Position numbers and translations under genes: made by a program. This document shows, piece by piece, positions 1-64,000 of a stretch of 64,000 bases of DNA (its first letter is position 1; the number at the start of each line of letters is the position of its first letter). Location: the NCBI RefSeq assembly GCF_002205675.1, contig NZ_NISK01000003.1, positions 248,001 through 312,000 of the forward strand. The letters are read 5' to 3'. This DNA is from Sphingopyxis bauzanensis (GTDB taxonomy: Bacteria; Pseudomonadota; Alphaproteobacteria; Sphingomonadales; Sphingomonadaceae). Under the pieces are notes generated by a model. That model was given only the letters and a program-made list of their open reading frames with translations, was not told where the DNA came from and did not search any database.

Positions 1-830
1 TCGAGGTCGATGGCAATGACCTGATCGTCAACGGCAAGCGCATCCAGGTGACCGCCGAACGCGACCCCGCCGCGTTGCCGCATGCCGCCAACGGCATCGA
101 CATCGTGATGGAATGCACCGGCTTTTTCACCAACAAGGCCGGTGGTCAGAAGCATCTCGACGCCGGCGCCAAGCGCGTGCTGATCTCGGCGCCCGCCAAG
201 GAGGTTGACCTGACCGTCGTGTTCGGCGTCAACGACGACAAGATCACCGCCGATCACCTGATCATCTCGAACGCGTCGTGCACCACCAACTGCCTCGCAC
301 CCTTTGCCAAGGTGCTGCATGAAGCGATCGGGATCGAGCGCGGCCTGATGACCACGATCCACGCTTACACCAACGACCAGAAGATCCTCGATCAGATCCA
401 TGATGATCCGCGCCGCGCCCGCGCCGCCGCGATGTCGATGATCCCTACTTCGACCGGTGCGGCGGTCGCCGTTGGCCTGGTCCTGCCCGAACTTAAGGGC
501 AAGCTCGACGGGTCGTCGATACGCGTCCCGACCCCCAATGTGTCGGTCGTCGACCTGACCTTCACGCCGCTGCGCGAGACCACCAAGGAAGAAGTCAACG
601 CGGTCCTGAAGGAGGCGGCCGAAGGTCCGCTAAAGGGCGTCCTTGCTTATACCGACGAGCCGCTGGTTTCGATCGACTTCAACCATGATGCGGCCAGCTC
701 GACCATCGACAGCCTGGAAACCGCAGTGATCGACGGCAAGCTGGTGCGCGTGCTGAGCTGGTACGACAATGAATGGGGCTTCTCGAACCGCATGATCGAC
801 ACCGCGGGCGTGATCGCCAAATTCCTCTAA
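1..830 (+). CDS. gap: Glyceraldehyde-3-phosphate dehydrogenase, type I (5' end outside window)
   Basis: Glycolytic enzyme that oxidises glyceraldehyde-3-phosphate to 1,3-bisphosphoglycerate with NAD(P)+ in the cytoplasm. The frame is open from base 3, so the true start lies upstream and the GTG at 48 is only an internal valine. About 275 residues are visible; against a usual length near 335, roughly 60 N-terminal residues are missing, including the Rossmann start. The catalytic cysteine motif SNASCTTNC is encoded around 270-295, followed by TIHAYTNDQ and the C-terminal [12 protein letters not shown] signature. pgk follows 18 bp downstream, so the two are probably co-transcribed. Confidence 0.97.
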
Positions 831-848
831 AGCCCAAAGGAAACGTCG

Positions 849-2045
849 ATGACCGCGTTCAAGACCCTCGATGATATCGGCGACGTCACCGGCAAGCGCG
901 TGCTCGTGCGCGTCGACCTGAACGTCCCGATGAACGATGGCGCGGTCGGCGACCGGACGCGGATCGAGGCGGCGATGCCCACGATCCGTGAACTGGCTGC
1001 CAAGGGCGCGATTGTCCTGTTGCTCGCGCATTTCGGGCGGCCGAAGGGCGCGAAGAACCCGACACAGTCGCTCAGCCTCGTCATGGGCGGGGTCGAGGAT
1101 GTGCTGGGTCATTCGGTCATGTTCATCCCTGAATGTATCGGTGAAGGTGCGAAAGCTGGGATCGCGGTGCTCGCTGCGGGCGATGTTGCGGTGCTGGAAA
1201 ACACGCGCTTCTATCCGGGCGAGGAAACCAACGATCCGGCCTTTGCGGATGCGCTGGCCGAGATCGGCGATCTTTACGTCAACGACGCCTTTTCGGCGGC
1301 GCACCGCGCGCATGGTTCGACCGAGGGCATCGCGCGGCGGCTGCCTGCCTATGCCGGTCGCGCGATGGAAGCCGAGCTGAAAGCGCTCGACGCCGCGTTG
1401 GGCAATCCGGCGCATCCGGTCGCCGCGGTCGTCGGCGGCGCGAAAGTATCGAGCAAAATTGGCGTGCTGCGCCATCTGGTGACCAAGGTCGATCATCTGA
1501 TCATTGGCGGCGGCATGGCGAACACCTTCCTCGCGGCGCGCGGGGTCGATGTCGGCAAGTCGCTGTGCGAACATGAGCTGGTCGATACCGCTAATGCGAT
1601 CTTCGACGCCGCCGATGCTGCGGGCTGCACCATCCACCTGCCGTATGACGTTGTGGTGGCAAAGCAGTTCGCACCCAATCCGCCGACGCGCACCGTCAAT
1701 GTGCATGAGGTCGCCGCCGACGAGATGATCCTCGATGTTGGCCCGGCCGCGACCGAGGCACTCGCCGATGTCCTCAAGAATTGCCGCACTCTGGTCTGGA
1801 ACGGCCCGCTCGGCGCGTTCGAGACGCCGCCGTTCGATACTGCCACCGTTGCCCTGGCCAAAACCGCCGCGGCGCTGACGCGAGAAGGATCGCTGATCTC
1901 GGTCGCCGGGGGCGGAGATACCGTCGCCGCGCTCAATCACGCTGGGGTCGCGAAAGATTTCACCTTCGTTTCGACTGCTGGCGGCGCCTTCCTCGAATGG
2001 ATGGAAGGCAAGCCGCTGCCGGGCGTGGATGCGCTGAAAGCCTGA
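849..2045 (+). CDS. pgk: Phosphoglycerate kinase
   Basis: Transfers the acyl phosphate of 1,3-bisphosphoglycerate to ADP, giving ATP and 3-phosphoglycerate. The 398-residue length is standard. The N-terminal substrate-binding stretch [14 protein letters not shown], the basic-patch segment LAHFGRPKG, the hinge-region segment [14 protein letters not shown] and the C-terminal nucleotide-binding loop [12 protein letters not shown] are all present. The ATG follows an AAAGGAAA ribosome-binding site in the 18-bp gap after gap. It is the middle gene of a gap-pgk-fda glycolytic cluster. Confidence 0.97.
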
Positions 2046-2057
2046 GTTTCCGCGTAT

Positions 2058-2111
2058 ATTTGCATCCCGATCGCGGGATCGCTATGCGCGCCGCCACATA
2101 CGTATGCAAAT
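2058..2111. promoter_or_regulatory. Inverted repeat upstream of the aldolase gene
   Basis: The pgk-aldolase gap holds an 8-bp inverted repeat, ATTTGCAT (2058-2065) and ATGCAAAT (2104-2111). A small hairpin TCCCG-ATCG-CGGGA lies inside it (2065-2078). It could be an operator or an mRNA processing structure ahead of the aldolase start at 2125. The sequence is directly visible; the function is a guess. Confidence 0.25.
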
Positions 2112-2124
2112 CATCGGAGACGTT

Positions 2125-3015
2125 ATGACCACCGCCAATGCTGCCATGCTCGACCAGATCAAATCGGGGCAGGGTTTTATCGCCGCGCTCGACCAGAGCG
2201 GCGGTTCGACGCCGAAGGCGCTCAAGGGTTATGGCATCGAAGCCGACGCCTTTTCGAACGACGAAGAGATGTTCGGCCTGATCCACGCGATGCGCAGCCG
2301 CATCGTTACTGCACCGTGCTTCAACGGTGAGAAGGTGATCGGCGCGATCCTGTTCGAGCGCACGATGGATGGCGATGCCGATGGCAAGCCAGTGCCGGCG
2401 CTGCTCTGGGAACGCGGCGTTGTCCCGTTTCTGAAGGTCGATAAGGGGCTGGAGGACGAAGTTAATGGCGTTCAGTTGATGAAGGCCAATCCCGATCTCG
2501 ACGCCTTGTGCGCGCGTGCCGTCGCCAAGAGCGTGTTCGGCACCAAGATGCGCAGCGTCGTCAATCTTGCCAATCCGGCCGGCGTCAAGGCGATCGTCGA
2601 ACAGCAGTTCGCCGAAGCGAAGCGCATTGCGGCGCACGGGCTGGTGCCGATCATCGAACCCGAAGTGAACATCAAGAGCGCCGAACGCGATGCAGCAGAC
2701 CGCTTGCTGCTGGACGAAACGCTCGCCGCGCTCGATGCATGGGAGGGCGCGCCGGTGATGCTCAAACTGTCGCTGCCGACCGAGGCCGGGCTGTTCCAGC
2801 CGCTGCTTGATCATTCGAAAGTGCTGCGCGTCGTCGCGCTGTCGGGCGGCTTTGCCCGCCTCGAAGCCTGCGCCGAACTGGCCAAGAACCCCGGGATCAT
2901 CGCGAGCTTCAGCCGCGCCTTGCTGGAAGACCTGCGCCACCAGATGAGCGACGACGAGTTCGACAAATCGCTCGGCGGCGCGATCAACGAAATTCACGCG
3001 GCCTCCGTGGCCTGA
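2125..3015 (+). CDS. Fructose-bisphosphate aldolase, class I
   Basis: Cleaves fructose-1,6-bisphosphate into dihydroxyacetone phosphate and glyceraldehyde-3-phosphate through a Schiff-base lysine. I chose the ATG at 2125 (MTTANAAMLDQIKSGQG) over the in-frame ATG at 2104 because a CGGAGA ribosome-binding site sits just upstream and 296 residues matches the bacterial class I enzymes of proteobacteria. ALDQSGGSTPKAL near the N terminus, EPEVNIKS in the middle and MLKLSLPTEAGLF (lysine near residue 213) are typical of this family. It completes the gap-pgk-aldolase cluster. Confidence 0.93.
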   Translation: MTTANAAMLDQIKSGQGFIAALDQSGGSTPKALKGYGIEADAFSNDEEMFGLIHAMRSRIVTAPCFNGEKVIGAILFERTMDGDADGKPVPALLWERGVVPFLKVDKGLEDEVNGVQLMKANPDLDALCARAVAKSVFGTKMRSVVNLANPAGVKAIVEQQFAEAKRIAAHGLVPIIEPEVNIKSAERDAADRLLLDETLAALDAWEGAPVMLKLSLPTEAGLFQPLLDHSKVLRVVALSGGFARLEACAELAKNPGIIASFSRALLEDLRHQMSDDEFDKSLGGAINEIHAASVA

Positions 3016-3033
3016 AGTGATGGGGCGCCTAGA

Positions 3034-3690
3034 ATGATTGGGGGGTGGCAAGCCGTCGACGACTATATCGCCGCCAAATTGCTCGGCGATGACGACGTGC
3101 TTGCCACCCCCCTCGCCAACAATGCCGCGCATGGCCTGCCGCCGATCGATGTGTCGGCGGCGCAGGGCAAGATGCTGTTCCTGCTGGCACAGATCGCCGG
3201 GGCCAAACGCATTCTCGAAATCGGAACGCTTGGCGGCTATTCGACGATCTGGCTGGCGCGCGCGCTGCCCGACGATGGTCGGCTGGTGACGCTGGAACTC
3301 GAACCGCACCACGCGGCGGTGGCGCGAGCAAACCTTGAGCGCGCAGGCGTGTTGACCAAGGTCGATATTCGGGTCGGTCCAGCGGTCGATAGCCTGGCCG
3401 CGATGACCGACGACGCGCCGTTCGATTTTGTTTTCATCGACGCCGACAAGCAGAGCAATTCGCATTATGTGCGCGAGGCGATCCGGCTCGGGCGTCCCGG
3501 CACGACGATTGTTGTCGACAATGTTGTGCGCGAAGGTGGGGTGCTGGAGGTCGATAGCGACGACGAGAAGATCGTCGGCACCCGCGCGCTGTTCGACATG
3601 CTGAGCGCCGAGCCGCGGCTCGACGCGACCGCGGTGCAGACGGTCGGGGCGAAGAAGTGGGACGGGTTTATATTGGCGCGCGTTCGCTGA
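3034..3690 (+). CDS. SAM-dependent O-methyltransferase (family 3, catechol-OMT-like)
   Basis: A 218-residue methyltransferase of the small metal-dependent O-methyltransferase family. The SAM-binding motif I ILEIGTLGGYSTIWLA is at residues 60-75, the acidic post-I segment LVTLELEPHHA follows, and FVFIDADKQSN carries the metal/SAM-linked aspartates. TTIVVDNVVREGGV is another family hallmark. The natural substrate cannot be told from sequence. It ends 19 bp before the palindrome where the mobile block is inserted, so it is the last core gene on the left side. Confidence 0.88.
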   Translation: MIGGWQAVDDYIAAKLLGDDDVLATPLANNAAHGLPPIDVSAAQGKMLFLLAQIAGAKRILEIGTLGGYSTIWLARALPDDGRLVTLELEPHHAAVARANLERAGVLTKVDIRVGPAVDSLAAMTDDAPFDFVFIDADKQSNSHYVREAIRLGRPGTTIVVDNVVREGGVLEVDSDDEKIVGTRALFDMLSAEPRLDATAVQTVGAKKWDGFILARVR

Positions 3691-3708
3691 GCGGACGTTT
3701 CATGTTCG

Positions 3709-3745
3709 GTCATCCCGGCGAACCCGAGGACACCTTTGTTATAAC
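3709..3745 (+). other. attL of the integrated serine-recombinase element (B half + P' half)
   Basis: The left part (3709-3722) is one half of a chromosomal palindrome, GTCATCCCGG followed by CGAA. The right part (3723-3745) ends in GTTATAAC and is the P' arm of an element attachment site. The complementary halves occur at 42993-43029. Joining 3709-3722 to 43018-43029 gives a perfect 11-bp-arm palindrome with a GAAG loop (attB). Joining 42993-43013 to CGAA and 3723-3745 gives a 48-bp site nearly identical to 34604-34651 (attP). The shared core CGAA is 3719-3722. The stop codon of the recombinase lies inside this site. Confidence 0.85.
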
Positions 3746-5347
3746 TCGGCGGTGACCGGGCTGCGGGTTGTCGTTCACAAAGTCAAGGATACCCGTGAGC
3801 GACCCATGGAGAGTGGCATGGACCTCCCCGCGCCTGTCGCCGGGATAAAGGACGATCTTGCCGACAAGCGAGCGTATATCGGATGAAGCATCGAGCAGCG
3901 TGTCGGGATCGCCAAGCGTCTCGGTGAGCCTCGCAACCTTGCGCTTATAGATTTCCGCAATGCCGGGATGCACGTCGGGAACGTCCTGCGGCGCTTCCGC
4001 GAGCCGCGCGCTGATCTCGACCCGCTCGCGTTCGAGTTCGGCCATGCGTGCCTTCATGGAGGGCTGATACAGCCCGTCCTCGATCGCGGCCATGATGCCC
4101 GCAACCGCCTTGTCGACCTTCGCGAGCGCCCGCCGGTCGGCGTTGGCCTGTATCCGTCGCTCGCGGTTCTCGCGATTAATATGCGCAGCATAAGCCGCGA
4201 CAGCAGCTTCGATCTTGTCAGCCGACACCAGCCGCTCGGCGATACCGGCAAGCGCACGGCGTTCGATTTCTTCACGCCGGATGGTCCGGCCGTTGGAACA
4301 GTTACGGCTGCGATGATGGCCGACACAGCCATAGCGATCACCGACGACGACAGCATAGGTTCCGCCACAAGTGCCGCATTCGAGCAGCCCGGAGAGCAGA
4401 TAGGCTGGACGGCGCAGCCCTTGCGCGCTCCTCGACTGCGCCGCTTCCTTGACCAATGCGTAGCGCTCGGCAAGCATCTGCTGTTGGCGCTTGACCGCTT
4501 CCCAGAGCGCATCGCTGACGATGCGAAGCTCGGGAACCGCATTCCTGATCCATTCGGATTCAGGATTGAGCCGGGTGACCTCCTTGCCGGTGTTCGGGTC
4601 TTTCACACTATGCTTGTGGTTCCAGACGCGCACACCGACATATAGCTCGTTGTTGAGGATGCCGGTTCCCCGGCGCACATCGCCGCGGATGCTCGTGTCG
4701 CGCCACGGCTTTCCTGCCGGGCCTGCGATGCCTTCGGCATTGAGGTCGCAGGCGATGGCGCGTGGGCTCCTGCCCGCCGCGAACTCGCGTAAGATGCGTT
4801 CGACAATCAGCGCCTGGGCCGGATCGATCTCGCGTTCGCCACGCACCAGCTCGCCTTCGCAGTTCAGCCGCCGGACCATGCGATACCCATAGCCGACCGC
4901 TCCGGCAGAGAAGCCCTTCTCGACACGCCCGCGCAGACCGCGATGCGTCTTCTTTGCGAGGTCTTTCAGGAACAGCGCGTTCATCGTGCCCTTGAGCCCG
5001 ACATGCAGCTCGGAGATTTCGCCTTCGGCAAGCGTGATGAGCGGCACGCGTGCGAACTGCAAATGCTTGTAGAAGGTCGCGACATCGGCCTGGTCGCGCG
5101 ACACCCGGTCGAGCGCTTCGGCGAGCACGATGTCGAACTTCCCCGCCTGCGCATCGGCGAGCAGCTTCTGGACACCGGGTCGCAGGATCATGCTCGCGCC
5201 CGAGATGGCGGCATCCTCGAAACTCCCGACAATCTGCCATCCTTCGCGTTCAGCGCGCTCGCGGCAGATGCGCTGCTGGTCAGCGATCGACGCGGCATTT
5301 TGTTGGTCGGAGGAATAGCGGGCATAGAGCGCGGCGCGGATCATCAT
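3710..5347 (-). CDS. Large serine recombinase/integrase of element A
   Basis: Site-specific recombinase of 545 residues, the probable integrase. The N-terminal resolvase-type catalytic domain starts MMIRAALYARYSSDQQ, with the nucleophilic serine at about residue 12 in the RYS motif, and continues with EALDRVSRDQAD. A recombinase domain and a zinc ribbon follow (LECGTCGG, then further cysteines in YGCVGHHRSRNCSNG), then a coiled-coil-rich C-terminal region. The 3' end runs into attL: the last residues SSGSPG and the TGA stop use chromosomal palindrome bases. A close but truncated homologue lies at 34583-35682. Confidence 0.93.
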   Translation of the reverse strand: MMIRAALYARYSSDQQNAASIADQQRICRERAEREGWQIVGSFEDAAISGASMILRPGVQKLLADAQAGKFDIVLAEALDRVSRDQADVATFYKHLQFARVPLITLAEGEISELHVGLKGTMNALFLKDLAKKTHRGLRGRVEKGFSAGAVGYGYRMVRRLNCEGELVRGEREIDPAQALIVERILREFAAGRSPRAIACDLNAEGIAGPAGKPWRDTSIRGDVRRGTGILNNELYVGVRVWNHKHSVKDPNTGKEVTRLNPESEWIRNAVPELRIVSDALWEAVKRQQQMLAERYALVKEAAQSRSAQGLRRPAYLLSGLLECGTCGGTYAVVVGDRYGCVGHHRSRNCSNGRTIRREEIERRALAGIAERLVSADKIEAAVAAYAAHINRENRERRIQANADRRALAKVDKAVAGIMAAIEDGLYQPSMKARMAELERERVEISARLAEAPQDVPDVHPGIAEIYKRKVARLTETLGDPDTLLDASSDIRSLVGKIVLYPGDRRGEVHATLHGSLTGILDFVNDNPQPGHRRVITKVSSGSPG

Positions 5348-5420
5348 GTCTTCCTTTCATGTGGCGGGACAAAGCCCCGCACAGCCGGTTAAGACAGTGT
5401 CCTGTGCGAACACCCTATGG

Positions 5421-5627
5421 TCAATGCTTTGGCGCCTTCGGGTTTTTCGGTGCGACGTCATTGTCGTTGGCGGCTTTTCGGGCATTGATGTGCTCGCGCG
5501 CGATGTGTCGTCCGATCGCCTCTGCGATGCGCGTCAGGGCCGCGTCAACGGCGGCAGGAGCAAGTGCGGAAGAGTTGTCATTCGCGGCCGTGAGCGGCCG
5601 CGAACGCGGCGCTTCGTCCTTTTTCAT
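5421..5627 (-). CDS. Small recombinase-associated hypothetical protein
   Basis: A 68-residue basic, alanine-rich protein (MKKDEAPRSRPLTAANDNSS at the start) of unknown function. Its start codon overlaps the stop of the upstream AlpA-type gene (ATGA), and the recombinase starts about 70 bp downstream. The three therefore form one minus-strand operon. No known domain was recognised. The position suggests a role in control of integration or excision, but nothing in the sequence proves it. Confidence 0.6.
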   Translation of the reverse strand: MKKDEAPRSRPLTAANDNSSALAPAAVDAALTRIAEAIGRHIAREHINARKAANDNDVAPKNPKAPKH

Positions 5628-5851
5628 ACCGGCCCATCACCGATGGGCCGATTGTCATTCTCGGCGCGGTAGCCGGGCGGATCGGCGATCCACCGATTGA
5701 TGGCCGACTCCCGCCACCCGGCACCGTGGACGCTGATACGCACCTGCTCCGGGAAGGTGCCTTCGGCGATTTTGCGGTAGAGGGTGGACCGGGACAGTCC
5801 GGTGCGATTGAGAACGGTCGGTAGGCGGATGATCCTATCGGAGACGGGCAT
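5624..5851 (-). CDS. AlpA-family DNA-binding protein (excisionase-like regulator)
   Basis: A 75-residue protein with an N-terminal MerR-like winged helix: IRLPTVLNRTGLSRSTLYRKIAEGTFPEQVRI, then WRESAINRWIADPP, the usual AlpA layout. AlpA proteins regulate, or act as excisionases for, integrated elements. It is the first gene of the minus-strand operon leading to the recombinase. A four-fold 10-bp direct repeat at 5951-5990, just upstream of its start, is a natural candidate binding site. Confidence 0.85.
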   Translation of the reverse strand: MPVSDRIIRLPTVLNRTGLSRSTLYRKIAEGTFPEQVRISVHGAGWRESAINRWIADPPGYRAENDNRPIGDGPV

Positions 5852-6469
5852 GGCAATTACTCCATCGGCTGGCTTCGGTTGGGCTCCCCTGGGTATAGAA
5901 TTGGCGATCCGAACTAATCGCGCAAGAGTGCCAAAAATGGTGCCAACTGCCCTGTCGTGTCCTGTCGTTTCTTGTCGTTTCTTGTCGTTGCCCAGCGTGC
6001 GATATTTGGGCCGAAATTAATTTCCCATGCTGTCCCAGCGAAGACGTTTGGTGCCAAGATTGGCACCCTCCCGAGTAGCCCTAGACTGAAAGGGCCGATT
6101 CGACTCGGCCCTGTCTGTTGCGTGAAGCAATCTATTTTCGAGCAGAGATCGGCAGGTTTGCGCCTAAGCCTGCCGTTCCGGACGTATTCGCGCCAGACCC
6201 GAAAGCGGTCATTTGTCTTCTCGTTGACGAGTGGCGGCCTTGCCCTCACACTGCTCTTCTCGAGCCGCTTTAGAGCCGTGTTAGCAAGCCGATCTATTGC
6301 GCGTTGCGATGGCGCGTGAGCGGGACAATCGGCCACCAGTGGAGAGGACCGAGCTTTTCAATAACTTGAGCGGGGCCCAAGAAGTTCAGGACCATTTTGG
6401 CAGGACTGCTGCGCAGTCGGTTTCTCTCACCACTTCCTTTTGCTAGCCTGCTTTGCTGAGGGGTGAGCC
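5852..6469. other. Intergenic control region between alpA and gajA
   Basis: No convincing gene in 618 bp. A minus-strand open frame (5914-6336) has no recognisable protein character and runs through repeats. The region holds four tandem 10-bp repeats (5951-5990), the hairpin GGTGCCA-AGAT-TGGCACC (6050-6067) and the hairpin AGGGCCGA-TTCGAC-TCGGCCCT (6091-6112). Promoters for the divergent recombinase operon and for gajA should lie here. Confidence 0.6.
5951..5990. repeat. Four tandem 10-bp direct repeats
   Basis: Consecutive units CCTGTCGTGT, CCTGTCGTTT, CTTGTCGTTT and CTTGTCGTTG, each one helical turn long, share the core TGTCGT. They lie 100 bp upstream of the alpA start. Helically phased repeats of this kind suit cooperative binding of a small regulator or excisionase on one face of the DNA. 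Confidence 0.65.
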
Positions 6470-8518
6470 GTGTACATTTCAGAGATAAAGATCGAGAATT
6501 TTCGGCCATTCGGCGCTGCGGAAAAGGCGTTCGTTTTGCCGCTAAACCCTGGCCTTACCGCGCTAATTGGCGAAAACGATGCGGGCAAGACCGCGGTCGT
6601 CGACGCGCTGCGGCTGGTATTGGGGACGCGCGATCATGACTTACTGCGCCTCGACCCGGTTGACTTTCACCAGGCCGCACCCGAGGCCGACCGCGCCGAG
6701 CAAATTTTGATCCGTCTGACATTCCGCGGGCTCACTGTTGCCGATCGCGGTGCCTTCGCAGAATATCTCACCTATGAGGGCGAGGGCGCGGCGGCCGAGA
6801 CGGCGCTCATCGTCACCTGGATAGCCAAGCGCAATAGCAAGGAAGGAAGCTCGCGCCGGGTGCTGCCCCCCGAATGGCGCACCGGCGCCAAGGGCGACGG
6901 CCCTCTGCTCGATTTTGGGGCGCGCTCGCTGCTCACCGCGACATATTTAAGGCCGCTGCGCGATGCCGAGCGTGCCATGAGCGCGGGCCGGGGCTCGCGG
7001 CTTTCGCAGATCCTTCAGCATACGAAGGAAATTCGCGAGACGGGCGAAGCGTTTGACCGTGACGCCAACCCGCCCGTCGACCCTGCAGCGCTCAGTGTCC
7101 TGGGGCTAGGCGACTATTCGAGCCATTTGTTCGGCGAAAACGCGGGGATCAAACAAGCACGCAAGCGGCTCAACGAAGACTATCTCGCGCCGCTCTCATT
7201 TGCGAATGACCTGCTGCTCGCGCGGATAGGGATCGCCGGCGGACAAGAAGATAATCTGCGACTTCGCCAGCTCCTCGAAAAGTTCGAACTTGCCTTGACG
7301 GCCTCCGCCGACGCCGACAGCGCGCACAGCCGCGGTCTTGGATCGAACAACCTTTTGTTCATGGCCTGCGAATTACTGTTGCTCGCTGCCGAGAGCGATG
7401 GCTTTCCGTTGCTGCTGATCGAGGAGCCTGAGGCGCATCTTCATCCGCAACGACAACTTCGCCTGATGTCCTTTCTTCAACAGCAGGCCGAAAAGCAGCG
7501 CGCGGATGGACAGCGAATCCAGATCATCGTGACGACCCATAGCCCGAACCTCGCTTCCGACCTCCGCCTCGACAATCTTGTGCTCATCGAAGGCGCGCGC
7601 GCCTTTCCGCTGGGGCATGGCAAGACCAAACTCAGCAAGTCCGACTATCGCTTTCTCGAACGCTTCCTCGACGTGACCAAGGCGAACCTGTTCTTTGCAC
7701 GCGCGGTGCTGATCGTGGAAGGCGATGCCGAGACGATTCTGCTCCCGGTGATCGCAAAGTTGCTCGACCGCGACCTCCACCGGCATGGAGTTTCGCTCGT
7801 CAATGTGGGAGGCGTCGGCCTCGGCCGTTACGCGCGCATCTTCATGCGGTCTGACCCCGAAACGGACGGGGTAATCAACATCCCTGTCGCCTGCGTTACC
7901 GACATGGACGTGATGCCCGACATGGCGCCGTGGATCATCGGCAAGCTCGAGCCGGGCCTGCCCGTGCCCACCATACCACCTTCCCGCCGGCAATGGCGAC
8001 GCAAGGCCGATTTTCCGGGCGCCGGACTGGACGTGCGCCGCACAGCGCGCCGCGAAAAAGCCTCGGAACAGCGCGTTGAAACTTTCGTCTCCGACGAGTG
8101 GACGCTCGAATATGATCTCGCCTTCCACGGCCTCGGCAAGTTGGTGTGGCGTGCGGCGGCGCTGGCGCTCGCCGACGACCAATTGAATGCCGGCACCGCG
8201 GTGAAGGCCGATGTGATCGGCGCGGCTGATGCCGCCTACGGTGCGCTCGCGGGAGCCGGGCACGATCAACCGACGCTCAGCTCGCATATTTACGCTCAAT
8301 TCGAGGTCGAAAAAGCGTCGAAGGCGATTGCCGCGCAATATCTTGCCGAGATACTCGAGGACGCGTTCAAGGCCGGCGCTCTGAATGCGGGCGCGCTGCG
8401 CGCGCTGCTGCCGCCCTATGCCGTGGCGGCGATCGCGCATGTCACCGTGCCATTCGACGACGCCGGCGGCGCGGCTGCCGCAGGCGGGGTCCCTGCCGAC
8501 CCGATCGCGGCGGGCTGA
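6470..8518 (+). CDS. gajA: GajA: OLD-family ATPase/TOPRIM nuclease of a Gabija system
   Basis: A 682-residue ABC-type ATPase fused to a TOPRIM nuclease, the sensor/nickase of Gabija anti-phage defence. Walker A is GENDAGKT at residues 34-41. Walker B and the signature region, LLIEEPEAHLHP, is near residue 313. TOPRIM begins at VLIVEGDAETILLP (about 412), and the metal-site aspartates are in VTDMDV (about 476). It starts with GTG after a GAGGGG ribosome-binding site. The stop lies 4 bp before the gajB start, so the two are co-translated. It is longer than classical GajA proteins. Function is inferred from the pair. Confidence 0.9.
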   Translation: MYISEIKIENFRPFGAAEKAFVLPLNPGLTALIGENDAGKTAVVDALRLVLGTRDHDLLRLDPVDFHQAAPEADRAEQILIRLTFRGLTVADRGAFAEYLTYEGEGAAAETALIVTWIAKRNSKEGSSRRVLPPEWRTGAKGDGPLLDFGARSLLTATYLRPLRDAERAMSAGRGSRLSQILQHTKEIRETGEAFDRDANPPVDPAALSVLGLGDYSSHLFGENAGIKQARKRLNEDYLAPLSFANDLLLARIGIAGGQEDNLRLRQLLEKFELALTASADADSAHSRGLGSNNLLFMACELLLLAAESDGFPLLLIEEPEAHLHPQRQLRLMSFLQQQAEKQRADGQRIQIIVTTHSPNLASDLRLDNLVLIEGARAFPLGHGKTKLSKSDYRFLERFLDVTKANLFFARAVLIVEGDAETILLPVIAKLLDRDLHRHGVSLVNVGGVGLGRYARIFMRSDPETDGVINIPVACVTDMDVMPDMAPWIIGKLEPGLPVPTIPPSRRQWRRKADFPGAGLDVRRTARREKASEQRVETFVSDEWTLEYDLAFHGLGKLVWRAAALALADDQLNAGTAVKADVIGAADAAYGALAGAGHDQPTLSSHIYAQFEVEKASKAIAAQYLAEILEDAFKAGALNAGALRALLPPYAVAAIAHVTVPFDDAGGAAAAGGVPADPIAAG

Positions 8519-8522
8519 ACGC

Positions 8523-10526
8523 ATGTTCGACGATTTGATCCGCGAGCAGGATGTGCCTTGGGCCGCCAGCCTGATGGGACTGGGCCCCAACGGATTCGCA
8601 CCGGTGGATGGCGACGAAAGCCGCTTCCAGGCAATGCGGAGGCTCGATAGCGTCGATTTTGAGGCGTGCCCCGGCAGCGGCAAGACCACACTCCTCGTCG
8701 CCAAGCTTGCCGTGCTGGCCGTGCGATGGCCACATCGGAAGCAGGGCATTTGCGTTCTGTCGCACACAAACGCGGCGCGCAACGAGATTGGGACGAAACT
8801 TGGCAACTCGGCGGCGGGGCTTGCACTGATGCGGTATCCGCATTTCGTCGGGACGATCCATTCCTTTGTGAATGAATATTTGGCGCTGCCGTGGCTCAGA
8901 TCAAATGGACTCAACGTCCGCTGCATCGATACGCAGATCGCGCTCGCGAAGCGTTGGTACGAATTGCCGTACACAACGCGCATCGCGCTGGAGCGAAGCC
9001 ACCTGACGCCGGCTGCGATGGCCTATGACGGTCCTGACTATACCGGCGGCAAGGTCGGCAAGTTCGGGCCTCACACACCGACGGGCCAGCTCATAATCGC
9101 GGCCCGCCGCAAGTTTAGCGAGCAGGGCTATTTCTGCTTCGACGAAATGTTCGTCTGGGCCAATGACCTGCTCGACCGGCGACCTGAGGCAGCCCATGAT
9201 TTGCGCCAGCGCTTCCCGCTAGTCTTCATCGACGAAGCCCAGGATAACAGTGAAGAGCAGTCGGCGCTGCTGCACCGCATCTTCTGTGCGGGCGACGGAC
9301 CGGTGCGCCGGCAGCGCTTCGGCGATTCAAACCAGGCGATTTATGCAAAGCCGGGCCTCGCCGGCGCCGAGACCGATCCATTTCCCGGCGCCGCCGTCCA
9401 CCCCTTGCCGCGCAGCTATCGTTTCAGCCAAAGCCTTGCCGACGAGGTGAAGGGCTTCGGCGTCACGCCGCAGGCGCTTGTCGGCGCCGGTCCGCCGCCA
9501 CACATCGCAGCCGAGCCGAAAATGCCTGCGATATTCCTGTTCGACGACGCATCGGTGCAGTCGGTCCTTCCGAAATTCGGTGCGCATCTCGTCGCATCGT
9601 TCGACGCGGCAGCACTCGCGGCCGGCACATTTACTGCGGTCGCCGGGGTGCACGAACTCGATCAAAATGGCCGCGTGCCCCACGCGATGGGGCATTATGT
9701 CCCGAGCTATGATCCAAGCTGCGCGCGGCGGGAAACGGCGCCGGATCGCTTCGCCCAATATCTCGCGCGAGCGCGCTTCGAGACGGCGGGCTCAGGAAAC
9801 ACCGAACGGCTGATCAACGCGGCTGCGGCGGCGCTGCTAGCAGCGAGCGAACTTGCTGGGGGAACGCATGGCAGGATTGCTCGAAAATCCCCGCATCGCC
9901 GGATGCTCGACTATCTCGCCGATAGCGATGCTCGCGCCCATTACCTCGCGTTTCTGGAGTTGATCCTATCCGGTCGCGGCGAATTCGCCTCCCCCGACTG
10001 GGAGGTTAATGGGCTTCCCCTCGCGGTGGAGATTGTCAAGGTTCTGAGCGGCACTGCAGCGCTTGGCGCCGCCGCCAATGCCTTCCTCGCCTGGCCGCCC
10101 GTACCGGCTCAAACGGACCAAGAGGCGATATTTGCGCGCACCGACAATCTCTTCGCTTACCCTAGCGAAGCGCCGGAGGTACATATACGCCTAGGCTCGA
10201 TCCACTCGGTGAAAGGCGAGACGCATACCGCTACGCTCGTCCTCGACAGCTATTATTATAATCATCACCTGAGCGAGCTCAAGCCTTGGTTGCTGGGTGC
10301 GAAGGCGGGCGGATCGATGGTGAACAACCGCGGCCGGCAGGTGTTCGAGGGCTCGCGTACCCTGGGGCGGCTGAAACTCCATTATGTGGCGATGACCCGT
10401 CCAACGCATCTTCTGTGTGTCGCGATGCGCAAGGATGTCTTTGACGCAGGGGAGCTCGATATTTTGACGGGTCGCGGCTGGGAGGTCATAGACTGTTGTG
10501 CCGCCGCGGAGCCGGCGGAGCCCTAG
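8523..10526 (+). CDS. gajB: GajB: UvrD/Rep-like superfamily 1 helicase of a Gabija system
   Basis: A 667-residue SF1A helicase. Walker A ACPGSGKTTLL is near residue 48, Walker B FIDEAQDNSEEQ near 233, motif III GDSNQAIYAKPG follows, and the C-terminal motifs are SIHSVKGETHTATLVL (about 558) and LHYVAMTRPTHLL (about 616). The open frame extends upstream to 8385 inside gajA, but the ATG at 8523 directly after the gajA stop gives the normal N terminus (MFDDLIREQDVPW). An OLD-TOPRIM gene followed by a UvrD helicase is the defining Gabija arrangement; GajB is known to respond to DNA ends produced during infection. Confidence 0.9.
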   Translation: MFDDLIREQDVPWAASLMGLGPNGFAPVDGDESRFQAMRRLDSVDFEACPGSGKTTLLVAKLAVLAVRWPHRKQGICVLSHTNAARNEIGTKLGNSAAGLALMRYPHFVGTIHSFVNEYLALPWLRSNGLNVRCIDTQIALAKRWYELPYTTRIALERSHLTPAAMAYDGPDYTGGKVGKFGPHTPTGQLIIAARRKFSEQGYFCFDEMFVWANDLLDRRPEAAHDLRQRFPLVFIDEAQDNSEEQSALLHRIFCAGDGPVRRQRFGDSNQAIYAKPGLAGAETDPFPGAAVHPLPRSYRFSQSLADEVKGFGVTPQALVGAGPPPHIAAEPKMPAIFLFDDASVQSVLPKFGAHLVASFDAAALAAGTFTAVAGVHELDQNGRVPHAMGHYVPSYDPSCARRETAPDRFAQYLARARFETAGSGNTERLINAAAAALLAASELAGGTHGRIARKSPHRRMLDYLADSDARAHYLAFLELILSGRGEFASPDWEVNGLPLAVEIVKVLSGTAALGAAANAFLAWPPVPAQTDQEAIFARTDNLFAYPSEAPEVHIRLGSIHSVKGETHTATLVLDSYYYNHHLSELKPWLLGAKAGGSMVNNRGRQVFEGSRTLGRLKLHYVAMTRPTHLLCVAMRKDVFDAGELDILTGRGWEVIDCCAAAEPAEP

Positions 10527-10736
10527 CTAGCTCTTCGCCCTACGCGCGCGTTCAAATATGTCGACGATGTGTTCACCTGCGTACCGCAACCGCCGCCGGG
10601 CGTTTGCCATCGGACCTCACCGGTGACTTGGCTGGGCAAAAGTCTTGAGGCATGGCTTAGCGTAGCCATCCGGTTCTGGAATGACAGCTAATGCGTCCCG
10701 CTTAAGATGCGGCCAAGAAGAGTCGGGCGCAGGAGG

Positions 10737-12902
10737 CTAAGGGGCTGGCGTTGACTCCGGCTCTTCGGCCGCCATCGTGGCCTGCTCGGTGAGCCATGCG
10801 AGGTCGGACCAGAACGGCACCTCGATCCGCCCGAATGGCGATCCGTCGTCCCACGGAAAAATGGCCCCAGTCAATAGAATGCGCTGAACATGCGTAACGA
10901 GAACATTAAAGGCGGCCGGCTCAGGATAGCTGGTTCCGGGCTCCCATAAGGCTTTTAGGTCCGCCCGGAACAGTGCGAACCATTTTGCCAGTCCTATTGC
11001 ATCAAGAGCCTGCCAAAAGGGAGCAATGTTGGCGTCTCCGGCTTCGCTCTTGAAGCTCGCAGCCGCGCATGCGGCCGATTCGAGCAACTCGATGGTCGGC
11101 AGGATCGCGGCAGGTAGCAGGCCATCGACATCGTTTTCGCTCATCCAATAGCCGCGGCGCGCATCAACGAGCCGCGCGGGCAATGCATCGAGAGCGCCGA
11201 GAAAGATGTTGCGATAATGATCGCGCATATCGCTGGCGAACCGGCAATGTCCGTCCGCCACCATGTAGGATTTCCAAATCCGCAACGCGTGCGGAAGAAT
11301 GAACCGGTTGACCCCGCCGGTGATGGCATCGACTCCTTTGGCGAAGACGGTACCAATCACATGATCGGTGCCGAAGCGCGCGAACTGGCTGATCAAGATG
11401 CTAGCGGCTGCCGCGAATAGAGTGTCGTCGGGCGCGAGCAACATGGCGACTGCGTCGGGATGCAGCACCATTACGATGCCTTGTCGCCCGTTCTCCTCGA
11501 CGGGAACATTATAGGCGGCGCTCCATCCATCCGTTGCAGGACGGATAGGCTCGCCATCGTCGAGTTCTCCCCGGTCGATCGTGGCTAGCCGGTGGGCATA
11601 GTCCGCAGGCGCCACGATCCGGATCAGGGCGTCTGTATTGAAGCGTTGCCGGGCATACCCCGTAAGTTGACCCAGGATCGGAGTGAGCGCGACGACTGCT
11701 TCGCTGTCGAGATAATCTGTCGAGAACTGGATGTCCGGACCCTGCCGATGACGCCATTCACCGGCGTCTTGCGGGACGTCGGAGTTTTCACCTGCCTCGA
11801 TCTCGGCTCGAAACTCGCTTGCGGCTTCTGCCAGACCTTGGTGGATGGGATCGAGGGCTTCAGTGCCGATCCTCGTCCGAAGATCCTGAAGTTCATTGTC
11901 GGTATAGGCACTCACGAAAAAGTTCAGGCAATGCGACGCCGCCAAGACGTTGAAGTCTGCCAGAGCGATCGATGCGGGGCATTCGCCGCCGATCAGCATG
12001 CGCGATGGCGTGAGCGGCATCAGGACGGCGATTAGGCTCTCCGCGTCGAAGCTGAAAATCGTTCCACTCCTCCCGGCCTTGTCGAACGCTAGGCTGATAA
12101 AGTCGGGGAGAACGAAGGTCGATTGGTCGATATCAACGATGCGCCAGTCGAGCTGGCGCAATATTTCGATCCGACCTTCAGGAATCATAGCGCCGGAAAG
12201 CGCCTTTACCTGGGCGTCCTTGGCGATCGCCCCCGCTCTCTCTCGAAAATCGTCGATCGCGGCCGTTAGGGCTTCGGCAGCCTCCTCGAAGCCCGTTTCG
12301 GCATTTTCGCGGAGCATCATATAAGCGATCGCTTCAATCACCGGACGCGGCAAACCGAGTTGCGAGAGCGGATGACGTTCGTCCACTGCCTTCGCTAACC
12401 GCTCCCGAAACAAGTCTGATGGAGCCGGGCCGCTAGCGCCCATCATTCGCGCTATCTGCTCGCTGCTCCCCAGCAGATCGTCGACAAACTCGGCGAGGAT
12501 CGGGGCGGAAGCCCTGAAGACGCCACGCAGATGGTCGCCGCGGACAATGAGATGTGCCAAGACCTCGGCGGGAGCGTCGGGGTGTATGGCACCCGGCGTC
12601 GCGCCCAAAAGAGATTTGAGGTCTCGATTGAACGGCCCATTCTCATGCCGCGTCATGATATCGTCGAGCGTCTCAGTCCCGTCGCTCGAAGGAACTGAAT
12701 AGAAATAATCCTCGGCCGCCACATTGGCGATCGAAGAGCGAAAATGCTTCTCGCGCCGAAACACATGGACCTGCGCCGTGCGCGAGTCAGGAATGGCAAA
12801 GGATTGCAGCACTGCCTGCGGAATATAGTGCTGGTTTTTTCCAGCCATTCTTCTCAGCCTTTCGGATAGCGCATCATGACGGTGCGTCGATTTAAAAGCC
12901 AT
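10737..12902 (-). CDS. DUF4238-domain protein, unusually long (721 aa)
   Basis: The N terminus carries the DUF4238 signature: KNQHYIPQAVLQSFA, then QVHVFRREKHFRSSIANVAAEDYFYS. Most DUF4238 proteins that I know of are around 250-350 residues. Here about 400 more residues follow with no domain I can name. An ATG at 12848 (MAGKNQHYIPQ) is an alternative start. It stands alone on the minus strand, convergent with gajB, inside the defence-gene section of the element. Function unknown; a defence role is possible by location only. Confidence 0.75.
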   Translation of the reverse strand: MAFKSTHRHDALSERLRRMAGKNQHYIPQAVLQSFAIPDSRTAQVHVFRREKHFRSSIANVAAEDYFYSVPSSDGTETLDDIMTRHENGPFNRDLKSLLGATPGAIHPDAPAEVLAHLIVRGDHLRGVFRASAPILAEFVDDLLGSSEQIARMMGASGPAPSDLFRERLAKAVDERHPLSQLGLPRPVIEAIAYMMLRENAETGFEEAAEALTAAIDDFRERAGAIAKDAQVKALSGAMIPEGRIEILRQLDWRIVDIDQSTFVLPDFISLAFDKAGRSGTIFSFDAESLIAVLMPLTPSRMLIGGECPASIALADFNVLAASHCLNFFVSAYTDNELQDLRTRIGTEALDPIHQGLAEAASEFRAEIEAGENSDVPQDAGEWRHRQGPDIQFSTDYLDSEAVVALTPILGQLTGYARQRFNTDALIRIVAPADYAHRLATIDRGELDDGEPIRPATDGWSAAYNVPVEENGRQGIVMVLHPDAVAMLLAPDDTLFAAAASILISQFARFGTDHVIGTVFAKGVDAITGGVNRFILPHALRIWKSYMVADGHCRFASDMRDHYRNIFLGALDALPARLVDARRGYWMSENDVDGLLPAAILPTIELLESAACAAASFKSEAGDANIAPFWQALDAIGLAKWFALFRADLKALWEPGTSYPEPAAFNVLVTHVQRILLTGAIFPWDDGSPFGRIEVPFWSDLAWLTEQATMAAEEPESTPAP

Positions 12903-13572
12903 AGAATTCCGTGAAAGCGGAACCGCGCGTCAGCAGGCTGGAGCCGATCTGGAAACTCGCTCATCACATTTGAGAGTTAGTCCGTACGCGGGGGGCGCCA
13001 GATATAGGATGCGCCAACGGTAGCTTTGTGCCTTATTCTTCCAAAAGACGCCTGACCGCAACCGGCCAGTTTGGCCCAAAATACGACATTGATTGGACAT
13101 CCCCACCCACTCAAGAACTTTTCAGCAGAGCAGACCCGGCGGGAGCCGGAGTGGAGGACAATTGTCTGAGTGAAGTAGAATTCCCGCTTCACATGAAAGG
13201 CAAACAGGTTCGGCGTCCCGCCTGCGGCGGCCGCGCTCTATTCCGCTTCGCTCAACCGAGCCACCGCTTCGCGCCGTCTCGTCGGCTTCGCCGTGACGAT
13301 CGCTGACGCATCGGGCCGGAGTTTGGCTCCGGCCCAAAGGTCATCGCGCATTCCGCGCGATGGCATGGGCCTCCGGCCGTGCGGAGTGGTCGTCGCTCTC
13401 CTCTGAGGCCCGCCCGGCAGCGCGCAACCCCTGCGGGGTCCTCCACTTCGTTGCAGCCCTTCGGGTGCGCTCTGCCTTGCAGGCGGGCCTCTCCGGTCGC
13501 TCTCGCCGCCCACCCCGCTCAGCCGGGGCTGCGGTGGTTAGGAAGAGCAAAGGAGATGGCATGAATGATTTG
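12903..13572. other. Non-coding leader upstream of parB, cut by IS110
   Basis: No supported gene. The right part (about 13210-13560) is very GC-rich and packed with short inverted repeats, for example GGGCCGGAG-TTTGG-CTCCGGCCC (13313-13335). It ends in AAAGGAGATGGCATGAATGATTT, i.e. a good ribosome-binding site followed by an ATG whose frame stops at once where the IS110 element begins. It looks like the original leader of parB or of a short upstream ORF. Open frames on either strand here have no protein character. Confidence 0.5.
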
Positions 13573-13574
13573 TG

Positions 13575-13818
13575 ATCGGCCTTGGTGCTCGGCGTCGTGG
13601 CGTTTGCTACGGTGTTGGGCGAGGCGGATAGGTTGCAGGCTGGATCGGCATCTTAGGGCTTTGGACCCTGTAAAGGAGATTACCCGCCGCCTGCCGCCGA
13701 ACGACCAGCTTGAGGCCCGACTTGCGTCGGTGACCTCGTATAGGAGTTTGGCCGGGCCGTTCACACCCGCCCTTTGCCTGGGTGGGTTCCGCCTCACCCA
13801 ACGAGCGGGAGAATAGCC
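13575..13818 (+). ncRNA. Candidate bridge RNA region of the IS110 element
   Basis: IS110-group elements encode a structured bridge (seek) RNA in the long non-coding end upstream of the transposase, which guides target and donor recognition. This 244-bp stretch has the right place and size. It holds short complementary segments, for example ACCCGCC against GGGTGGG near 13767-13790. I cannot assign the guide loops without folding and without the element ends. Confidence 0.4.
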
Positions 13819-14862
13819 ATGTCTTATATCGGAGTCGACCTTCATCAAAACAGCATCACGGTGTGCCGACGCGAGGCGGACGGCACGGAAGCGTTCGAGA
13901 CCTTGACCCTGTCGCCTGGCGATATGGATCGCTTTTGCGGCAGCCTCGACGCCGATGACGAAGTGGCGATCGAGGCGACCGGCAACAGCGCCTGGTTCCG
14001 TGACCAGATCTTGCCCTGTGTGGGCCGGGTGGTGGTGGTCAACCCCAGTCAGTTCAAGGTGATCAGGAAGTCGGTAAAGAAGACCGATAAGAACGACGCA
14101 GCGGCGCTCGCGCTGTTCCTGGCCAAGGACATGCTGCCCGAAACGCGGGTGAAGACGAGCGCCGAGACCGAACTGGCTTCGCTGGCGCACACCCGCGATC
14201 TGCTGGTCAAGCAGCGCACCCGGCTCTTGAACAAGATCCACGCGCTGCATGTCGGCAAGGGGCTCAAGCTGAAAAAGGAAAGCCTCGGCTCGAAGCGGGG
14301 GCTCGCCGCGATCGACATGGCCCTGTTCTCGACTTGCGAGCAGGTCGAGATCACGGTGCTGCGTGAGACCGCGCTGTCCCTGACTGCAAGCCTCAAGCAG
14401 CTCGACACCGAGATCGAAAAGCACGCCTCGGCGCTCACCGGCTATGAGGGGATCGTCTCGATCAAGGGCGTGGGCCCACGCTCAGCCGCCGTTCTGCTCG
14501 CGGCTATCGGTAACGTCCATGACTTCGAAAGCGCCGACAAGCTCGCCGCCTACTTCGGCATGGTGCCGCGCGTTGCCCAGTCGAACGAGACCGACCACCG
14601 CGGCCGGATCACCAAGCGCGGCAACAAGCTGGCGCGCACCACCCTCGTCCAGTGCAGCCTCGTCGCCACGCGCTACTCGCCATACCTCAAGAACTTCCAC
14701 GAGCGCATCCGCCAGCGGCGCGGCACCGGAAAGGCCATAATCGCCACCGCCCGAAAGCTGCTCTCCATCATCTACGATACCCTCCGCAATGGATGGGTCT
14801 TCGACGACTTCACCCAGTTCCAGCGCAGAGAAAATCTCAGACCCGCTGGACAATCATCATAG
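13819..14862 (+). CDS. IS110-family transposase
   Basis: A 347-residue DEDD recombinase. The N-terminal RuvC-like domain begins MSYIGVDLHQNSITVC (first Asp at residue 6), has the Glu in AIEATGNSAWF and the paired Asp of KKTDKNDAAALALF. The C-terminal Transposase_20 domain contains IKGVGPRSAAVLLAAIG and GNKLARTTLVQCSLVA, which carries the catalytic serine. The ATG at 13819 was preferred over the upstream 13774 because the family starts at the MSYIGVD segment and GCGGGAGA is a plausible ribosome-binding site. It appears intact. Confidence 0.93.
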   Translation: MSYIGVDLHQNSITVCRREADGTEAFETLTLSPGDMDRFCGSLDADDEVAIEATGNSAWFRDQILPCVGRVVVVNPSQFKVIRKSVKKTDKNDAAALALFLAKDMLPETRVKTSAETELASLAHTRDLLVKQRTRLLNKIHALHVGKGLKLKKESLGSKRGLAAIDMALFSTCEQVEITVLRETALSLTASLKQLDTEIEKHASALTGYEGIVSIKGVGPRSAAVLLAAIGNVHDFESADKLAAYFGMVPRVAQSNETDHRGRITKRGNKLARTTLVQCSLVATRYSPYLKNFHERIRQRRGTGKAIIATARKLLSIIYDTLRNGWVFDDFTQFQRRENLRPAGQSS

Positions 14863-14872
14863 GAGACAAGTC

Positions 14873-16621
14873 ATGGAACTCAAGCATATCGAACTGTCGC
14901 AGCTTTCGGTGTCGCCCGCCAACATGCGCGGGGTCGCGAAGAAGCCCGACCTCACGAACATCCTGCCGTCGGTGCGGGCGCGCGGTATCCTCGTACCGCT
15001 GATCGTCAGGCCGGGAACGGAGGAAGGCTTATACGAGATCGTGGCGGGCAAACGGCGCTATCATGCGGCGCTGACCGTTGCCGAAGAACAGGACGGCATC
15101 GATCCGCTGCCCTGTGCGGTGATGGAAGCCGGGGATGATGCGGCGGCGCTCGAAGCCTCGCTCATCGAGAATATCGCGCGCCTCGATCCCGATGAGATCA
15201 ATCGCTGCGAATCCTTTACCCGGCTTGTCCGCGAAGGCCGGAGCGCCGAGGACATTGGCCTGACGTTCGGACTCACGTCGTTGCAGGTGAAGCGCACGCT
15301 GGCTGTCGGCAATCTCTTGCCCCGTATCCGTAACCTCTATCGGGCCGACAAAATCGATGCCGTGACCATGCGGCATCTGACCCTCGCCACCAAAGCGCAG
15401 CAGCGCGAATGGCTGGCGCTGGTCGATTGCCCGGAGAAGCATGCGCCCACGGGATCGAGCTTGAAGGCATGGCTGTTCGGGGGAAGCGCGATTTCGGCCA
15501 AGGTCGCGATGTTCGACCTTGGCGACTACACCGGCGAGGTCATTTCCGACCTCTTCGGTGAGGACAGCTATTTTGCCGACGCCGATGCTTTCTGGACCGC
15601 GCAGATGGCCGAGGTCGAAAAACAGGCCAGCTTCTTTCGCGATAGCGGCTGGGCCGATGTCGTCGTCATGGAGCGCGGCGCCCATTTCAATTCGTGGGAG
15701 CATGAACGCTGCCCGAAGAAGAAGGGCGGCAAGGTGTTCGCCACCATCAGCCATCGCGGCGAGGTCGCCATCCACGAAGGCTATATCACCGCCAAGGAAG
15801 CGCGGCAGCTCGCCAAGGGTGAGACGGATACCCCCAAGCCCGTGCGTCCCGAAGTCAGCGCGGCGCTCGGCAATTATATCGACCTCCACCGCCATGCTGC
15901 CGTACGCGCATCCATGCTGTCCGAGCCGGGAATCGCCCTGCGCATGATGGTCGCCCACGCCATCTTCGGATCGCCGCTATGGCGGGTCGATGTCGAGAAG
16001 CAGCGCGCGGCGAGCGATGCGATTGCCGAGAGCGTCGAGGTGTCGGCGAGCGAGGCGGCGTTCGACAAGGCGCGCCGTGCGGTGCTCGACCTGCTCGGCT
16101 TCGATCCCGAAGCGCCCACGGTGGTTGGCGGCTATGATGGCGAGCATGGTGTTGCCGGGCTGTTCGTCCAGTTGCTCGCGCTGTCCGATGACTCGGTGGT
16201 GGGTATCCTGCCCGTCGTGATGGGCGAGACGCTCAGCGTCGGAAGCGCCGAGGTCGAGTTGCTGGGCCAGATCACCGGCACCAACATGCGGACATGCTGG
16301 AACGACACGACTGTGTTGCCCGACCTTATTCGCGACAAGCAATTGCTCAATGCCGTCGTCGCCGAGGTTGCGGGCACCGACGCGGCGGAGGCCAATGCCG
16401 GGGCGACCACGAAGGTGCAGCGCGGTATTCTTGTCGATTGTCTCACGGGTGGCAATGGCCGGGCGAAGGTCGAGGGCTGGCTTCCCCGCTGGTTCGCCTT
16501 TCCGCCGTCGGGCTATACCGAGCGTGGCGGCATCGGCTGTGTCGAGCGGAGCGATCGTGTCGCGCCGCTGCTCGACCCGGCACATGTCGAAAACGAACCG
16601 GAACTTCGCGAGGCGGCTTGA
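14873..16621 (+). CDS. parB: ParB/RepB/Spo0J-family partition protein
   Basis: A 582-residue ParB-type protein. The N-terminal ParB/sulfiredoxin-like domain contains LIVRPGTEEGLYEIVAGKRR, followed by EASLIENIARLDPDEINR and a helix-turn-helix with IGLTFGLTSLQVKRTLAVGNLL. A long C-terminal region of unknown role follows. The ATG at 14873 after AGGAGACAAGTC was chosen; the frame extends upstream into the IS110 tail only by chance. There is no parA next to it, so it may act in transcription control or with a host ParA. Large solo ParB genes like this are common on sphingomonad plasmids and islands. Confidence 0.85.
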   Translation: MELKHIELSQLSVSPANMRGVAKKPDLTNILPSVRARGILVPLIVRPGTEEGLYEIVAGKRRYHAALTVAEEQDGIDPLPCAVMEAGDDAAALEASLIENIARLDPDEINRCESFTRLVREGRSAEDIGLTFGLTSLQVKRTLAVGNLLPRIRNLYRADKIDAVTMRHLTLATKAQQREWLALVDCPEKHAPTGSSLKAWLFGGSAISAKVAMFDLGDYTGEVISDLFGEDSYFADADAFWTAQMAEVEKQASFFRDSGWADVVVMERGAHFNSWEHERCPKKKGGKVFATISHRGEVAIHEGYITAKEARQLAKGETDTPKPVRPEVSAALGNYIDLHRHAAVRASMLSEPGIALRMMVAHAIFGSPLWRVDVEKQRAASDAIAESVEVSASEAAFDKARRAVLDLLGFDPEAPTVVGGYDGEHGVAGLFVQLLALSDDSVVGILPVVMGETLSVGSAEVELLGQITGTNMRTCWNDTTVLPDLIRDKQLLNAVVAEVAGTDAAEANAGATTKVQRGILVDCLTGGNGRAKVEGWLPRWFAFPPSGYTERGGIGCVERSDRVAPLLDPAHVENEPELREAA

Positions 16622-16640
16622 TGATTAGCGGCGTATAATT

Positions 16641-16674
16641 GGGGGAACGGGTCCGCCCGTTCCCCCAGATTTTT
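16641..16674 (+). terminator. Rho-independent terminator after parB
   Basis: An 11-bp perfect stem GGGGGAACGGG / CCCGTTCCCCC with a TCC-GC loop region is followed by AGATTTTT. It begins 20 bp after the parB stop and is one of the clearest intrinsic terminators in the window. Confidence 0.85.
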
Positions 16675-16676
16675 GG

Positions 16677-16695
16677 CCCGGCGCAAAGCGCCGGG
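16677..16695. terminator. Second hairpin behind the parB terminator
   Basis: Perfect 8-bp stem CCCGGCGC-AAA-GCGCCGGG directly behind the previous terminator. It has no T tract on either side, so it may be a backup pause structure or protect the end of the transcript. Confidence 0.45.
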
Positions 16696-16743
16696 CAATC
16701 TGTTCTTGCCAAGTGACGGGCATTGCCCGAAGATTCCTGGCCC

Positions 16744-17664
16744 ATGCGAACCGACGTCGATCATCTTCCCGCCGCCAAGCAGCGCGAGCTTGAGCGCATC
16801 GTCGAAATCATCTTCGACGAGTTCGGGCAGGCGACCGAAAATGCGACCGGGCGCCGCAAGGGCGCCCGCATCTTGAAGATCATCCTGTTCGGATCGCACG
16901 CACGCGGCGACCATGTCGATGCGCCGCTGTCGGCGAACCAGTATAAATCGGACTACGACATTCTCGTCATCGTCAGCCAGAAGGAGCTGACCGACCGCGC
17001 TGCTTATTGGGCGAAAGCCGAGGAACGGCTCATTCGCGCCTATACGATCGAGAAGACGCTTCGGACGCCGGTCAATTTCATCGTTCACTCGCTGCACGAA
17101 GTGAACGACGGTCTCGCGCATGGGCGTGTCTTCTTCATGGAAGTCGCGAAAGACGGGATCGCGCTCTATGAGGCCGATGACCGGGAATTGGCGACGCCGA
17201 AGCCGAAGACGCCACAGCAGGCGCTGGAAACAGCGAGGGAATATTTTGAAGACGGCTTTCCGTCAGCGATGAAGCGGTATGAAGGCGCCCAATTCTACCT
17301 TCAAAAAGGCTATTTGAAGGACGCTGCATTCGACCTGCATCAAGCCACCGAGCGCTTATACGTCAGTCTGTTGCTCACGCTGACCTATTACACGCCTTAC
17401 AACCACAATATCGCCTTTCTGCGCTCGCTCGCCGAAGGACTCGACCGACGCCTCTTCGGCATCTGGCCCGAGAGCAATCGCCGCGAGCGCGCGATGTTCC
17501 AGAAGCTGAAGGAAGCCTACACGAAGGCCCGCTACAGCAAGCATTACAGGATCAGCGCAGAGGAACTCGCTTGGCTCGGCGAACGCGTCGAGGAATTGGG
17601 CCGCGTCGTTCATCAAGTCTGCACAGACAAGATCGCCGAACTCGAAAAAACGGCGCACGCATAA
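16744..17664 (+). CDS. MNT-HEPN fusion protein (nucleotidyltransferase + HEPN)
   Basis: A 306-residue protein. The N-terminal polymerase-beta-like nucleotidyltransferase domain has ILFGSHARGDHVD (about residue 47) and, after an insert, KSDYDILVIV carrying the two metal-binding aspartates. The C-terminal HEPN domain is helical and includes AAFDLHQATERLYVSLLL and the R-x3-H motif ARYSKHYRIS. MNT and HEPN proteins often form toxin-antitoxin pairs in which the MNT part modifies and silences the HEPN RNase; here both are on one chain. The ATG at 16744 (MRTDVDHLP) fits better than 16723. Confidence 0.8.
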   Translation: MRTDVDHLPAAKQRELERIVEIIFDEFGQATENATGRRKGARILKIILFGSHARGDHVDAPLSANQYKSDYDILVIVSQKELTDRAAYWAKAEERLIRAYTIEKTLRTPVNFIVHSLHEVNDGLAHGRVFFMEVAKDGIALYEADDRELATPKPKTPQQALETAREYFEDGFPSAMKRYEGAQFYLQKGYLKDAAFDLHQATERLYVSLLLTLTYYTPYNHNIAFLRSLAEGLDRRLFGIWPESNRRERAMFQKLKEAYTKARYSKHYRISAEELAWLGERVEELGRVVHQVCTDKIAELEKTAHA

Positions 17665-17843
17665 ATGGCGCGCGCCGCCCGACTTGCCGGGATTCCCGGA
17701 TTCTGACATAATCGCACCCACGGGATGGAATGACTGGCGGCCATCCCGAGGAACGTCCTGCCAGCATCATGCAGGTCCGGCCGCGAAGGTCGGGCAGTTG
17801 CTGTAGCCCGCGCTAGCGGCACACAGCGGACACCGCTTGCACA

Positions 17844-17863
17844 TCCGCGCATGAATGCGCGGA
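17844..17863. promoter_or_regulatory. Palindrome in front of the second nucleotidyltransferase gene
   Basis: TCCGCGCA-TGAA-TGCGCGGA, a perfect 8-bp inverted repeat 21 bp before the ATG at 17885. It may be an operator or a hairpin in the leader of the nucleotidyltransferase-sigma factor transcript. Confidence 0.35.
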
Positions 17864-17884
17864 CCGCCAGTGTGCGAGCTGCAA

Positions 17885-18382
17885 ATGAATACCCCGAAAT
17901 CGAAAGCAAACGACGTTTACGCGCGCGAAGTCGTGATGGCGCGCGTCGGCCATCTCATCCGGCGCAAGCAGCAGGAGGTCGAGCGCATCACGCGCATACT
18001 GCGCGCCTGCTTCGACCCCGACGCGGTGCAGGCGCCCGAGCCGGGCGAGATCCGGCGCATCATCCTGATCGGTCCCTATGCGCGGAAGAATTGGTACGAA
18101 GACGAGGATACGATCAATTTTTCCGATTACGAGTTCTGGGTCGTCGTCAATCATCCGCTGTTCAAGGAAACGGAATGCTGGACCCGCGCCCGCGATGTCA
18201 TCGACCGCGAGCTTGGCAACCGCTGCGCGGTCGGCCTTGAATTCTACTCCAAGGTCGACATCCGTGTCGCCAAGGCCGAGCGCGACACCTTCATCCTCGA
18301 CCGGATCGAGGCGGGCATCACCCTCTATCGCGCGTCGCGCGACGCGCCCTTGCCACGCGAGCGCAAGGGGGCGCGGTCATGA
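17885..18382 (+). CDS. Nucleotidyltransferase-like protein with degenerate active site
   Basis: A 165-residue protein related to the nucleotidyltransferase half of the neighbouring MNT-HEPN gene. The usual GSxARG appears as IGPYARKNW (Ser to Pro), and the SDxD pair appears as FSDYEFWVVV (second Asp to Glu). It has no HEPN domain. Catalysis is therefore doubtful; it could be an antitoxin-like or binding paralogue. The ATG at 17885 (MNTPKSKANDVYAREVV) was chosen. Its stop overlaps the start of the sigma factor gene (ATGA). Confidence 0.65.
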   Translation: MNTPKSKANDVYAREVVMARVGHLIRRKQQEVERITRILRACFDPDAVQAPEPGEIRRIILIGPYARKNWYEDEDTINFSDYEFWVVVNHPLFKETECWTRARDVIDRELGNRCAVGLEFYSKVDIRVAKAERDTFILDRIEAGITLYRASRDAPLPRERKGARS

Positions 18383-18885
18383 CCGCGCCCGCCACCACCT
18401 TCGACGCTTTCTGCCGGGCCGAGCAGGCGATGCTGCTGCGCTATTTCCGGAGGCGCGTCGGCCGCGACGCGGCTCCCGACCTTGTGCAGGAAGCGTTCAT
18501 GCGCGTGCTCCGTTCCGGCGCCTTCGACCGGATCGACTATCCGCGTCCCTATCTGCTTCGCACCGCGCGCAATCTGGTCTTCGAGCGGTCGCGCCGAAAG
18601 GCCCGCGAAGGGGCGGTCCTCTATCCGTTCGATGAGACATGCGACGCCGCCCTGCCGCCCGAGCAGATGCGGCGCATGGTCGAGCTGGATATCCGCCGCG
18701 CCTTTCGGCCAACACTGCTCGCCATGCGACCGCGGACCCGCCGCATCTTCCTGATGAGCCGGCTCCGGCAACAGACCTATCGCGAAATCGCCGACGAACT
18801 CGGTATCAGCGTCAAGTCCGTCGAAAAGCATATGACCCGCGCGCTGGTGCGATGCCGCAAGGCATTCGCTGCGCGATATGCTTGA
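18379..18885 (+). CDS. ECF-type RNA polymerase sigma factor
   Basis: A 168-residue sigma-70 family protein. Region 2 is LLRYFRRRVGRDAAPDLVQEAFMRVL, with RPYLLRTARNLVFERSRR closing it. Region 4 is IFLMSRLRQQTYREIADELG followed by the recognition helix SVKSVEKHMTRALVRCR. It resembles FecI-like factors. No FecR-type anti-sigma gene is adjacent. Translation is coupled to the preceding nucleotidyltransferase-like gene by the 4-bp overlap. Its targets may include genes of the element itself. Confidence 0.85.
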   Translation: MTAPATTFDAFCRAEQAMLLRYFRRRVGRDAAPDLVQEAFMRVLRSGAFDRIDYPRPYLLRTARNLVFERSRRKAREGAVLYPFDETCDAALPPEQMRRMVELDIRRAFRPTLLAMRPRTRRIFLMSRLRQQTYREIADELGISVKSVEKHMTRALVRCRKAFAARYA

Positions 18886-18913
18886 TGCAGCGGCGACATC
18901 GGTGCATGTCGCG

Positions 18914-18935
18914 GATCGATAGAATACTATCGATC
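18914..18935. promoter_or_regulatory. Perfect palindrome upstream of mucR-like gene
   Basis: GATCGATAG-AATA-CTATCGATC, a 9-bp perfect inverted repeat with an AT-rich centre, 21 bp before the ATG of the MucR-like gene. MucR/Ros proteins bind AT-rich sites and repress their own genes, so this is a candidate autoregulatory operator. Confidence 0.5.
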
Positions 18936-18956
18936 TGCATCGCATTGGAGGCGCAA

Positions 18957-19394
18957 ATGGAAGATACCGAAACGCTCGTCACGCTGACGGCGGATATTGT
19001 TGCCGCGCATGTGAGCAACAACAGCGTCGCCATATCGGACATAGCGCTCGTCATCCGATCGGTGCACGAAGCGCTGTCGGGACTTGGCGCCACAGCCGAG
19101 CCCGAAGTCAAACAGGAACCGGCGGTATCGATCCGGTCATCGGTGAAGCCCGATTACATCGTCTGCCTTGAGGACGGCAAGAAGCTCAAGATGCTCCGTC
19201 GTCATTTGATGACGCACTACAACATGACGCCCGATGACTATCGCGCCAAATGGAACCTGCCGAAGGACTATCCGATGACCGCGCCCAACTATACCGAGAA
19301 GCGCCGCGCGCTTGCCAAGGAAATCGGGCTCGGCACCAAGGGACGCGGCGGCAGGCCCAAGAAGGCGCCTGTGCGCCGCCCGGCCGCGAAATAA
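18957..19394 (+). CDS. MucR/Ros-family zinc-finger transcriptional regulator
   Basis: A 145-residue regulator. The N-terminal half (MEDTETLVTLTADIVAAHVS) is the oligomerisation part typical of MucR. The zinc-finger part reads DYIVCLEDGKKLKMLRRHL, then MTHYNMTPDDYRAKWNLP. The first zinc ligand is the single Cys and the histidines are in RRHLMTHY; the CxxC of classical Ros is reduced to one Cys, as in many MucR proteins. The basic tail ends KKAPVRRPAAK. MucR proteins silence horizontally acquired AT-rich DNA and control transfer genes. Confidence 0.85.
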   Translation: MEDTETLVTLTADIVAAHVSNNSVAISDIALVIRSVHEALSGLGATAEPEVKQEPAVSIRSSVKPDYIVCLEDGKKLKMLRRHLMTHYNMTPDDYRAKWNLPKDYPMTAPNYTEKRRALAKEIGLGTKGRGGRPKKAPVRRPAAK

Positions 19395-19397
19395 TCC

Positions 19398-19565
19398 TCA
19401 GGCCGCTTGGTCGGCCTGGCGTTCGAGCGCATCGGCGATCATCGCCGCGAGCGATTCTTCGGCGCGGATGCGCGCAACCGGGTCTTTGGCGTCGAGATCG
19501 CGCCGCACCCATTGCGGCGCGCGTTCGACCACCCGGAGAATGGTGTCGGTCAGTTCGCGCGTCAT
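19398..19565 (-). CDS. DUF6771-family small protein
   Basis: A 55-residue protein beginning MTRELTDTILRVVERAPQW and ending in an acidic amphipathic helix. This small family is found next to traC/traD in sphingomonad plasmids and islands. Function unknown. The start overlaps the traD stop (ATGA on the minus strand), so it is the last gene of a traC-traD-DUF6771 operon. It is convergent with the mucR-like gene, whose stop is 3 bp away. Confidence 0.65.
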   Translation of the reverse strand: MTRELTDTILRVVERAPQWVRRDLDAKDPVARIRAEESLAAMIADALERQADQAA

Positions 19566-19888
19566 GACGCGCCTATGGCATTGCGGTCGCCGCACGGCAA
19601 TGTCTCCGCGGCGAACGCCCGCTTGCCGCGGCGTCGCCAGAGGGCGGCCGTATCGGCAGCACCATCGCTTCGCAGCGTGTCGGCCATCCAAAGGAATGCC
19701 CCGTAAAGCATAGCGCGGTCGTCGTCGGCCAGTTCGACCAGCCCGGCCTTCGCGACGAGACCGCCGAGTTCGATAAGCTGGCGCGTGCGCTCGCGGCGCT
19801 TCACTTGCCATTCGCGCATTCCGGTTCGCGCCTTCACCGCTTCAAGCCGATGCCGCATGGCCGTCAGGCGCCGTGTCATTCGCTGCAC
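19562..19888 (-). CDS. traD: Conjugal transfer protein TraD
   Basis: A small protein of up to 108 residues of the Ti-plasmid TraD type. Its hallmark is the segment RTRQLIELGGLVAKAGL followed by DDRAMLYGAFLWMAD. The first start gives MQRMTRRLTAM; ATGs at 19879 or 19858 are also possible. It overlaps the end of traC. In Ti-type systems TraC and TraD assist the TraA relaxase at oriT. The coupling protein TraG, which normally follows, is absent. Confidence 0.8.
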   Translation of the reverse strand: MQRMTRRLTAMRHRLEAVKARTGMREWQVKRRERTRQLIELGGLVAKAGLVELADDDRAMLYGAFLWMADTLRSDGAADTAALWRRRGKRAFAAETLPCGDRNAIGAS

Positions 19889-20147
19889 CGCGATGAGATC
19901 GCGTCGCTGTTTTCCGCGCAGTTCGCTGAAAGAAGCCCGCGCCCGCCTTGCGCCAGCCCTCCTTCGTATTGGCGTCTTTCGTCGCGGCCGCGCCGATCAA
20001 TGCGCCGGCGAGCAGATCGGCATCAAGCGCATCGGCGCCGGTTGCGATGACGAGTTCGCCGAGTTGGCGAACGCGACGTTCCTTGAGGGTCTTCGCTTTG
20101 GCTTCGAGCGCCTTCAATTCCGAATCGATATCGCGGGGTTTGCGCAT
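19842..20147 (-). CDS. traC: Conjugal transfer protein TraC
   Basis: A 101-residue protein beginning MRKPRDIDSELKALEAKAK, a charged coiled-coil N terminus typical of TraC of Ti-like transfer systems, then RVRQLGELVIATGADALD and LAGALIGAA. The ATG at 20147 was preferred over a frame extension to 20231, which would run into the oriT region. It diverges from traA across the 172-bp oriT region, the standard arrangement. Confidence 0.8.
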   Translation of the reverse strand: MRKPRDIDSELKALEAKAKTLKERRVRQLGELVIATGADALDADLLAGALIGAAATKDANTKEGWRKAGAGFFQRTARKTATRSHRGAANDTAPDGHAASA

Positions 20148-20319
20148 GTCGCATCTCCATGATGGTGTGATGCCCCCATCATAGGGACGCGCCTCACGAT
20201 GCGCAGCAAGGTCGTCGGGACAGCCTGGCACAGCCTAGTCCCTCCGCGGATTTTTCCGTGTGAGGGCGCGCTTATACGTCGTGCCGACGTGGCTTTTGAA
20301 GTGTAGATGGATTGCCGCA
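20148..20319. other. oriT region between traC and traA
   Basis: The divergent traC-traA gap. At 20262-20276 the minus strand reads TATAAGCGCGCCCTC, matching the relaxase nick consensus of the RSF1010/Ti (MOBQ) group (TAAGTGCGCCCT). A CCGCGGA-TTTTT-CCGTG partial inverted repeat sits immediately beside it (20244-20260), where the relaxase-binding repeat should be. Promoters for both divergent transfer transcripts must also lie here. Confidence 0.7.
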
Positions 20320-23280
20320 ATGGCAATCTTCCATCTCTCGGTCAAAGTCATCAGCCGCGCCGCCGGACGGAGCGCCGTCGCAGCAGCGGCCTATCGTTCG
20401 GCCGAACGGCTGTACGATGAACGGCTCGACCGGGCGCATGACTTCACCAACAAATCGGGCGTCGTGCATTCGGACGTGATGCTGCCCACGAACGCGCCGC
20501 AACAATATCGCGATCGCGAGCAGCTCTGGAATCATATCGAGGCCATCGAGAAGCGCAAGGACGCGCAGCTTGCCCGCGAGGTGGAGTTCGCGATCCCGCG
20601 CGAAATGAACCAGGCGCAGGGCATTGAACTCGCCCGCGACTTTGTGCAACGCGAGTTTGTCGATCAGGGCATGGTCGCCGACCTCAATGTGCATTGGGAC
20701 ATCGGCGCCGACGGACAGGCCAAACCCCACGCGCATGTGATGCTGACGATGCGCGAGATCGTCGTCGGCGAGGATGGCGAAGCCGGGTTCGGCGCCAAGG
20801 TCCGCGATTGGAATCGTACCGAATTCGTCGAGCAATGGCGCGAGCGCTGGGCCGATCATGTCAATGAGCGCCTCGCCGACCTCGACATCGACGCGCGTAT
20901 CGACCACCGCAGCCTTGCGGCGCAGGGGATCGCGCTTGAACCGCAGGACAAGATCGGACCCGCCGCATCGCGCATGGGCGATCGCGGACTTGAGGCCCAA
21001 CGACTTGCTGAACACCGCGAGATCGCGCAGCGCAATGGCGAGCGGATCATCACCAATCCCCGCGTGGCGCTCGACGCGATCACGCACGGGCAGGCGACGT
21101 TCACGACACGCGACCTTGCCATGTTTGCGCACCGCCACAGCGACGGGCGCGAACAATTTGATGCGGTCATCGGCGCGGTGCGATCATCGCCCGACCTGAT
21201 TGCGCTCGGTCGGGACGGACGCGGCGAGGATAGGTTCACCTCGCGCAAAATGATTGAGGCCGAGCAGCGACTTGAACTCGCGGCGGAACGGCTCGCGGGG
21301 CGGTCGCGTCATGGTCTCCCGGCCGCGTCTTTGCAGAGAGCCGCTGACGCAGCCGGGAGTGTTGGCCTGGTGCTTGGTCGCGAGCAGCAGGCCGCGCTGA
21401 AGCATATAACGAGAGGGCAGGATCTTGCAATCGTCATCGGCTATGCCGGAACGGGCAAAAGCGCGATGTTGGGCCAGGCACGCGGGGCATGGGAGAACGC
21501 CGGGCTGGAGGTGCGCGGTGCCGCGCTGTCAGGCATCGCGGCCGAGGGTCTTGAGAACGGCTCGGGCATCGCCTCGCGCACGATTGCCAGCCTTGAACAT
21601 GGTTGGGCGCAGGGCCGCGATCTTCTCACCACTCGCGATGTGCTTGTCATCGACGAGGCCGGCATGGTGGGCACGCGCCAGATGGAGCGCGTGTTGTCGC
21701 ACGCTGCCGATGCCGGCGCCAAAGTCGTGCTGGTCGGCGATCCGCAGCAGCTGCAATCGATCGAGGCTGGCGCAGCGTTCCACGCGCTCCACGAACGGCA
21801 TGGCGGTGTTGAAATCACCGAAGTGCGGCGCCAGCATGAAGGCTGGCAACGCGAGGCGACCCGCGAGCTGGCCACGGGCCACACCGGCGATGCGATCCGC
21901 GCCTATGACGAGGCGGGTATGGTGCGCGCCGCCGAGACGCGGGGAGCGGCGCGCGCTGACCTCGTAGAGAATTGGGATCGCGACCGGAAGTGCGATCCAA
22001 ACGCTAGCCGCATCATCCTCACCCACACTAATGACGAGGTGCGCGCGCTCAACGAGGAAGCGCGGGAACGGATGCGCTCGTCGGGCGATCTTGGCGCCGA
22101 CGTCGCGGTGAAGGTCGAGCGCGGCGACCGGGTGTTTGCACCCGGCGACCGCGTCATCTTCCTGCGCAACGAGCGTAGCTTGGCCGTTAAGAACGGGACG
22201 CTCGGGACGATCGAGCAGGTCAGCGAACGCGGCATGACGGTGAACACCGGTGACGGACGGTCGGTGGCGTTCGACCTCAAGGATTATGCCCATATCGATC
22301 ATGGCTATGCGGCGACCATCCACAAGGCGCAGGGCATGACGGTGGACCGCACCCATGTGCTGGCAACGCCGGGGATGGATAGTCACAGCGCCTATGTCGG
22401 GCTGAGCCGCCACCGCGACGGTGTGAGCCTCCACTACGGCCGCGACGACTTCAAGGATCAGGGCAAGCTCGTTCGCACCCTGAGCCGCGAGCGCGCCAAG
22501 GACATGGCGGCGGACTATGCCAAGGCGGACCCCGCGCGGGCATTTGCCGAGCGGCGCGGGATAGTAATGCGCGAGCGAATCGTTGAAGCCGCGAAAAAGC
22601 TTCCCGAGACCCTGTCTCGGGCGGGCCTCGGGATTGCAAAGCAAGTCCCCGAGAAGGCTCGCAGCATCTTTGCGGGATTTAAGCCGGTCGTGAGGCGCGC
22701 CAGCGTTGAACCCCGCGATACCTCGCGAACGACCGACCAGCGCCGTGCGGTCGAACGCTATGCCCGCGCGCAGGCCGACATCAACCGGATGCGCGAGAAG
22801 GAGCTGCCGGTACTGCGGCACCAGCACGATGCGCTCGCACGCGCTGGCGATGCGCTCGGCGCAATCGGACCCCACGCGCGGCGCGATCTGGCGTCGGCGT
22901 TCGAGCGCCAGCCCGAGCTGGTTGCGCAAGCCGCCCAAGGCAACAGTCAGGCCGCGATCCGCGCCATGCAGCTCGAAGCCGAAGTCCGCACCGATCCGGC
23001 GCGCCGCGCCGATCGCTTCGTCGAGGGCTGGCAGAAGCTCCAGCAGCAGCGCGAGCGTTCGCTCACCAAAGGCCAGCAACGCACCGCCAGCCGTCTTTCG
23101 GGCGAGATGGGCGCGATGGCGCAAAGCCTTGAGCGCGACGCGCAGGTCGAATCGATTCTCAGCGCCCGCAAGGCGGCGCTCGGCATCGACGCGCGAGCGG
23201 TTCGCCCCATCGGACAGGAACTCGCCGACATCGCCGGGCTCGGTCACGTGCGGTCGCGCGGCATCGGTATTGGTATGTAG
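20320..23280 (+). CDS. traA: Ti-type conjugative relaxase/helicase TraA
   Basis: A 986-residue MOBQ relaxase fused to a RecD-like helicase. The relaxase domain begins MAIFHLSVKVISRAAGRSAV with SAAYRSAERL-like signals and has the metal-binding histidines in PHAHVMLTMRE (about residue 137). The helicase domain has Walker A GYAGTGKSAML (about 373), Walker B VIDEAGMVGTRQM (about 443), LVGDPQQLQSIE and the C-terminal YVGLSRHRDGV. A helical tail follows. The ATG at 20320 is the family start; the frame extension to 20260 overlaps oriT. It nicks at oriT and unwinds the transferred strand. Confidence 0.92.
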   Translation: MAIFHLSVKVISRAAGRSAVAAAAYRSAERLYDERLDRAHDFTNKSGVVHSDVMLPTNAPQQYRDREQLWNHIEAIEKRKDAQLAREVEFAIPREMNQAQGIELARDFVQREFVDQGMVADLNVHWDIGADGQAKPHAHVMLTMREIVVGEDGEAGFGAKVRDWNRTEFVEQWRERWADHVNERLADLDIDARIDHRSLAAQGIALEPQDKIGPAASRMGDRGLEAQRLAEHREIAQRNGERIITNPRVALDAITHGQATFTTRDLAMFAHRHSDGREQFDAVIGAVRSSPDLIALGRDGRGEDRFTSRKMIEAEQRLELAAERLAGRSRHGLPAASLQRAADAAGSVGLVLGREQQAALKHITRGQDLAIVIGYAGTGKSAMLGQARGAWENAGLEVRGAALSGIAAEGLENGSGIASRTIASLEHGWAQGRDLLTTRDVLVIDEAGMVGTRQMERVLSHAADAGAKVVLVGDPQQLQSIEAGAAFHALHERHGGVEITEVRRQHEGWQREATRELATGHTGDAIRAYDEAGMVRAAETRGAARADLVENWDRDRKCDPNASRIILTHTNDEVRALNEEARERMRSSGDLGADVAVKVERGDRVFAPGDRVIFLRNERSLAVKNGTLGTIEQVSERGMTVNTGDGRSVAFDLKDYAHIDHGYAATIHKAQGMTVDRTHVLATPGMDSHSAYVGLSRHRDGVSLHYGRDDFKDQGKLVRTLSRERAKDMAADYAKADPARAFAERRGIVMRERIVEAAKKLPETLSRAGLGIAKQVPEKARSIFAGFKPVVRRASVEPRDTSRTTDQRRAVERYARAQADINRMREKELPVLRHQHDALARAGDALGAIGPHARRDLASAFERQPELVAQAAQGNSQAAIRAMQLEAEVRTDPARRADRFVEGWQKLQQQRERSLTKGQQRTASRLSGEMGAMAQSLERDAQVESILSARKAALGIDARAVRPIGQELADIAGLGHVRSRGIGIGM

Positions 23281-23290
23281 GAGAAGACAC

Positions 23291-24004
23291 ATGCGTGAAC
23301 AGGAAATGGAGTATCAGGATCCCGCAACCACGGCGTTCGCCCGGCTCGAAGGCGAAGTCGCGCTCATGCGCCGCGCGGTGGAGCAACTCGCGGCAGAGAG
23401 GGCCGATATCCACATCCCGGACTACACTGATACGCTTGGCGAACTATCGAAACATCTCGGTGCCGCGGAGCGAACGCTGAGAACCATCGTTGCCAAGCCT
23501 GCGATGGAGCTGACCCCGGAAGAAATGGCGCGTCAGATTGACCGGGCGGCCCGGCAGGCGCGTGACGCCACGGCAAGCGAAATGCAGCGGGCGCAGGTGC
23601 GGTTCGACAATGCCGCATATGAACTGCGCGGTACGATATCGACGCTGCGGGCAGCGCATGAGCAGCGCCTTCACCTCATTTGGGCAGTGGGCGGCGGCAT
23701 TGTCGCCGGGTGCCTGCTCTGGTCGATCCTGCCGGGCGCTTTTGCCAGGGCGCTGCCGGATCGGTGGCAGCTGCCCGAGAGAATGGCGGCGCATATCGTC
23801 GGTGCGCCGACGATATGGGAAGGCGGCGTGCGGCTTATGCAGGCTGGCAGTCCGGAAGCTTATCGGGCAATTTCCGCCGCGGCGGTGATGCGCCACGACA
23901 ATAAGGACAAGATTGCCGCCTGCGAAAAGAGTGCAGAGAGGTCCAAAAAGTCGGTGCGCTGCACTATACAGATTAAGGAAAATTCGTATGAAACAGGAAT
24001 CTGA
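23291..24004 (+). CDS. DUF6118-family membrane protein
   Basis: A 237-residue protein following traA by 10 bp. The N-terminal half is a coiled-coil region (FARLEGEVALMRRAVEQLAAE). A single membrane segment, LIWAVGGGIVAGCLLWSILP, lies near residue 135, and a short C-terminal domain with two cysteines (AACEKSAERSKKSVRC) follows. This family regularly sits behind traA in sphingomonad elements; its role is unknown. A second copy, truncated at the N terminus, is at 35850-36528 in element B. Confidence 0.75.
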   Translation: MREQEMEYQDPATTAFARLEGEVALMRRAVEQLAAERADIHIPDYTDTLGELSKHLGAAERTLRTIVAKPAMELTPEEMARQIDRAARQARDATASEMQRAQVRFDNAAYELRGTISTLRAAHEQRLHLIWAVGGGIVAGCLLWSILPGAFARALPDRWQLPERMAAHIVGAPTIWEGGVRLMQAGSPEAYRAISAAAVMRHDNKDKIAACEKSAERSKKSVRCTIQIKENSYETGI

Positions 24005-24153
24005 ATAGGTTGTATCGCGTAATAAAGCTGGAGGTCGGGCCGCGCTTTCTATCACATTCAAGGCCGAAATTTACGCCCCACTTGGGCGGCAGGCGTTCTG
24101 GACTAGGGTCACGGACGAGGCCAATTGACCTACTGCGCGTTATCCTCCCATAA

Positions 24154-24351
24154 TCAGCGCAGGCAGTCCGAGATTTTCGAGTTCATGACGTGCCGCAGCA
24201 CTTCAAGATCGTTCAAAACGGCATTGGGATCCCGTTCTCGAGCCGTCCGCAACGCCTGCTTGAGCCAAGGACTCATCGCGGGGTGAGCAAGAATCCATGC
24301 TATCTGTTCGTCTGATTTCAGCGGATATTTCTTGGAAGGCTCTGGAATCAT
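24154..24351 (-). CDS. Small hypothetical protein
   Basis: A 65-residue protein (MIPEPSKKYPLKSDEQIAWI at the start). It is the last frame behind the dab-cysD-DUF6671 operon, 27 bp after the DUF6671 stop and on the same strand. It is hydrophilic and helical, with no recognised domain and no membrane segment. Its base composition is less GC-rich than its neighbours. It may belong to the operon. Confidence 0.5.
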   Translation of the reverse strand: MIPEPSKKYPLKSDEQIAWILAHPAMSPWLKQALRTARERDPNAVLNDLEVLRHVMNSKISDCLR

Positions 24352-24378
24352 GATTTTTTTGCTCCGTTACTAAGCGCG

Positions 24379-25242
24379 TTAAGGATTGCATTGGCCGCAG
24401 CTGCCAGGGTCAGCGCTGACAGCTGCCATTGGTCGCTCGACACGGTGGTCGCATAGGACGCAGGACATCACTTCCGCTCGGATGGCGTCTGTCGGGCCGT
24501 GGCACCAAGAACACGGTAGCCCGGTTAGCCGCCTCGTGACCGCGAACCCAGGTGCAGCGCATACCGGGCACGAACTGCGATAACGCCGCACCAAGTCCAG
24601 GGTCGCGCGTTTGATCCCGCGCATTCGCGTCGGATTGCGGTGGGCCCGCATGTCGGTTTCGATAAAGGCGGTGCCGCATATACTGACTACGCGTTCGACA
24701 GCGTCGGTTAGATCGTTCGCATCCGCGATATCTTTGAGCAGAACTCGTTCAGGTGCCGGCTGTCCGTCCCGGCAACCAATAACAAGAAGACCGTGTTTCG
24801 GGAATTGGAGCCGCGACGCAAATTCCAGCGCCGATTCCACGTTCGAGACCACCGCATGGCTAAAGTTGGTTTCCAAGCAAGCATGGTATCCGATAACTTC
24901 TATACCTCGGGTCCGATCAGCGAGCATGACGATCTCACGCGCCAGCGGCACAAAGGGTATATAGGGGTGCGGACCGAAACTGCCCTCGCTCGCAATGGCG
25001 ACGGTCGCCTCGGGTGTGGCGGCGAATGCCGCCGAGATTTTGGCGCGCGCCGCGTCGATCTGCGTGCCAGTCCGCTCCACGTCACGGCTAAATGTGCCGA
25101 ACCAGTCGGTATCGATATCGCGGCTCACCGCTACGTGCAGGCCGAGCGCGCGCTTTAGCAGCGGATGGATAACCCGCTCCTTGCCGTGCATCGTTGCCAG
25201 CACCGCCAGTTCGTCATCGTAGGGTCGGACAGCGGGGCGCAT
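24379..25242 (-). CDS. DUF6671-family protein
   Basis: A 287-residue protein of unknown function. The N-terminal part (LAVLATMHGKERVIHPLLKR, then VSRDIDTDWFGTFSRDVERT) matches my memory of DUF6671. The C-terminal part has three cysteine pairs, CPVCAAPG, CSWCHGPTD and CVLCDHRVERP, plus a final CGQC, which suggests zinc-binding knuckles. It starts 2 bp after the cysD-like stop, so it is translated in the same operon as the dab genes. The family name is moderately certain; the function is not known. Confidence 0.65.
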   Translation of the reverse strand: MRPAVRPYDDELAVLATMHGKERVIHPLLKRALGLHVAVSRDIDTDWFGTFSRDVERTGTQIDAARAKISAAFAATPEATVAIASEGSFGPHPYIPFVPLAREIVMLADRTRGIEVIGYHACLETNFSHAVVSNVESALEFASRLQFPKHGLLVIGCRDGQPAPERVLLKDIADANDLTDAVERVVSICGTAFIETDMRAHRNPTRMRGIKRATLDLVRRYRSSCPVCAAPGFAVTRRLTGLPCSWCHGPTDAIRAEVMSCVLCDHRVERPMAAVSADPGSCGQCNP

Positions 25243-25244
25243 TG

Positions 25245-26150
25245 CTAGAAATACCCCTCACGCTTCTTTTGTTCGAGCGACCCTCCCTCGTCGCCGTCGC
25301 TGATTCGCCCCTGCCGCTCAGACGCCGACGCGGCCAACGTCTCCTGCACGACGGAGCGAAGATCCGTCGCCTCGGATTCAACCGCCGCGGTCACCGGCCA
25401 GCAACCAAGCGTTCGAAAACGCACGGTTTTGATTTCGGCAGTTTCGCCCGCGCGAAGTGGCATTCGGGCGGCGTCGTCTATAGCAATCAGCCCTCCGTCG
25501 CGCAGGACGACGCGCCTTTCTGCTGCGAAGTAGAGCGGCGCCAGCGAAATATCATTCGCCAGCGCATAAATCCAAATATCGGCTTCGGTCCAATTCGATA
25601 GCGGGAACACGCGTGCCGACTGATTGCTTACCAGCCGAGTATTGTAGAGATTCCAAAGCTCAGGACGTTGCTGGCGAGGCTCCCAAATATGCCCCTTGGC
25701 GCGGACCGAAAAAAAGCGCTCCTTCGCCCGCGACTTTTCTTCATCGCGGCGCGCTCCGCCGAAGACGATGTCAAAGCCGCCCAGGTCGAGAGCAGCTTTG
25801 AGCGGCTCAGTGCGCATTTCCAGCGTATAGCGGTCACCATGATCAAACGGGTTCAGGCCAGCGGCGCGCCCTTCCTCGTTAACGTGGACGATCAGTTTGA
25901 ATCCGTGTTCGCGGGCAAAGGCGTCACGGAAGCGGAGCAGCGATCGGAATTCCCAAGTCGAATCAATATGCAACAACGGAAACGGCGGGCGGCCTGGAAA
26001 GAAGGCGCGCAGCGCCAGATGCGCCAGCACGGTCGAATCCTTGCCCGCCGAGAATAGCATCACCGGCTTGCGGGCTTCGGCAACCGCCTCGCGCAGGATG
26101 TAGATCGCCTCGGATTCTAGCCGTGACAGATGCGAGAGTGTTGCCGTCAT
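25245..26150 (-). CDS. cysD: CysD-like sulfate adenylyltransferase subunit 2 (orphan)
   Basis: A 301-residue PAPS-reductase/ATP-sulfurylase-type protein. The PP-loop motif [14 protein letters not shown] is at residue 33. [36 protein letters not shown] and the C-terminal [13 protein letters not shown] are all hallmarks of CysD, which activates sulfate to APS together with the GTPase CysN. No cysN or reductase gene is nearby. It starts inside the end of dabA (4-bp overlap) and is followed by the DUF6671 gene. The operon setting suggests either a moonlighting role or a link between carbon and sulfur supply. Confidence 0.85.
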
Positions 26151-28705
26151 TCGACCGCCGCCCAGGCCAGTCCCCCAGCATAGCGTCGGATCGTGCGGCC
26201 GTCCTCATCGATCCGGAACAGATGCACCCAGCCATTGTCTACGAGCTCGAGCACGCTCGCATGAGCGGCTATCGTCTGGCTGAGCACCTCCTCGGGCGCT
26301 TCGATGAAGACGTTTAGCCGTAGCGGCTCGTGGACGAAGCGCTCGCCGTCATGCACCGACTGCCAGGGCAGCCCGACCTTGAGGTCGCCGGAATTACCCT
26401 CCAGCACCCCCAATTGCCCGACCACATTGTGAAGCACCTTATTGCCGCTGCCGAAGGCGCGGTTGTTCACGGTGGAGCCGTAATATTGCAGGTTGATCCA
26501 GCTTGCGACGACCATCGGCGCGGTCATGATCAATTCGAGGACGCCGAACCCATCATCCTTGCGCCAGTCATAGTCCTGGAGGAAAGCGCGGCCCCCGAGA
26601 TCGAGCCCGCGCGTCCGCGCACGCGGCGCGGCGATGAAGGCGGCGTTGCCAGCGAGCCCCCATTCAGGACGGACCTGCGCCCAGTCACGGCTGCGCGCCT
26701 TCACCGCGCGATCAACGTCCGTCGTCTTGTCGATCCCGAGTCCCAGCGCGCGTTCGGCGCGCGCCATCGAAGAAGCGGTGGCCAGTGCCGTGCTCAGCGC
26801 CGACAAATCGGCCGCGTGGGTTGCAGGGAGGTCATCAGCGTCGAAGATGCGAACCTCGTCGGTCGTGGTGTCGTGCAGGCAGCCCAGGAACCAGGTGTCC
26901 TCGGGGATATCGATCCCCTTGCGGGCGAGGCCGGTGCGCACGCCAGGGTCGTTGAGGATAGCCGCCGCGACGCGGGCGTTCGCCTCGCCGGTGTGGCCGC
27001 CGCACGCGCCGCAATCGAGGCCCGAGGCATGGGGATTGTTGACCGTCGTGCTGCCGTGCCCAGCGAGCAGCACCAGCCGTGCGAAGTCTTGCGTCATCGA
27101 CATCGCGCGCAAGACAGCCTCGGCCATCGCGACGCGCTGCGCGTCGTCGAAGCCGGTCAGCCGGCCACCCACCGGACGCAATTCCAGACTTGGACCGATC
27201 CTACCGATGACGTTCTCGTCGAGACCATCGGTGTTGGGATCGCTGACCGTCCGCGTGAGGCGCGCGCTGTCGCCGACGAGTTTGCCGGCGAACAGCAACC
27301 CCGCCGTCTCGACATAGGTGAACGACGACACCGCCGAGAGCTTGAACGCCTTCCACGCCTTGGCCACCCGGCGACGCATCAGACGGCGCCTGAGGATATT
27401 GGTCTCCTCGGGCTCAGAAGCGCCGGTGACCGCCTCGCAGACGACGAAGGCAGGTTTGAGCAGCACCGGGCACTGCGCGCCGCCGGTGTCGCGGCCGATC
27501 GGTACATATTCGATCGGGAAGCCGAAGAAGCCAGCGAAGCCGATAGTCTCGGCATCGGGACAGACGGTTTCGAACGCCCGCCGGTAGACTTCGGAGCGCA
27601 CGTCGATGCAGAACGCCGCCTGGAAAGGCTTGCGCGCGCCCTTTGCAGGCGCGGGAGATGCGAGGTGCTGCCCCAGCCGCGCGAGCAATTGGCGCTGGTA
27701 GGCGGCCTCATAGGCCTCGTGGAGCATCAGATCGACGGCCAGCTCGGGATCGTTGCCAAGGCGCTCGTCTTCCGGCAGCGCCGCGGCCTCAGCCATCGCA
27801 TTCGACCACGCCGTCCTGAAGTCAGGGTCCGCGCGTTCGAGGAACAGCGCATAGCCCCACACCACCCGGATCGCGAGCAGCTGCACCAGGGTGTCGTCGT
27901 CACGCCCGTAAAGCGCGTTGTCCCAGACACGGTAGCGCGCATAGGCGGCCCAGCCGCCGATATCGACCAGCGCGCGGTGCAGATAATCCTCGACCGCGCG
28001 ATCGGGGATACCGAGCGCGCCGACGACCGCGGCGATCGCCTCGAGCGGATCGTCGGCCAGGGCAGCGACGGCTTCGCGGAAGCCCTTGATCCCCATCGTC
28101 TCGGGGTTGCGGTCAAATCGCATCGCCGCGCGCCAGGCGGCGTAAGGAGGCAACGCCCGCGACGGCAGCTTCCAGGCTGCCTGGCCTTCGTCGAAATAGG
28201 CCGCGCACCATTTCGAGATCTCGTCGATCATGAACGCCGTGCGCGAGGCCTGACGGTCGCCAGCCGCCAACGCATCGAGAACTTCGGCGACGGTCGCGAC
28301 GACCGCCTTCGGCCTCTTCGTCACCGGATCTCGCGCAGCTGACCGGCACAGCGCAGCGGCATCGCTCGCCAGCGTCGCATGACCGGACGTGCCGGCGATC
28401 GCCACCTCCAGATCGCGATCTTCGATCCGTCCGGCCGCCAGCGCTTCACGGTAGAATGTGCGCGGCATCAGCATGTCGACGCCGGCGACACGGCGCAGCG
28501 TCGCGCATGTCGCCGCGAAGCTCTGGTCGCTGAAACCGAGGAATGGATTGACCGCTACGAAGTGCTTGAGCGGCCAAAGCGGCGCGATCTTGTTGCACGC
28601 TCGGTCGATGGCGGCGTCAATCGCCGACCGTTGCAGGGAGCTGGATGGCTCGACATCCTGTGACGGGCTCAGCGGATCGATCGCGACGGCTACGGCATGG
28701 CTCAT
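26147..28705 (-). CDS. dabA: DabA: inorganic carbon transporter subunit (DUF2309)
   Basis: An 852-residue DUF2309 protein, the carbonic-anhydrase-like subunit of the DAB inorganic-carbon pump. Probable zinc-site motifs are [16 protein letters not shown] (Cys and Asp), [16 protein letters not shown] (His) and [17 protein letters not shown] (Cys). The N terminus begins [16 protein letters not shown]; a longer open frame to 28996 runs through dabB in another frame and was not used. The start overlaps the dabB stop by 4 bp. DabA and DabB are thought to convert CO2 to bicarbonate unidirectionally, driven by the cation gradient. Confidence 0.9.
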
Positions 28706-30327
28706 GAAGGAACTCCGCTGACAGGGGTCGAGGGAACGATCGCATTGGGCGGCGGCGGGCTGGGCCAGAACCGCAGCACCAGCCGGTTGGCGACCGTGTT
28801 GACGTAGAGCCCGTTGGCGAGGTGGACGTAGATGGCCTGCCAGCGCGGCGCGTCCGCCTTGCCAGGCAAGACGCTCTGAAAGACTGTCACCGCCGCAAAG
28901 GCGAGCACGACCAGGGCGACGATGACGAGATCGAGCGGGCCGCGCAGTGCCTGCACCGGGGGCAGCGACCCGGCGAGCAAATGCTCCACCGCCCATTGCA
29001 GCCCGAAATAGGCGAGCGACACCGCGACTGCGAGCGCCACAGTGCGGGCGACCACATAGAGGCTCGGCCGCTCATCGAAGGCCTGGGTGATGAGGTGCGA
29101 GAGACCGAGCATCACGACCGCGCCGAGCGCGAACACCCCCGGTTGCGCGGTAATGGTAGCGCCGAACAGCGTCCCCACGACCAGCGCCGCCGCCAGCACC
29201 AGACCAACGATCATCGCCATGCGCGCTGGGTGCGGCTGGCCGCCGGGGCTCGGCGACCAAGACGCCCGCGCGAGGTCGATGACGCTGCCCGACGCGAGGA
29301 AGGCGTGCGCCTTGTAGAGTGAGTGGGCAACGATGTGCAGCAGCGCGGCGGCGAAAGCCCCGAGGCCACATTGCAGCATCATGAAGCCCATCTGGGCGAT
29401 CGTAGAATAGGCAAGCGAAACCTTGACGCTGGTCTGGGTCAACATGACGACCGAGCCGAACAGCGCGGTCACGCCGCCGACGATGACGAGCACTTCCATC
29501 GATGGCGCCGAGAGCGAGATGACGTCGGCTAAGCGCAGCACTAGAAAGCCGCCGGCGTTGATGACGCCAGCATGGAGCAGCGCTGACACCGGCGTCGGTG
29601 TCTCCATCACCTCCGTGAGCCAGCCATGCAACGGGAACTGGGCGGACTTGAGCAGCGCTGCCACGACCAGGAGTAGCGCGACCGCGTGGATCACGGCTGG
29701 AATATCACCGCCGAGGCGCATCGCTTCGGCGCCGGCGAAGAGGACCGCATAGTCGAGGCTGCCGAAGGCTTGATGGAGCAGCACCATCGCCGCGATCAGA
29801 CAGAGATCGCCGAGGCGGCTGACGAGGAATTTCTTCCGCGCCGCGAGCACCGCCGACTGTCGCTCGGGATAAAACAGCAGCAGCTTGTTGAGCCCGAGGC
29901 TGGTCGCGATCCAGGCCAGCGCGAATTGGAACAGATTGCCCGATACAATCAGCAGCAGCACCGCCGCGAGCGTCAGGCACAGCCACTTGGTAAAACGGGC
30001 CTGCCCACGGTCACCGTCGAGATAGTTGCGGCTATAAAGGACGACGATCAAGCCGACGAAGGCGACCAGCGCGAACATGATCGCGGCCAGGGTATCGACA
30101 TAGAATCCAACGCCGACACCTGCGACGCCGATCGTGCCAGTCGCCAAGGTGCCCTTGACCGCGATGCCAATGCCCGTGGCCACAGCGAGCGCCAGCGCGA
30201 AGCCTGCGATCAACGCGGCACCCCCTCCGACGCGGCCCTGACCCGGCTGGACGCGGCCGGCCGCCAATCCGGCGATTGCGAGCGCGAGCGGTCCGAGAGC
30301 GAGGCACCAGGTTATGTTCGGCATCAT
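28702..30327 (-). CDS. dabB: DabB: NuoL-like proton-conducting subunit of the DAB system
   Basis: A 541-residue multi-pass membrane protein of the NADH-quinone oxidoreductase subunit L/Mrp family. FYVDTLAAIMFALVAFVGL, RKKFLVSRLGDLCLIAAM and the channel segment AQFPLHGWLTEVMETPTPVS (shortened here) with ALLHAGVINAGGF are typical. It directly precedes dabA with overlapping stop and start, which distinguishes DabB from true NuoL. It is the first gene of a dabB-dabA-cysD-DUF6671 operon and diverges from a LysR gene. Confidence 0.88.
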   Translation of the reverse strand: MMPNITWCLALGPLALAIAGLAAGRVQPGQGRVGGGAALIAGFALALAVATGIGIAVKGTLATGTIGVAGVGVGFYVDTLAAIMFALVAFVGLIVVLYSRNYLDGDRGQARFTKWLCLTLAAVLLLIVSGNLFQFALAWIATSLGLNKLLLFYPERQSAVLAARKKFLVSRLGDLCLIAAMVLLHQAFGSLDYAVLFAGAEAMRLGGDIPAVIHAVALLLVVAALLKSAQFPLHGWLTEVMETPTPVSALLHAGVINAGGFLVLRLADVISLSAPSMEVLVIVGGVTALFGSVVMLTQTSVKVSLAYSTIAQMGFMMLQCGLGAFAAALLHIVAHSLYKAHAFLASGSVIDLARASWSPSPGGQPHPARMAMIVGLVLAAALVVGTLFGATITAQPGVFALGAVVMLGLSHLITQAFDERPSLYVVARTVALAVAVSLAYFGLQWAVEHLLAGSLPPVQALRGPLDLVIVALVVLAFAAVTVFQSVLPGKADAPRWQAIYVHLANGLYVNTVANRLVLRFWPSPPPPNAIVPSTPVSGVPS

Positions 30328-30391
30328 GGTCGTCTCCAGCGCGAAGCGACCTATTCATTAACGGTGGGAACGGGTTCTAGATAATACAAAG

Positions 30392-30425
30392 ATTGCGCAA
30401 CATCGTTCGTTTTTGTAAACGCAAT
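30392..30425. promoter_or_regulatory. Candidate LysR operator in the dabB-lysR gap
   Basis: The 100-bp divergent gap contains ATTGCG (30392-30397) and CGCAAT (30420-30425) as an inverted repeat with a 22-bp AT-rich centre. Such sites upstream of divergently oriented LysR genes usually bind the regulator and control both directions. The repeat is visible; the function is inferred. Confidence 0.35.
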
Positions 30426-30427
30426 TA

Positions 30428-31315
30428 ATGCCAACTCTCAACTATCACCATCTGCGCTATTTCTGGGCCATCGCCCATGAGGGGAGCCTCACGCGCGCCG
30501 CCGAACGGCTTAATCTGTCGCAATCGGCGCTCTCGGTGCAGCTCGGCAAGCTCGAACTGCAGCTCGGCCATCCGCTGTTCGACCGAGCCGGCAAGCGGCT
30601 TGTCCTTACCGAGGCCGGACGCATCGCCCTCGATTATGCAGATACCGTCTTCCAGGCCGGAGACGAGCTTGTAAGCACGATGAAGGGGCGCCCAGTGGAT
30701 CGGCGGCAGGCATTTCGGGTTGGCGCGTTGACCACGCTCTCCCGCAACTTCCAGCTGGAGTTCCTGAGCCCACTGATTGGCAGAGCTGACGTTGAACTCA
30801 TCATCCGTTCAGGCAACATGCGCGATCTCCTCGCCCAGTTGGAGGCGCATACGGTCGATGTCGTGCTCGCGAACAGCGCCCCACAGCTTGATGCCCGGTC
30901 TGATCTTCGCAGCCATTTACTGGCTCAGCAACCGGTTGCGATTGTTAGGCGGCCGAGTGCCCAATCCTTTACATTTCGCTTTCCTGAAGACCTACAATCC
31001 CAACCGATCTTACTCCCAAGCTTGGATAGCGAGATCCGGGTTGGGTTCGATCGAATCGTCGAACTCGCTGGCGTGCGCCCGCTCATCATTGCCGAGGTGG
31101 ACGATATGGCTATGTTACGGCTTCTCGCCCGCGACGGCGAAGGGCTAGCATTGGTGCCACCGATAGTGGTGCGGGACGAGCTGGCGGCAGGTCTTCTCGT
31201 AGAGGTCTGTCCCATTCCGAACCTAAGCGAAACTTTCTACGCGATAACGCAGAAACGCCGCTTCCCGAATCCCCTACTCGCGGACCTGCTCGCGTGCGCA
31301 GCTAAAGACAAGTGA
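30428..31315 (+). CDS. LysR-family regulator divergent from the dab operon
   Basis: A 295-residue LysR-type activator. The winged helix-turn-helix reads YHHLRYFWAIAHEGSLTRAA followed by ERLNLSQSALSVQLGKLE, and a periplasmic-binding-like effector domain follows from about residue 90. The N terminus resembles NhaR-type regulators. Divergent placement 100 bp from dabB makes it the likely regulator of carbon uptake, perhaps sensing a low-CO2 metabolite. The inducer cannot be inferred. Confidence 0.85.
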   Translation: MPTLNYHHLRYFWAIAHEGSLTRAAERLNLSQSALSVQLGKLELQLGHPLFDRAGKRLVLTEAGRIALDYADTVFQAGDELVSTMKGRPVDRRQAFRVGALTTLSRNFQLEFLSPLIGRADVELIIRSGNMRDLLAQLEAHTVDVVLANSAPQLDARSDLRSHLLAQQPVAIVRRPSAQSFTFRFPEDLQSQPILLPSLDSEIRVGFDRIVELAGVRPLIIAEVDDMAMLRLLARDGEGLALVPPIVVRDELAAGLLVEVCPIPNLSETFYAITQKRRFPNPLLADLLACAAKDK

Positions 31316-31516
31316 TCACGCCGGTCTTGTCGAACTCGACGTGAGTCGCCAGCGATATCTGGAAATAGATCGCCGATCAGGGCTTGCGCAAAATGCTGGA
31401 CTACCATCTCTCTTTCGCCGAATTGACGAAGGTACTCGTCCGTCGGCGAGGGATCCGCTTGCACGGAACCCGATCGATGATCAGTTTCAACGCTGCCTTA
31501 GCATATGAAGAAGTGT

Positions 31517-32446
31517 TCGATGTCGACACTACGCCAACTTGAATATCTCGTCGCGATCGCGGATCTGCGCAACTTCGGCCGCGCGGCGCAGGCTTGCAAT
31601 GTTTCGCAACCCACCCTCAGTCAGCAGTTGCGTTCGCTTGAGGATAGTCTTGGCGTAATCCTAATCGAGCGGAACACAACGGGTGCCGATCTGACTCCGA
31701 TTGGCCGCGATATCACCGCGCGAGCACGACGGCTCTTGGTCGAAGCGCAGGACATTCGTGATGTTGCTCGGCGCGCAGGCGACCGCTTAGCTGGAACCCT
31801 AAGACTTGGTGTTACACCAACTTTGGGGCCTTATTTGATGCCGCCGATCGTGGCGGCACTTCACCGTGAGCAACCAGATCTGCGACTGCATATCAAAGAA
31901 GGGATTCCCGACGACCAAGCGCTTGCGCTGTCACGCGGGGCTCTCGACATGCTGCTGGGGCCGTTGCCGATCGCGGGCAGCGATCTTAATGTTCAGCCTC
32001 TATTTCGCGAGCGATTGTTCGTTGTTGCTGCCTCCGACCATCCGCTTACGAAACTCCAAAACCTGCGCTGCGAACATCTTCAAGGGGCGCACGTACTTAG
32101 CCTCGACAGACGTCATCATCTTCATCGTGAGGTCGCCACGATCTGCACCGCGTTCGGTATGGAGCTGCTGCGCGATTATGAAGGCACCAGCTTAGACAGT
32201 ATCCATCAAATGTCTGCCTCAGGGATAGGCTTAGCGATCCTCCCGGAACTATACATCCGCTCTGATGTCGCGGGCCGGACTGGGGTCGCCGTCCTCCAAC
32301 CAGAGGGGTGGCACTTCACGCGCAGCATTGCAGCAGCGTGGCGCTCGGGCGCAGCTTATGGCGACGCTTATCGAATGATCGCCGAACGTATCGGAACCGA
32401 AGCAAGCGCATTGACCGGTGCGAACGGGGGACTGTTTCGCGAGTAA
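31517..32446 (+). CDS. OxyR-like LysR-family regulator lacking one redox cysteine
   Basis: About 309 residues from MSTLRQLEYLVAIADLRNFG (the ATG at 31505 gives four more). Helix-turn-helix AQACNVSQPTLSQQLRSLE. The effector domain resembles OxyR (HREQPDLRLHIKEGIPDDQ, then LDMLLGPLP). Where OxyR has the peroxide-reacting cysteine before the resolving cysteine, this protein reads LDRRHHLHREVATICTAFG: the first position is His and only the second Cys remains. Classical disulfide peroxide sensing is therefore unlikely. It stands alone after the dab regulator. Confidence 0.8.
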   Translation, partial: SMSTLRQLEYLVAIADLRNFGRAAQACNVSQPTLSQQLRSLEDSLGVILIERNTTGADLTPIGRDITARARRLLVEAQDIRDVARRAGDRLAGTLRLGVTPTLGPYLMPPIVAALHREQPDLRLHIKEGIPDDQALALSRGALDMLLGPLPIAGSDLNVQPLFRERLFVVAASDHPLTKLQNLRCEHLQGAHVLSLDRRHHLHREVATICTAFGMELLRDYEGTSLDSIHQMSASGIGLAILPELYIRSDVAGRTGVAVLQPEGWHFTRSIAAAWRSGAAYGDAYRMIAERIGTEASALTGANGGLFRE

Positions 32447-32521
32447 TAGATTTTTTCTATTGCTTTGCCCGCATAATCGAATTAGCCATCTATCAGCAAA
32501 TAATCTATCGATTGTTGTGCG

Positions 32522-32604
32522 GCCCGGGCCCCTCTGGCGACTGCCGTTTAGGCAGCTGCGATGTCGGACCGCATCGGATTGGTGATCGGCTCCTGACGCC
32601 CGTC
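32522..32604 (+). ncRNA. terC-motif-like RNA, copy 1 (upstream of YdcH-like gene)
   Basis: Shares CCCTCTGGCGAC and GCGATGTCGGAC with copy 2 at 33183-33262. The outer stem here is CGGGC (32525-32529) with GCCCG (32598-32602), whereas copy 2 uses CCGGGTC with GACCCGG, so the pairing is kept while bases change. Between the two shared blocks lies the hairpin CTGCC-GTTTA-GGCAG (32541-32555). It lies 50 bp upstream of a small-gene pair and is probably a cis-acting leader RNA. The family name is from memory of alphaproteobacterial terC leaders. Confidence 0.6.
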
Positions 32605-32654
32605 AAGTAGCACCGCACTTTTCCGGTCGACCAAACATCGAGTGGAGAGAGACT

Positions 32655-32834
32655 ATGAATTCAATTACATATCGAATGGCGCTCGCGCATAGCAAGCTTG
32701 ACGCGGAGATAAGCCGCGAACAGAAGCGCCGCATACCGGATAGTTGGCGCTTGCTGCGGCTCAAAAAGCTGCGGCTCGCGATCAAGGATCGCATGCACAG
32801 GCTGATCGGGTCGCGCCTACAAGGGACGGCTTAA
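32655..32834 (+). CDS. YdcH/DUF465-family small protein
   Basis: A 59-residue basic protein beginning MNSITYRMALAHSKLDAEIS. It contains the helical hairpin pattern SKLDAEISREQKRR, then LLRLKKLRLAIKDRM, the short DUF465 (YdcH) signature. It follows an AGTGGAGAGA ribosome-binding site and the first terC-motif-like RNA. The zinc-ribbon gene starts 3 bp after its stop. Function unknown. It is too short to appear as a long open frame but has clear family character. Confidence 0.7.
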   Translation: MNSITYRMALAHSKLDAEISREQKRRIPDSWRLLRLKKLRLAIKDRMHRLIGSRLQGTA

Positions 32835-32837
32835 GCC

Positions 32838-33134
32838 ATGCGCAGCGCCGATGCGGTAGCCGCCATGCCGTGCCCGAATTGCAGGACGGGACTGACCTTG
32901 TCCGACCGTTCGGGCGTAGAAATCGATTATTGCCCGACTTGTCGCGGCGTTTGGCTCGATCGCGGTGAGCTCGACAAAATCATCGAACGCAGCGCCCGTG
33001 ACGCGACGTCAGCATCCCGCCAAGACGATCAGCCGCGTCAAGACTATCGGTCGGATGGCTATCGCGGCGACGATGATCGCCACTACCGGCCGGGCAAGCG
33101 CAAAAAGTCCTTTTTGTCGGACCTGTTCGATTGA
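32838..33134 (+). CDS. TFIIB-type zinc-ribbon protein
   Basis: A 98-residue protein with one zinc ribbon: MPCPNCRTGLTLSDRSGVE, then YCPTCRGVWLDRGELDKII, the zf-TFIIB pattern. A charged, Asp/Arg-rich linker and a basic tail ending KKSFLSDLFD follow. Such proteins are common stress or metal-linked small proteins of unknown role. It is co-transcribed with the YdcH-like gene under the first leader RNA and followed by a strong terminator. Confidence 0.8.
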   Translation: MRSADAVAAMPCPNCRTGLTLSDRSGVEIDYCPTCRGVWLDRGELDKIIERSARDATSASRQDDQPRQDYRSDGYRGDDDRHYRPGKRKKSFLSDLFD

Positions 33135-33139
33135 TCCTT

Positions 33140-33173
33140 CCCGCCGCCGACTGCCGTCGGCGGCGGGTTTCTT
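33140..33173 (+). terminator. Rho-independent terminator after the zinc-ribbon gene
   Basis: Perfect 12-bp stem CCCGCCGCCGAC-TGCC-GTCGGCGGCGGG followed by TTTCTT, 5 bp after the stop codon. It separates this transcript from the second leader RNA and terC. Confidence 0.85.
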
Positions 33174-33182
33174 GCGCAATAA

Positions 33183-33262
33183 TTCCGGGTCCCTCTGGCG
33201 ACCTCGACCTGGGTTGCGATGTCGGACAATCACCAACCGCCTGACGCTAGGCTGACCCGGAT
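33183..33262 (+). ncRNA. terC-motif-like RNA, copy 2 (upstream of terC)
   Basis: A structured leader 13 bp upstream of terC. The outer stem CCGGGTC (33185-33191) pairs with GACCCGG (33254-33260). Inside are the blocks CCCTCTGGCGAC and GCGATGTCGGAC shared with copy 1. TerC-family genes are often preceded by such RNAs (yybP-ykoY manganese riboswitches in many bacteria, the separate terC motif in Alphaproteobacteria); the conserved blocks here fit the latter better. Confidence 0.65.
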
Positions 33263-33274
33263 CGGATCGAACCC

Positions 33275-34255
33275 ATGGAATTTCTTGAATATATCTGGCT
33301 CGGTAAGCCGCTTTGGATGTGGCTCGCCTTCCTTGCCATCGTCGTTACCCTGTTGGCGCTCGACCTCGGGGTCTTGCACAAGCAGCAGCGCGAGATCGGG
33401 GTGAGCGAGAGCCTGGTGCTGTCAGCGGTCTATATTGGCCTTGGTCTGCTCTTCGGCGCATGGGTCTGGTGGTATATGGGCGAAACCGCCGGGCTTCAGT
33501 ATGTCACCGGCTTTGTCATCGAGAAAAGTCTTGCGATGGACAATGTCTTCGTGATCGCGATGATCTTCACCTATTTCGCAATTCCGAGGCAATATCAGCA
33601 CCGCGTGCTATTCTGGGGGATCCTCGGCGTGATCGTTCTGCGCGCGATCATGATTGGCGTTGGCTCAACGTTGGTCGAACAGTTCAGCTGGGTTCTCTAT
33701 GTGTTTGCGGCATTCCTGATCCTGACCGGCGTCAAGATGTGGATGACCGCGGGCAAGGACTATGATGTTGGCTCAAGCGGGGCACTTCGCTTCATTCAGA
33801 AGCATCTCCCCGTGACCGAAAAGCTGCACGGCGAGCGCTTTTTTGTACGCCAGCCCGACGGGGTGACTGGCAAGCCGAAGCTTTGGGTGACGCCTCTGTT
33901 TCTTGCCCTCGCGATGGTGGAAATCGTCGACGTCGTATTCGCGGTCGACAGCGTACCCGCGATCTTCGCGATCACCACCGATCCGTTCATTGTTTACACC
34001 TCGAATATCTTTGCGATCCTCGGGCTGCGAGCCCTTTATTTCGCGCTCGCGGCAATGGTGCACCGGTTCCACTATCTCAAATATGCGCTGGCAATGCTGC
34101 TCGTGTTCATTGGATCAAAGATATTCGTGGCCGATGCACTTGGCCTTGCTAAAATCCCGCCGGTTGCGTCGCTGTCTATCACATTTGTTATCTTGGCGGC
34201 TGGAGTCGGTTGGTCACTATGGAGGACTCGCGCGGCGCCGCCTCCCTTTGGGTAG
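33275..34255 (+). CDS. TerC/Alx-family integral membrane protein
   Basis: A 326-residue protein with about nine membrane segments. EKSLAMDNVFVIAMIFTYF and the second acidic segment EIVDVVFAVDSVPAIFA are the TerC signatures, with acidic residues inside the membrane that are thought to handle metal ions. E. coli Alx, in the same family, is induced by alkaline pH and manganese and exports Mn. A structured leader RNA precedes it. In this element it follows genes for bicarbonate uptake, where internal pH control would make sense. Confidence 0.9.
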   Translation: MEFLEYIWLGKPLWMWLAFLAIVVTLLALDLGVLHKQQREIGVSESLVLSAVYIGLGLLFGAWVWWYMGETAGLQYVTGFVIEKSLAMDNVFVIAMIFTYFAIPRQYQHRVLFWGILGVIVLRAIMIGVGSTLVEQFSWVLYVFAAFLILTGVKMWMTAGKDYDVGSSGALRFIQKHLPVTEKLHGERFFVRQPDGVTGKPKLWVTPLFLALAMVEIVDVVFAVDSVPAIFAITTDPFIVYTSNIFAILGLRALYFALAAMVHRFHYLKYALAMLLVFIGSKIFVADALGLAKIPPVASLSITFVILAAGVGWSLWRTRAAPPPFG

Positions 34256-34582
34256 ACGCCAGAATAAACGTCGATTGCGCAAATCCAGAGCACGGTCGGC
34301 AGGCTAACGCAGCCGACCAAGTACGTAGGCGTAGACCGAATGGGCCTATTGCATGACCAAAGAGGAGTTCGAAGAATGACTTATGCTCGATTCAAGCTCA
34401 GTATTTACGCCGGTTGGGCAGCTACCACCGCAGCTCTCGCAGCTGCGATGGCGCAAGCATAATGACGTGAAGGAGACGCGTGTAATGTACCTGACGCTCC
34501 CATTTTTTGGAGAGGAGCTCGGGGCGCCCGCCCATAACTGGCTCAACATCATAACTGTCTAAAAATCGTGTTTATGTTGAGT
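34256..34582. other. Gap between terC and the second recombinase
   Basis: About 327 bp at the right end of element A. The only candidate gene is a 28-codon frame at 34376-34462. The rest has no clear hairpin or promoter. The AT content rises towards 34560-34600, next to the attachment site. Confidence 0.5.
34376..34462 (+). CDS. Possible 28-residue hydrophobic peptide
   Basis: ATG with AGAGGAG eight bases upstream; the peptide begins MTYARFKLSIYAGW and continues as an alanine-rich hydrophobic stretch ending in AMAQA. It could be a small membrane peptide or a signal-sequence remnant of a lost gene. The ribosome-binding site is the only support. Confidence 0.3.
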   Translation: MTYARFKLSIYAGWAATTAALAAAMAQA

Positions 34583-35682
34583 TTATATAAGCACCGCCAG
34601 CAAGTTATAACATCGGTGGCTCCGCGAACCCGAGGCCACTGACGTTATAACTCTGTTGGCGTCGGGTTGCTGATTGTCGTTCACAAAGTCAAGAATGCCC
34701 ATCAGCGACCCGTGCAGGGTGGCGTGAACCTCGCCGCGCTTGGCGCCGGGATGTAGAACGATCTTGCCGACGAGTGAGCGAATGTCGCTTGAAGCATCGA
34801 GCTGAGTTTCCAGGTCTTCCAGCGTTTCGGTGAGCCGCGCGACCTTGGCCTTGTAGATTTCAGCAATGCCCGGATGGATGTCGGGAATATGCTGCGGCGT
34901 GTCGGCTAGCCGTGCAGCGATCTCTTGCTTTTCGCGTTCGAGTTCAGCCATGCGGGCTTTCATGCTGGGCTGGTAGAGACCATCCTCAATCGCCGCCATG
35001 ATCCCCGCGAGCGCCCGGTCGACCTTTGCCAGCGCACGGACGTCGGCATCGGCCTGAACTCGACGCTCGCGGTTCTCGCCATTGATATGCGCCACATAGG
35101 CAGCCACCGCTGCGTCGATCTTGTCCGCCGAAACAAGGCGATCCGCGATACCAGCCAGCGCGCGGCGTTCCAGCTCCGCACGCCGGATTGTGCGGCCGTT
35201 CGTGCATGAGTGGCTGCGATAGCGACCTACACAGCCGTAACGGTCTCCGACGACGAGGGCATAAGTTCCGCCGCAAACGCCGCATTCGAGCAAGCCGGAG
35301 AGCAGATAGGCTGGACGCCGCGCTTGATGCAGCGAACGGGCCTGTGCGGCTTGCTTGATGCCGACATATCGGTCGGCAACGATTTCCTGCTGACGCTTCG
35401 CCGCGGCCCATAGCTCGTCGCTGACGATGCGCAGTTCCGGCGCCGCATTCCGGATCCACTCGGATTCAGGATTGAGGCGCATGACTTCTTTGCCAGTGGT
35501 GGGGTCTTTCATGGTGTGTTTGTGGTTCCAAACCCGGACCCCGACATACAGCTCATTATTGAGTATACCGGTTCCCCGCCGCACATCGCCCCGAATGCTG
35601 GTGTCGCGCCAAGCCTTTCCGACAGGTCCGGCAACACCGTCGGCGTTGAGGTCGCGCGCGATCGCAAGCGGGCTCTTTCCGG
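34583..35682 (-). pseudogene. Serine recombinase of element B, N-terminal catalytic domain lost
   Basis: About 365 residues, closely similar to the C-terminal two thirds of the recombinase at 3710-5347. It opens at GKSPLAIARDLNADG, keeps the zinc ribbon (LECGVCGG, then YGCVGRYRSHSCTNG) and the C-terminal region. It is cut at 35682 by an IS21 end and lacks roughly the first 190 residues, including the catalytic serine. Its 3' end runs through the complete attP-like site, so the tail reads VITSVASGSRSHRCYN and ends further on than in copy A. It is not functional. Confidence 0.9.
34604..34651. other. Complete attP-like site at the junction of elements A and B
   Basis: A 48-bp imperfect palindrome. 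The left arm GTTATAACATCGGTGGC and the right arm GCCACTGACGTTATAAC (inverted) flank CGAA at 34625-34628. It is nearly identical, base for base and in length, to the site made by joining the outer arms at 42993-43013 and 3723-3745. In a tandem of two elements the inner junction should be P arm of A + P' arm of B, exactly as seen. Confidence 0.8.
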
Positions 35683-35849
35683 TGTGGATCGGCGTGCAAA
35701 AAGGACCCCGTTAGCGGGGTGATCGGCGTCTAAAAGGGACCCCTCATTTCGATGGTTTAAGCAGCGGCCTGGATAATCAGGCGGCGAGATCGGGATGTTG
35801 GTTTTGGAGACAGTGGTTCGGATTCGGCGCGAGTATGCCGGCGGCAAGC
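35683..35849 (+). mobile_element. IS21-family end with start of istA (remnant)
   Basis: Begins TGTGGATCGGCGTGC. Two near-identical terminal repeats, GATCGGCGTGCAAAAAGGAC (35687-35706) and GATCGGCGTCTAAAAGGGAC (35721-35740), are typical of IS21 ends. A start codon at 35795 gives MLVLETVVRIRREYAGGK, the IstA N terminus, and then the sequence changes abruptly to DUF6118 coding DNA in another frame. The rest of istA, istB and the other end are gone. Confidence 0.8.
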
Positions 35850-36528
35850 CTTCGCGCGGCTCGACGACCGCGTGGCGGGGCTCGACGGGCGCATCGCGCT
35901 CATGGTCCGCGCCGTCGAGCATATGGCGGCCGAGCGGCTGAGCATCGAGATCCCCGACTACAGCCCGACATTGGAAAAGACGAACGCGTATCTCGCCGCC
36001 GTTCACAAGCGGTTGAAGGCGATCGAGGATGCGCCCGCGCTGGACATGACCCCGGAGAATATGGGGGCACGCATCGCTGCAGCGGCGCAGAAGGCCCGCG
36101 AGGCCGACCGGGCCAGCGTCCAGCAGGTCCAGCAGAGTCAGGTGGACGCTGTTCAGGCATTGCATCGGATCATCGGCAACGCCCACACGCGGGAGCAGCA
36201 GCGCGAGCACATATGGTCGGGCATCGGCGGCGGAGTTCTTGCCGGTTGCCTGCTCTGGGCGATCTTGCCCGGCGTGGTCGCGCGCATCATGCCGATTAGC
36301 TGGCACTGGCCCGAACGCATCGCCGCACGAACAGTGCGCGAGCCGACGCTGTGGGAGGCCGGAGCCCGGATCATGCGTGCCGGTCGCCCAGATGCATGGC
36401 AGGCCATCGTCGATGCCGCCGAGATGCGCCGCGACAACCGCGATGCCATCGACACCTGCGAGCAGCAGGCCGTCAAGGCTAAGCAACCGGTGCGATGCAC
36501 AATCAGGATAGGGAATCGGCAGCTTTGA
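35850..36528 (+). pseudogene. DUF6118-family gene, 5' end removed by IS21-linked deletion
   Basis: Homologue of the protein at 23291-24004. It enters at FARLDDRVAGLDGRI, which corresponds to FARLEGEV near residue 16 of the intact copy, so only about 15 codons are missing. The membrane segment IWSGIGGGVLAGCLLWAILP and the C-terminal cysteines are kept. The first in-frame start would be at 35872 or the ATG for MVRAVEHMAAER, so a short product could still be made. The DNA is diverged from copy A; this is not a recent duplication. Confidence 0.75.
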
Positions 36529-36737
36529 CCGGAGCGAGCGGGGCAGCCCCCAGCGAAGCCGACCTAGCGCTACGGAGCAATATTAGAAGCGCGCGACCAG
36601 TCGGCTTTGCAACACGCTAACTGACGAGCTTGAGTCGCGACATGGGATCGTTGAGCGGGCGGAATTCACCGTCAGGCGGACGCTTCGCCTGCCCTAAAAA
36701 CAGTCGCCAGCAGGCTGCGCCGCCGGGATATGGCATG

Positions 36738-37064
36738 CTATGGGCATGGCCATGCCTCCTTTAGCGCCCGTTCAGCGCCCGCCACCATATGAACGCTCAG
36801 GAAATAGCTATTCCGCTCCGCCCAGCGTACGTATGCCGCGCGCAGCGCCGCCCGGTCGTAGCGTGGAGCACCGCATTCTGCTTCTCGCGCACCAATCATC
36901 ATGTCGAGCACGCCTTGCAGATAGGCGCCGCATCGCGGCTCATTCGCTTGGCAGCTTGCGAACAGTACCGAGCCTGTTGCTGAAGCGGGTTCTGTTTGAC
37001 CGACCGCGCTACCTGGCAGGGCGGCCAAGACAGCGCAGAACAATATCAATCGTCTTGGCCTCAT
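36738..37064 (-). CDS. Secreted Rap1a/Tai-like protein
   Basis: A 108-residue protein with a signal peptide (MRPRRLILFCAVLAALPGSA, cleavage near AVGQ). The mature part has FASCQANEPRCGAYLQGVLD and a final WPCP, matching the Rap1a/Tai fold pattern with conserved cysteines. In some bacteria such proteins give immunity to type VI effectors; in alphaproteobacteria most are uncharacterised. The start at 37064 was chosen because it begins the signal peptide. Family call moderate. Confidence 0.6.
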   Translation of the reverse strand: MRPRRLILFCAVLAALPGSAVGQTEPASATGSVLFASCQANEPRCGAYLQGVLDMMIGAREAECGAPRYDRAALRAAYVRWAERNSYFLSVHMVAGAERALKEAWPCP

Positions 37065-37142
37065 TTTCCTCTCCCGTCTCGTGACATTGCATTCGAGGTA
37101 AGTGGGCCGGCCCGCCGACAGCCGACCCACCGAGATTTTTCA

Positions 37143-37472
37143 TCATTCGCGGCCGAGCACCTGGCCTTCAGGCGTGACGAACAGTTCGATCGTCTTGCCG
37201 TCACTGTTCTTGCCCTTGATTTCATAGAGCGTGCTTCCGTCCGCCTTTCGAGTGACTTGCTCCGCTTTGCTTATTGACGCGAGTTGCGCGCGTGCGGCCT
37301 TCATTGCGGCCTGAGGCACCTGATCGAGCGGGATATCTCTTTCGCTGTGCTCGCCGATGATCCGGTTCTCGTTCGCCTCGTGGCTTTGCGCGATCGCGAC
37401 ACCGGCAATCGCCAGCGCGGCCGCGCCGACGCCCGCGACGACAGTGAGAGTTCGTTTGCTAGCCATGTTCAT
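37143..37472 (-). CDS. PepSY-domain periplasmic protein
   Basis: A 109-residue protein. N-terminal signal peptide MNMASKRTLTVVAGVGAAAL (cleavage after AIAQ region); the mature domain has IPLDQVPQAAMKAARAQ, then LYEIKGKNSDGKTIELFV and TPEGQVLGRE, the usual PepSY pattern. Such proteins are periplasmic and often linked to metal stress or signalling. It lies upstream of the Rap1a-like gene on the same strand, 78 bp apart. The second ATG (37466) is an equally possible start. Confidence 0.8.
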   Translation of the reverse strand: MNMASKRTLTVVAGVGAAALAIAGVAIAQSHEANENRIIGEHSERDIPLDQVPQAAMKAARAQLASISKAEQVTRKADGSTLYEIKGKNSDGKTIELFVTPEGQVLGRE

Positions 37473-37541
37473 TCCACTTCCTAGATGAGGGCCGTGGGTC
37501 GAGCGGGCGGCGGTTGCGGCCCAATGAGCCGTCGTCCGGTT

Positions 37542-38432
37542 TCAACTCCTCTGATTGTTCATCCTGTCGAGCGCCGCGCGCAGCCCACGGGCGAGTTTGG
37601 CTGCGTCGTCGTTGGCCCAGAAGTGCATGAAGAACAGCCGCGGCTCGTCGTTCAGCATGTGATTATGCAGCGCGGTGACTTCGATCCCGTTCGCTCGCAG
37701 CGCGCGCAGGACTGGATCGACCTCGCTTGCGACTAGTACGAAGTCGCCAGTGATCGCAGCTCGACCGTTCCCGGTCGGCTGAAAGTTGATCGCGGTCGCC
37801 GTGCCCATCGTCGGCGGAGTCTCCATGCCGCCGTCCATCAGCCGCTCGGCGCGCGGAAAGCTGTATTGGAGGACGCCGCCGGCGGTCTTGCCCTCACCGC
37901 CCATCAATCCGTTGAGCGCGGCCGTGTCGAGATCGAGCGGCGATGGGGTTGCGCTGGTCGAGGGCGATTGCGGCGAGGCTAGCGGGGTCCGACTGGCCGA
38001 CAGCGCTTGCCGGAGCGCGGCCGCGAGCTTCACCGGGTCTCCGTGGCCGGCGATGTGCATGTACATGGTCGCGGGCGACGAGCGGAGCAGATGATTGTGG
38101 AGTGCGGTGATCGTGAAACCGCTTGCGAGCAGGCGGCTCATAACGGGGTTCACCTCGTCGTGCGTCAGCACGAGATCGCCCATCACCATCGCCTCGTCAC
38201 CCATCGGCTGAAACGCTGCCCAGGAGCCGAGCGCGAGGGAGGGCTTGATCGTTACCCCATCCAGCGTGACGCTAAGGTCCGAACGTGGGAAGCTGTAGCG
38301 GTGAACTCCCCCCGCCTGTTCAGCGCCCGCTCTTCCTATCGCGCGGTCGACCGCCGACCAGTCCGGCGCTGCCCATGCGGGGCTTGCAAGCAGGAGGCCG
38401 GTGAGGGTCAAGGCGAGGGTCTTTTTCAGCAT
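37542..38432 (-). CDS. DUF1259 (LppY/LpqO-type) exported protein, two repeats
   Basis: A 296-residue protein with a signal peptide (MLKKTLALTLTGLLLASPAW, cleaved near AWAA). It contains two copies of the DUF1259 unit. Each has a DEVNPVMSRLL- or SEVDPVLRALR-type helix, a TALHNHLL or TALHNHML motif, and an M-H-x-x-G/N-type ending (MYMHIAGHGDP; FFMHFWANDD). The histidines suggest metal binding. The start at 38432 gives the signal peptide; the frame extends to 38459. Such genes often accompany chromate or oxidative stress genes. Function unknown. Confidence 0.8.
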   Translation of the reverse strand: MLKKTLALTLTGLLLASPAWAAPDWSAVDRAIGRAGAEQAGGVHRYSFPRSDLSVTLDGVTIKPSLALGSWAAFQPMGDEAMVMGDLVLTHDEVNPVMSRLLASGFTITALHNHLLRSSPATMYMHIAGHGDPVKLAAALRQALSASRTPLASPQSPSTSATPSPLDLDTAALNGLMGGEGKTAGGVLQYSFPRAERLMDGGMETPPTMGTATAINFQPTGNGRAAITGDFVLVASEVDPVLRALRANGIEVTALHNHMLNDEPRLFFMHFWANDDAAKLARGLRAALDRMNNQRS

Positions 38433-38588
38433 ATTTGATCCTTCATCAGCGCACGTCATGCGAGCACGAAACAGGCGAGTCTCGACAGACCCAGCATCGC
38501 TCTCCGTTTCTGTCTTCGCGGTGAGCAGTCCTATGCTTATGGGGCTTGTGATGCAACCCTTTCAATCGTAGGGTGGGAAGATACAACT

Positions 38589-39539
38589 ATGACAAACAAA
38601 CGAACAACTCCTTGGTTGCTGCTGATTCCGCAGCTCCCGGCCAAACCCGCTTACTTGCGGGTAAAGGTGTGGCGGCGCTTGCAGGCGATCGGCGCCGCGC
38701 CGCTCAAGAACGCCGTCCATGCCCTCCCTAATCGCGAGGACACGCACACGCTGTTCGAGGAGTTGCATCGCGAGATCACCGACAACGGCGGCGAGGCGCT
38801 GATCCTAGAAGCGCGGCTTGCCGGCGGCATGGGCGATGCGGAGTTGCAAGGGGTGTTCGACGCCGCGCGTGATGCCGATTATGAGGAGTTGGCGCGCGAG
38901 GCGCGCGCTCTGAGTGATGGCGAGTACGTCGCCACGTCGGACGCAGGCCGCTTGCGCAAGCGCCTGAACGAGATCGCCGCGATCGACTTTTTCGGAGCGC
39001 ACGGCCAGCAGGAGGCTGAGGCCGCCATTTCCGAGGCCGAACGCCGCTCCCATCAACATCCCGACGTGAGCGGCCCGGGTGCGCCCGATCTGACGCCGGT
39101 CGAGTTAAAGCGCCGCGTTTGGGTGACGCGCCGCCATGTCCACGTCGATCGCATCGCATCCGCCTGGCTCATTCGCCGCTTCATCGATCCCGAGGCGAGC
39201 TTCAAGTTCGTCGAGGGCAAGGGCTATGCGCCGGAGCCTGACGAACTGAGGTTCGACATGGCGGACGCTGAGTTCACCCACGAAGGCGACCGCTGCAGCT
39301 TCGAGACATTGCTGTTCCGCACCGGTCTTGAGACCGATCCAGCTCTTCGCGCGCTCGGCGAAATTGTTCACGACCTCGATATTGCCGATGCGCGGTTCGA
39401 GCGCCCGGAGACTCCGGGCGTGAGCGCACTTATCGCCGGCATCTGTGCCGGCACGGAGGACGACGAGGAGCGGATCGCGCGCGGATCGACCGCGCTCGAC
39501 GGTTTCTATGCTCACTTCACCCGGCGAAAAGAGGATTAA
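38589..39539 (+). CDS. chrB: Chromate resistance protein ChrB
   Basis: A 316-residue protein. The N-terminal ChrB_N domain starts PWLLLIPQLPAKPAYLRVKV, and the C-terminal ChrB domain has VWVTRRHVHVDRIASAWLIR and RFIDPEASFKFVEGKG. ChrB is a chromate-sensing regulator that activates the downstream chrA transporter. It diverges from the DUF1259 gene across 156 bp. The stop is 2 bp before the chrA start, so the two are co-translated. Confidence 0.9.
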   Translation: MTNKRTTPWLLLIPQLPAKPAYLRVKVWRRLQAIGAAPLKNAVHALPNREDTHTLFEELHREITDNGGEALILEARLAGGMGDAELQGVFDAARDADYEELAREARALSDGEYVATSDAGRLRKRLNEIAAIDFFGAHGQQEAEAAISEAERRSHQHPDVSGPGAPDLTPVELKRRVWVTRRHVHVDRIASAWLIRRFIDPEASFKFVEGKGYAPEPDELRFDMADAEFTHEGDRCSFETLLFRTGLETDPALRALGEIVHDLDIADARFERPETPGVSALIAGICAGTEDDEERIARGSTALDGFYAHFTRRKED

Positions 39540-39541
39540 AG

Positions 39542-40939
39542 ATGGAGGCTAGCGCACGCGCTGAATTTGCAGTTGAGAGGCCGCACGAGCACGGCATCAG
39601 CTTTGGCGAGGCGGTGCGCGTCTGGATCAGGGTCGCGCTGCTCAGCTTCGGCGGACCGGCGGGCCAGATAGCGGTGATGCATCGCATCCTGGTCGAGGAG
39701 AAGCGCTGGATCGGCGAGGAGCGGTTCCTTCATGCGCTCAACTATTGCATGCTGCTGCCCGGCCCTGAAGCGCAACAGCTAGCAGTCTATATTGGCTGGT
39801 TGCTCCATAAGACCAAAGGCGGCTTGGTCGCGGGCGCGCTGTTCGTGCTGCCGGGCTTCCTTGCGATTCTCGGTCTCAGCTATGTCTATGTGCTGCTGGG
39901 CGAAGTGCCGCTGGTCGAGGGATTGTTCTTTGGCTTGAAGGCGGCCGTGCTGGCGGTGGTTCTGCAGGCGGTGGTTCGGGTGGGTTCGCGTGCCCTGAAG
40001 AACAACGTCATGCGCGGCCTTGCCGCGCTGGCGTTCGTCGCGATCTTCGTGCTCGACGTACCCTTCCCGCTGATCGTGCTTGCCGCCGCGCTGATTGGCT
40101 TCTTCGGTGGCCGCGCTGGTTACACCGCATTCAATGGCGGCGGCGGACATGGTCCCGCCGGTGCCGAGATAGTCCACGACCGCGACACCGCGCTTGGCGA
40201 GGGCCTTCCCGACCATGCGCGGCCGAACCTTTCATGGTCGCTGCGCATCTCCGGCGTTCTGCTGGTGCTCTGGCTGGCGCCGGTCGCAGCGCTAGTGATC
40301 GCATTCGGTGCGGACGACGTATTCAGCCGTATCGCCACCTTCTTCAGCCAGATGGCGGTGGTGACCTTCGGCGGCGCCTATGCTGTGCTAGCCTATGTCG
40401 CGCAGGAGGCGGTCGAGACCTATGGCTGGCTCCAGCCCGGCGAAATGCTTGACGGGCTCGGCATGGCCGAAACTACGCCGGGACCGCTAATCATGGTGAC
40501 GCAGTTCGTCGGCTTTCTGGCAGCCTTCCGCGAGGCGACCGGGTTGCCTCCGCTTGTCGCCGCGACGCTGGGCGCGATCCTCACCACCTGGGTCACATTC
40601 TTGCCCTGCTTTCTATGGATCTTCGCCGGCGCGCCGTTCATCGAACGGTTGCGCGGCAACCGCGCATTGTCGGCCGCGCTTTCGGCGATCACTGCCGCAG
40701 TGGTCGGCGTGATTCTCAATCTGGCGGTCTGGTTTGGTATCCACACTCTGTTCGGCCGAGTCCGCGAAGTGCCGTTCGCAGCCGGCGCTATCGATCTCCC
40801 AGTCCTGACGTCCGTCAACTGGCCGGCGCTGGCGCTGGCCGTGGGTGCGATACTCGCCATGTTCCGGTTCAAGGCCGGCATGCTGCCGGTGCTCGGCGTC
40901 TGCTCGGTCCTCGGGGCCGCATATGTAATGACCATCTGA
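39542..40939 (+). CDS. chrA: Chromate efflux transporter ChrA (long-chain CHR)
   Basis: A 465-residue inner membrane protein with two CHR domains. The first has LLSFGGPAGQIAVMHRILVE and CMLLPGPEAQQLAVYIGWLL. The second has VVTFGGAYAVLAYVAQEAVE and GMAETTPGPLIMVTQFVGF. About ten membrane segments. It exports chromate. The order chrB-chrA-SOD matches the chrBAC arrangement of transposon-borne chromate resistance. Confidence 0.93.
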   Translation: MEASARAEFAVERPHEHGISFGEAVRVWIRVALLSFGGPAGQIAVMHRILVEEKRWIGEERFLHALNYCMLLPGPEAQQLAVYIGWLLHKTKGGLVAGALFVLPGFLAILGLSYVYVLLGEVPLVEGLFFGLKAAVLAVVLQAVVRVGSRALKNNVMRGLAALAFVAIFVLDVPFPLIVLAAALIGFFGGRAGYTAFNGGGGHGPAGAEIVHDRDTALGEGLPDHARPNLSWSLRISGVLLVLWLAPVAALVIAFGADDVFSRIATFFSQMAVVTFGGAYAVLAYVAQEAVETYGWLQPGEMLDGLGMAETTPGPLIMVTQFVGFLAAFREATGLPPLVAATLGAILTTWVTFLPCFLWIFAGAPFIERLRGNRALSAALSAITAAVVGVILNLAVWFGIHTLFGRVREVPFAAGAIDLPVLTSVNWPALALAVGAILAMFRFKAGMLPVLGVCSVLGAAYVMTI

Positions 40940-40950
40940 AGGAGTGACGT

Positions 40951-41682
40951 GTGACGATCGACCATCTTTCCCGACGCAGTGCAATCGCAACTCTTGGCAT
41001 CGGAGCCGCCGCCATGACTATGAACGAAGCCTCCGCGCAGACGCCGACCGCAGCGCCGACGGCTGTCCCCGCCTTTGCCGGAAATCATCAGGTCAAGCCG
41101 CTCAGGTTCGATCCCGCCAGGCTCCACGGCCTCTCGGAACGGCTGATCACATCGCACCACGAGAACAATTATGCGGGCTCGGTCAAGGCACTGAATATGA
41201 TTGAAAGCCGGCTTGCCGCCGCGCTCGCCGACCCCGATCTGCCGCCGGTGGTCTATGGCGGCCTCAAGCGCGAGGAGCTGCACCGCACCGGTTCGGTCGT
41301 GCTTCATGAAATATATTTCGACGGGCTTGGCGGCAACGGCCAGGCAGCCGGCTCGATCCGCGATGCGCTGGGCGCGGCGTTCGGCTCGTTCGACCGCTGG
41401 GAGGCCGACTTTCGCCGCACCGGTATGAGCCTTGCCGGCGGATCGGGCTGGTGCGTGCTCGTCTATAATCTCCACACCCGCTCGCTGCACAACCATTGGG
41501 CGTGGGATCATATGCACGGCGCGATCGCCGGCGTGCCGCTGCTGGCGCTCGATATGTACGAGCACAGCTTTCACATGGATTACGGCACCGCCGCCGCCAA
41601 ATACGTCGACGCCTACTTTCGCAACATCGATTGGGAAGTGGTCGATCGCCGCTATGCCGCGGCTTTGCGCGGCGGCGGCTGA
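40951..41682 (+). CDS. chrC: Tat-exported Fe/Mn superoxide dismutase (ChrC-like)
   Basis: A 243-residue protein with a GTG start after AAGGAGTGACGT. The N terminus LSRRSAIATLGIGAAAM is a twin-arginine signal, so export is likely. The SOD domain has HHENNYAGSVKALN, VVLHEIYFDGLGG, GSGWCVLVYN and DMYEHSFHMDYG; metal ligands are in the first, third and last groups (some positions are less typical, such as HEIYF for the second histidine). Chromate reduction makes superoxide, which explains the third position of chrBAC. Substrate metal not assigned. Confidence 0.85.
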   Translation: MTIDHLSRRSAIATLGIGAAAMTMNEASAQTPTAAPTAVPAFAGNHQVKPLRFDPARLHGLSERLITSHHENNYAGSVKALNMIESRLAAALADPDLPPVVYGGLKREELHRTGSVVLHEIYFDGLGGNGQAAGSIRDALGAAFGSFDRWEADFRRTGMSLAGGSGWCVLVYNLHTRSLHNHWAWDHMHGAIAGVPLLALDMYEHSFHMDYGTAAAKYVDAYFRNIDWEVVDRRYAAALRGGG

Positions 41683-41769
41683 CCCGTCCGACGAGGGGCA
41701 ACACCCGCTTCTGCGCGTCCCCCTGAGTTGGCGACCACAAGGGGCTAGGTTCGATGGGGAGATGCAACA

Positions 41770-42849
41770 GTGACATCCGGCCCGAACATCGCTCTGCTTT
41801 GGCGCGGACAAGCAGCCGACTGGATGCATCGCTTTCATGAAGCCCGGCAGTGGCCGATCGTTCCGGCCTTGCGGTCGCTCGGCGCCACCGCAAGGCCTGT
41901 ACTGTACAGGGACGAGGCGGTTCGCGAGATTCGTGACGAGTTGTTGTCGTTTGACGCGGTGCTGGTCTGGGTGAATCCGTTGGATAGCTCAGGCGACCGC
42001 TCGGTGCTCGATCCGATGCTGCGCGAAGTCGCGGCGTGCGGCGTTGTCGTCAGCGCGCATCCCGACGTGATCGCCAAAATCGGCGTCAAGGAAGTGCTCT
42101 ACACAACGCGGTCCATGGAATGGGGCAGCGATGTCGATCGATACGTGGACGTTGAAGGCCTTCGCGCTTGTTTTCCCGAACATCTCGCCGCAGGTCCGCG
42201 CGTGCTAAAGCCGAACTACGGCAACGGCGGCAGGAATGTGTGGCGTATCCAACAGGCCGCAGCGGGAGACGCTCCGGCTTTGGAAATGTTGGTGGAAGTT
42301 CAAGAGGCCCGCGAAGGAAGCCAAACGGAGCGGATCAGCCTAGCTGGGTTCCTGGATCGGTGGGCGCCGTTTTTGAACGACGGCGGCGTGCTGATCGATC
42401 AAGCTTATCAGCCGCCATCGTCCGAGGGTATGGTCCGGTGCTATGTGTGCGGGCACCGTGTGGTGGGCTTTGGGCACAACCTGATCACTGCGCTGATGAC
42501 GCCAACGTCCGTTGAGACAGCGTCGTCAAGCCTACAGCCGATGGAGCGCGTCATGTTCGGACCGGAGGTGACGCGCTTCGCAGCCTTGCGGAAAGCGATG
42601 GAAGATCGCTGGATTCCAGAGATGCAAGGTTTGCTGTCGATTGCCGACCACGATCTTCCGCTTCTTTGGGACGCCGACTTCCTGTTTCGTGCTCGTAAAG
42701 GCCCCAACGATAGTCCGTACGTGCTGTGCGAAATCAACGCCAGTTCGGTTGCACCATTTCCGCCAAGCGCTGTCCAGCCAGTTGCCGCAGCGGCGGTCGG
42801 TCGCGCTCTGGCTGGTCGTTTGCGAAAGGAAACCTCCAATCCGCATTGA
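41770..42849 (+). CDS. Cj0069-family (ATP-grasp-like) protein
   Basis: A 359-residue protein that I recognise as the Cj0069 family, with an ATP-grasp-like fold. RVLKPNYGNGGRNVWRIQ resembles the phosphate-binding loop of ATP-grasp enzymes, and LWDADFLFRARKG with LCEINASSVAPFP resembles the metal-binding end (acidic residues and Glu-x-Asn). It starts with GTG (MTSGPNIALLWRG). It follows the SOD gene by 87 bp on the same strand, so it probably belongs to the chr cluster. The substrate is unknown. Confidence 0.65.
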   Translation: MTSGPNIALLWRGQAADWMHRFHEARQWPIVPALRSLGATARPVLYRDEAVREIRDELLSFDAVLVWVNPLDSSGDRSVLDPMLREVAACGVVVSAHPDVIAKIGVKEVLYTTRSMEWGSDVDRYVDVEGLRACFPEHLAAGPRVLKPNYGNGGRNVWRIQQAAAGDAPALEMLVEVQEAREGSQTERISLAGFLDRWAPFLNDGGVLIDQAYQPPSSEGMVRCYVCGHRVVGFGHNLITALMTPTSVETASSSLQPMERVMFGPEVTRFAALRKAMEDRWIPEMQGLLSIADHDLPLLWDADFLFRARKGPNDSPYVLCEINASSVAPFPPSAVQPVAAAAVGRALAGRLRKETSNPH

Positions 42850-42992
42850 TATGATTCAAGCAATTCAAGAGACGTGACATTGGTCGTAAGCATAGTTGCC
42901 TATCGATCAGGCAAGCCCAAGGGTGAGCGAGGCTGGGTGGAACTTCGGAAACCAATCTGAGAACCAATGCTTTAAATGGCAATTTCTAAGGA

Positions 42993-43029
42993 ATTATAAC
43001 ATAGGTGTTCCCGCGAAGGCCGGGATGAC
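42993..43029 (+). other. attR of the integrated element (P half + B' half)
   Basis: The left part, ATTATAACATAGGTGTTCCCG (quoted as two pieces: ATTATAAC at 42993-43000, ATAGGTGTTCCCG at 43001-43013), is the P arm. CGAA (43014-43017) is the shared core. GGCCGGGATGAC (43018-43029) is the second half of the chromosomal palindrome whose first half is at 3709-3722. The convergent lipoprotein gene ends 22 bp further on. Confidence 0.85.
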
Positions 43030-43050
43030 GAGACTAGAGTGGGGTGTTTG

Positions 43051-43452
43051 TCAGAGCCCACCCGCGAAACGGAACGCAAAGCGGTAGTCCGTCGGCTTCA
43101 GTTCAACGTTGGTTATCTTGTCGGGTCGTACCGATTCCAGCGTGATGCTCCCATCTGCAATTGGCGTCGCTTCGCCCAGCGTCGCCTCGAACGGTTGCTC
43201 CTCGCCATTGCCGCGGATCCATAGCATCTTAACGCGCACCCGGCCGGCCCAGATACAACGCGCGTTCATCGGGCAGCGGCTGTCCTCGAGCACTGCGATC
43301 GGCTGGATGATCGGCCCATCGGCATAGGCTTGCTGGCCGAGCGCAACATTGCTGGCATCGGCAAGCGGCGTCTGGTCGCGCGTCGTAGCACACGCCGACA
43401 GAGCGAGCGCGGCGGCCAGCATGGAGGCGGCGAGGAGGGGACTGTTCTGCAT
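43051..43452 (-). CDS. Putative lipoprotein
   Basis: A 133-residue protein with a lipoprotein signal peptide: MQNSPLLAASMLAAALALSA followed by the lipobox Cys (LSAC, Cys at about 21). The mature part has DSRCPMNARCIWAGRVRVKM, where the two cysteines may form a disulfide, and ITNVELKPTDYRFAFRF. This pattern is seen in many sphingomonad hypothetical lipoproteins. It is the first core gene right of the insertion and originally faced the O-methyltransferase gene tail to tail. Confidence 0.8.
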   Translation of the reverse strand: MQNSPLLAASMLAAALALSACATTRDQTPLADASNVALGQQAYADGPIIQPIAVLEDSRCPMNARCIWAGRVRVKMLWIRGNGEEQPFEATLGEATPIADGSITLESVRPDKITNVELKPTDYRFAFRFAGGL

Positions 43453-43487
43453 TTGCCGGTTGCTAACCGCGTCGCTATGAACGCGCT

Positions 43488-44126
43488 ATGACCCGTACAC
43501 CCTGCTTGCTTTATGTGATCTCGCCGCTCGACGTCGGCGACGATTTTCCCGACCGGTTGACCGCGGCGCTCGACGCTGGGCCGGTCGCGGCGTTCCAGTT
43601 TCGCGTCAAGGGGCTGGAGCAGGATGAGGCGGCGCGGCTGGCCGAACCCCTACAAGCAATCTGCGCCGCGCGCGATGTGGCGTTCATCGTTAACGACGAT
43701 GTCGCGCTGGCCAAACGGCTGGGCGCCGACGGCGTGCATCTGGGGCAAGGCGATGGCGATCCCCGCGATGCGCGGCGCGAGCTTGGCCCCAACGCGCAGA
43801 TCGGGGTCACCTGTCACGCCAGCCGCCATATGGCGATGGAAGCGGGCGAGGCGGGGGCGGACTATGTCGCGTTCGGCGCTTTTTATCCGACGACAACCAA
43901 AGCGGTCGAGCATCACGCCGAGCCCGAAATTCTGACCTGGTGGCAGGGGATGTTCGAACTGCCCTGCGTGGCGATCGGGGGAATCACGGTGGATAATGCG
44001 CGCGTGCTGGTCGATGCGGGCGCCGATTTTCTGGCGGTTTCGGGTGCTGTGTGGGCGCACCCCGATGGCCCGGCCGCAGCCGTGCAGGCGTTCAGCGCGC
44101 TGCTGAAATATCAGCCCGCAGGATAG
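43488..44126 (+). CDS. thiE: Thiamine phosphate synthase
   Basis: A 212-residue TIM-barrel enzyme that couples the thiazole phosphate and HMP pyrophosphate to make thiamine phosphate. AAFQFRVKGLEQDEAARLAE holds the pyrophosphate-binding region, FIVNDDVALAKRLGADGVH with LGQGDGDPRDAR and IGVTCHASRHMAMEAGEAG are typical, and CVAIGGITVDNARVLVDAGA closes the barrel. It diverges from the lipoprotein gene. In related genomes it stands close to the gap-pgk-fda cluster, consistent with the insertion having separated them. Confidence 0.92.
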   Translation: MTRTPCLLYVISPLDVGDDFPDRLTAALDAGPVAAFQFRVKGLEQDEAARLAEPLQAICAARDVAFIVNDDVALAKRLGADGVHLGQGDGDPRDARRELGPNAQIGVTCHASRHMAMEAGEAGADYVAFGAFYPTTTKAVEHHAEPEILTWWQGMFELPCVAIGGITVDNARVLVDAGADFLAVSGAVWAHPDGPAAAVQAFSALLKYQPAG

Positions 44127-44477
44127 TCGCTTCCCGGCTTTTTCGGCGGCTCGCCGGACGGCATGGGCCACGCAGCATCCTTGCGCCAGCCAAACAGGCC
44201 GGCGCAAGGCGCTGGACGGCGCGGCGGTACGGCGCCGCTACCGCGTGGTCGGGGTGTGACATCGGAAAGATCGATACTCATCATGCCGCCGATATGCCGC
44301 GAACGAATGCGTCCATATTGGATCGATGCGTCAAATCAGCTTCGGTTCGTCGCTTCTGGCGCTTTGGTCCAATCGGCTTGCCTCATTTGACGCAGGCCGC
44401 TAAAGGCGCGCACCTGATACCGCTGCCCTGCGGGGTGCCGGTTTGCTCTTTCCATCCTTGAACTGTGAGTGTGCGCG
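44127..44477. other. Intergenic region upstream of efp
   Basis: About 350 bp with no convincing gene in either direction. GGCTTTTTCGGCGGC near the thiE stop could be a weak termination region. The efp promoter must lie here. I see no clear operator or riboswitch. Confidence 0.5.
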
Positions 44478-45041
44478 ATGAAAATCACCGGCGTTGAAAT
44501 CCGTCCCGGCAATATTATCGAATTTGAAAAGGGGATCTGGAAGGTCACCAAGATCCAGCACACCCAGCCGGGCAAGGGCGGCGCCTATATGCAGGTCGAA
44601 GCCAAGAACCTGATCGACGGCCGCAAGCTGAACAACCGCTTCCGCAGCGCCGACACGGTCGAAAAGGTCCGCCTCGACACCAAGGATTTCCAGTTCCTCT
44701 ATGCCGAGGGTGACGATCTGGTGTTCATGGACAAGGACACGTTCGAGCAGATCAACATATCCAAAGACGTCGTCGGCGACGCGCATGAATTCCTGCAGGA
44801 CGGCATGGATGTGGTGCTCGAGCTGTGGGAAGATCGCCCGATTTCGGTCGAGCTGCCCGAAACCATCGAAGCGACGATCGTCGAGGCCGACGCGGTGGTG
44901 AAGGGGCAGACGGCGTCGTCGTCGTACAAGCCCGCAATCCTCGACAATGGCGTGCGCGTGATGGTGCCGCCGCACATCACCAGCGGCACCCGGATCGTCG
45001 TGCATGTGTACGACCGCGAATATGTGCGCCGCGCGGATTAA
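44478..45041 (+). CDS. efp: Elongation factor P
   Basis: A 187-residue translation factor that rescues ribosomes stalled on polyproline. The N-terminal KOW-like domain is [19 protein letters not shown], with the modification-site loop [17 protein letters not shown] (lysine near residue 34). The two OB domains follow, ending [18 protein letters not shown]. The ATG at 44478 is the family start; the frame opens 9 bp earlier at a GTG. A large palindrome follows the gene by about 5 bp. Confidence 0.95.
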
Positions 45042-45045
45042 GTAA

Positions 45046-45120
45046 CGTCGCCCCCGCGAAGGCGGGGGCCGCTAGCGTTTTACATTGCCGACAGCGGCCC
45101 CCGCCTTCGCGGGGGCGACG
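45046..45120. repeat. 28-bp perfect inverted repeat (REP/BIME-like) between efp and suhB
   Basis: The arms 45046-45073 and 45093-45120 are exact inverted copies with a 19-bp spacer. Each arm is itself a palindrome, GCCCCCGC-GAAG-GCGGGGGC, with the same GAAG loop as the reconstructed attB. It lies 4 bp after the efp stop and can fold into a very stable hairpin, so it probably ends efp transcripts. Typical of sphingomonad REP families. Confidence 0.85.
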
Positions 45121-45137
45121 CGTTGAGGGAAACGAAA

Positions 45138-45956
45138 ATGGCCATATCCGGCATCATCACCGTTATGGAACGCGCCGCGCGCAAGGCCGGGACCAAGCTG
45201 CGCCGCGACTTCGGCGAGATCGAGCATCTTCAGGTCTCGCAAAAGGGACCGGCCGATTTCGTGTCGAAAGCCGATCAGGCCGCCGAACGCACGCTGTATG
45301 ACGAACTCGGCCGCGACCGTCCGGGCTGGGGCTTTGTGCTCGAAGAGGGCGGGGTGATCGAGGGCGATCCGGGTAAGCCGCGCTTCATCATCGATCCGCT
45401 CGACGGCACCTCGAACTTCCTCCACGCCATCCCGCATTTCGCGATTTCGATCGCGGTGCAGGAACCCAAGATTGGCGGTGGTTGGGGCGACATTACGTCG
45501 TGCCTGATCTACCAGCCGGTGACCGACGAAAGCTATTGGGCCGAGCGCGGCCGTGGTGCGTGGCTGCATGATCGCCGCCTTCGCGTCGCGTCGCGTCGCA
45601 ATCTGAACGAATGTCTGGTTTCGACAGGTATACCGTTCATGGGCCATGGCAATATGCCGCAGTGGAGCCGCATTTTCGGTGCGGTCGCCCCTGAAGTTGC
45701 GGGCATCCGCCGCTTTGGCGCCGCCAGTCTTGACCTCGCTTGGGTCGCCGCGGGCCGTTACGACGGCTTCTGGGAAAGCGACCTCAAAATCTGGGACGTC
45801 GCAGCGGGCATGCTGCTGGTGCGCGAAGCCGGCGGTTTCGTCAGCGATTTCCGCGGCGGCGACCGGGCGATCGAGCGCAGCGAATTCATCGCGGGCAGCG
45901 CTGCGGTGCATTCGAAGCTGCAAAAGCTGGTCGCGGGCGCGCTGCGCAACGTGTGA
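45138..45956 (+). CDS. suhB: Inositol monophosphatase family protein
   Basis: A 272-residue phosphatase. The metal-binding motifs are GFVLEEGGVIEGDPG (Glu), IIDPLDGTSNFLHAIPHF (Asp cluster) and the C-terminal WESDLKIWDVAAGMLLVREAGG (WD motif). It hydrolyses inositol-1-phosphate or related sugar phosphates; some members (SuhB, CysQ) have RNA-polymerase or PAP-linked roles. The ATG at 45138 (MAISGIITVMERAARKAG) was chosen over an upstream TTG. The symbol is by family only. Confidence 0.85.
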   Translation: MAISGIITVMERAARKAGTKLRRDFGEIEHLQVSQKGPADFVSKADQAAERTLYDELGRDRPGWGFVLEEGGVIEGDPGKPRFIIDPLDGTSNFLHAIPHFAISIAVQEPKIGGGWGDITSCLIYQPVTDESYWAERGRGAWLHDRRLRVASRRNLNECLVSTGIPFMGHGNMPQWSRIFGAVAPEVAGIRRFGAASLDLAWVAAGRYDGFWESDLKIWDVAAGMLLVREAGGFVSDFRGGDRAIERSEFIAGSAAVHSKLQKLVAGALRNV

Positions 45957-45980
45957 TCAACATCGGCGCATCCGGCCGCG

Positions 45981-46240
45981 TTAAAGGATCTCGAGAACGG
46001 GCCCGGATGCGATCTGCCGCGGTCCCGGGCAGAGCCCGAATTCTTGACCGACCGTGAGCGACAAGTTTCCAGGAAATGTCATCACCGAAAGCCGCACTTT
46101 TCCAGATTTGCCAAAGAATATCGACTTATCGCAGGCTTTGATGCGTCCGGGATAACAGGCGTTGTCCACCGATAAGCTCGGCCCCCATTCGGCGGTGATC
46201 GGCCTGTCTCGCTTTTCGGCGCCAGGATCGACGTCAAACG
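45981..46240 (-). pseudogene. Possible gene remnant, cysteine-containing
   Basis: The minus-strand frame from about 46240 to the stop at 45981 reads like a real protein: PITAEWGPSLSVDN, ACYPGRIKACDKSIFFG, SGKVRLSVMTFPGN and EFGLCPGPRQIASGPVLEIL. The only possible start inside is a GTG at 46169. A stop lies upstream, and no signal peptide precedes it. It may be the end of a decayed exported protein. It occupies most of the 324-bp gap between the inositol phosphatase and the YbjN-like gene; I see nothing else there. Confidence 0.35.
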
Positions 46241-46280
46241 TCGATCAGGTCATACCCCGTATCCCGATCGAGGCGCTCGC

Positions 46281-46763
46281 TCACTTCTCGAACACATATT
46301 CGCGGAAGCTGTCCATCAGCGTTGCCCAGGTGTTGAAGGTCTCGCCGACATTTTCCCGCGGGATGCCCGCGAAATCGAGGTCGACGTCCATTTCGAGGAC
46401 CGGATCGCCCTCGTCATCCTTGTACGCGCGGGCGAAGCGCTTGTCCTTGTTCCACTGGTTAAGCCTTTCCAGCGAGACGTCCTTGGCGTCGCTGAAGCCC
46501 ATATAATATTGCAGCGTCTTGCAGTTTTTCCCTTCCTCGCAATTCATGAACAGGACAAGGAATTTCAGCCCATTGCGATTGCTCTCGATATAGGGATCAT
46601 CACCCGGCTTGGATATGATCGTCGCGGGCCAGCCTTGCGACTCGACAATCGCCTCGATCGTCGCCGGGTCGGTGGCGTTTACCAGTTCGGCCTGCGCGGG
46701 CGTTGTCGCCAGCAGGGCGGATGCACCGAAGGCAAAGGCGGCGCGCTTGGCAAATGATCTCAT
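46281..46763 (-). CDS. YbjN-domain periplasmic protein
   Basis: A 160-residue protein with a signal peptide, MRSFAKRAAFAFGASALLAT followed by TPAQA. The mature domain has VESQGWPATIISKPGDDPYI, LKFLVLFMNCEEGKNCKTLQ and LERLNQWNKDKRFARAY, the YbjN pattern, with two cysteines that could form a disulfide. The start at 46763 was preferred over 46859 because it begins the signal peptide. It is divergent from nuoA. Function unknown. Confidence 0.8.
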   Translation of the reverse strand: MRSFAKRAAFAFGASALLATTPAQAELVNATDPATIEAIVESQGWPATIISKPGDDPYIESNRNGLKFLVLFMNCEEGKNCKTLQYYMGFSDAKDVSLERLNQWNKDKRFARAYKDDEGDPVLEMDVDLDFAGIPRENVGETFNTWATLMDSFREYVFEK

Positions 46764-46989
46764 GAAATTCCCCCTGTTTGATCCGCTGTCGATATCGCCC
46801 CCGAAAGCGTCGGACTGACCCCAATTACTGTGGCGTATCACAGCGATAGGCGCTGTCACCAGCGGCGTTTGTGCTTTTGGTCACCTGGCGCATGAAAATC
46901 ATGCCCGCAGTGCTTGCGACGGGCGGCAGGCTGGCCTAAAGCGCCCGCATAACGGTGGCAAACACCTCAAAACAAGACTGCGAGCTCCC

Positions 46990-47364
46990 ATGGTCGATCT
47001 GACGCAATATCTGCCGATCCTGATATTCCTGGTCATTGCGGTCGGGTTGTCGTCGGCGTTCGTGTTCCTGCCGATGGGCGTCGCGCGGCTCACCGGCGCG
47101 CACAAACCCGACCCGGCCAAGCTGACCGAATATGAATGCGGCTTCCCGGCGTTCGAGGATGCGCGCAGCCAGTTCGACGTGCGCTTTTATCTCGTCGCCA
47201 TCCTGTTCATCATCTTCGATCTCGAAGCCGCGTTCCTGTTTCCCTGGGCTGTGAGCCTGGAGGAAATCGGCTGGGCGGGTTGGGCCACGATGATGATATT
47301 CCTCGCCGAACTCGCGATCGGCCTTGTTTATGCATGGAAGAAAGGGGCGTTGGACTGGGAATGA
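46990..47364 (+). CDS. nuoA: NADH-quinone oxidoreductase subunit A
   Basis: First gene of a complete complex I operon. A 124-residue protein with three membrane helices. The loop [20 protein letters not shown] carries the conserved Glu and Cys near the quinone channel, and [20 protein letters not shown] is the second helix. The stop overlaps the nuoB start by 4 bp. The operon promoter must lie in the 230-bp gap after the divergent YbjN-like gene. Confidence 0.95.
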
Positions 47365-47927
47365 GCAGCTCGATCATCCTGCCGCCCGGCCAGATGCCGG
47401 TTGCAAGCCCTGTCGCTCCGGGGACGAACCCCGACATGGCCTATTTCGACGACCTCAACAGCGAGGTCGGCGACAAGGGTTTTCTCGTCACCTCGACCGA
47501 GGATCTGTTCAACTGGGCGCGCACCGGCTCGCTGTGGTGGATGACCTTTGGCCTCGCGTGCTGCGCGGTCGAGATGATCCACGTCAACATGCCGCGGTAC
47601 GACATGGAGCGTTTCGGCGCTGCCCCGCGCGCCAGTCCGCGTCAGAGCGACGTCATGATCGTCGCGGGCACGCTGTGCAACAAGATGGCCCCGGCGCTGC
47701 GCCGTGTTTACGACCAGATGTCGAACCCGAAATATGTCATCTCGATGGGCAGCTGCGCCAATGGCGGCGGCTATTATCACTACAGCTATTCGGTGGTGCG
47801 CGGCTGCGATCGCATCGTCCCCGTGGACATCTATGTCCCCGGTTGCCCGCCAACCGCCGAGGCGCTGCTTTACGGGGTGATGCAGTTGCAGCGGAAGATC
47901 CGCCGCGTCGGGACGATTGAACGCTGA
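47361..47927 (+). CDS. nuoB: NADH-quinone oxidoreductase subunit B
   Basis: A 188-residue peripheral-arm subunit that holds cluster N2, the last [4Fe-4S] before quinone. The ligands are the tandem cysteines in [20 protein letters not shown], the cysteine of [17 protein letters not shown] and that of [14 protein letters not shown]-type [15 protein letters not shown]. The start ([13 protein letters not shown]) overlaps the nuoA stop; the longer frame from 47136 is not used. The stop TGA shares a base with the nuoC ATG. Confidence 0.95.
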
Positions 47928-48829
47928 TGGCCCACGCCGCTCCCCTGATTGCGCCGCGCGCGACGCTGGCGGCTGAGCTGAAGCAGCTGCTCGGTGCCAA
48001 CCTGCTCGCGCATGATTTCGCTGCCGACGAAGACAGCATCACGGTCGATCGCACCGCGATTGCCGTGGTGATGATCGCGCTGCGCGATAATCTGGAATAT
48101 CAGCAGCTGATGGAGATCGCCGGGGTCGATTATCCCGACCGCGCCGAGCGGTTCGAGGTCGTCTATCATTTGCTCAGCGTGACGCGGAACCACCGCCTGC
48201 GCGTCCGGGTATCGACCGACGAGGCGACGCCGGTGCCGAGCATCGTGCCGGTGTGGCCCGTCGCGGGCTGGCTCGAACGCGAAGTGTTCGACATGTATGG
48301 CGTGCTGTTCGCGGGTAATCCCGACCTACGCCGCATCCTGACCGACTATGGGTTCCAGGGGCATCCGCAGCGCAAGGACTTCCCGCTGACCGGCTATATC
48401 GAGTTGCGCTACAGCGAAGAAGACAAGCGCGTTGTGTATGAGCCGGTGAAGCTGGCGCAGGATTTCCGCAACTTCGACTTCCTCTCCCCGTGGGAAGGCG
48501 CCGACTATGTGCTGCCGGGCGATGAGAAGGCGGGCGGGACGGGCGAAGCGCCGGGCAAGGGTGCGCCCACGCCGATGACTGCGAAGGACGTGAAGGCGTC
48601 GGACGACAATGCCAAGGCTTCGCCGCCGCCGACGCCGAAGACGACCGACAGCCCAGCGCAGACCGGCGCGGGCGCCAGCGTCAACAAGGCCGCATCGAAG
48701 ACGAGCCGCGACGGCGCGAAATCCAAAGTTGCGACCAAGCAAGCGAAAACGCCCGCGACGACCAAGGCCGAAAAGGCGCCCGCCAAGCCGCGCGCGCCGC
48801 GCAAGCCCAAGACGGGAGGTGACGCATGA
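47927..48829 (+). CDS. nuoC: NADH-quinone oxidoreductase subunit C with Ala/Lys-rich tail
   Basis: A 300-residue peripheral-arm subunit. The NuoC core ends near residue 200 ([20 protein letters not shown]). [20 protein letters not shown] and [20 protein letters not shown] are signatures. The last 100 residues are low-complexity Lys/Ala/Pro/Thr (for example [20 protein letters not shown]), probably disordered. Such tails occur in other sphingomonads. The 3' end overlaps nuoD by 4 bp. Confidence 0.93.
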
Positions 48830-50082
48830 CCGACACCCCGACCATCCGCCACCACGGCGGCGACATGTTCGAAGGCTATCCGGTCGACACCGCGAACACT
48901 GCGGGCGATCAGGCCGTCACCAATTACACAATCAACTTCGGCCCGCAGCATCCCGCGGCACACGGGGTGCTGCGCCTCGTGCTCGAGCTCGATGGCGAGA
49001 TTATCGAGCGCGTCGATCCGCACGTCGGGCTGCTCCATCGCGGCACCGAGAAGCTGATCGAGTACAAGACCTATCTGCAGGCGCTGCCCTATTTCGATCG
49101 GCTCGACTATTGCTCGCCGCTCGGGATGGAGCATAGTTATGTGCTCGCGATCGAAAAGCTGCTCGACCTCGAAGTCCCGGCGCGCGCGCAATATCTTCGC
49201 ACGATGTTCGCCGAGCTGACGCGGATCTGCAATCATATGCTCAACATCGGCAGCCATGTGATGGACGTCGGCGCGATGACCCCGAACCTGTGGGTGTTCG
49301 AGCTGCGCGAGGATTGCCTGAACTTCTTCGAGCGCGCCTCGGGTGCGCGCATGCACTCGGCGTACTTCCGTCCGGGCGGCGTCCATCAGGACGTCCCCGA
49401 AAAGCTGCTCGTCGACATCGGCGAATGGGTCGAAACGCGCCTGCCGAAGCTGTTCGGCGACGCGATGAGCCTGGTCATCGACAACCGCATCTTCAAACAG
49501 CGCAACGTCGACATCGCGACGGTGAGCAAGGAAGACGCGCTGGCGTGGGGCTTCTCCGGCCCGATGATCCGCGGCAGCGGCATTGCGTGGGATCTGCGCA
49601 AGTCGCAGCCTTATGATGCCTATGCGGCGATGGAATTCGACATTCCCGTCGGCACCCGCGGCGATTGCTATGACCGCTTCATGGTGCGCGTCGAGGAAGT
49701 CTATCAGTCGGCTAAGATCATCAAGCAGTGCCTGCGCGACATGCCCACCGGCCCGATCGCCAGCCTCGACCGCAAGGTCGTGCCGCCGAAGCGCGGCGAG
49801 ATGAAGCAGTCGATGGAATCGCTGATCCATCACTTCAAACTCTATACCGAAGGTTTCCACGTCCCCGCCGGCGAAGTCTATGTCGCGACCGAAAGCCCGA
49901 AGGGCGAATTCGGCGTTTATCTGGTCAGCGACGGCACCAACAAGCCGTACCGTTGCAAGATCCGCCCGACGGCGTTTTCGCATCTGCAGGCGATGGACAT
50001 GATGTCGAAGGGCCATATGCTCGCGGATACGACCGCGATCATCGGCGCGATCGACGTCGTGTTCGGGGAGTGCGACCGGTGA
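48826..50082 (+). CDS. nuoD: NADH-quinone oxidoreductase subunit D
   Basis: A 418-residue subunit forming the quinone pocket together with Nuo[21 protein letters not shown] and [20 protein letters not shown] are near the N terminus, with the quinone-contact His in the first. The C terminus [20 protein letters not shown] is conserved. It starts ATG inside the nuoC stop. The stop overlaps the ATG of a small ORF (TGATG). Confidence 0.96.
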
Positions 50083-50261
50083 TGCTGCGTGAACTTGCGA
50101 TCCTCATTCTCGTGCTCGCAGGATTCGCGTCAGCCACAGCTGCTTATCTGGCGGCGTTTCATGGCGAAGCGCCAGTAAAGGAAATCGTCTCGACAGCTTT
50201 TGCGGCGACGCTGGGCATGTACGTCGGACGATATATTGAACGAGGTCTGGCCCGTGGCTGA
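50082..50261 (+). CDS. Small membrane protein between nuoD and nuoE
   Basis: A 59-residue protein. ATG shares a base with the nuoD stop. A hydrophobic helix LAILILVLAGFASATAAYLA is near the N terminus, and a glycine-rich second half ends [15 protein letters not shown]. It overlaps the nuoE start by 8 bp. It is not a canonical complex I subunit. Translational coupling on both sides suggests a supernumerary or assembly role. No family recognised. Confidence 0.65.
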   Translation: MLRELAILILVLAGFASATAAYLAAFHGEAPVKEIVSTAFAATLGMYVGRYIERGLARG

Positions 50262-50922
50262 CGCACCCCAAATCCCGGACGAAGCCGAAACCCGCGCGCG
50301 CTGGGGCGCTTTTGCGTGGACGGCGGAGAATGCCGCGAAGGCGAAGGCAGTCATCGCGCGCTATCCCGCGGGGCGCCAGCGCTCGGCGGTGATGCCTTTG
50401 CTTGACCTCGCGCAGCGCCAGGTCGGCGCCGAGACGCAGACGCAGGGCTGGCTGCCCGTGCCGGTGATCGAGTTCGTCGCGGCGCAGCTCGATATGCCGT
50501 TCATGCGCGCTTATGAGGTCGCGTCCTTTTACACCATGTACAATCTCGTCCCGGTCGGCCGCTATCATGTGCAGGTGTGCGGCACGACGCCGTGCCTGCT
50601 GCGTGGGTCGGACGATGTGATGGCGGCGTGCAAGAACCGCGGCATGATCAAGGGCAAGACCACCCCCGACGGACTGTTCACGTTAACCGAAGTCGAGTGC
50701 ATGGGCACCTGCACCAACGCGCCGATGGTCCAGATCAACGACGATAATTACGAAGATCTGGATTTCGACCGCATGGCTGCGATCCTCGACGCGCTCGCCG
50801 CGGGCGAGACGCCGAAGGCGGGGACGCAGATTCCGGGGCGACACACGAGCGAGCCCGAGGGCGGGCCGACGACGCTGAAGGAAATGGTGAAGGCCAACCA
50901 CGACTATCGGAAGGAGTGGTGA
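50254..50922 (+). CDS. nuoE: NADH-quinone oxidoreductase subunit E
   Basis: A 222-residue NADH-arm subunit with the N1a [2Fe-2S] cluster. Ligands are in [15 protein letters not shown] and [21 protein letters not shown] at 50254 ([18 protein letters not shown]) is the most likely start; the upstream extension lies within the preceding small ORF. The C-terminal tail ([18 protein letters not shown]) is a little longer than in E. coli. nuoF starts 1 bp after the stop. Confidence 0.93.
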
Positions 50923-50923
50923 C

Positions 50924-52213
50924 ATGAGCCTTCAGGACAAGGACCGCATTTTCACCAACATCTACGGCTTCCAGCCGTGGAACCTGAAATCGGCGCAGAT
51001 GCGCGGCGATTGGGACAAGACCAAGGATCTGATGAAGCGCGGGCAGGACGCGATCATCGAGGAGATCAAGGCGTCGGGGCTGCGCGGCCGCGGCGGCGCG
51101 GGTTTCCCGACGGGTCTCAAGTGGAGCTTCATGCCGAAGGAGCCGCGCGCCGATCGCCCGAGCTTCCTCGTCATCAATGCCGACGAATCCGAGCCGGGGT
51201 CTTGCAAAGACCGCGAAATCATCCGCCACGATCCGCACAAGCTGATCGAAGGCGCGCTTATCGCGGGCTTCGCAATGCGCGCGCGTGCGGCCTATATCTA
51301 TATCCGCGGCGAATTCATCCGCGAGGCCGAGACGCTCTTTGCGGCGGTACAGGAGGCGTATGACGCCGGCCTGCTCGGCAAGAATGCCGCGAAGTCGGGT
51401 TATGATTTCGACGTTTTCGTCCACCGCGGCGCCGGCGCCTATATCTGCGGCGAAGAAACCGCGATGATCGAAAGCCTAGAGGGCAAAAAGGGCCAGCCGC
51501 GCCTGAAACCGCCGTTCCCGGCGGGCGCTGGGCTTTATGGCTGCCCGACGACGGTGAACAATGTCGAGAGCATCGCGGTCGTCCCGACGATCCTGCGCCG
51601 CGGCGCGCCGTGGTTCTCGTCCTTCGGGCGTGAGAATAACAAGGGCACCAAGCTTTTTCAGATTTCGGGCCACGTGAACACGCCGTGCGTCGTCGAGGAA
51701 GAGATGAGTATCCCGTTCCGCGAGCTGATCGACAAGCATTGCGGCGGCATCCGTGGCGGCTGGGACAATCTGCTCGCGGTGATCCCCGGCGGGTCGTCGG
51801 TGCCGCTGGTTCCGGCAGCCGAGATCATGGACTGCCCGATGGATTTCGACGGGCTGAAAGCCGTCGGATCGGGCCTTGGCACCGCGGCCGCGATCGTGAT
51901 GGACAAGTCGACCGACGTCGTTCAGGCGATCAGCCGCATCAGCTATTTCTACAAGCATGAAAGCTGCGGCCAGTGCACCCCGTGCCGCGAGGGCACCGGC
52001 TGGATGTGGCGCGTCATGGAACGCCTGCGCACCGGCGACGCCGACATCAGCGAGATCGACACTTTGTACGACGTGACCAAGCAGGTCGAAGGCCACACCA
52101 TCTGCGCATTGGGCGATGCCGCGGCATGGCCGATCCAGGGGCTGATCAAACATTTCCGCCCCGAACTGGAGCGGCGTATTCGCGACAATGGTGCGTTGGA
52201 GGCGGCAGAGTGA
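50924..52213 (+). CDS. nuoF: NADH-quinone oxidoreductase subunit F
   Basis: A 429-residue NADH-binding subunit with FMN and cluster N3. [20 protein letters not shown] is the flavin/NADH loop, [20 protein letters not shown] the second glycine-rich stretch, and [20 protein letters not shown] with [16 protein letters not shown] gives the four [4Fe-4S] cysteines. The stop overlaps a GTG that opens the next small ORF. Confidence 0.96.
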
Positions 52214-52413
52214 CCGACGCCGAAATGAAAAGCCTGTTGCTGATAACCTTGGTGGTTTTGCTGGCGATCGGCGTGAGCGCCCTGTGGGGCAAGCGGACTC
52301 CGCGGCCGTCGGCGAAGAATAACTGGTGCAAGATTGACGATACGAAGTCCCGCAGCTGGTCCGATAACGTCGAAAGTGTCGGCGGCGATCGAGCTGCTGG
52401 CGGAGATCACTAA
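52210..52413 (+). CDS. Small membrane protein between nuoF and nuoG
   Basis: A 67-residue protein starting at GTG (GTGA overlap with nuoF) or ATG at 52225. The helix [19 protein letters not shown] near the N terminus is followed by a polar tail ending [10 protein letters not shown]. Its stop shares a base with the nuoG ATG (TAATG). No family recognised. As with the small ORF after nuoD, its place and coupling point to a complex I accessory role. Confidence 0.65.
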
Positions 52414-54425
52414 TGCCTAAAGTAACCGTAGATGGCGTAGAACTCGACGTCCCGCAGGGCGCCACCGTCCTGCAGGCGTGCGAGCTGGCGGGCAAGGAAA
52501 TCCCGCGTTTCTGCTATCATGAACGCCTGAGCATCGCCGGCAATTGCCGCATGTGCCTGGTCGAAGTGTCGCCCGGCCCGCCGAAGCCGCAAGCGTCGTG
52601 CGCGCTGCCGACCGCCGAGGGGCAGGTGATCCGCACCGACAGCCCGATGGTCAAGAAGGCGCGCGAGGGGGTGATGGAGTTCCTGCTCATCAACCACCCA
52701 CTCGACTGCCCGATCTGCGATCAGGGCGGCGAGTGCGACTTGCAGGACCAGTCGATCGCCTATGGCCGCGGCGCGACGCGCTATGACGAGAATAAGCGCG
52801 CGGTGACCGAAAAGTACATGGGCCCGATCGTCAAGACGGTTATGACCCGCTGTATCCAGTGCACGCGCTGCGTCCGCTTTGCCGAGGAAGTGGCCGGGGT
52901 CGAAGACATCGGCGCGATCGGGCGCGGCGAGAATATGCAGATCACCTCCTATCTGGAGCGCGCAGTCGCGAGCGAGCTGTCGGGTAATGTCGTCGACCTG
53001 TGCCCCGTCGGAGCGCTGACCAGCAAACCCTATGCATTCGAAGCGCGGCCGTGGGAGCTGACCAAGACGCTGGGCATCGACATGATGGACGCGGTCGGCA
53101 CGAATGTGCGGATCGATGCGCGCGGGCGTCAGGTGCTGCGGGTTTTGCCGCGGATCAACGACGATGTGAACGAGGAATGGGCGAGCGACAAGACGCGCCA
53201 CCATGTCGACGGCCTTACTCGCCGCCGCCTCGACCGGCCCTATGTGCGCAAGGACGGCCAGCTGGTCGAAGCGACGTGGGCCGAAGCGTTCGAAGCTATC
53301 AAGGCGGTCAACGCTGGCAAGTCGGTTACCGCGATCGCGGGCGACTTGTCCGACTGCGAGACAATGTTTGCCGCCAAGGCGCTGGTGAACGCGCTCGGCT
53401 CGACATTACTCGAAGGTCGCCAGACCGGGCTCGACTATGACGTCACCAGCCTGTCGGCGGTCAATTTCAACACGGGCATCGCCGAGGCCGAGAATGCCGA
53501 CGTGATCTTGCTGGTTGGCACCAACCTGCGCTGGGAAGCGCCGCTGATCAACACGCGCGTCCGCAAGGCGGTCTGGAAAAAGGGCGCGAAGGTCTTTGCG
53601 ATCGGCCCGGAAACCGACCTCACCTACAAGACCGAATGGCTCGGCGACGATGCGTCGCTCGTCGCCAAGCTACCGAAGCATGTCACCGATTCGTTGAAGG
53701 GCGCCGAACGGCCCTTGCTGGTCTTCGGCGGCGGTGCGCTGTCGGTGCCCGGCGTCCACGGCGCGGGGCTCGCGCTCGCCAAAGCGGTGAATGCGGTGAG
53801 AGAGGGCTGGAACGGCTTCAACGTCGTCCATTTCTCCGCCGCGCGCATGGGGTCGCTGATGCTCGGTTACGGACTGCCCGGCGGAATCAAGGATGTGATT
53901 GCGGCGAAGCCGAAGCTCGCCTTCTTCCTCGGCGCCGACGAGGTTGATTTTGCGGCCTTCGCAACGACGTTCAAAGTCTATGTCGGCCACCATGGCGACA
54001 AAGGCGCGCATGCCGCCGACGTCATCCTGCCAGCAGCCGCGTGGCCCGAGAAGGACTTCACCACGGTGAACACCGAGGGCCGCGTCCAGCGCAGCGAGAA
54101 AGCGGTATTCGCACCGGGGGACGCGCGCGAGGACTGGAGCATTTTCCGCGCCCTCGCCGATACGCTCGGCGTGTCGCTTGGCTTTGACAGCTTCGATGCG
54201 TGCCGCGCAGCGATGATTGCGACGGTACCGGCGCTCGGCATTGAAGGCGTCGCCGATTACGGCTGGAGAGCACCCAAGCTGCCCGCCAAGCCCGAGGCGC
54301 GCGCGATCCCGTCGCCGATCAAGGATTTCTACCTCACCAACGCCATCTGCCGCGCGTCGCCGACGATGCAGCGCTGCTCGGATGAAATTCTCCATGGCGG
54401 TGAATATGCGGAGGCGGCGGAATGA
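52413..54425 (+). CDS. nuoG: NADH-quinone oxidoreductase subunit G
   Basis: A 670-residue molybdopterin-oxidoreductase-like subunit with several iron-sulfur clusters. N1b: RFCYHERLSIAGNCRMCLVE. N5 region: HPLDCPICDQGGECDLQDQS. N4: VMTRCIQCTRCVRFAEEVAG with NVVDLCPVGALTSKPYAFE. The C-terminal half is the degenerate molybdopterin domain. The stop overlaps the next small ORF (ATGA). Confidence 0.95.
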   Translation: MPKVTVDGVELDVPQGATVLQACELAGKEIPRFCYHERLSIAGNCRMCLVEVSPGPPKPQASCALPTAEGQVIRTDSPMVKKAREGVMEFLLINHPLDCPICDQGGECDLQDQSIAYGRGATRYDENKRAVTEKYMGPIVKTVMTRCIQCTRCVRFAEEVAGVEDIGAIGRGENMQITSYLERAVASELSGNVVDLCPVGALTSKPYAFEARPWELTKTLGIDMMDAVGTNVRIDARGRQVLRVLPRINDDVNEEWASDKTRHHVDGLTRRRLDRPYVRKDGQLVEATWAEAFEAIKAVNAGKSVTAIAGDLSDCETMFAAKALVNALGSTLLEGRQTGLDYDVTSLSAVNFNTGIAEAENADVILLVGTNLRWEAPLINTRVRKAVWKKGAKVFAIGPETDLTYKTEWLGDDASLVAKLPKHVTDSLKGAERPLLVFGGGALSVPGVHGAGLALAKAVNAVREGWNGFNVVHFSAARMGSLMLGYGLPGGIKDVIAAKPKLAFFLGADEVDFAAFATTFKVYVGHHGDKGAHAADVILPAAAWPEKDFTTVNTEGRVQRSEKAVFAPGDAREDWSIFRALADTLGVSLGFDSFDACRAAMIATVPALGIEGVADYGWRAPKLPAKPEARAIPSPIKDFYLTNAICRASPTMQRCSDEILHGGEYAEAAE

Positions 54426-54562
54426 GCCCGGTACAAGCGATCGACAGCTTGCTGTTGGCCGGGATGAGCTTTGCCGTCTGGCGCGGTTTTAATCCGCGCA
54501 ACGAGTCCGAGAAGCCGGGGCCGCAAAACGGCTGGCGGAACGAGGACGGGACGCGGAAATGA
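54422..54562 (+). CDS. Small protein between nuoG and nuoH
   Basis: A 46-residue protein ([20 protein letters not shown], then a polar tail ending WRNEDGTRK). It overlaps nuoG by 4 bp at its start and nuoH by 4 bp at its stop (both ATGA). A weak hydrophobic helix covers residues 8-20. It is the third extra ORF in this operon with perfect coupling on both sides. Not recognised as a known subunit. Confidence 0.6.
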
Positions 54563-55608
54563 CCGAAACCTTTATTTCCTGGGGCATGGACGCCGATTGG
54601 GCATGGGGCGTCGCAACCGTTGCGGGTATCCTGCTCATCGCGCTGCCGCTGATGCTCGCGGTCGCGATGATCATCTATGCCGACCGCAAGATCTGGGCGG
54701 CGATCGCACTGCGCCGCGGGCCGAACGTCGTCGGTCCGTTCGGGCTGCTGCAGAGCTTTGCCGACGGGCTGAAGGTGTTCCTGCAGGAAACCATCATCCC
54801 GACCGGCGCAAACCGCGGGCTGTTCCTGATTGCGCCGATCATCACCTTCACCGTCGCGTTGATGGCGTGGGCGGTGATCCCGTTCAATTCGGGCGCGGTG
54901 CTCGCCGACATCAATGTCGGATTGCTCTACATCCTCGCGATTTCGTCGCTCGGCGTTTACGGGGTCGTGTTGTCGGGCTGGGCCTCGAACTCCAAATATC
55001 CCTTCTTTTCCGCGATGCGCGCCGCGGCGCAGATGATCTCTTATGAAGTTTCGATCGGCTTCATCCTGGTCGGGGTCGTGCTCTATGCCGACAGCTTCAA
55101 CCTCAACGAAATCATCAAGGCGCAGCAGGGTCACGGGCTGGGCATCGTCAACGCCTTTGGCTTCAATCTGCTGCTGTTCCCGCTCGCGGTGATTTTCCTG
55201 ATCGCCAGCCTCGCCGAAACCGCGCGCGCGCCCTTCGACTTGACCGAGGCCGAGAGCGAGCTTGTTGCGGGCTATCAGACCGAATATTCGTCGATGAGCT
55301 TCGCTCTGTTCTGGCTCGGCGAATATGCCAATGTGCTGCTGATGGCGACGCTCAACGCCGTGTTGTTCTGGGGCGGCTGGCTGCCGCCGCTCAACATCGA
55401 CCTGATCCCATGGTTCGACATTCCGGGGATCATCTGGCTGTTCGCCAAGATCCTGTTTTTCTTCTTCATTTTCAGCTGGGTGAAGGCGACCGTGCCGCGC
55501 TACCGCTATGACCAGCTGATGCGCCTTGGCTGGAAAATCTTCCTGCCGATTTCGCTGATCTGGATCTTCCTGATCTCGGGCTGGCTGATGCTGACGAGGT
55601 ACTCATGA
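54559..55608 (+). CDS. nuoH: NADH-quinone oxidoreductase subunit H
   Basis: A 349-residue membrane subunit at the quinone entry. [20 protein letters not shown] follows the first helix, and [20 protein letters not shown] with [20 protein letters not shown] is the acidic loop that links quinone chemistry to proton movement. Eight to nine membrane helices. The stop overlaps the nuoI start by 4 bp. Confidence 0.96.
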
Positions 55609-56093
55609 CATCTATCGCTCACCTCATCAAAAGCTTCACCTTGTGGGAGTTTGTGAAGGCGCACGCCCTCACGCTCAAATATTTCTTCAAACCGAAGGCG
55701 ACGATCAACTATCCGTTCGAGAAGAACCCGCTGAGCCCGCGTTTCCGCGGCGAGCATGCGCTGCGGCGTTATCCGAACGGCGAGGAACGCTGCATCGCGT
55801 GCAAGCTGTGCGAAGCGGTGTGCCCGGCGCAGGCGATCACCATCGAGGCCGAGCCGCGCGAGGACGGCTCGCGCCGCACGACGCGCTACGACATTGACAT
55901 GACCAAGTGCATCTATTGCGGCTTCTGTCAGGAAGCGTGCCCGGTCGATGCGGTGGTCGAGGGGCCGAACTTCGAATATGCGACCGAAACGCGCGAAGAA
56001 CTGCTGTATGACAAGGCCAAGCTGCTCGCCAATGGCGACAAATGGGAACGCGCGATCGCGGCAAATCTTGCCGCCGACGCGCCCTATCGATAG
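55605..56093 (+). CDS. nuoI: NADH-quinone oxidoreductase subunit I
   Basis: A 162-residue ferredoxin-like subunit carrying clusters N6a and N6b. The two motifs are [20 protein letters not shown] and [20 protein letters not shown], both with full Cx2Cx2Cx3C spacing. It connects NuoG with NuoB. nuoJ follows 12 bp downstream. Confidence 0.97.
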
Positions 56094-56105
56094 GGGCGCG
56101 CGCAC

Positions 56106-56717
56106 ATGATCCAGCTTATCGCCTTTTACCTGTTCGCGACCATCGTCATCGCCTCTGCGGCGATGGTGATTTTCGCGCGCAACCCCGTCCACAGCGTGAT
56201 GTGGCTGATCCTCGCCTTCTTCAACGCGGCGGGGTTGATGCTGCTCGCGGGGGCCGAGTTTATCGCGATGCTGCTCGTCATTGTTTATGTCGGGGCGGTC
56301 GCGGTGTTGTTCCTGTTCGTCGTGATGATGCTCAACATCGATTTCGCCGAGCTGCGCGCCGGTTTCGTGCGCTATCTGCCGCTCGGCGCGTTGGTTGCAA
56401 TCATCCTCGTCGCCGAACTGATCTTCGCGCTGGGCGCGTGGAGCGCGGGTGGGATCGATCTGGCCGCGCGCGTAGCGCCAGCGGCCACCGACAAGAGCAA
56501 TATCCAGCAGATCGGTGAGCTGCTCTATACGCGCTACATCTTCCTGTTCGAGGCGGCGGGGATCATCCTGCTCGTCGCGATGATCGGCGCGATCGTGCTG
56601 ACGCATCGCCAGCGTGGCGGGGTGCGGACGCAGAATATCTCGTCACAGAACCAGCGCCGTCCGCAGGACGCGACGCGGTTGGTCGATCCGGGCGTCGGGC
56701 AGGGGATGGAACTGTGA
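56106..56717 (+). CDS. nuoJ: NADH-quinone oxidoreductase subunit J
   Basis: A 203-residue membrane subunit with five helices. [20 protein letters not shown] and [20 protein letters not shown] (with the pi-bulge helix) are typical. The C terminus is a polar tail ([20 protein letters not shown]). The stop overlaps the nuoK GTG start. Confidence 0.95.
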
Positions 56718-57019
56718 TTTCGGTCGGCCATTATCTTGCCGTCTCGGCGGTGCTTTTCACGCTCGGCGTGCTCGGCATCTTCATCAACCGCAAGAATATC
56801 ATCGTCATCCTGATGGCGATCGAACTGATCCTGCTCGCGGTGAACATCAACCTTGTCGCGTTCAGCGCGGCGCTGGGCGACCTCGTCGGGCAGGTGTTCG
56901 CGATGTTCGTGCTGACCGTCGCGGCGGGCGAAGCCGCGATCGGGCTCGCCATTCTTGTAATTTATTTCCGCGGCCGCGGTACCATTGCGGTCGATGACGC
57001 CAACCGGATGAAGGGGTAA
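56714..57019 (+). CDS. nuoK: NADH-quinone oxidoreductase subunit K
   Basis: A 101-residue membrane subunit with three helices and two buried glutamates (one in [20 protein letters not shown], one in [18 protein letters not shown]). It starts with GTG ([20 protein letters not shown]). Homologous to MrpC. nuoL begins 4 bp after the stop. Confidence 0.96.
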
Positions 57020-57023
57020 GCCG

Positions 57024-59075
57024 GTGATTCAGGCGATCGTTTTCCTGCCGCTGCTCGCGGCGCTTGTCGCAGGCCTGGGCCAGCGGGCCATCGGCCCCTT
57101 TGCGGCCAAGCTGATTACCACGGGCGCGCTGTTCACCAGCGCTGCGCTCAGCTGGCCGATCTTCCTGTCCTATGTGATGGGCACAGGTCAGGCAGAGGTC
57201 GTGACGGTGCTCCACTGGGTGTCGTCGGGCGCGCTCCAGTTCAACTGGGAGCTGCGCGTCGATGCGCTGACCGCGGTGATGCTCGTCGTCATCACGACGG
57301 TGTCGGCGCTCGTCCACCTCTATAGCTGGGGCTATATGGAGGAAGACCCGGATCAGCCGCGCTTCTTCGCCTATCTCTCGCTCTTCACCTTTGCGATGCT
57401 GATGCTCGTGACCGCGAACAATCTGGTGCAGATGTTCTTCGGCTGGGAAGGGGTCGGTCTCGCCTCCTATCTGCTGATCGGTTTCTGGTACAAGAAGCCG
57501 AGCGCCAACGCCGCCGCGATCAAGGCTTTCGTCGTCAACCGCGTTGGCGACCTTGGCTTCATGCTCGGCATCTTCGGTACCTTCCTCGTCTTCGGCACCG
57601 TCTCGATCCCCGAGATTCTGGCCGCGGCGCCGGGCATGGCGGGAAGCACCATTACCTTCATGGGCATGCGTCTCGACACGATGACGATCCTCTGCCTGCT
57701 GCTGTTCATCGGCGCGATGGGCAAATCGGCGCAGCTCGGTCTGCACACCTGGCTTCCCGACGCGATGGAAGGCCCGACCCCGGTGTCGGCGCTGATCCAC
57801 GCCGCGACGATGGTCACCGCGGGCGTCTTCATGGTTTGCCGCTTGTCGCCGATGTTCGAAACGTCGGACGTCGCGCAGGGCGTCGTGATGTTCGTCGGCG
57901 CCGCGACCTGCTTCTTCGCCGCGACCGTCGCGACGACGCAGTGGGACATCAAGCGCGTCATCGCCTATTCGACCTGTTCGCAGCTCGGCTATATGTTCTT
58001 CGCCGCGGGCGCGGGCGCTTATGGCGCGGCGATGTTCCACCTGTTCACGCATGCCTTCTTCAAGGCGTTGCTGTTCCTGGGCGCCGGTTCGGTCATCCAC
58101 GCAATGCACCACGAACAGGACATGCGTTATTATGGCGCGCTGCGGAAAGAAATCCCGATCACCTATTGGGCAATGATGCTCGGGACGCTCGCGATCACCG
58201 GCGTCGGCATCTATGGCGTCTTCGGCTTTGCGGGCTTCTATTCGAAGGACGGCATCCTAGAGGCTGCCTTCGCGAGCGGCGGCGGCGGCGTGATCGCCTT
58301 CTGGGTAGGCATTTTTGTCGCCTTCCTCACCAGCTTCTATTCGTGGCGCCTGGTCTTCCTGACCTTCCACGGCAAGCCGCGCTGGGCAGCGAGCGAGCAT
58401 ATCCAGCACGCGGTGCATGACGGTCATCACGATCACCCGTCGGATGAACATGCCGGACATGACACGCACCATGACCATGCCGCCGGCACGCATGAAGGCA
58501 CCGCAGGCTATCATCCGCATGAAAGCCCGTGGACGATGCTGGTGCCGTTGATTTTGCTGTCGATTGGCGCCGTATTTGCAGGCTTCGCGTTCAAATATCC
58601 CTTCATCTACCCCGAAGAGGGGATGGCGTTCTGGAGCGGCAGCATGCTCGCGTTCGACGAGCATCTGATGCACGCCGCGCACAATGTACCTTTGTGGGTG
58701 AAATGGACGCCGTTCGCGGTGATGGCGATCGGGCTGTTTCTTGCGTGGAACAGTTACATTCGCAACACGACGCTCCCTGCGCGCTTCGTCGCGCAGTTCG
58801 GGCTGCTGCACCAGTTCCTGTTCAACAAATGGTATTTCGACGAGCTCTACAACATCGTCTTCGTGAAGCCCGCCTTTGCGATCGGCCGCTTCTTCTGGAA
58901 GCGCGGCGATGAGCAGACCATCGACCGCTTCGGTCCCGATGGTGCGGCGGCGCTTGTTCAGGGCGGCACGCGGCTCGCGGTGCGGCTGCAATCGGGTTAT
59001 GTTTATGGATATGCGTTTGTGATGCTGCTCGGGCTTGTCGGCCTCGCCAGCTGGGCCATGGTGAAGTTCCTGTGA
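57024..59075 (+). CDS. nuoL: NADH-quinone oxidoreductase subunit L with histidine-rich loop
   Basis: A 683-residue antiporter-like subunit with the long lateral helix. The proton-path segment includes [20 protein letters not shown] and [23 protein letters not shown] start. Between residues 459 and 500 lies an extramembrane loop very rich in histidine: [20 protein letters not shown] and then [16 protein letters not shown]. It could bind metal ions. The stop overlaps nuoM by 4 bp. Confidence 0.95.
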
Positions 59076-60625
59076 GCGGTTTTCCGATCCTTTCGCTGAT
59101 GCTGGCGATCCCCGCGGTCGCCGCCATCGCTTGCCTGTTCGCGGGTGACAAAATGGCGCGGCTGATCGCACTCGGTGCGACGCTGGTCACCTTCGTGCTC
59201 GGCTGTGTCATGTGGGCGCAGTTCGACATCGGCGGGCCGCAGTGGCAGTTTACCGAGCGCGCCGACCTGTTCGGACGGTTCAGCTGGGCGCTCGGCATCG
59301 ACGGCATGGCGTTGATGCTGATCATGCTCAGCGTGTTCCTGATGCCGCTATGCATCCTCGCCAGCTGGGACGCGATCAAGAGCCGCGTCGGGCTTTACAT
59401 GGCGATGTTCCTCGTCATGGAAACGATCATGATCGGGGTGTTCTGCGCTCAGGATCTGCTGCTGTTCTACATCTTCTTCGAGGCTGGCCTGATTCCGATG
59501 TACTTCATCATTGGCATCTGGGGCGGCGCGAACCGCAAATATGCGGCGTATAAATTCTTCCTCTACACGCTGCTCGGGTCGGTGCTGATGCTGATCGCGA
59601 TGATCGCGATGATCGCCGAAGCGGGTACAACCGACATCCCGACGCTGCTCAATTACGACTTCCCGATCGAAATGCAGACGTGGCTGTGGCTCGCCTTCTT
59701 CGCCAGCCTCGCGGTCAAGATGCCGATGTGGCCCGTCCACACCTGGCTGCCGGACGCGCACGTCCAGGCGCCGACGGCCGGGTCGATGATCCTCGCTGGG
59801 GTGCTGCTGAAGCTCGGCGCCTATGGCTTCATCCGTTTCATGATGCCGATGTTCCCCGACGCGTCGGCGCAGCTGATGTGGATCGTGTTCGGCCTGTCGA
59901 TGGTCGCGGTGGTGTACACCAGCCTCGTCGCGCTCGTGCAGAGCGACATGAAGAAACTGATCGCTTACTCGTCGGTCGCGCATATGGCGATCGTCACCGC
60001 GGGCCTGTTCGCGTTCAACCAGCAGGGTATCGAGGGCGCGCTGATCATCATGCTCAGCCACGGCGTCGTCTCGGCCGCGCTCTTCTTCTGCGTCGGCGTG
60101 ATTTACGACCGTCTGCACACGCGCGAGATCGACCGCTACGGCGGCCTCGCGGTCAACATGCCGGCTTATGCGATCTTCTTCATGCTCTTTACCATGGCGT
60201 CGATTGGCTTGCCCGGAACCAGCGGTTTCGTCGGCGAATTCCTGAGCCTTGCCGGTATTTACGAAGCGTCGAGCTGGGTCGCCTTTGTGTGCACCACCGG
60301 GATCATCCTCGGCGCCGCATACATGCTTTATCTCTACCGCCGCGTCGTGTTCGGCGAACTCACCAAGGACGATGTCAAGGCGATGCCCGACCTCAATCCC
60401 CGCGAATGGGCGGTGCTGGCGCCGCTCGCCGCCGTGGCACTGTGGATGGGTGTTTATCCCGAAAGCTTCCTCGCGCCGATGCGCGGCGACGTGACGACGG
60501 TTGTCGCGCGGCTCGCTCCGGCCAAGCCTGCGGGCGATGCCCGTCTGGCCGCCGGCAAACCGCAGCCCGCCAAGGCACAGGGTGACACCGCCCACGGATC
60601 GAGCCATGCGGGAGGCGTCCAATGA
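59072..60625 (+). CDS. nuoM: NADH-quinone oxidoreductase subunit M
   Basis: A 517-residue antiporter-like subunit. GTG start ([20 protein letters not shown]). [20 protein letters not shown] with [20 protein letters not shown] is the channel signature. The C-terminal 40 residues are a polar Ala/Lys/Gly-rich tail ([20 protein letters not shown]). The stop overlaps nuoN by 4 bp. Confidence 0.96.
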
Positions 60626-62055
60626 CCGCCGATCTCGCGCTCATCTGGCCCGAACTGATCCTGACGATCGGCGGGCTCATTACCCTGATGCTCGGGACCT
60701 TCCTGGGTGACCGGCAGGTCGGCATTTACCAGCTCAGCGCGCTGCTGACGCTCGCTGCGGCGGCTGCCGCAGTCGTCGCGCTGTTCGGCGTCAATGCGAC
60801 GGTCTTTTCAGGGACGCTGTCGGTCGACGGTTTCGGCGGCTTCGCCAAGCTGCTGATCTATGCTGCCAGCTTTATCTGCATCCTCATCGCGCCGCGCTTC
60901 TTCACCGGCGGTATGCGCGCCGAATATCCGACTTTGATTCTGTTTGCCGCACTCGGCATGGGGATCATGGCGTCGTCGCGCGATCTGATGACGCTCTATG
61001 TCGGGCTCGAGCTCAACAGTCTGGCGGCCTATGTCCTCGCCAGCTTCATGCGCACCGACGAACGGTCGACCGAGGCGGGGCTCAAATATTTCGTCCTTGG
61101 CGCGCTCGCGTCGGGCATGCTGCTCTACGGCATCTCGCTGCTCTACGGCTTTACCGGCACCACCGATTTCAGCGGTATCGCGGCGCGCATGGGCGGCGAG
61201 ATGAACATCGGGCTGATTTTTGGCATTGTGTTCGTGCTCGCGGGGCTTGGCTTCAAGATCAGCGCCGTGCCGTTCCATATGTGGACGCCTGACGTTTACG
61301 AAGGCGCGCCGACCCCGGTGACCACCTTCTTTGCCAGCGCGCCGAAAGTGGCGGCGATGGCGCTGATGACGCGCGTCGTCATCGACGCGATGGGGCCAGC
61401 GGTCGGCGCGTGGCAACAGATCATCATCTTCCTCGCGCTCGCCTCGATCATCCTCGGCGCGGTCGGTGCGATCGGGCAGAAGAACATCAAACGCCTGCTC
61501 GCTTACTCCTCGATCAACAATGTCGGCTTCATGCTGATCGGCCTGGCGGCGGGCACGCAGGCGGGGGTCGAAGGTGTGCTGACCTATCTGCTCGTCTATG
61601 TGGTGACGACGATCGGTGCCTTCCTGGTCGTGCTGCAATTGCGCGATGCCGATGGCAATTATATCGAAAGCATCCCGGCGCTCGCCGGCCTGTCGCAGCG
61701 CCGCCCGGGCCTGGCCGCGGCCATGGCGGTGTTCCTGTTCAGCCTCGCCGGTATTCCGCCACTGTTCGGCTTCTGGCCGAAATATCTGGTATTCGAGGCC
61801 GCGGTGAACGCGAACCTGCTGCCGCTGGCGATCGCGGGTATCGTCGCGTCGGTGATCGGCGCATTCTATTATATCGCGATCATCAAGACGATGTATTTCG
61901 ACGATAAATCGGACACCGAAATCCCCGTGGGTGGTGGCGCGATCGTCGAGGATGCGGTGATCACCGCCAGCGCACTCTGGCTCTCGGTCATTGGTTATCT
62001 GTTCATCCCGATGCTCGCAGTCGTTTCGGCGAGCGCCGCCGCGGTGCTGTTCTGA
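60622..62055 (+). CDS. nuoN: NADH-quinone oxidoreductase subunit N
   Basis: A 477-residue antiporter-like subunit, last canonical gene of the operon. [20 protein letters not shown], then [20 protein letters not shown] with [18 protein letters not shown] are the signatures. The ATG lies inside the nuoM stop. The stop (CTGA) overlaps the apparent start of birA. Confidence 0.96.
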
Positions 62056-62780
62056 TCCCGCCGATCGAGCGGGTAGCGCAGACAGGTTCGACCAACGCCG
62101 ACCTGCTGGCGCGGCTGGCTGGCGGCGAGCAGGTCGGCGAGGGGCATTGGCTGATCGCCGATCGCCAGACCGCGGGGCGCGGACGGCTCGGCCGCGGCTG
62201 GAACGACGGGCAGGGCAATTTCATGGGCTCGACCGTCGTTCATTTGACGATCGGCGATCCGTCAGCCGCGACGCTGGCGCTGGTTGCGGGGGTCGCGCTC
62301 GCCAAGACGGTGGCCGCGCTGGCGCCGCACATCGACGCGCAGCTCAAATGGCCGAACGACCTGCTGGTGGGCGGCGCGAAATGTGCGGGCATATTGATGG
62401 AGCGCACGGGCAATTCGGTGGTGATCGGGATCGGAGTGAACCTGATTGCGGCACCCGAACTGCCCGATCGGCCGACCGCGACGCTGGCATCCAAAGGGGC
62501 TGTGCTCGACCGCGATCATTTCGCGGGGGCGCTGGGTATCGCGATGATCGACGCGCTGTGGACTTGGCGGCAAGAGGGGGTGGCGAGTATCGTCCGCACC
62601 TGGCTGCCACTGGCACATCCCATCGGGACGCCGCTGCGCGTGTCCGAACAGGGTATCGACGGGACGTTTGACGGTCTGGCCGAGGACGGCGCGCTGCGCT
62701 TGCGCGTCGCGGGCAGGGAGACCATGCTGGTGCATGCTGGCGATGTCGAACTGCGTCGCCCGGTCGAGGAAGAAAGATAG
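62052..62780 (+). CDS. birA: Biotin--[acetyl-CoA-carboxylase] ligase (apparent CTG start)
   Basis: A 242-residue biotin protein ligase without a DNA-binding domain. Conserved motifs: AQTGSTNADLLARLA, then the biotinyl-AMP loop AGRGRLGRGWNDGQGNFMGS, LKWPNDLLVGGAKCAGILME and VIGIGVNLIAAPELP. The family start corresponds to codon 62052, which is CTG directly inside the nuoN stop (CTGA). The first ATG in frame (62223) would remove the GRGRLGR motif and cannot be the real start. BirA attaches biotin to carboxylases. It is followed without gap by coaX. Confidence 0.85.
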   Translation: MIPPIERVAQTGSTNADLLARLAGGEQVGEGHWLIADRQTAGRGRLGRGWNDGQGNFMGSTVVHLTIGDPSAATLALVAGVALAKTVAALAPHIDAQLKWPNDLLVGGAKCAGILMERTGNSVVIGIGVNLIAAPELPDRPTATLASKGAVLDRDHFAGALGIAMIDALWTWRQEGVASIVRTWLPLAHPIGTPLRVSEQGIDGTFDGLAEDGALRLRVAGRETMLVHAGDVELRRPVEEER

Positions 62781-63566
62781 ATGCTGCTCGCGATCGATGT
62801 CGGCAACACCAATGCCAAATTTGCGCTGTTCGACGGCGCCGCGTTGCTTGCGCGCTGGCGCATTGCGACCGACGACCGCCGCACCGCCGACGAATATATG
62901 GTGTGGCTCGATCAACTGCTGCGCATTGAAGGCTATGATCGCGCGCAGGTCGATGCCGTCATCATCTCGACCGTCGTCCCGCGCGCGCTTCACAATCTGC
63001 AACTGCTCGCGGTCAAATATTTCAGCGTCGATGCCTTCATCGCCGGGCGCGAGCCCGTGACATGGGGCATCGCGCTCAAGGTCGCCGAGCCGCGCTCGGT
63101 CGGCGCCGACCGTGCGGTCAATGCGATTGCGGCGCAGGCGGTCGAGCCCGGCAAGGACAAGCTGGTCATCAGCTTTGGGACCGCGACGACGCTCGATCAT
63201 ATCGGAGCCGACGGCGCCTATCTGGGCGGGATTATCGCGCCCGGGGTGAACCTGTCGCTCGAAGCGCTGGTCGCAGCCGCCGCCAAACTCCCACGCATCG
63301 CTATCGAAGCGCCCGCGACCGCTAGCGTCATCGGTCGCACCACCGAAAGCCAGATGCTGATCGGCGTCTATTGGGGCTATGTATCGATGATGGAAGGCCT
63401 GATAGGGCGAATGAAATCCGAAATCGGCAAGCCTCTCACCGTCATAGCGACGGGCGGGCTGGCAACATTGTTTCAGGAACAGGCGCACCTGTTCGACCGC
63501 ATCGAACCCGACCTCACGCTGAACGGGTTGATGCACCTCTATAACCAACGGAACCAGACAATATGA
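62781..63566 (+). CDS. coaX: Type III pantothenate kinase
   Basis: A 261-residue ASKHA-fold kinase for the first step of coenzyme A synthesis. [20 protein letters not shown] holds the phosphate-binding [26 protein letters not shown] and [20 protein letters not shown] are also typical, as is [14 protein letters not shown]. It starts 1 bp after the birA stop, and its stop overlaps the rnj start. birA-coaX adjacency is common. Confidence 0.95.
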
Positions 63567-64000
63567 CGACTCCCGGAAAGGAGCTGCTTTTCCTCGCGCT
63601 CGGCGGATCGGGCGAGATTGGCATGAATGCCAATCTCTACGGCTGCGACGGCAAATGGATTATGCTCGACCTCGGCGTGACCTTCGGCACCCATGATTAT
63701 CCCGGCATCGACATCATCATGCCCGACCTCGAATTTATCGAGGATCGCAAGAAGGATCTGCTCGGTATCATCCTGACCCACGGGCATGAGGATCATATTG
63801 GGGCTCTGCCTTATCTCGCCGCCGACCTTGGCGTACCGCTCTACGCCAATCGCTTTACCGCGGGGCTGATCGCCAACAAGCTGGCGGAAGAGGGGCTGGA
63901 GAAAGAGGTCAAGATCAAGACCGTCGACATCGACGCGCATTTCCAGCTTGGCCCGTTCGGCATCCGCCTGATGCCGCTCGCGCACTCGATCCTCGAGATG
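63563..64000 (+). CDS. rnj: Ribonuclease J (3' end outside window)
   Basis: The first 146 residues of a beta-CASP metallo-beta-lactamase ribonuclease. [20 protein letters not shown] is the usual opening, then [20 protein letters not shown] and the metal motif [20 protein letters not shown] (HxHxDH). Processes and degrades mRNA from the 5' end. Its ATG overlaps the coaX stop (ATGA). The frame runs off the window edge. Confidence 0.95.

Follow-up and report, generated by a model that had tools for sequence, protein, structure and literature searches.

A mobile dabB-dabA-cysD-DUF6671 operon of Sphingopyxis bauzanensis and its probable place among inorganic-carbon gene clusters

Introduction

A stretch of 64,000 nucleotides from Sphingopyxis bauzanensis (hereafter the window) carries the two genes of a predicted bicarbonate pump, dabB and dabA, packed together with a gene for an ATP-sulfurylase subunit (cysD) and a gene for a DUF6671 protein. 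This raises the question of what a sulfur-activating enzyme subunit and a DUF6671 protein do beside a carbon pump. An earlier note, made from the sequence, had proposed a mobile, extended version of the pump, coupled to an orphan CysD. In a literature search no paper naming DUF6671 was found, and searches on DabA/DabB, on the enzymes of related clusters and on low CO2 returned no description of such a cluster, as judged by title and start of abstract.

Organisation of the operon

On the minus strand, dabB, dabA, cysD, the DUF6671 gene and a fifth small gene follow each other in tight succession (Table 1). The close coupling seen in the earlier note was confirmed, with 4-bp overlaps between dabB and dabA and between dabA and cysD, and 2 bp ahead of DUF6671. 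Its four gene identities were also borne out by Pfam and NCBIfam, which returned Proton_antipo_M, DabA (932 bits), CysD (434.8 bits, passing the CysD equivalog cut-off of 413) and DUF6671 (169.8 bits). For dabA, an ATG at 28996, within dabB, would give a longer frame, and 28705 was chosen as the start. The lower bound given in that note is the end of the fifth gene, which it had left unnamed and which recurs 3' of DUF6671 in several relatives.

Table 1. Features of the operon and its surroundings (window coordinates)
Feature	Position	Strand	Description
dabB	28702..30327	-	541 aa, NuoL/Mrp-antiporter-like membrane subunit
dabA	26147..28705	-	852 aa, PF10070
cysD-type PP-loop nucleotidyltransferase	25245..26150	-	301 aa, island type (Glu67, Tyr108), without adjoining cysN
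DUF6671 protein	24379..25242	-	287 aa
Fifth gene	24154..24351	-	65 aa, without Pfam family
Region between dabB and LysR gene	30328..30427	.	100 bp, divergent, presumed promoter region
LysR-type regulator gene	30428..31315	+	divergent from dabB
TraA-type relaxase	20260..23280	+	within block common to Sphingopyxis solisilvae
TerC/Alx family membrane protein	33275..34255	+	outside shared block

Where the contig extends far enough, most related dab clusters show the same divergent LysR arrangement. TerC genes recur near some DUF6671 clusters elsewhere, and it is uncertain whether the TerC/Alx gene of the window belongs to the cluster. The 64-kb window contains no tRNA, for which reason a tRNA-anchored island was rejected.

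The DabAB pump

A DabA domain (PF10070) encoded next to a Proton_antipo_M subunit assigns the pair, by homology, to the DabAB pumps. In an alignment with DabA2 (9rd0) the motifs CIDVRSE and [16 protein letters not shown] find their counterparts, and the zinc site Cys351, His524 and Cys539 and the Asp353-Arg355 dyad are kept ([23 protein letters not shown]). The roles of these residues are set out in the available sections of PMC13144422, which describe DabA2 as a carbonic-anhydrase-like enzyme with a zinc site, coupled to the proton motive force. With its gene pair, domains and zinc-site residues the operon resembles the DAB2/DAC complexes (DabAB; MpsAB in Staphylococcus); it differs from them in carrying CysD and DUF6671, neither of which is named in those sections. 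Heterotrophs need bicarbonate, and the loss of carbonic anhydrase is relieved by DAB, as reported in the accessible part of PMC9894237.

Gene neighbourhoods of DUF6671

Thirty DUF6671 loci from sampled genomes were compared with 40 arbitrary control regions. These came from 20 of the genomes that had supplied the loci, and their round coordinates were chosen by hand instead of by random draw. dabA or sbtA lay within 7 kb in 19/30 loci vs 0/40 control regions, and TsaC in 7/30 vs 0/40. Since the neighbour panel was picked after the first loci had been viewed, 7 of the 30 are not independent of it; among the other 23, which were fetched after the panel was fixed and are independent, 14 had dabA or sbtA. 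cysD, pyrC and ilvD were each found in 3/30 (p 0.07, 0.07 and 0.21, singly non-significant), ICDH and TerC within 7 kb in 0/30, and none of the six core genes in 9/30. Several rows come from related species and are non-independent, and the Fisher values ignore kinship.

The 30 exclude the window, two entries below the cut-off (G170 and G1118), a fragment with stops (G723), a 45-aa fragment (G1146) and L167, which came from a further sample, the order of G405 (2/200 with the centre). L019, L214, L216, L217, L219 and L226 were kept though cut by contig ends, as are many loci in a listing of at least 576 DUF6671 relatives; L014 and L031 are one contig, and N_L168 and N_L147 one gene. Eight housekeeping proteins used as controls clustered little in non-cyanobacterial loci outside their source loci. 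Exceptions were guaA in L038 and L040 (both related to L033, its source), CysQ in L041 by a weak match, and in L230 AccC, which is a carboxylase itself; PurH came up again in cyanobacterial loci only.

In all 12 plasmid DUF6671 records, counting the best place per record, dabA, sbtA or further genes of the panel lie in the island. The linkage described in the earlier note reaches well beyond this strain, across several phyla and onto plasmids. DUF6671 is the hallmark of a larger cluster family that includes sbtA, tsaC, pyrC, ilvD and biotin or carboxylase genes, and in which cysD is optional. Further variants contain tsaC, pyrC, ilvD, bioA/bioD or carboxylase genes in addition, such as tsaC-bioD-bioA-ilvD-pyrC-DUF6671-dabA with an adjoining class-II aldolase and LysR gene (L232), ilvD-pyrC-DUF6671 with dabBA and TerC (L215), and bioA-ilvD-[short ORF]-sbtA-DUF6671 (L231). 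No pump was present in the fetched flanks of L042, L086, L167, L229 and L230, where the neighbours of DUF6671 are tsaC, tsaC together with icd, or carboxylase genes; L167 reads icd-tsaC-DUF6671, and L230 tsaC-DUF6671-biotin carboxylase-PYC_OADA protein with cbbQ nearby.

DUF6671 is commoner in cyanobacteria (26/108 genomes, centre included) than in the phylum of the window (8/398 above the cut-off) or that of the Bacteroidetes MAG L102 (4/111, centre included). Among the DUF6671 relatives listed, 0/50 cyanobacterial loci had core genes in the fetched flank, and a link of the cyanobacterial proteins to carbon uptake is weak. A core gene of the cyanobacterial carbon-concentrating mechanism was rejected on these two grounds, its occurrence in 26/108 genomes and the 50/50 loci without core neighbours. 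Cyanobacterial flanks also held a bioA match (L055) and a weak dabB match (L095).

A probable module for carbon shortage

The operon is probably a mobile inorganic-carbon module and belongs to a broader type of cluster, marked by DUF6671, for low CO2 or bicarbonate. By homology, DabAB would draw on an ion gradient and lead to a build-up of bicarbonate inside the cell, which by the DAB2 route would be a one-way hydration of CO2. The divergent LysR regulator probably turns the cluster on under carbon shortage, and DUF6671 and the altered CysD may be accessory nucleotide-handling proteins. Elsewhere in the cluster family this position is occupied by enzymes that would be expected to fail when CO2 is scarce, as TsaC, BioD and biotin carboxylases use CO2 or bicarbonate as substrate and PyrC and IlvD require a CO2-derived carbamylated lysine. 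A carbamylated lysine is documented in the accessible parts of PMC5770437 and PMC9314677 (IlvD family), PMC8659124 (dihydroorotase) and PMC11656701 (FwdA). The kit would thus enlarge the bicarbonate pool and at the same time supply further doses of enzymes that depend on CO2.

Against this reading stand the 9/30 sampled and 50/50 cyanobacterial loci that lack core neighbours, the non-significant single counts of cysD, pyrC and ilvD, the 0/30 for ICDH and TerC within 7 kb, and the chromate induction of a similar published operon (PMC9080137). CysD, ICDH and TerC have no obvious need for CO2. The idea that island PyrC and IlvD are CO2-independent versions, with the carbamylated lysine swapped for Glu or Asp, proved wrong. 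The PyrC lysine, which we take to be the carbamylated one, is kept in 5/5 island copies covering the site (the sixth PyrC is partial). The IlvD lysine of the CDK motif, taken from the available text of PMC5770437, is kept in 6/6.

The DUF6671 protein and possible regulation of the pump

The CxxC-type knuckles described in the earlier note are present as four CxxC pairs at 225-285, and the eight cysteines are kept in 58/58 DUF6671 proteins. This cysteine-rich tail follows a predicted YjjX/ITPase-like domain and a putative ATP-grasp-lid-like insert (about 124-199). In the predicted model (pLDDT 94.8) the first domain resembles the YjjX/RdgB-type fold (VIA Z 12.6, Foldseek E 2.6e-4), and Lys21, Lys68 and Glu86, invariant in 58/58, may correspond to the catalytic lysines and acidic residue of the ITPase site, as judged by eye. 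The protein differs from YjjX/RdgB-type inosine/xanthosine triphosphatases by its insert and tail, and no Pfam triphosphatase family was matched, DUF6671 being the sole match at E <= 0.001. For the insert, nearly all structural matches bear the titles of ATP-grasp enzymes (Z 6.3-7.7), none of them with a Foldseek E <= 0.001. A fold search with the C-terminal model gave no match clearly spanning the tail, where absence is not evidence. Zinc-starvation paralogue clusters (Zur/COG0523), marked by Zur-type regulation and zinc-free paralogues, were considered as a comparison; DUF6671 keeps its eight cysteines.

DUF6671 and CysD might regulate the pump, with a nucleotide signal that they make or read gating DabAB. 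A precedent exists in cyanobacteria, where SbtB, a PII-like nucleotide-binding protein, gates SbtA; there, too, a carbon transporter stands beside a nucleotide-binding partner, and sbtA is also a neighbour of DUF6671, whereas the predicted fold of DUF6671 is a different one. DUF6671 lies directly behind dabA or beside sbtA, which are two unrelated carbon-uptake systems, its predicted folds resemble nucleotide-binding domains, and CysD-type enzymes handle ATP. We nevertheless consider regulation of the pump a rather unlikely account, given the pump-less flanks named above and the cyanobacterial DUF6671 genes without core neighbours. Since tsaC or pyruvate-carboxylase-type genes accompany DUF6671 in fetched flanks that hold no pump, the protein is likely to bind a nucleotide and to act on, or sense, CO2-dependent metabolism, beyond mere gating of the pump.

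A possible operon against metal or oxidant stress

The main rival, unlikely in our view, is an operon against metal or oxidant stress such as chromate, in which DabA would give redox protection or oxidant-sensitive enzymes would be replaced; IlvD is an Fe-S enzyme. Metal genes (CusA/CzcA, ChrB, a copper-binding protein) lie near some islands, and TerC/Alx is recurrent near several clusters. The och operon of Leptospirillum sp. CF-1 appears to be a cluster of the same kind, as the accessible text of PMC9080137 describes co-transcribed genes for NuoL, DUF2309, a hypothetical protein and dihydroxy-acid dehydratase (ilvD) with Sua5 next. It is induced by chromate, its DUF2309 gene raises chromate and peroxide tolerance of E. 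coli, and its authors read it as an oxidative/chromate response; CysD does not appear in the main text as far as available. NuoL-DUF2309 operons are also the subject of an older note (PMC5700660, seen in excerpt). The window cluster has neither ilvD nor Sua5/TsaC within 10001-50000; related DUF6671 clusters carry one of them or both. A stress function is opposed by sbtA, tsaC, bioD, pyruvate-carboxylase-type genes, pccB and ccrA, which follow no evident redox logic, and by the published description of DabA2 cited above.

The island CysD

As stated in the earlier note, cysN is absent beside the cysD of the operon; another cysD, followed by cysN, sits on contig C11 of the same genome, and a third gene with a PAPS_reduct domain on contig C22. 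By eye, a cysQ-like gene follows cysD-cysN on C11. The view of an orphan subunit awaiting this distant CysN was not supported. The island CysD proteins, which keep the CysD sequence family and the PP-loop, form a clade of their own plus one separate recruitment, and cysN adjoins 0/14 dab-linked cysD copies vs 18/18 other copies fetched (a count that omits two further full-length and five partial matches). Glu67 and Tyr108 are found in 18/18 island copies, spread over two lineages, vs Lys67 in 19/19 and His108 in 18/19 distinct CysN-linked copies. Position 67 directly follows the HxDT stretch, and Lys67 is also present in the CysD of the CysDN ATP sulfurylase (1zun), which the island CysD resembles in full-length homology and PP-loop and from which it differs in both residues and in the missing CysN gene.

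To judge by sequence, the CysD of the islands is no mere duplicate, and a shift in the anion or the partner that it requires is probable, because the same Lys67-to-Glu and His108-to-Tyr differences occur in two lineages. That it merely boosts sulfate activation together with the chromosomal CysN would agree with its score above the equivalog cut-off and its PP-loop, with cysD followed by cysN elsewhere in 12/14 genomes that have a dab-linked cysD, and with the presence of cysD-cysN in the DUF6671 cluster L026 (at the contig start) and in the H9 plasmid island. The separate clade, the lack of an adjoining cysN and the exchanged residues make this very unlikely.

Mobility and selection

The proposal of a mobile, extended DAB version was supported by shared segments, a nearby relaxase and plasmid copies. 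Positions 19665-31350, relaxase gene included, match a Sphingopyxis solisilvae segment at 94% identity, and 24188-31323 match one of a Bradyrhizobiaceae MAG at 79%; the relaxase is a carrier rather than a functional member of the cluster. A phage origin was rejected on the absence of DUF6671 matches in 50,697 phage records. That mobile elements threw the cargo together without shared function is hardly credible, although plasmids, transposases and relaxases surround many copies, as the same few genes recur in varying orders across several phyla, all five genes have low dN/dS (0.07-0.31 vs the S. solisilvae and Bradyrhizobiaceae MAG relatives) and a carbon-uptake gene occurred in 0/40 control regions.

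Implications

A bolder and unlikely version of the carbon-shortage reading would make DUF6671 a new CO2-economy protein, driven by nucleotides, that sustains CO2-dependent enzymes under CO2 scarcity, for instance by feeding bicarbonate-derived CO2 to the active-site lysines of PyrC and IlvD or to enzymes that use bicarbonate. In that case the island CysD would be an adenylyltransferase in which a glutamate that mimics a carbamate took the place of a lysine, or which now uses bicarbonate as its anion. Mobile elements would then distribute a full set for low CO2, made up of the pump, its helper and CO2-dependent enzymes.

DUF6671, found in several phyla, gains a concrete physiological setting, and an ATP-sulfurylase subunit appears to have joined this pump on two occasions, each time with identical residue differences. 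The cluster makes it testable whether cells can be limited by lysine carbamylation. If the reading of a carbon-shortage module is right, selection by a lack of CO2 would be strong enough to drive the transfer of gene kits among bacteria, including heterotrophs.

Operon and mobility

A tight array of dabB, dabA, cysD, the DUF6671 gene (family PF20376) and a 65-aa gene lies in the window (Table). An earlier note had proposed the first four as a mobile operon. The coordinates and families were confirmed, and both the operon and its mobility hold because of this array, the families, a nearby relaxase gene, dN/dS values of 0.07-0.31 for the five genes, and recurring blocks elsewhere: Sphingopyxis solisilvae has 94% identity to window block 19665-31350, a Bradyrhizobiaceae MAG 79% to 24188-31323, and a Mesorhizobium plasmid 74% to 24491-30116. 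The window DabA aligned with the solved DabA2 (9rd0) over 824 residues and keeps the zinc-site motifs, for which residue roles are described in the accessible text of PMC13144422.

Operon genes and adjoining genes in the window
Feature	Position	Strand	Basis or remark
dabB	30327-28702	minus	Pfam/NCBIfam
dabA	28705-26147	minus	Pfam/NCBIfam
cysD	26150-25245	minus	Pfam/NCBIfam
DUF6671 gene	25242-24379	minus	Pfam/NCBIfam
65-aa gene	24351-24154	minus	open frame behind DUF6671
LysR gene	30428-31315		faces away from dabB
Relaxase gene, TraA type	20260-23280

Beyond the divergent LysR gene, 31505-34255 holds a second LysR gene, a 98-aa Zn-ribbon (TFIIB-type) protein and a TerC/Alx protein. TerC was also seen near DUF6671 clusters at loci of other genomes (L018, L170, L178, L180, L181, L182, L215). 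A serine-recombinase-like frame with a zinc-ribbon region (by eye; 34583-35584, minus) adjoins the island, as the dab/DUF6671 cluster is called here, and is a possible mobility gene.

Spread of the linkage

A GTDB genome scan gave at least 576 relatives of DUF6671, and 80 loci were retained (by title 50 cyanobacterial, 30 not). In 17 of the 30 non-cyanobacterial loci dabA lay beside DUF6671, ten of them having full-length cysD too. The order dabB-dabA-cysD-DUF6671 extends beyond the window strain: among Alphaproteobacteria it was found in Sphingopyxis and Mesorhizobium, among Gammaproteobacteria in Dyella. In L017 and L018, two of the sampled genomes, DUF6671 and cysD stand apart as a pair of the opposite gene order (DUF6671 leading), which runs towards dabBA from the other side and has its own LysR gene. 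cysD is optional and DUF6671 the steadier partner, because other genomes have dabBA-DUF6671 without cysD, L132 has dabBA-cysD without DUF6671, and Jiella (L014/L116) and L041 have just short weak CysD matches ahead of DUF6671, read as putative remnants. In Jiella (L014:3931-7938) a single unbroken frame matches both DabB and DabA, through fusion or frame joining, and so does one in a Myxococcales MAG (L083:2-2797, cut at the contig end).

Island CysD

cysD was searched in 21 genomes, 19 of which had a match. The absence of cysN, noted earlier beside the window cysD, extends to all dab-linked copies in their fetched flanks (0/14 with cysN); cysN flanked 18/18 other fetched cysD genes, these counts leaving out two full-length matches (G372, G410) and five that were partial or weak. 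Among the latter is the Rhizobiaceae MAG locus L026:2-3649, with cysD(partial)-cysN-DUF6671-small gene where its contig begins; no other of the 80 kept loci matched CysN. A CysN-linked cysD is also held by 12 of the 14 genomes with a dab-linked copy and was not seen in G399 and G405, both MAGs.

CysD was recruited twice beside dab, since the trees place 16 island CysDs in a single clade (support 1.0) and those of L017/L018 with CysN-linked CysDs, one from the genome of L018 (G261). All 18 island CysDs have Glu67, directly past the conserved HxDT stretch, and Tyr108; distinct CysN-linked CysDs have Lys67 (19/19) and His108 (18/19), as does the solved 1zun. Because these residues occur in every island copy, the PP-loop and the remaining invariant residues are preserved, and dN/dS is lower for cysD (0.07-0.11) than for the other four operon genes, island CysD is probably functional as an enzyme, with an altered requirement, rather than a copy in decay.

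DUF6671 protein

The CxxC-type knuckles claimed for DUF6671 proved to be four CxxC pairs, with eight cysteines invariant in 58/58 sequences. His19, Lys21, Asp46, Arg57, Lys68, Glu86 and others are likewise invariant (58/58), pointing to an enzyme or a nucleotide-binding protein. In the predicted model (pLDDT 94.8) the first domain resembles YjjX/RdgB triphosphatases (Foldseek E 2.6e-4, VIA Z 12.6). An insert at about 124-199 resembles an ATP-grasp lid (Z 7.7-9.1 within the full model, 6.3-7.7 by itself); its fold matches are by title almost all ATP-grasp enzymes, including carbamoyl-phosphate synthetase and biotin carboxylase.

Neighbours of DUF6671 and a possible role at low CO2

Recurring carbon-uptake neighbours are DabAB, SbtA and one carbonic anhydrase. 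Others have bicarbonate or CO2 as substrate: TsaC (bicarbonate), BioD (CO2), and pyruvate-carboxylase-type, acyl-CoA and crotonyl-CoA carboxylases. A third group carries a lysine modified by CO2 (carbamylated), as described in the accessible texts for the IlvD family (PMC5770437, PMC9314677), dihydroorotase (PMC8659124) and, in Methylocystis, formylmethanofuran dehydrogenase subunit A (PMC11656701). L232 is the most complete single cluster, with tsaC-bioD-bioA-ilvD-pyrC-DUF6671-dabA next to genes for a class-II fructose-bisphosphate aldolase and a LysR regulator. TerC/Alx, CysD and isocitrate dehydrogenase do not fit the theme by substrate; the last recurs beside tsaC-DUF6671 or DUF6671 (L041, L086, L102, L167; Rhodanobacteraceae, Bacteroidetes and Caulobacteraceae contigs among them). 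From gene content, we infer that DUF6671 clusters serve low CO2.

At L230:5387-13941, DUF6671 and tsaC have a biotin-carboxylase/PYC_OADA pair on one side and cbbQ, of the Rubisco activase family, on the other. In Bacillota (L096:2364-8816, L098) DUF6671 lies amid 2-oxoacid:ferredoxin oxidoreductase-like genes (by eye), with sbtA upstream in L096. In Bacillus taeanensis, sbtA is separated from DUF6671 by the gene for a 176-aa protein without Pfam match (L089:7419-7949).

Twelve PLSDB plasmid records had DUF6671, and the best place of each was examined: dabA was in the same cluster in seven (H1, H6, H7, H8, H10, H11, H12) and sbtA present in three (H2, H3, H4). The Methylocystis plasmid H5 has ilvD-pyrC-DUF6671-acyl-CoA carboxylase and, 7-16 kb on along the other strand, a single row of dabB, dabA, bioD, crotonyl-CoA carboxylase, cysD and bioA. 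The Pseudomonas hygromyciniae plasmid H9 has cysD-cysN, TerC, DUF6671, pyrC, ilvD and a tsaC match. On pSDM007 of this species (L210:7898-9525), ilvD-tsaC is followed downstream by annotated Mur-ligase-family and cyanophycin-synthetase pieces; a carbamylated lysine is also characteristic of Mur ligases.

The best rival is an oxidant/chromate-response operon, as published for Leptospirillum och (NuoL, DUF2309, hypothetical, IlvD; Sua5 next), which in the accessible text is chromate-induced, has a DUF2309 gene that protects E. coli, and is read by its authors as an oxidant response (PMC9080137). With a third gene known there as hypothetical only, the och operon shares the gene content of the clusters found here and so supports the existence of the cluster. 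That DUF6671 acts purely as a pump regulator is made less likely by loci whose fetched flanks hold tsaC or carboxylase genes but no pump (L042, L086, L167, L229, L230). Chance cargo is unlikely because dabA or sbtA lay at most 7 kb from DUF6671 in 19/30 sampled loci vs 0/40 control regions (Fisher 9e-10).

The sampled matches were 9/398 genomes of the window's phylum (8 over cut-off), 14/385 of its class and 14/369 of the class of G372 (13 over cut-off), with a few genomes common to the samples. The 30 loci, chosen to avoid favourites, were fetched with flanks, window excluded; the controls were 40 arbitrary regions, taken from 20 of these genomes. tsaC occurred in 7/30 loci vs 0/40 controls (p 0.0017), at least one of tsaC, pyrC, ilvD and bioD in 10/30 vs 1/40 (p 6e-4), and sbtA in 4/30 (p 0.03). 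cysD, pyrC and ilvD singly reached 3/30 each, without significance (p 0.07, 0.07, 0.21), and ICDH and TerC 0/30. Nine of the 30 (L016, L020, L216, L218-L223) had none of the six core genes (dabA, sbtA, tsaC, pyrC, ilvD, cysD). Among 23 loci fetched once the gene panel was fixed, 14 had a carbon-uptake gene and 16 at least one core gene. dabA was present in 69/398 phylum genomes (68 over cut-off) and in five of the eight with DUF6671 over cut-off, as its neighbour in all five.

Heterotrophs have a known requirement for bicarbonate, and a mutant in carbonic anhydrase is relieved by a DAB pump (PMC9894237, accessible text). No description of a wider DUF6671 low-CO2 cluster as such was found in the literature searched. 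The extended DAB system proposed earlier is supported as to its mobility and its conserved linkage. The window operon is real, conserved and mobile; it adds accessory genes to a DabAB carbon pump, and by gene content it would be one version of a wider family of DUF6671 clusters for low CO2.
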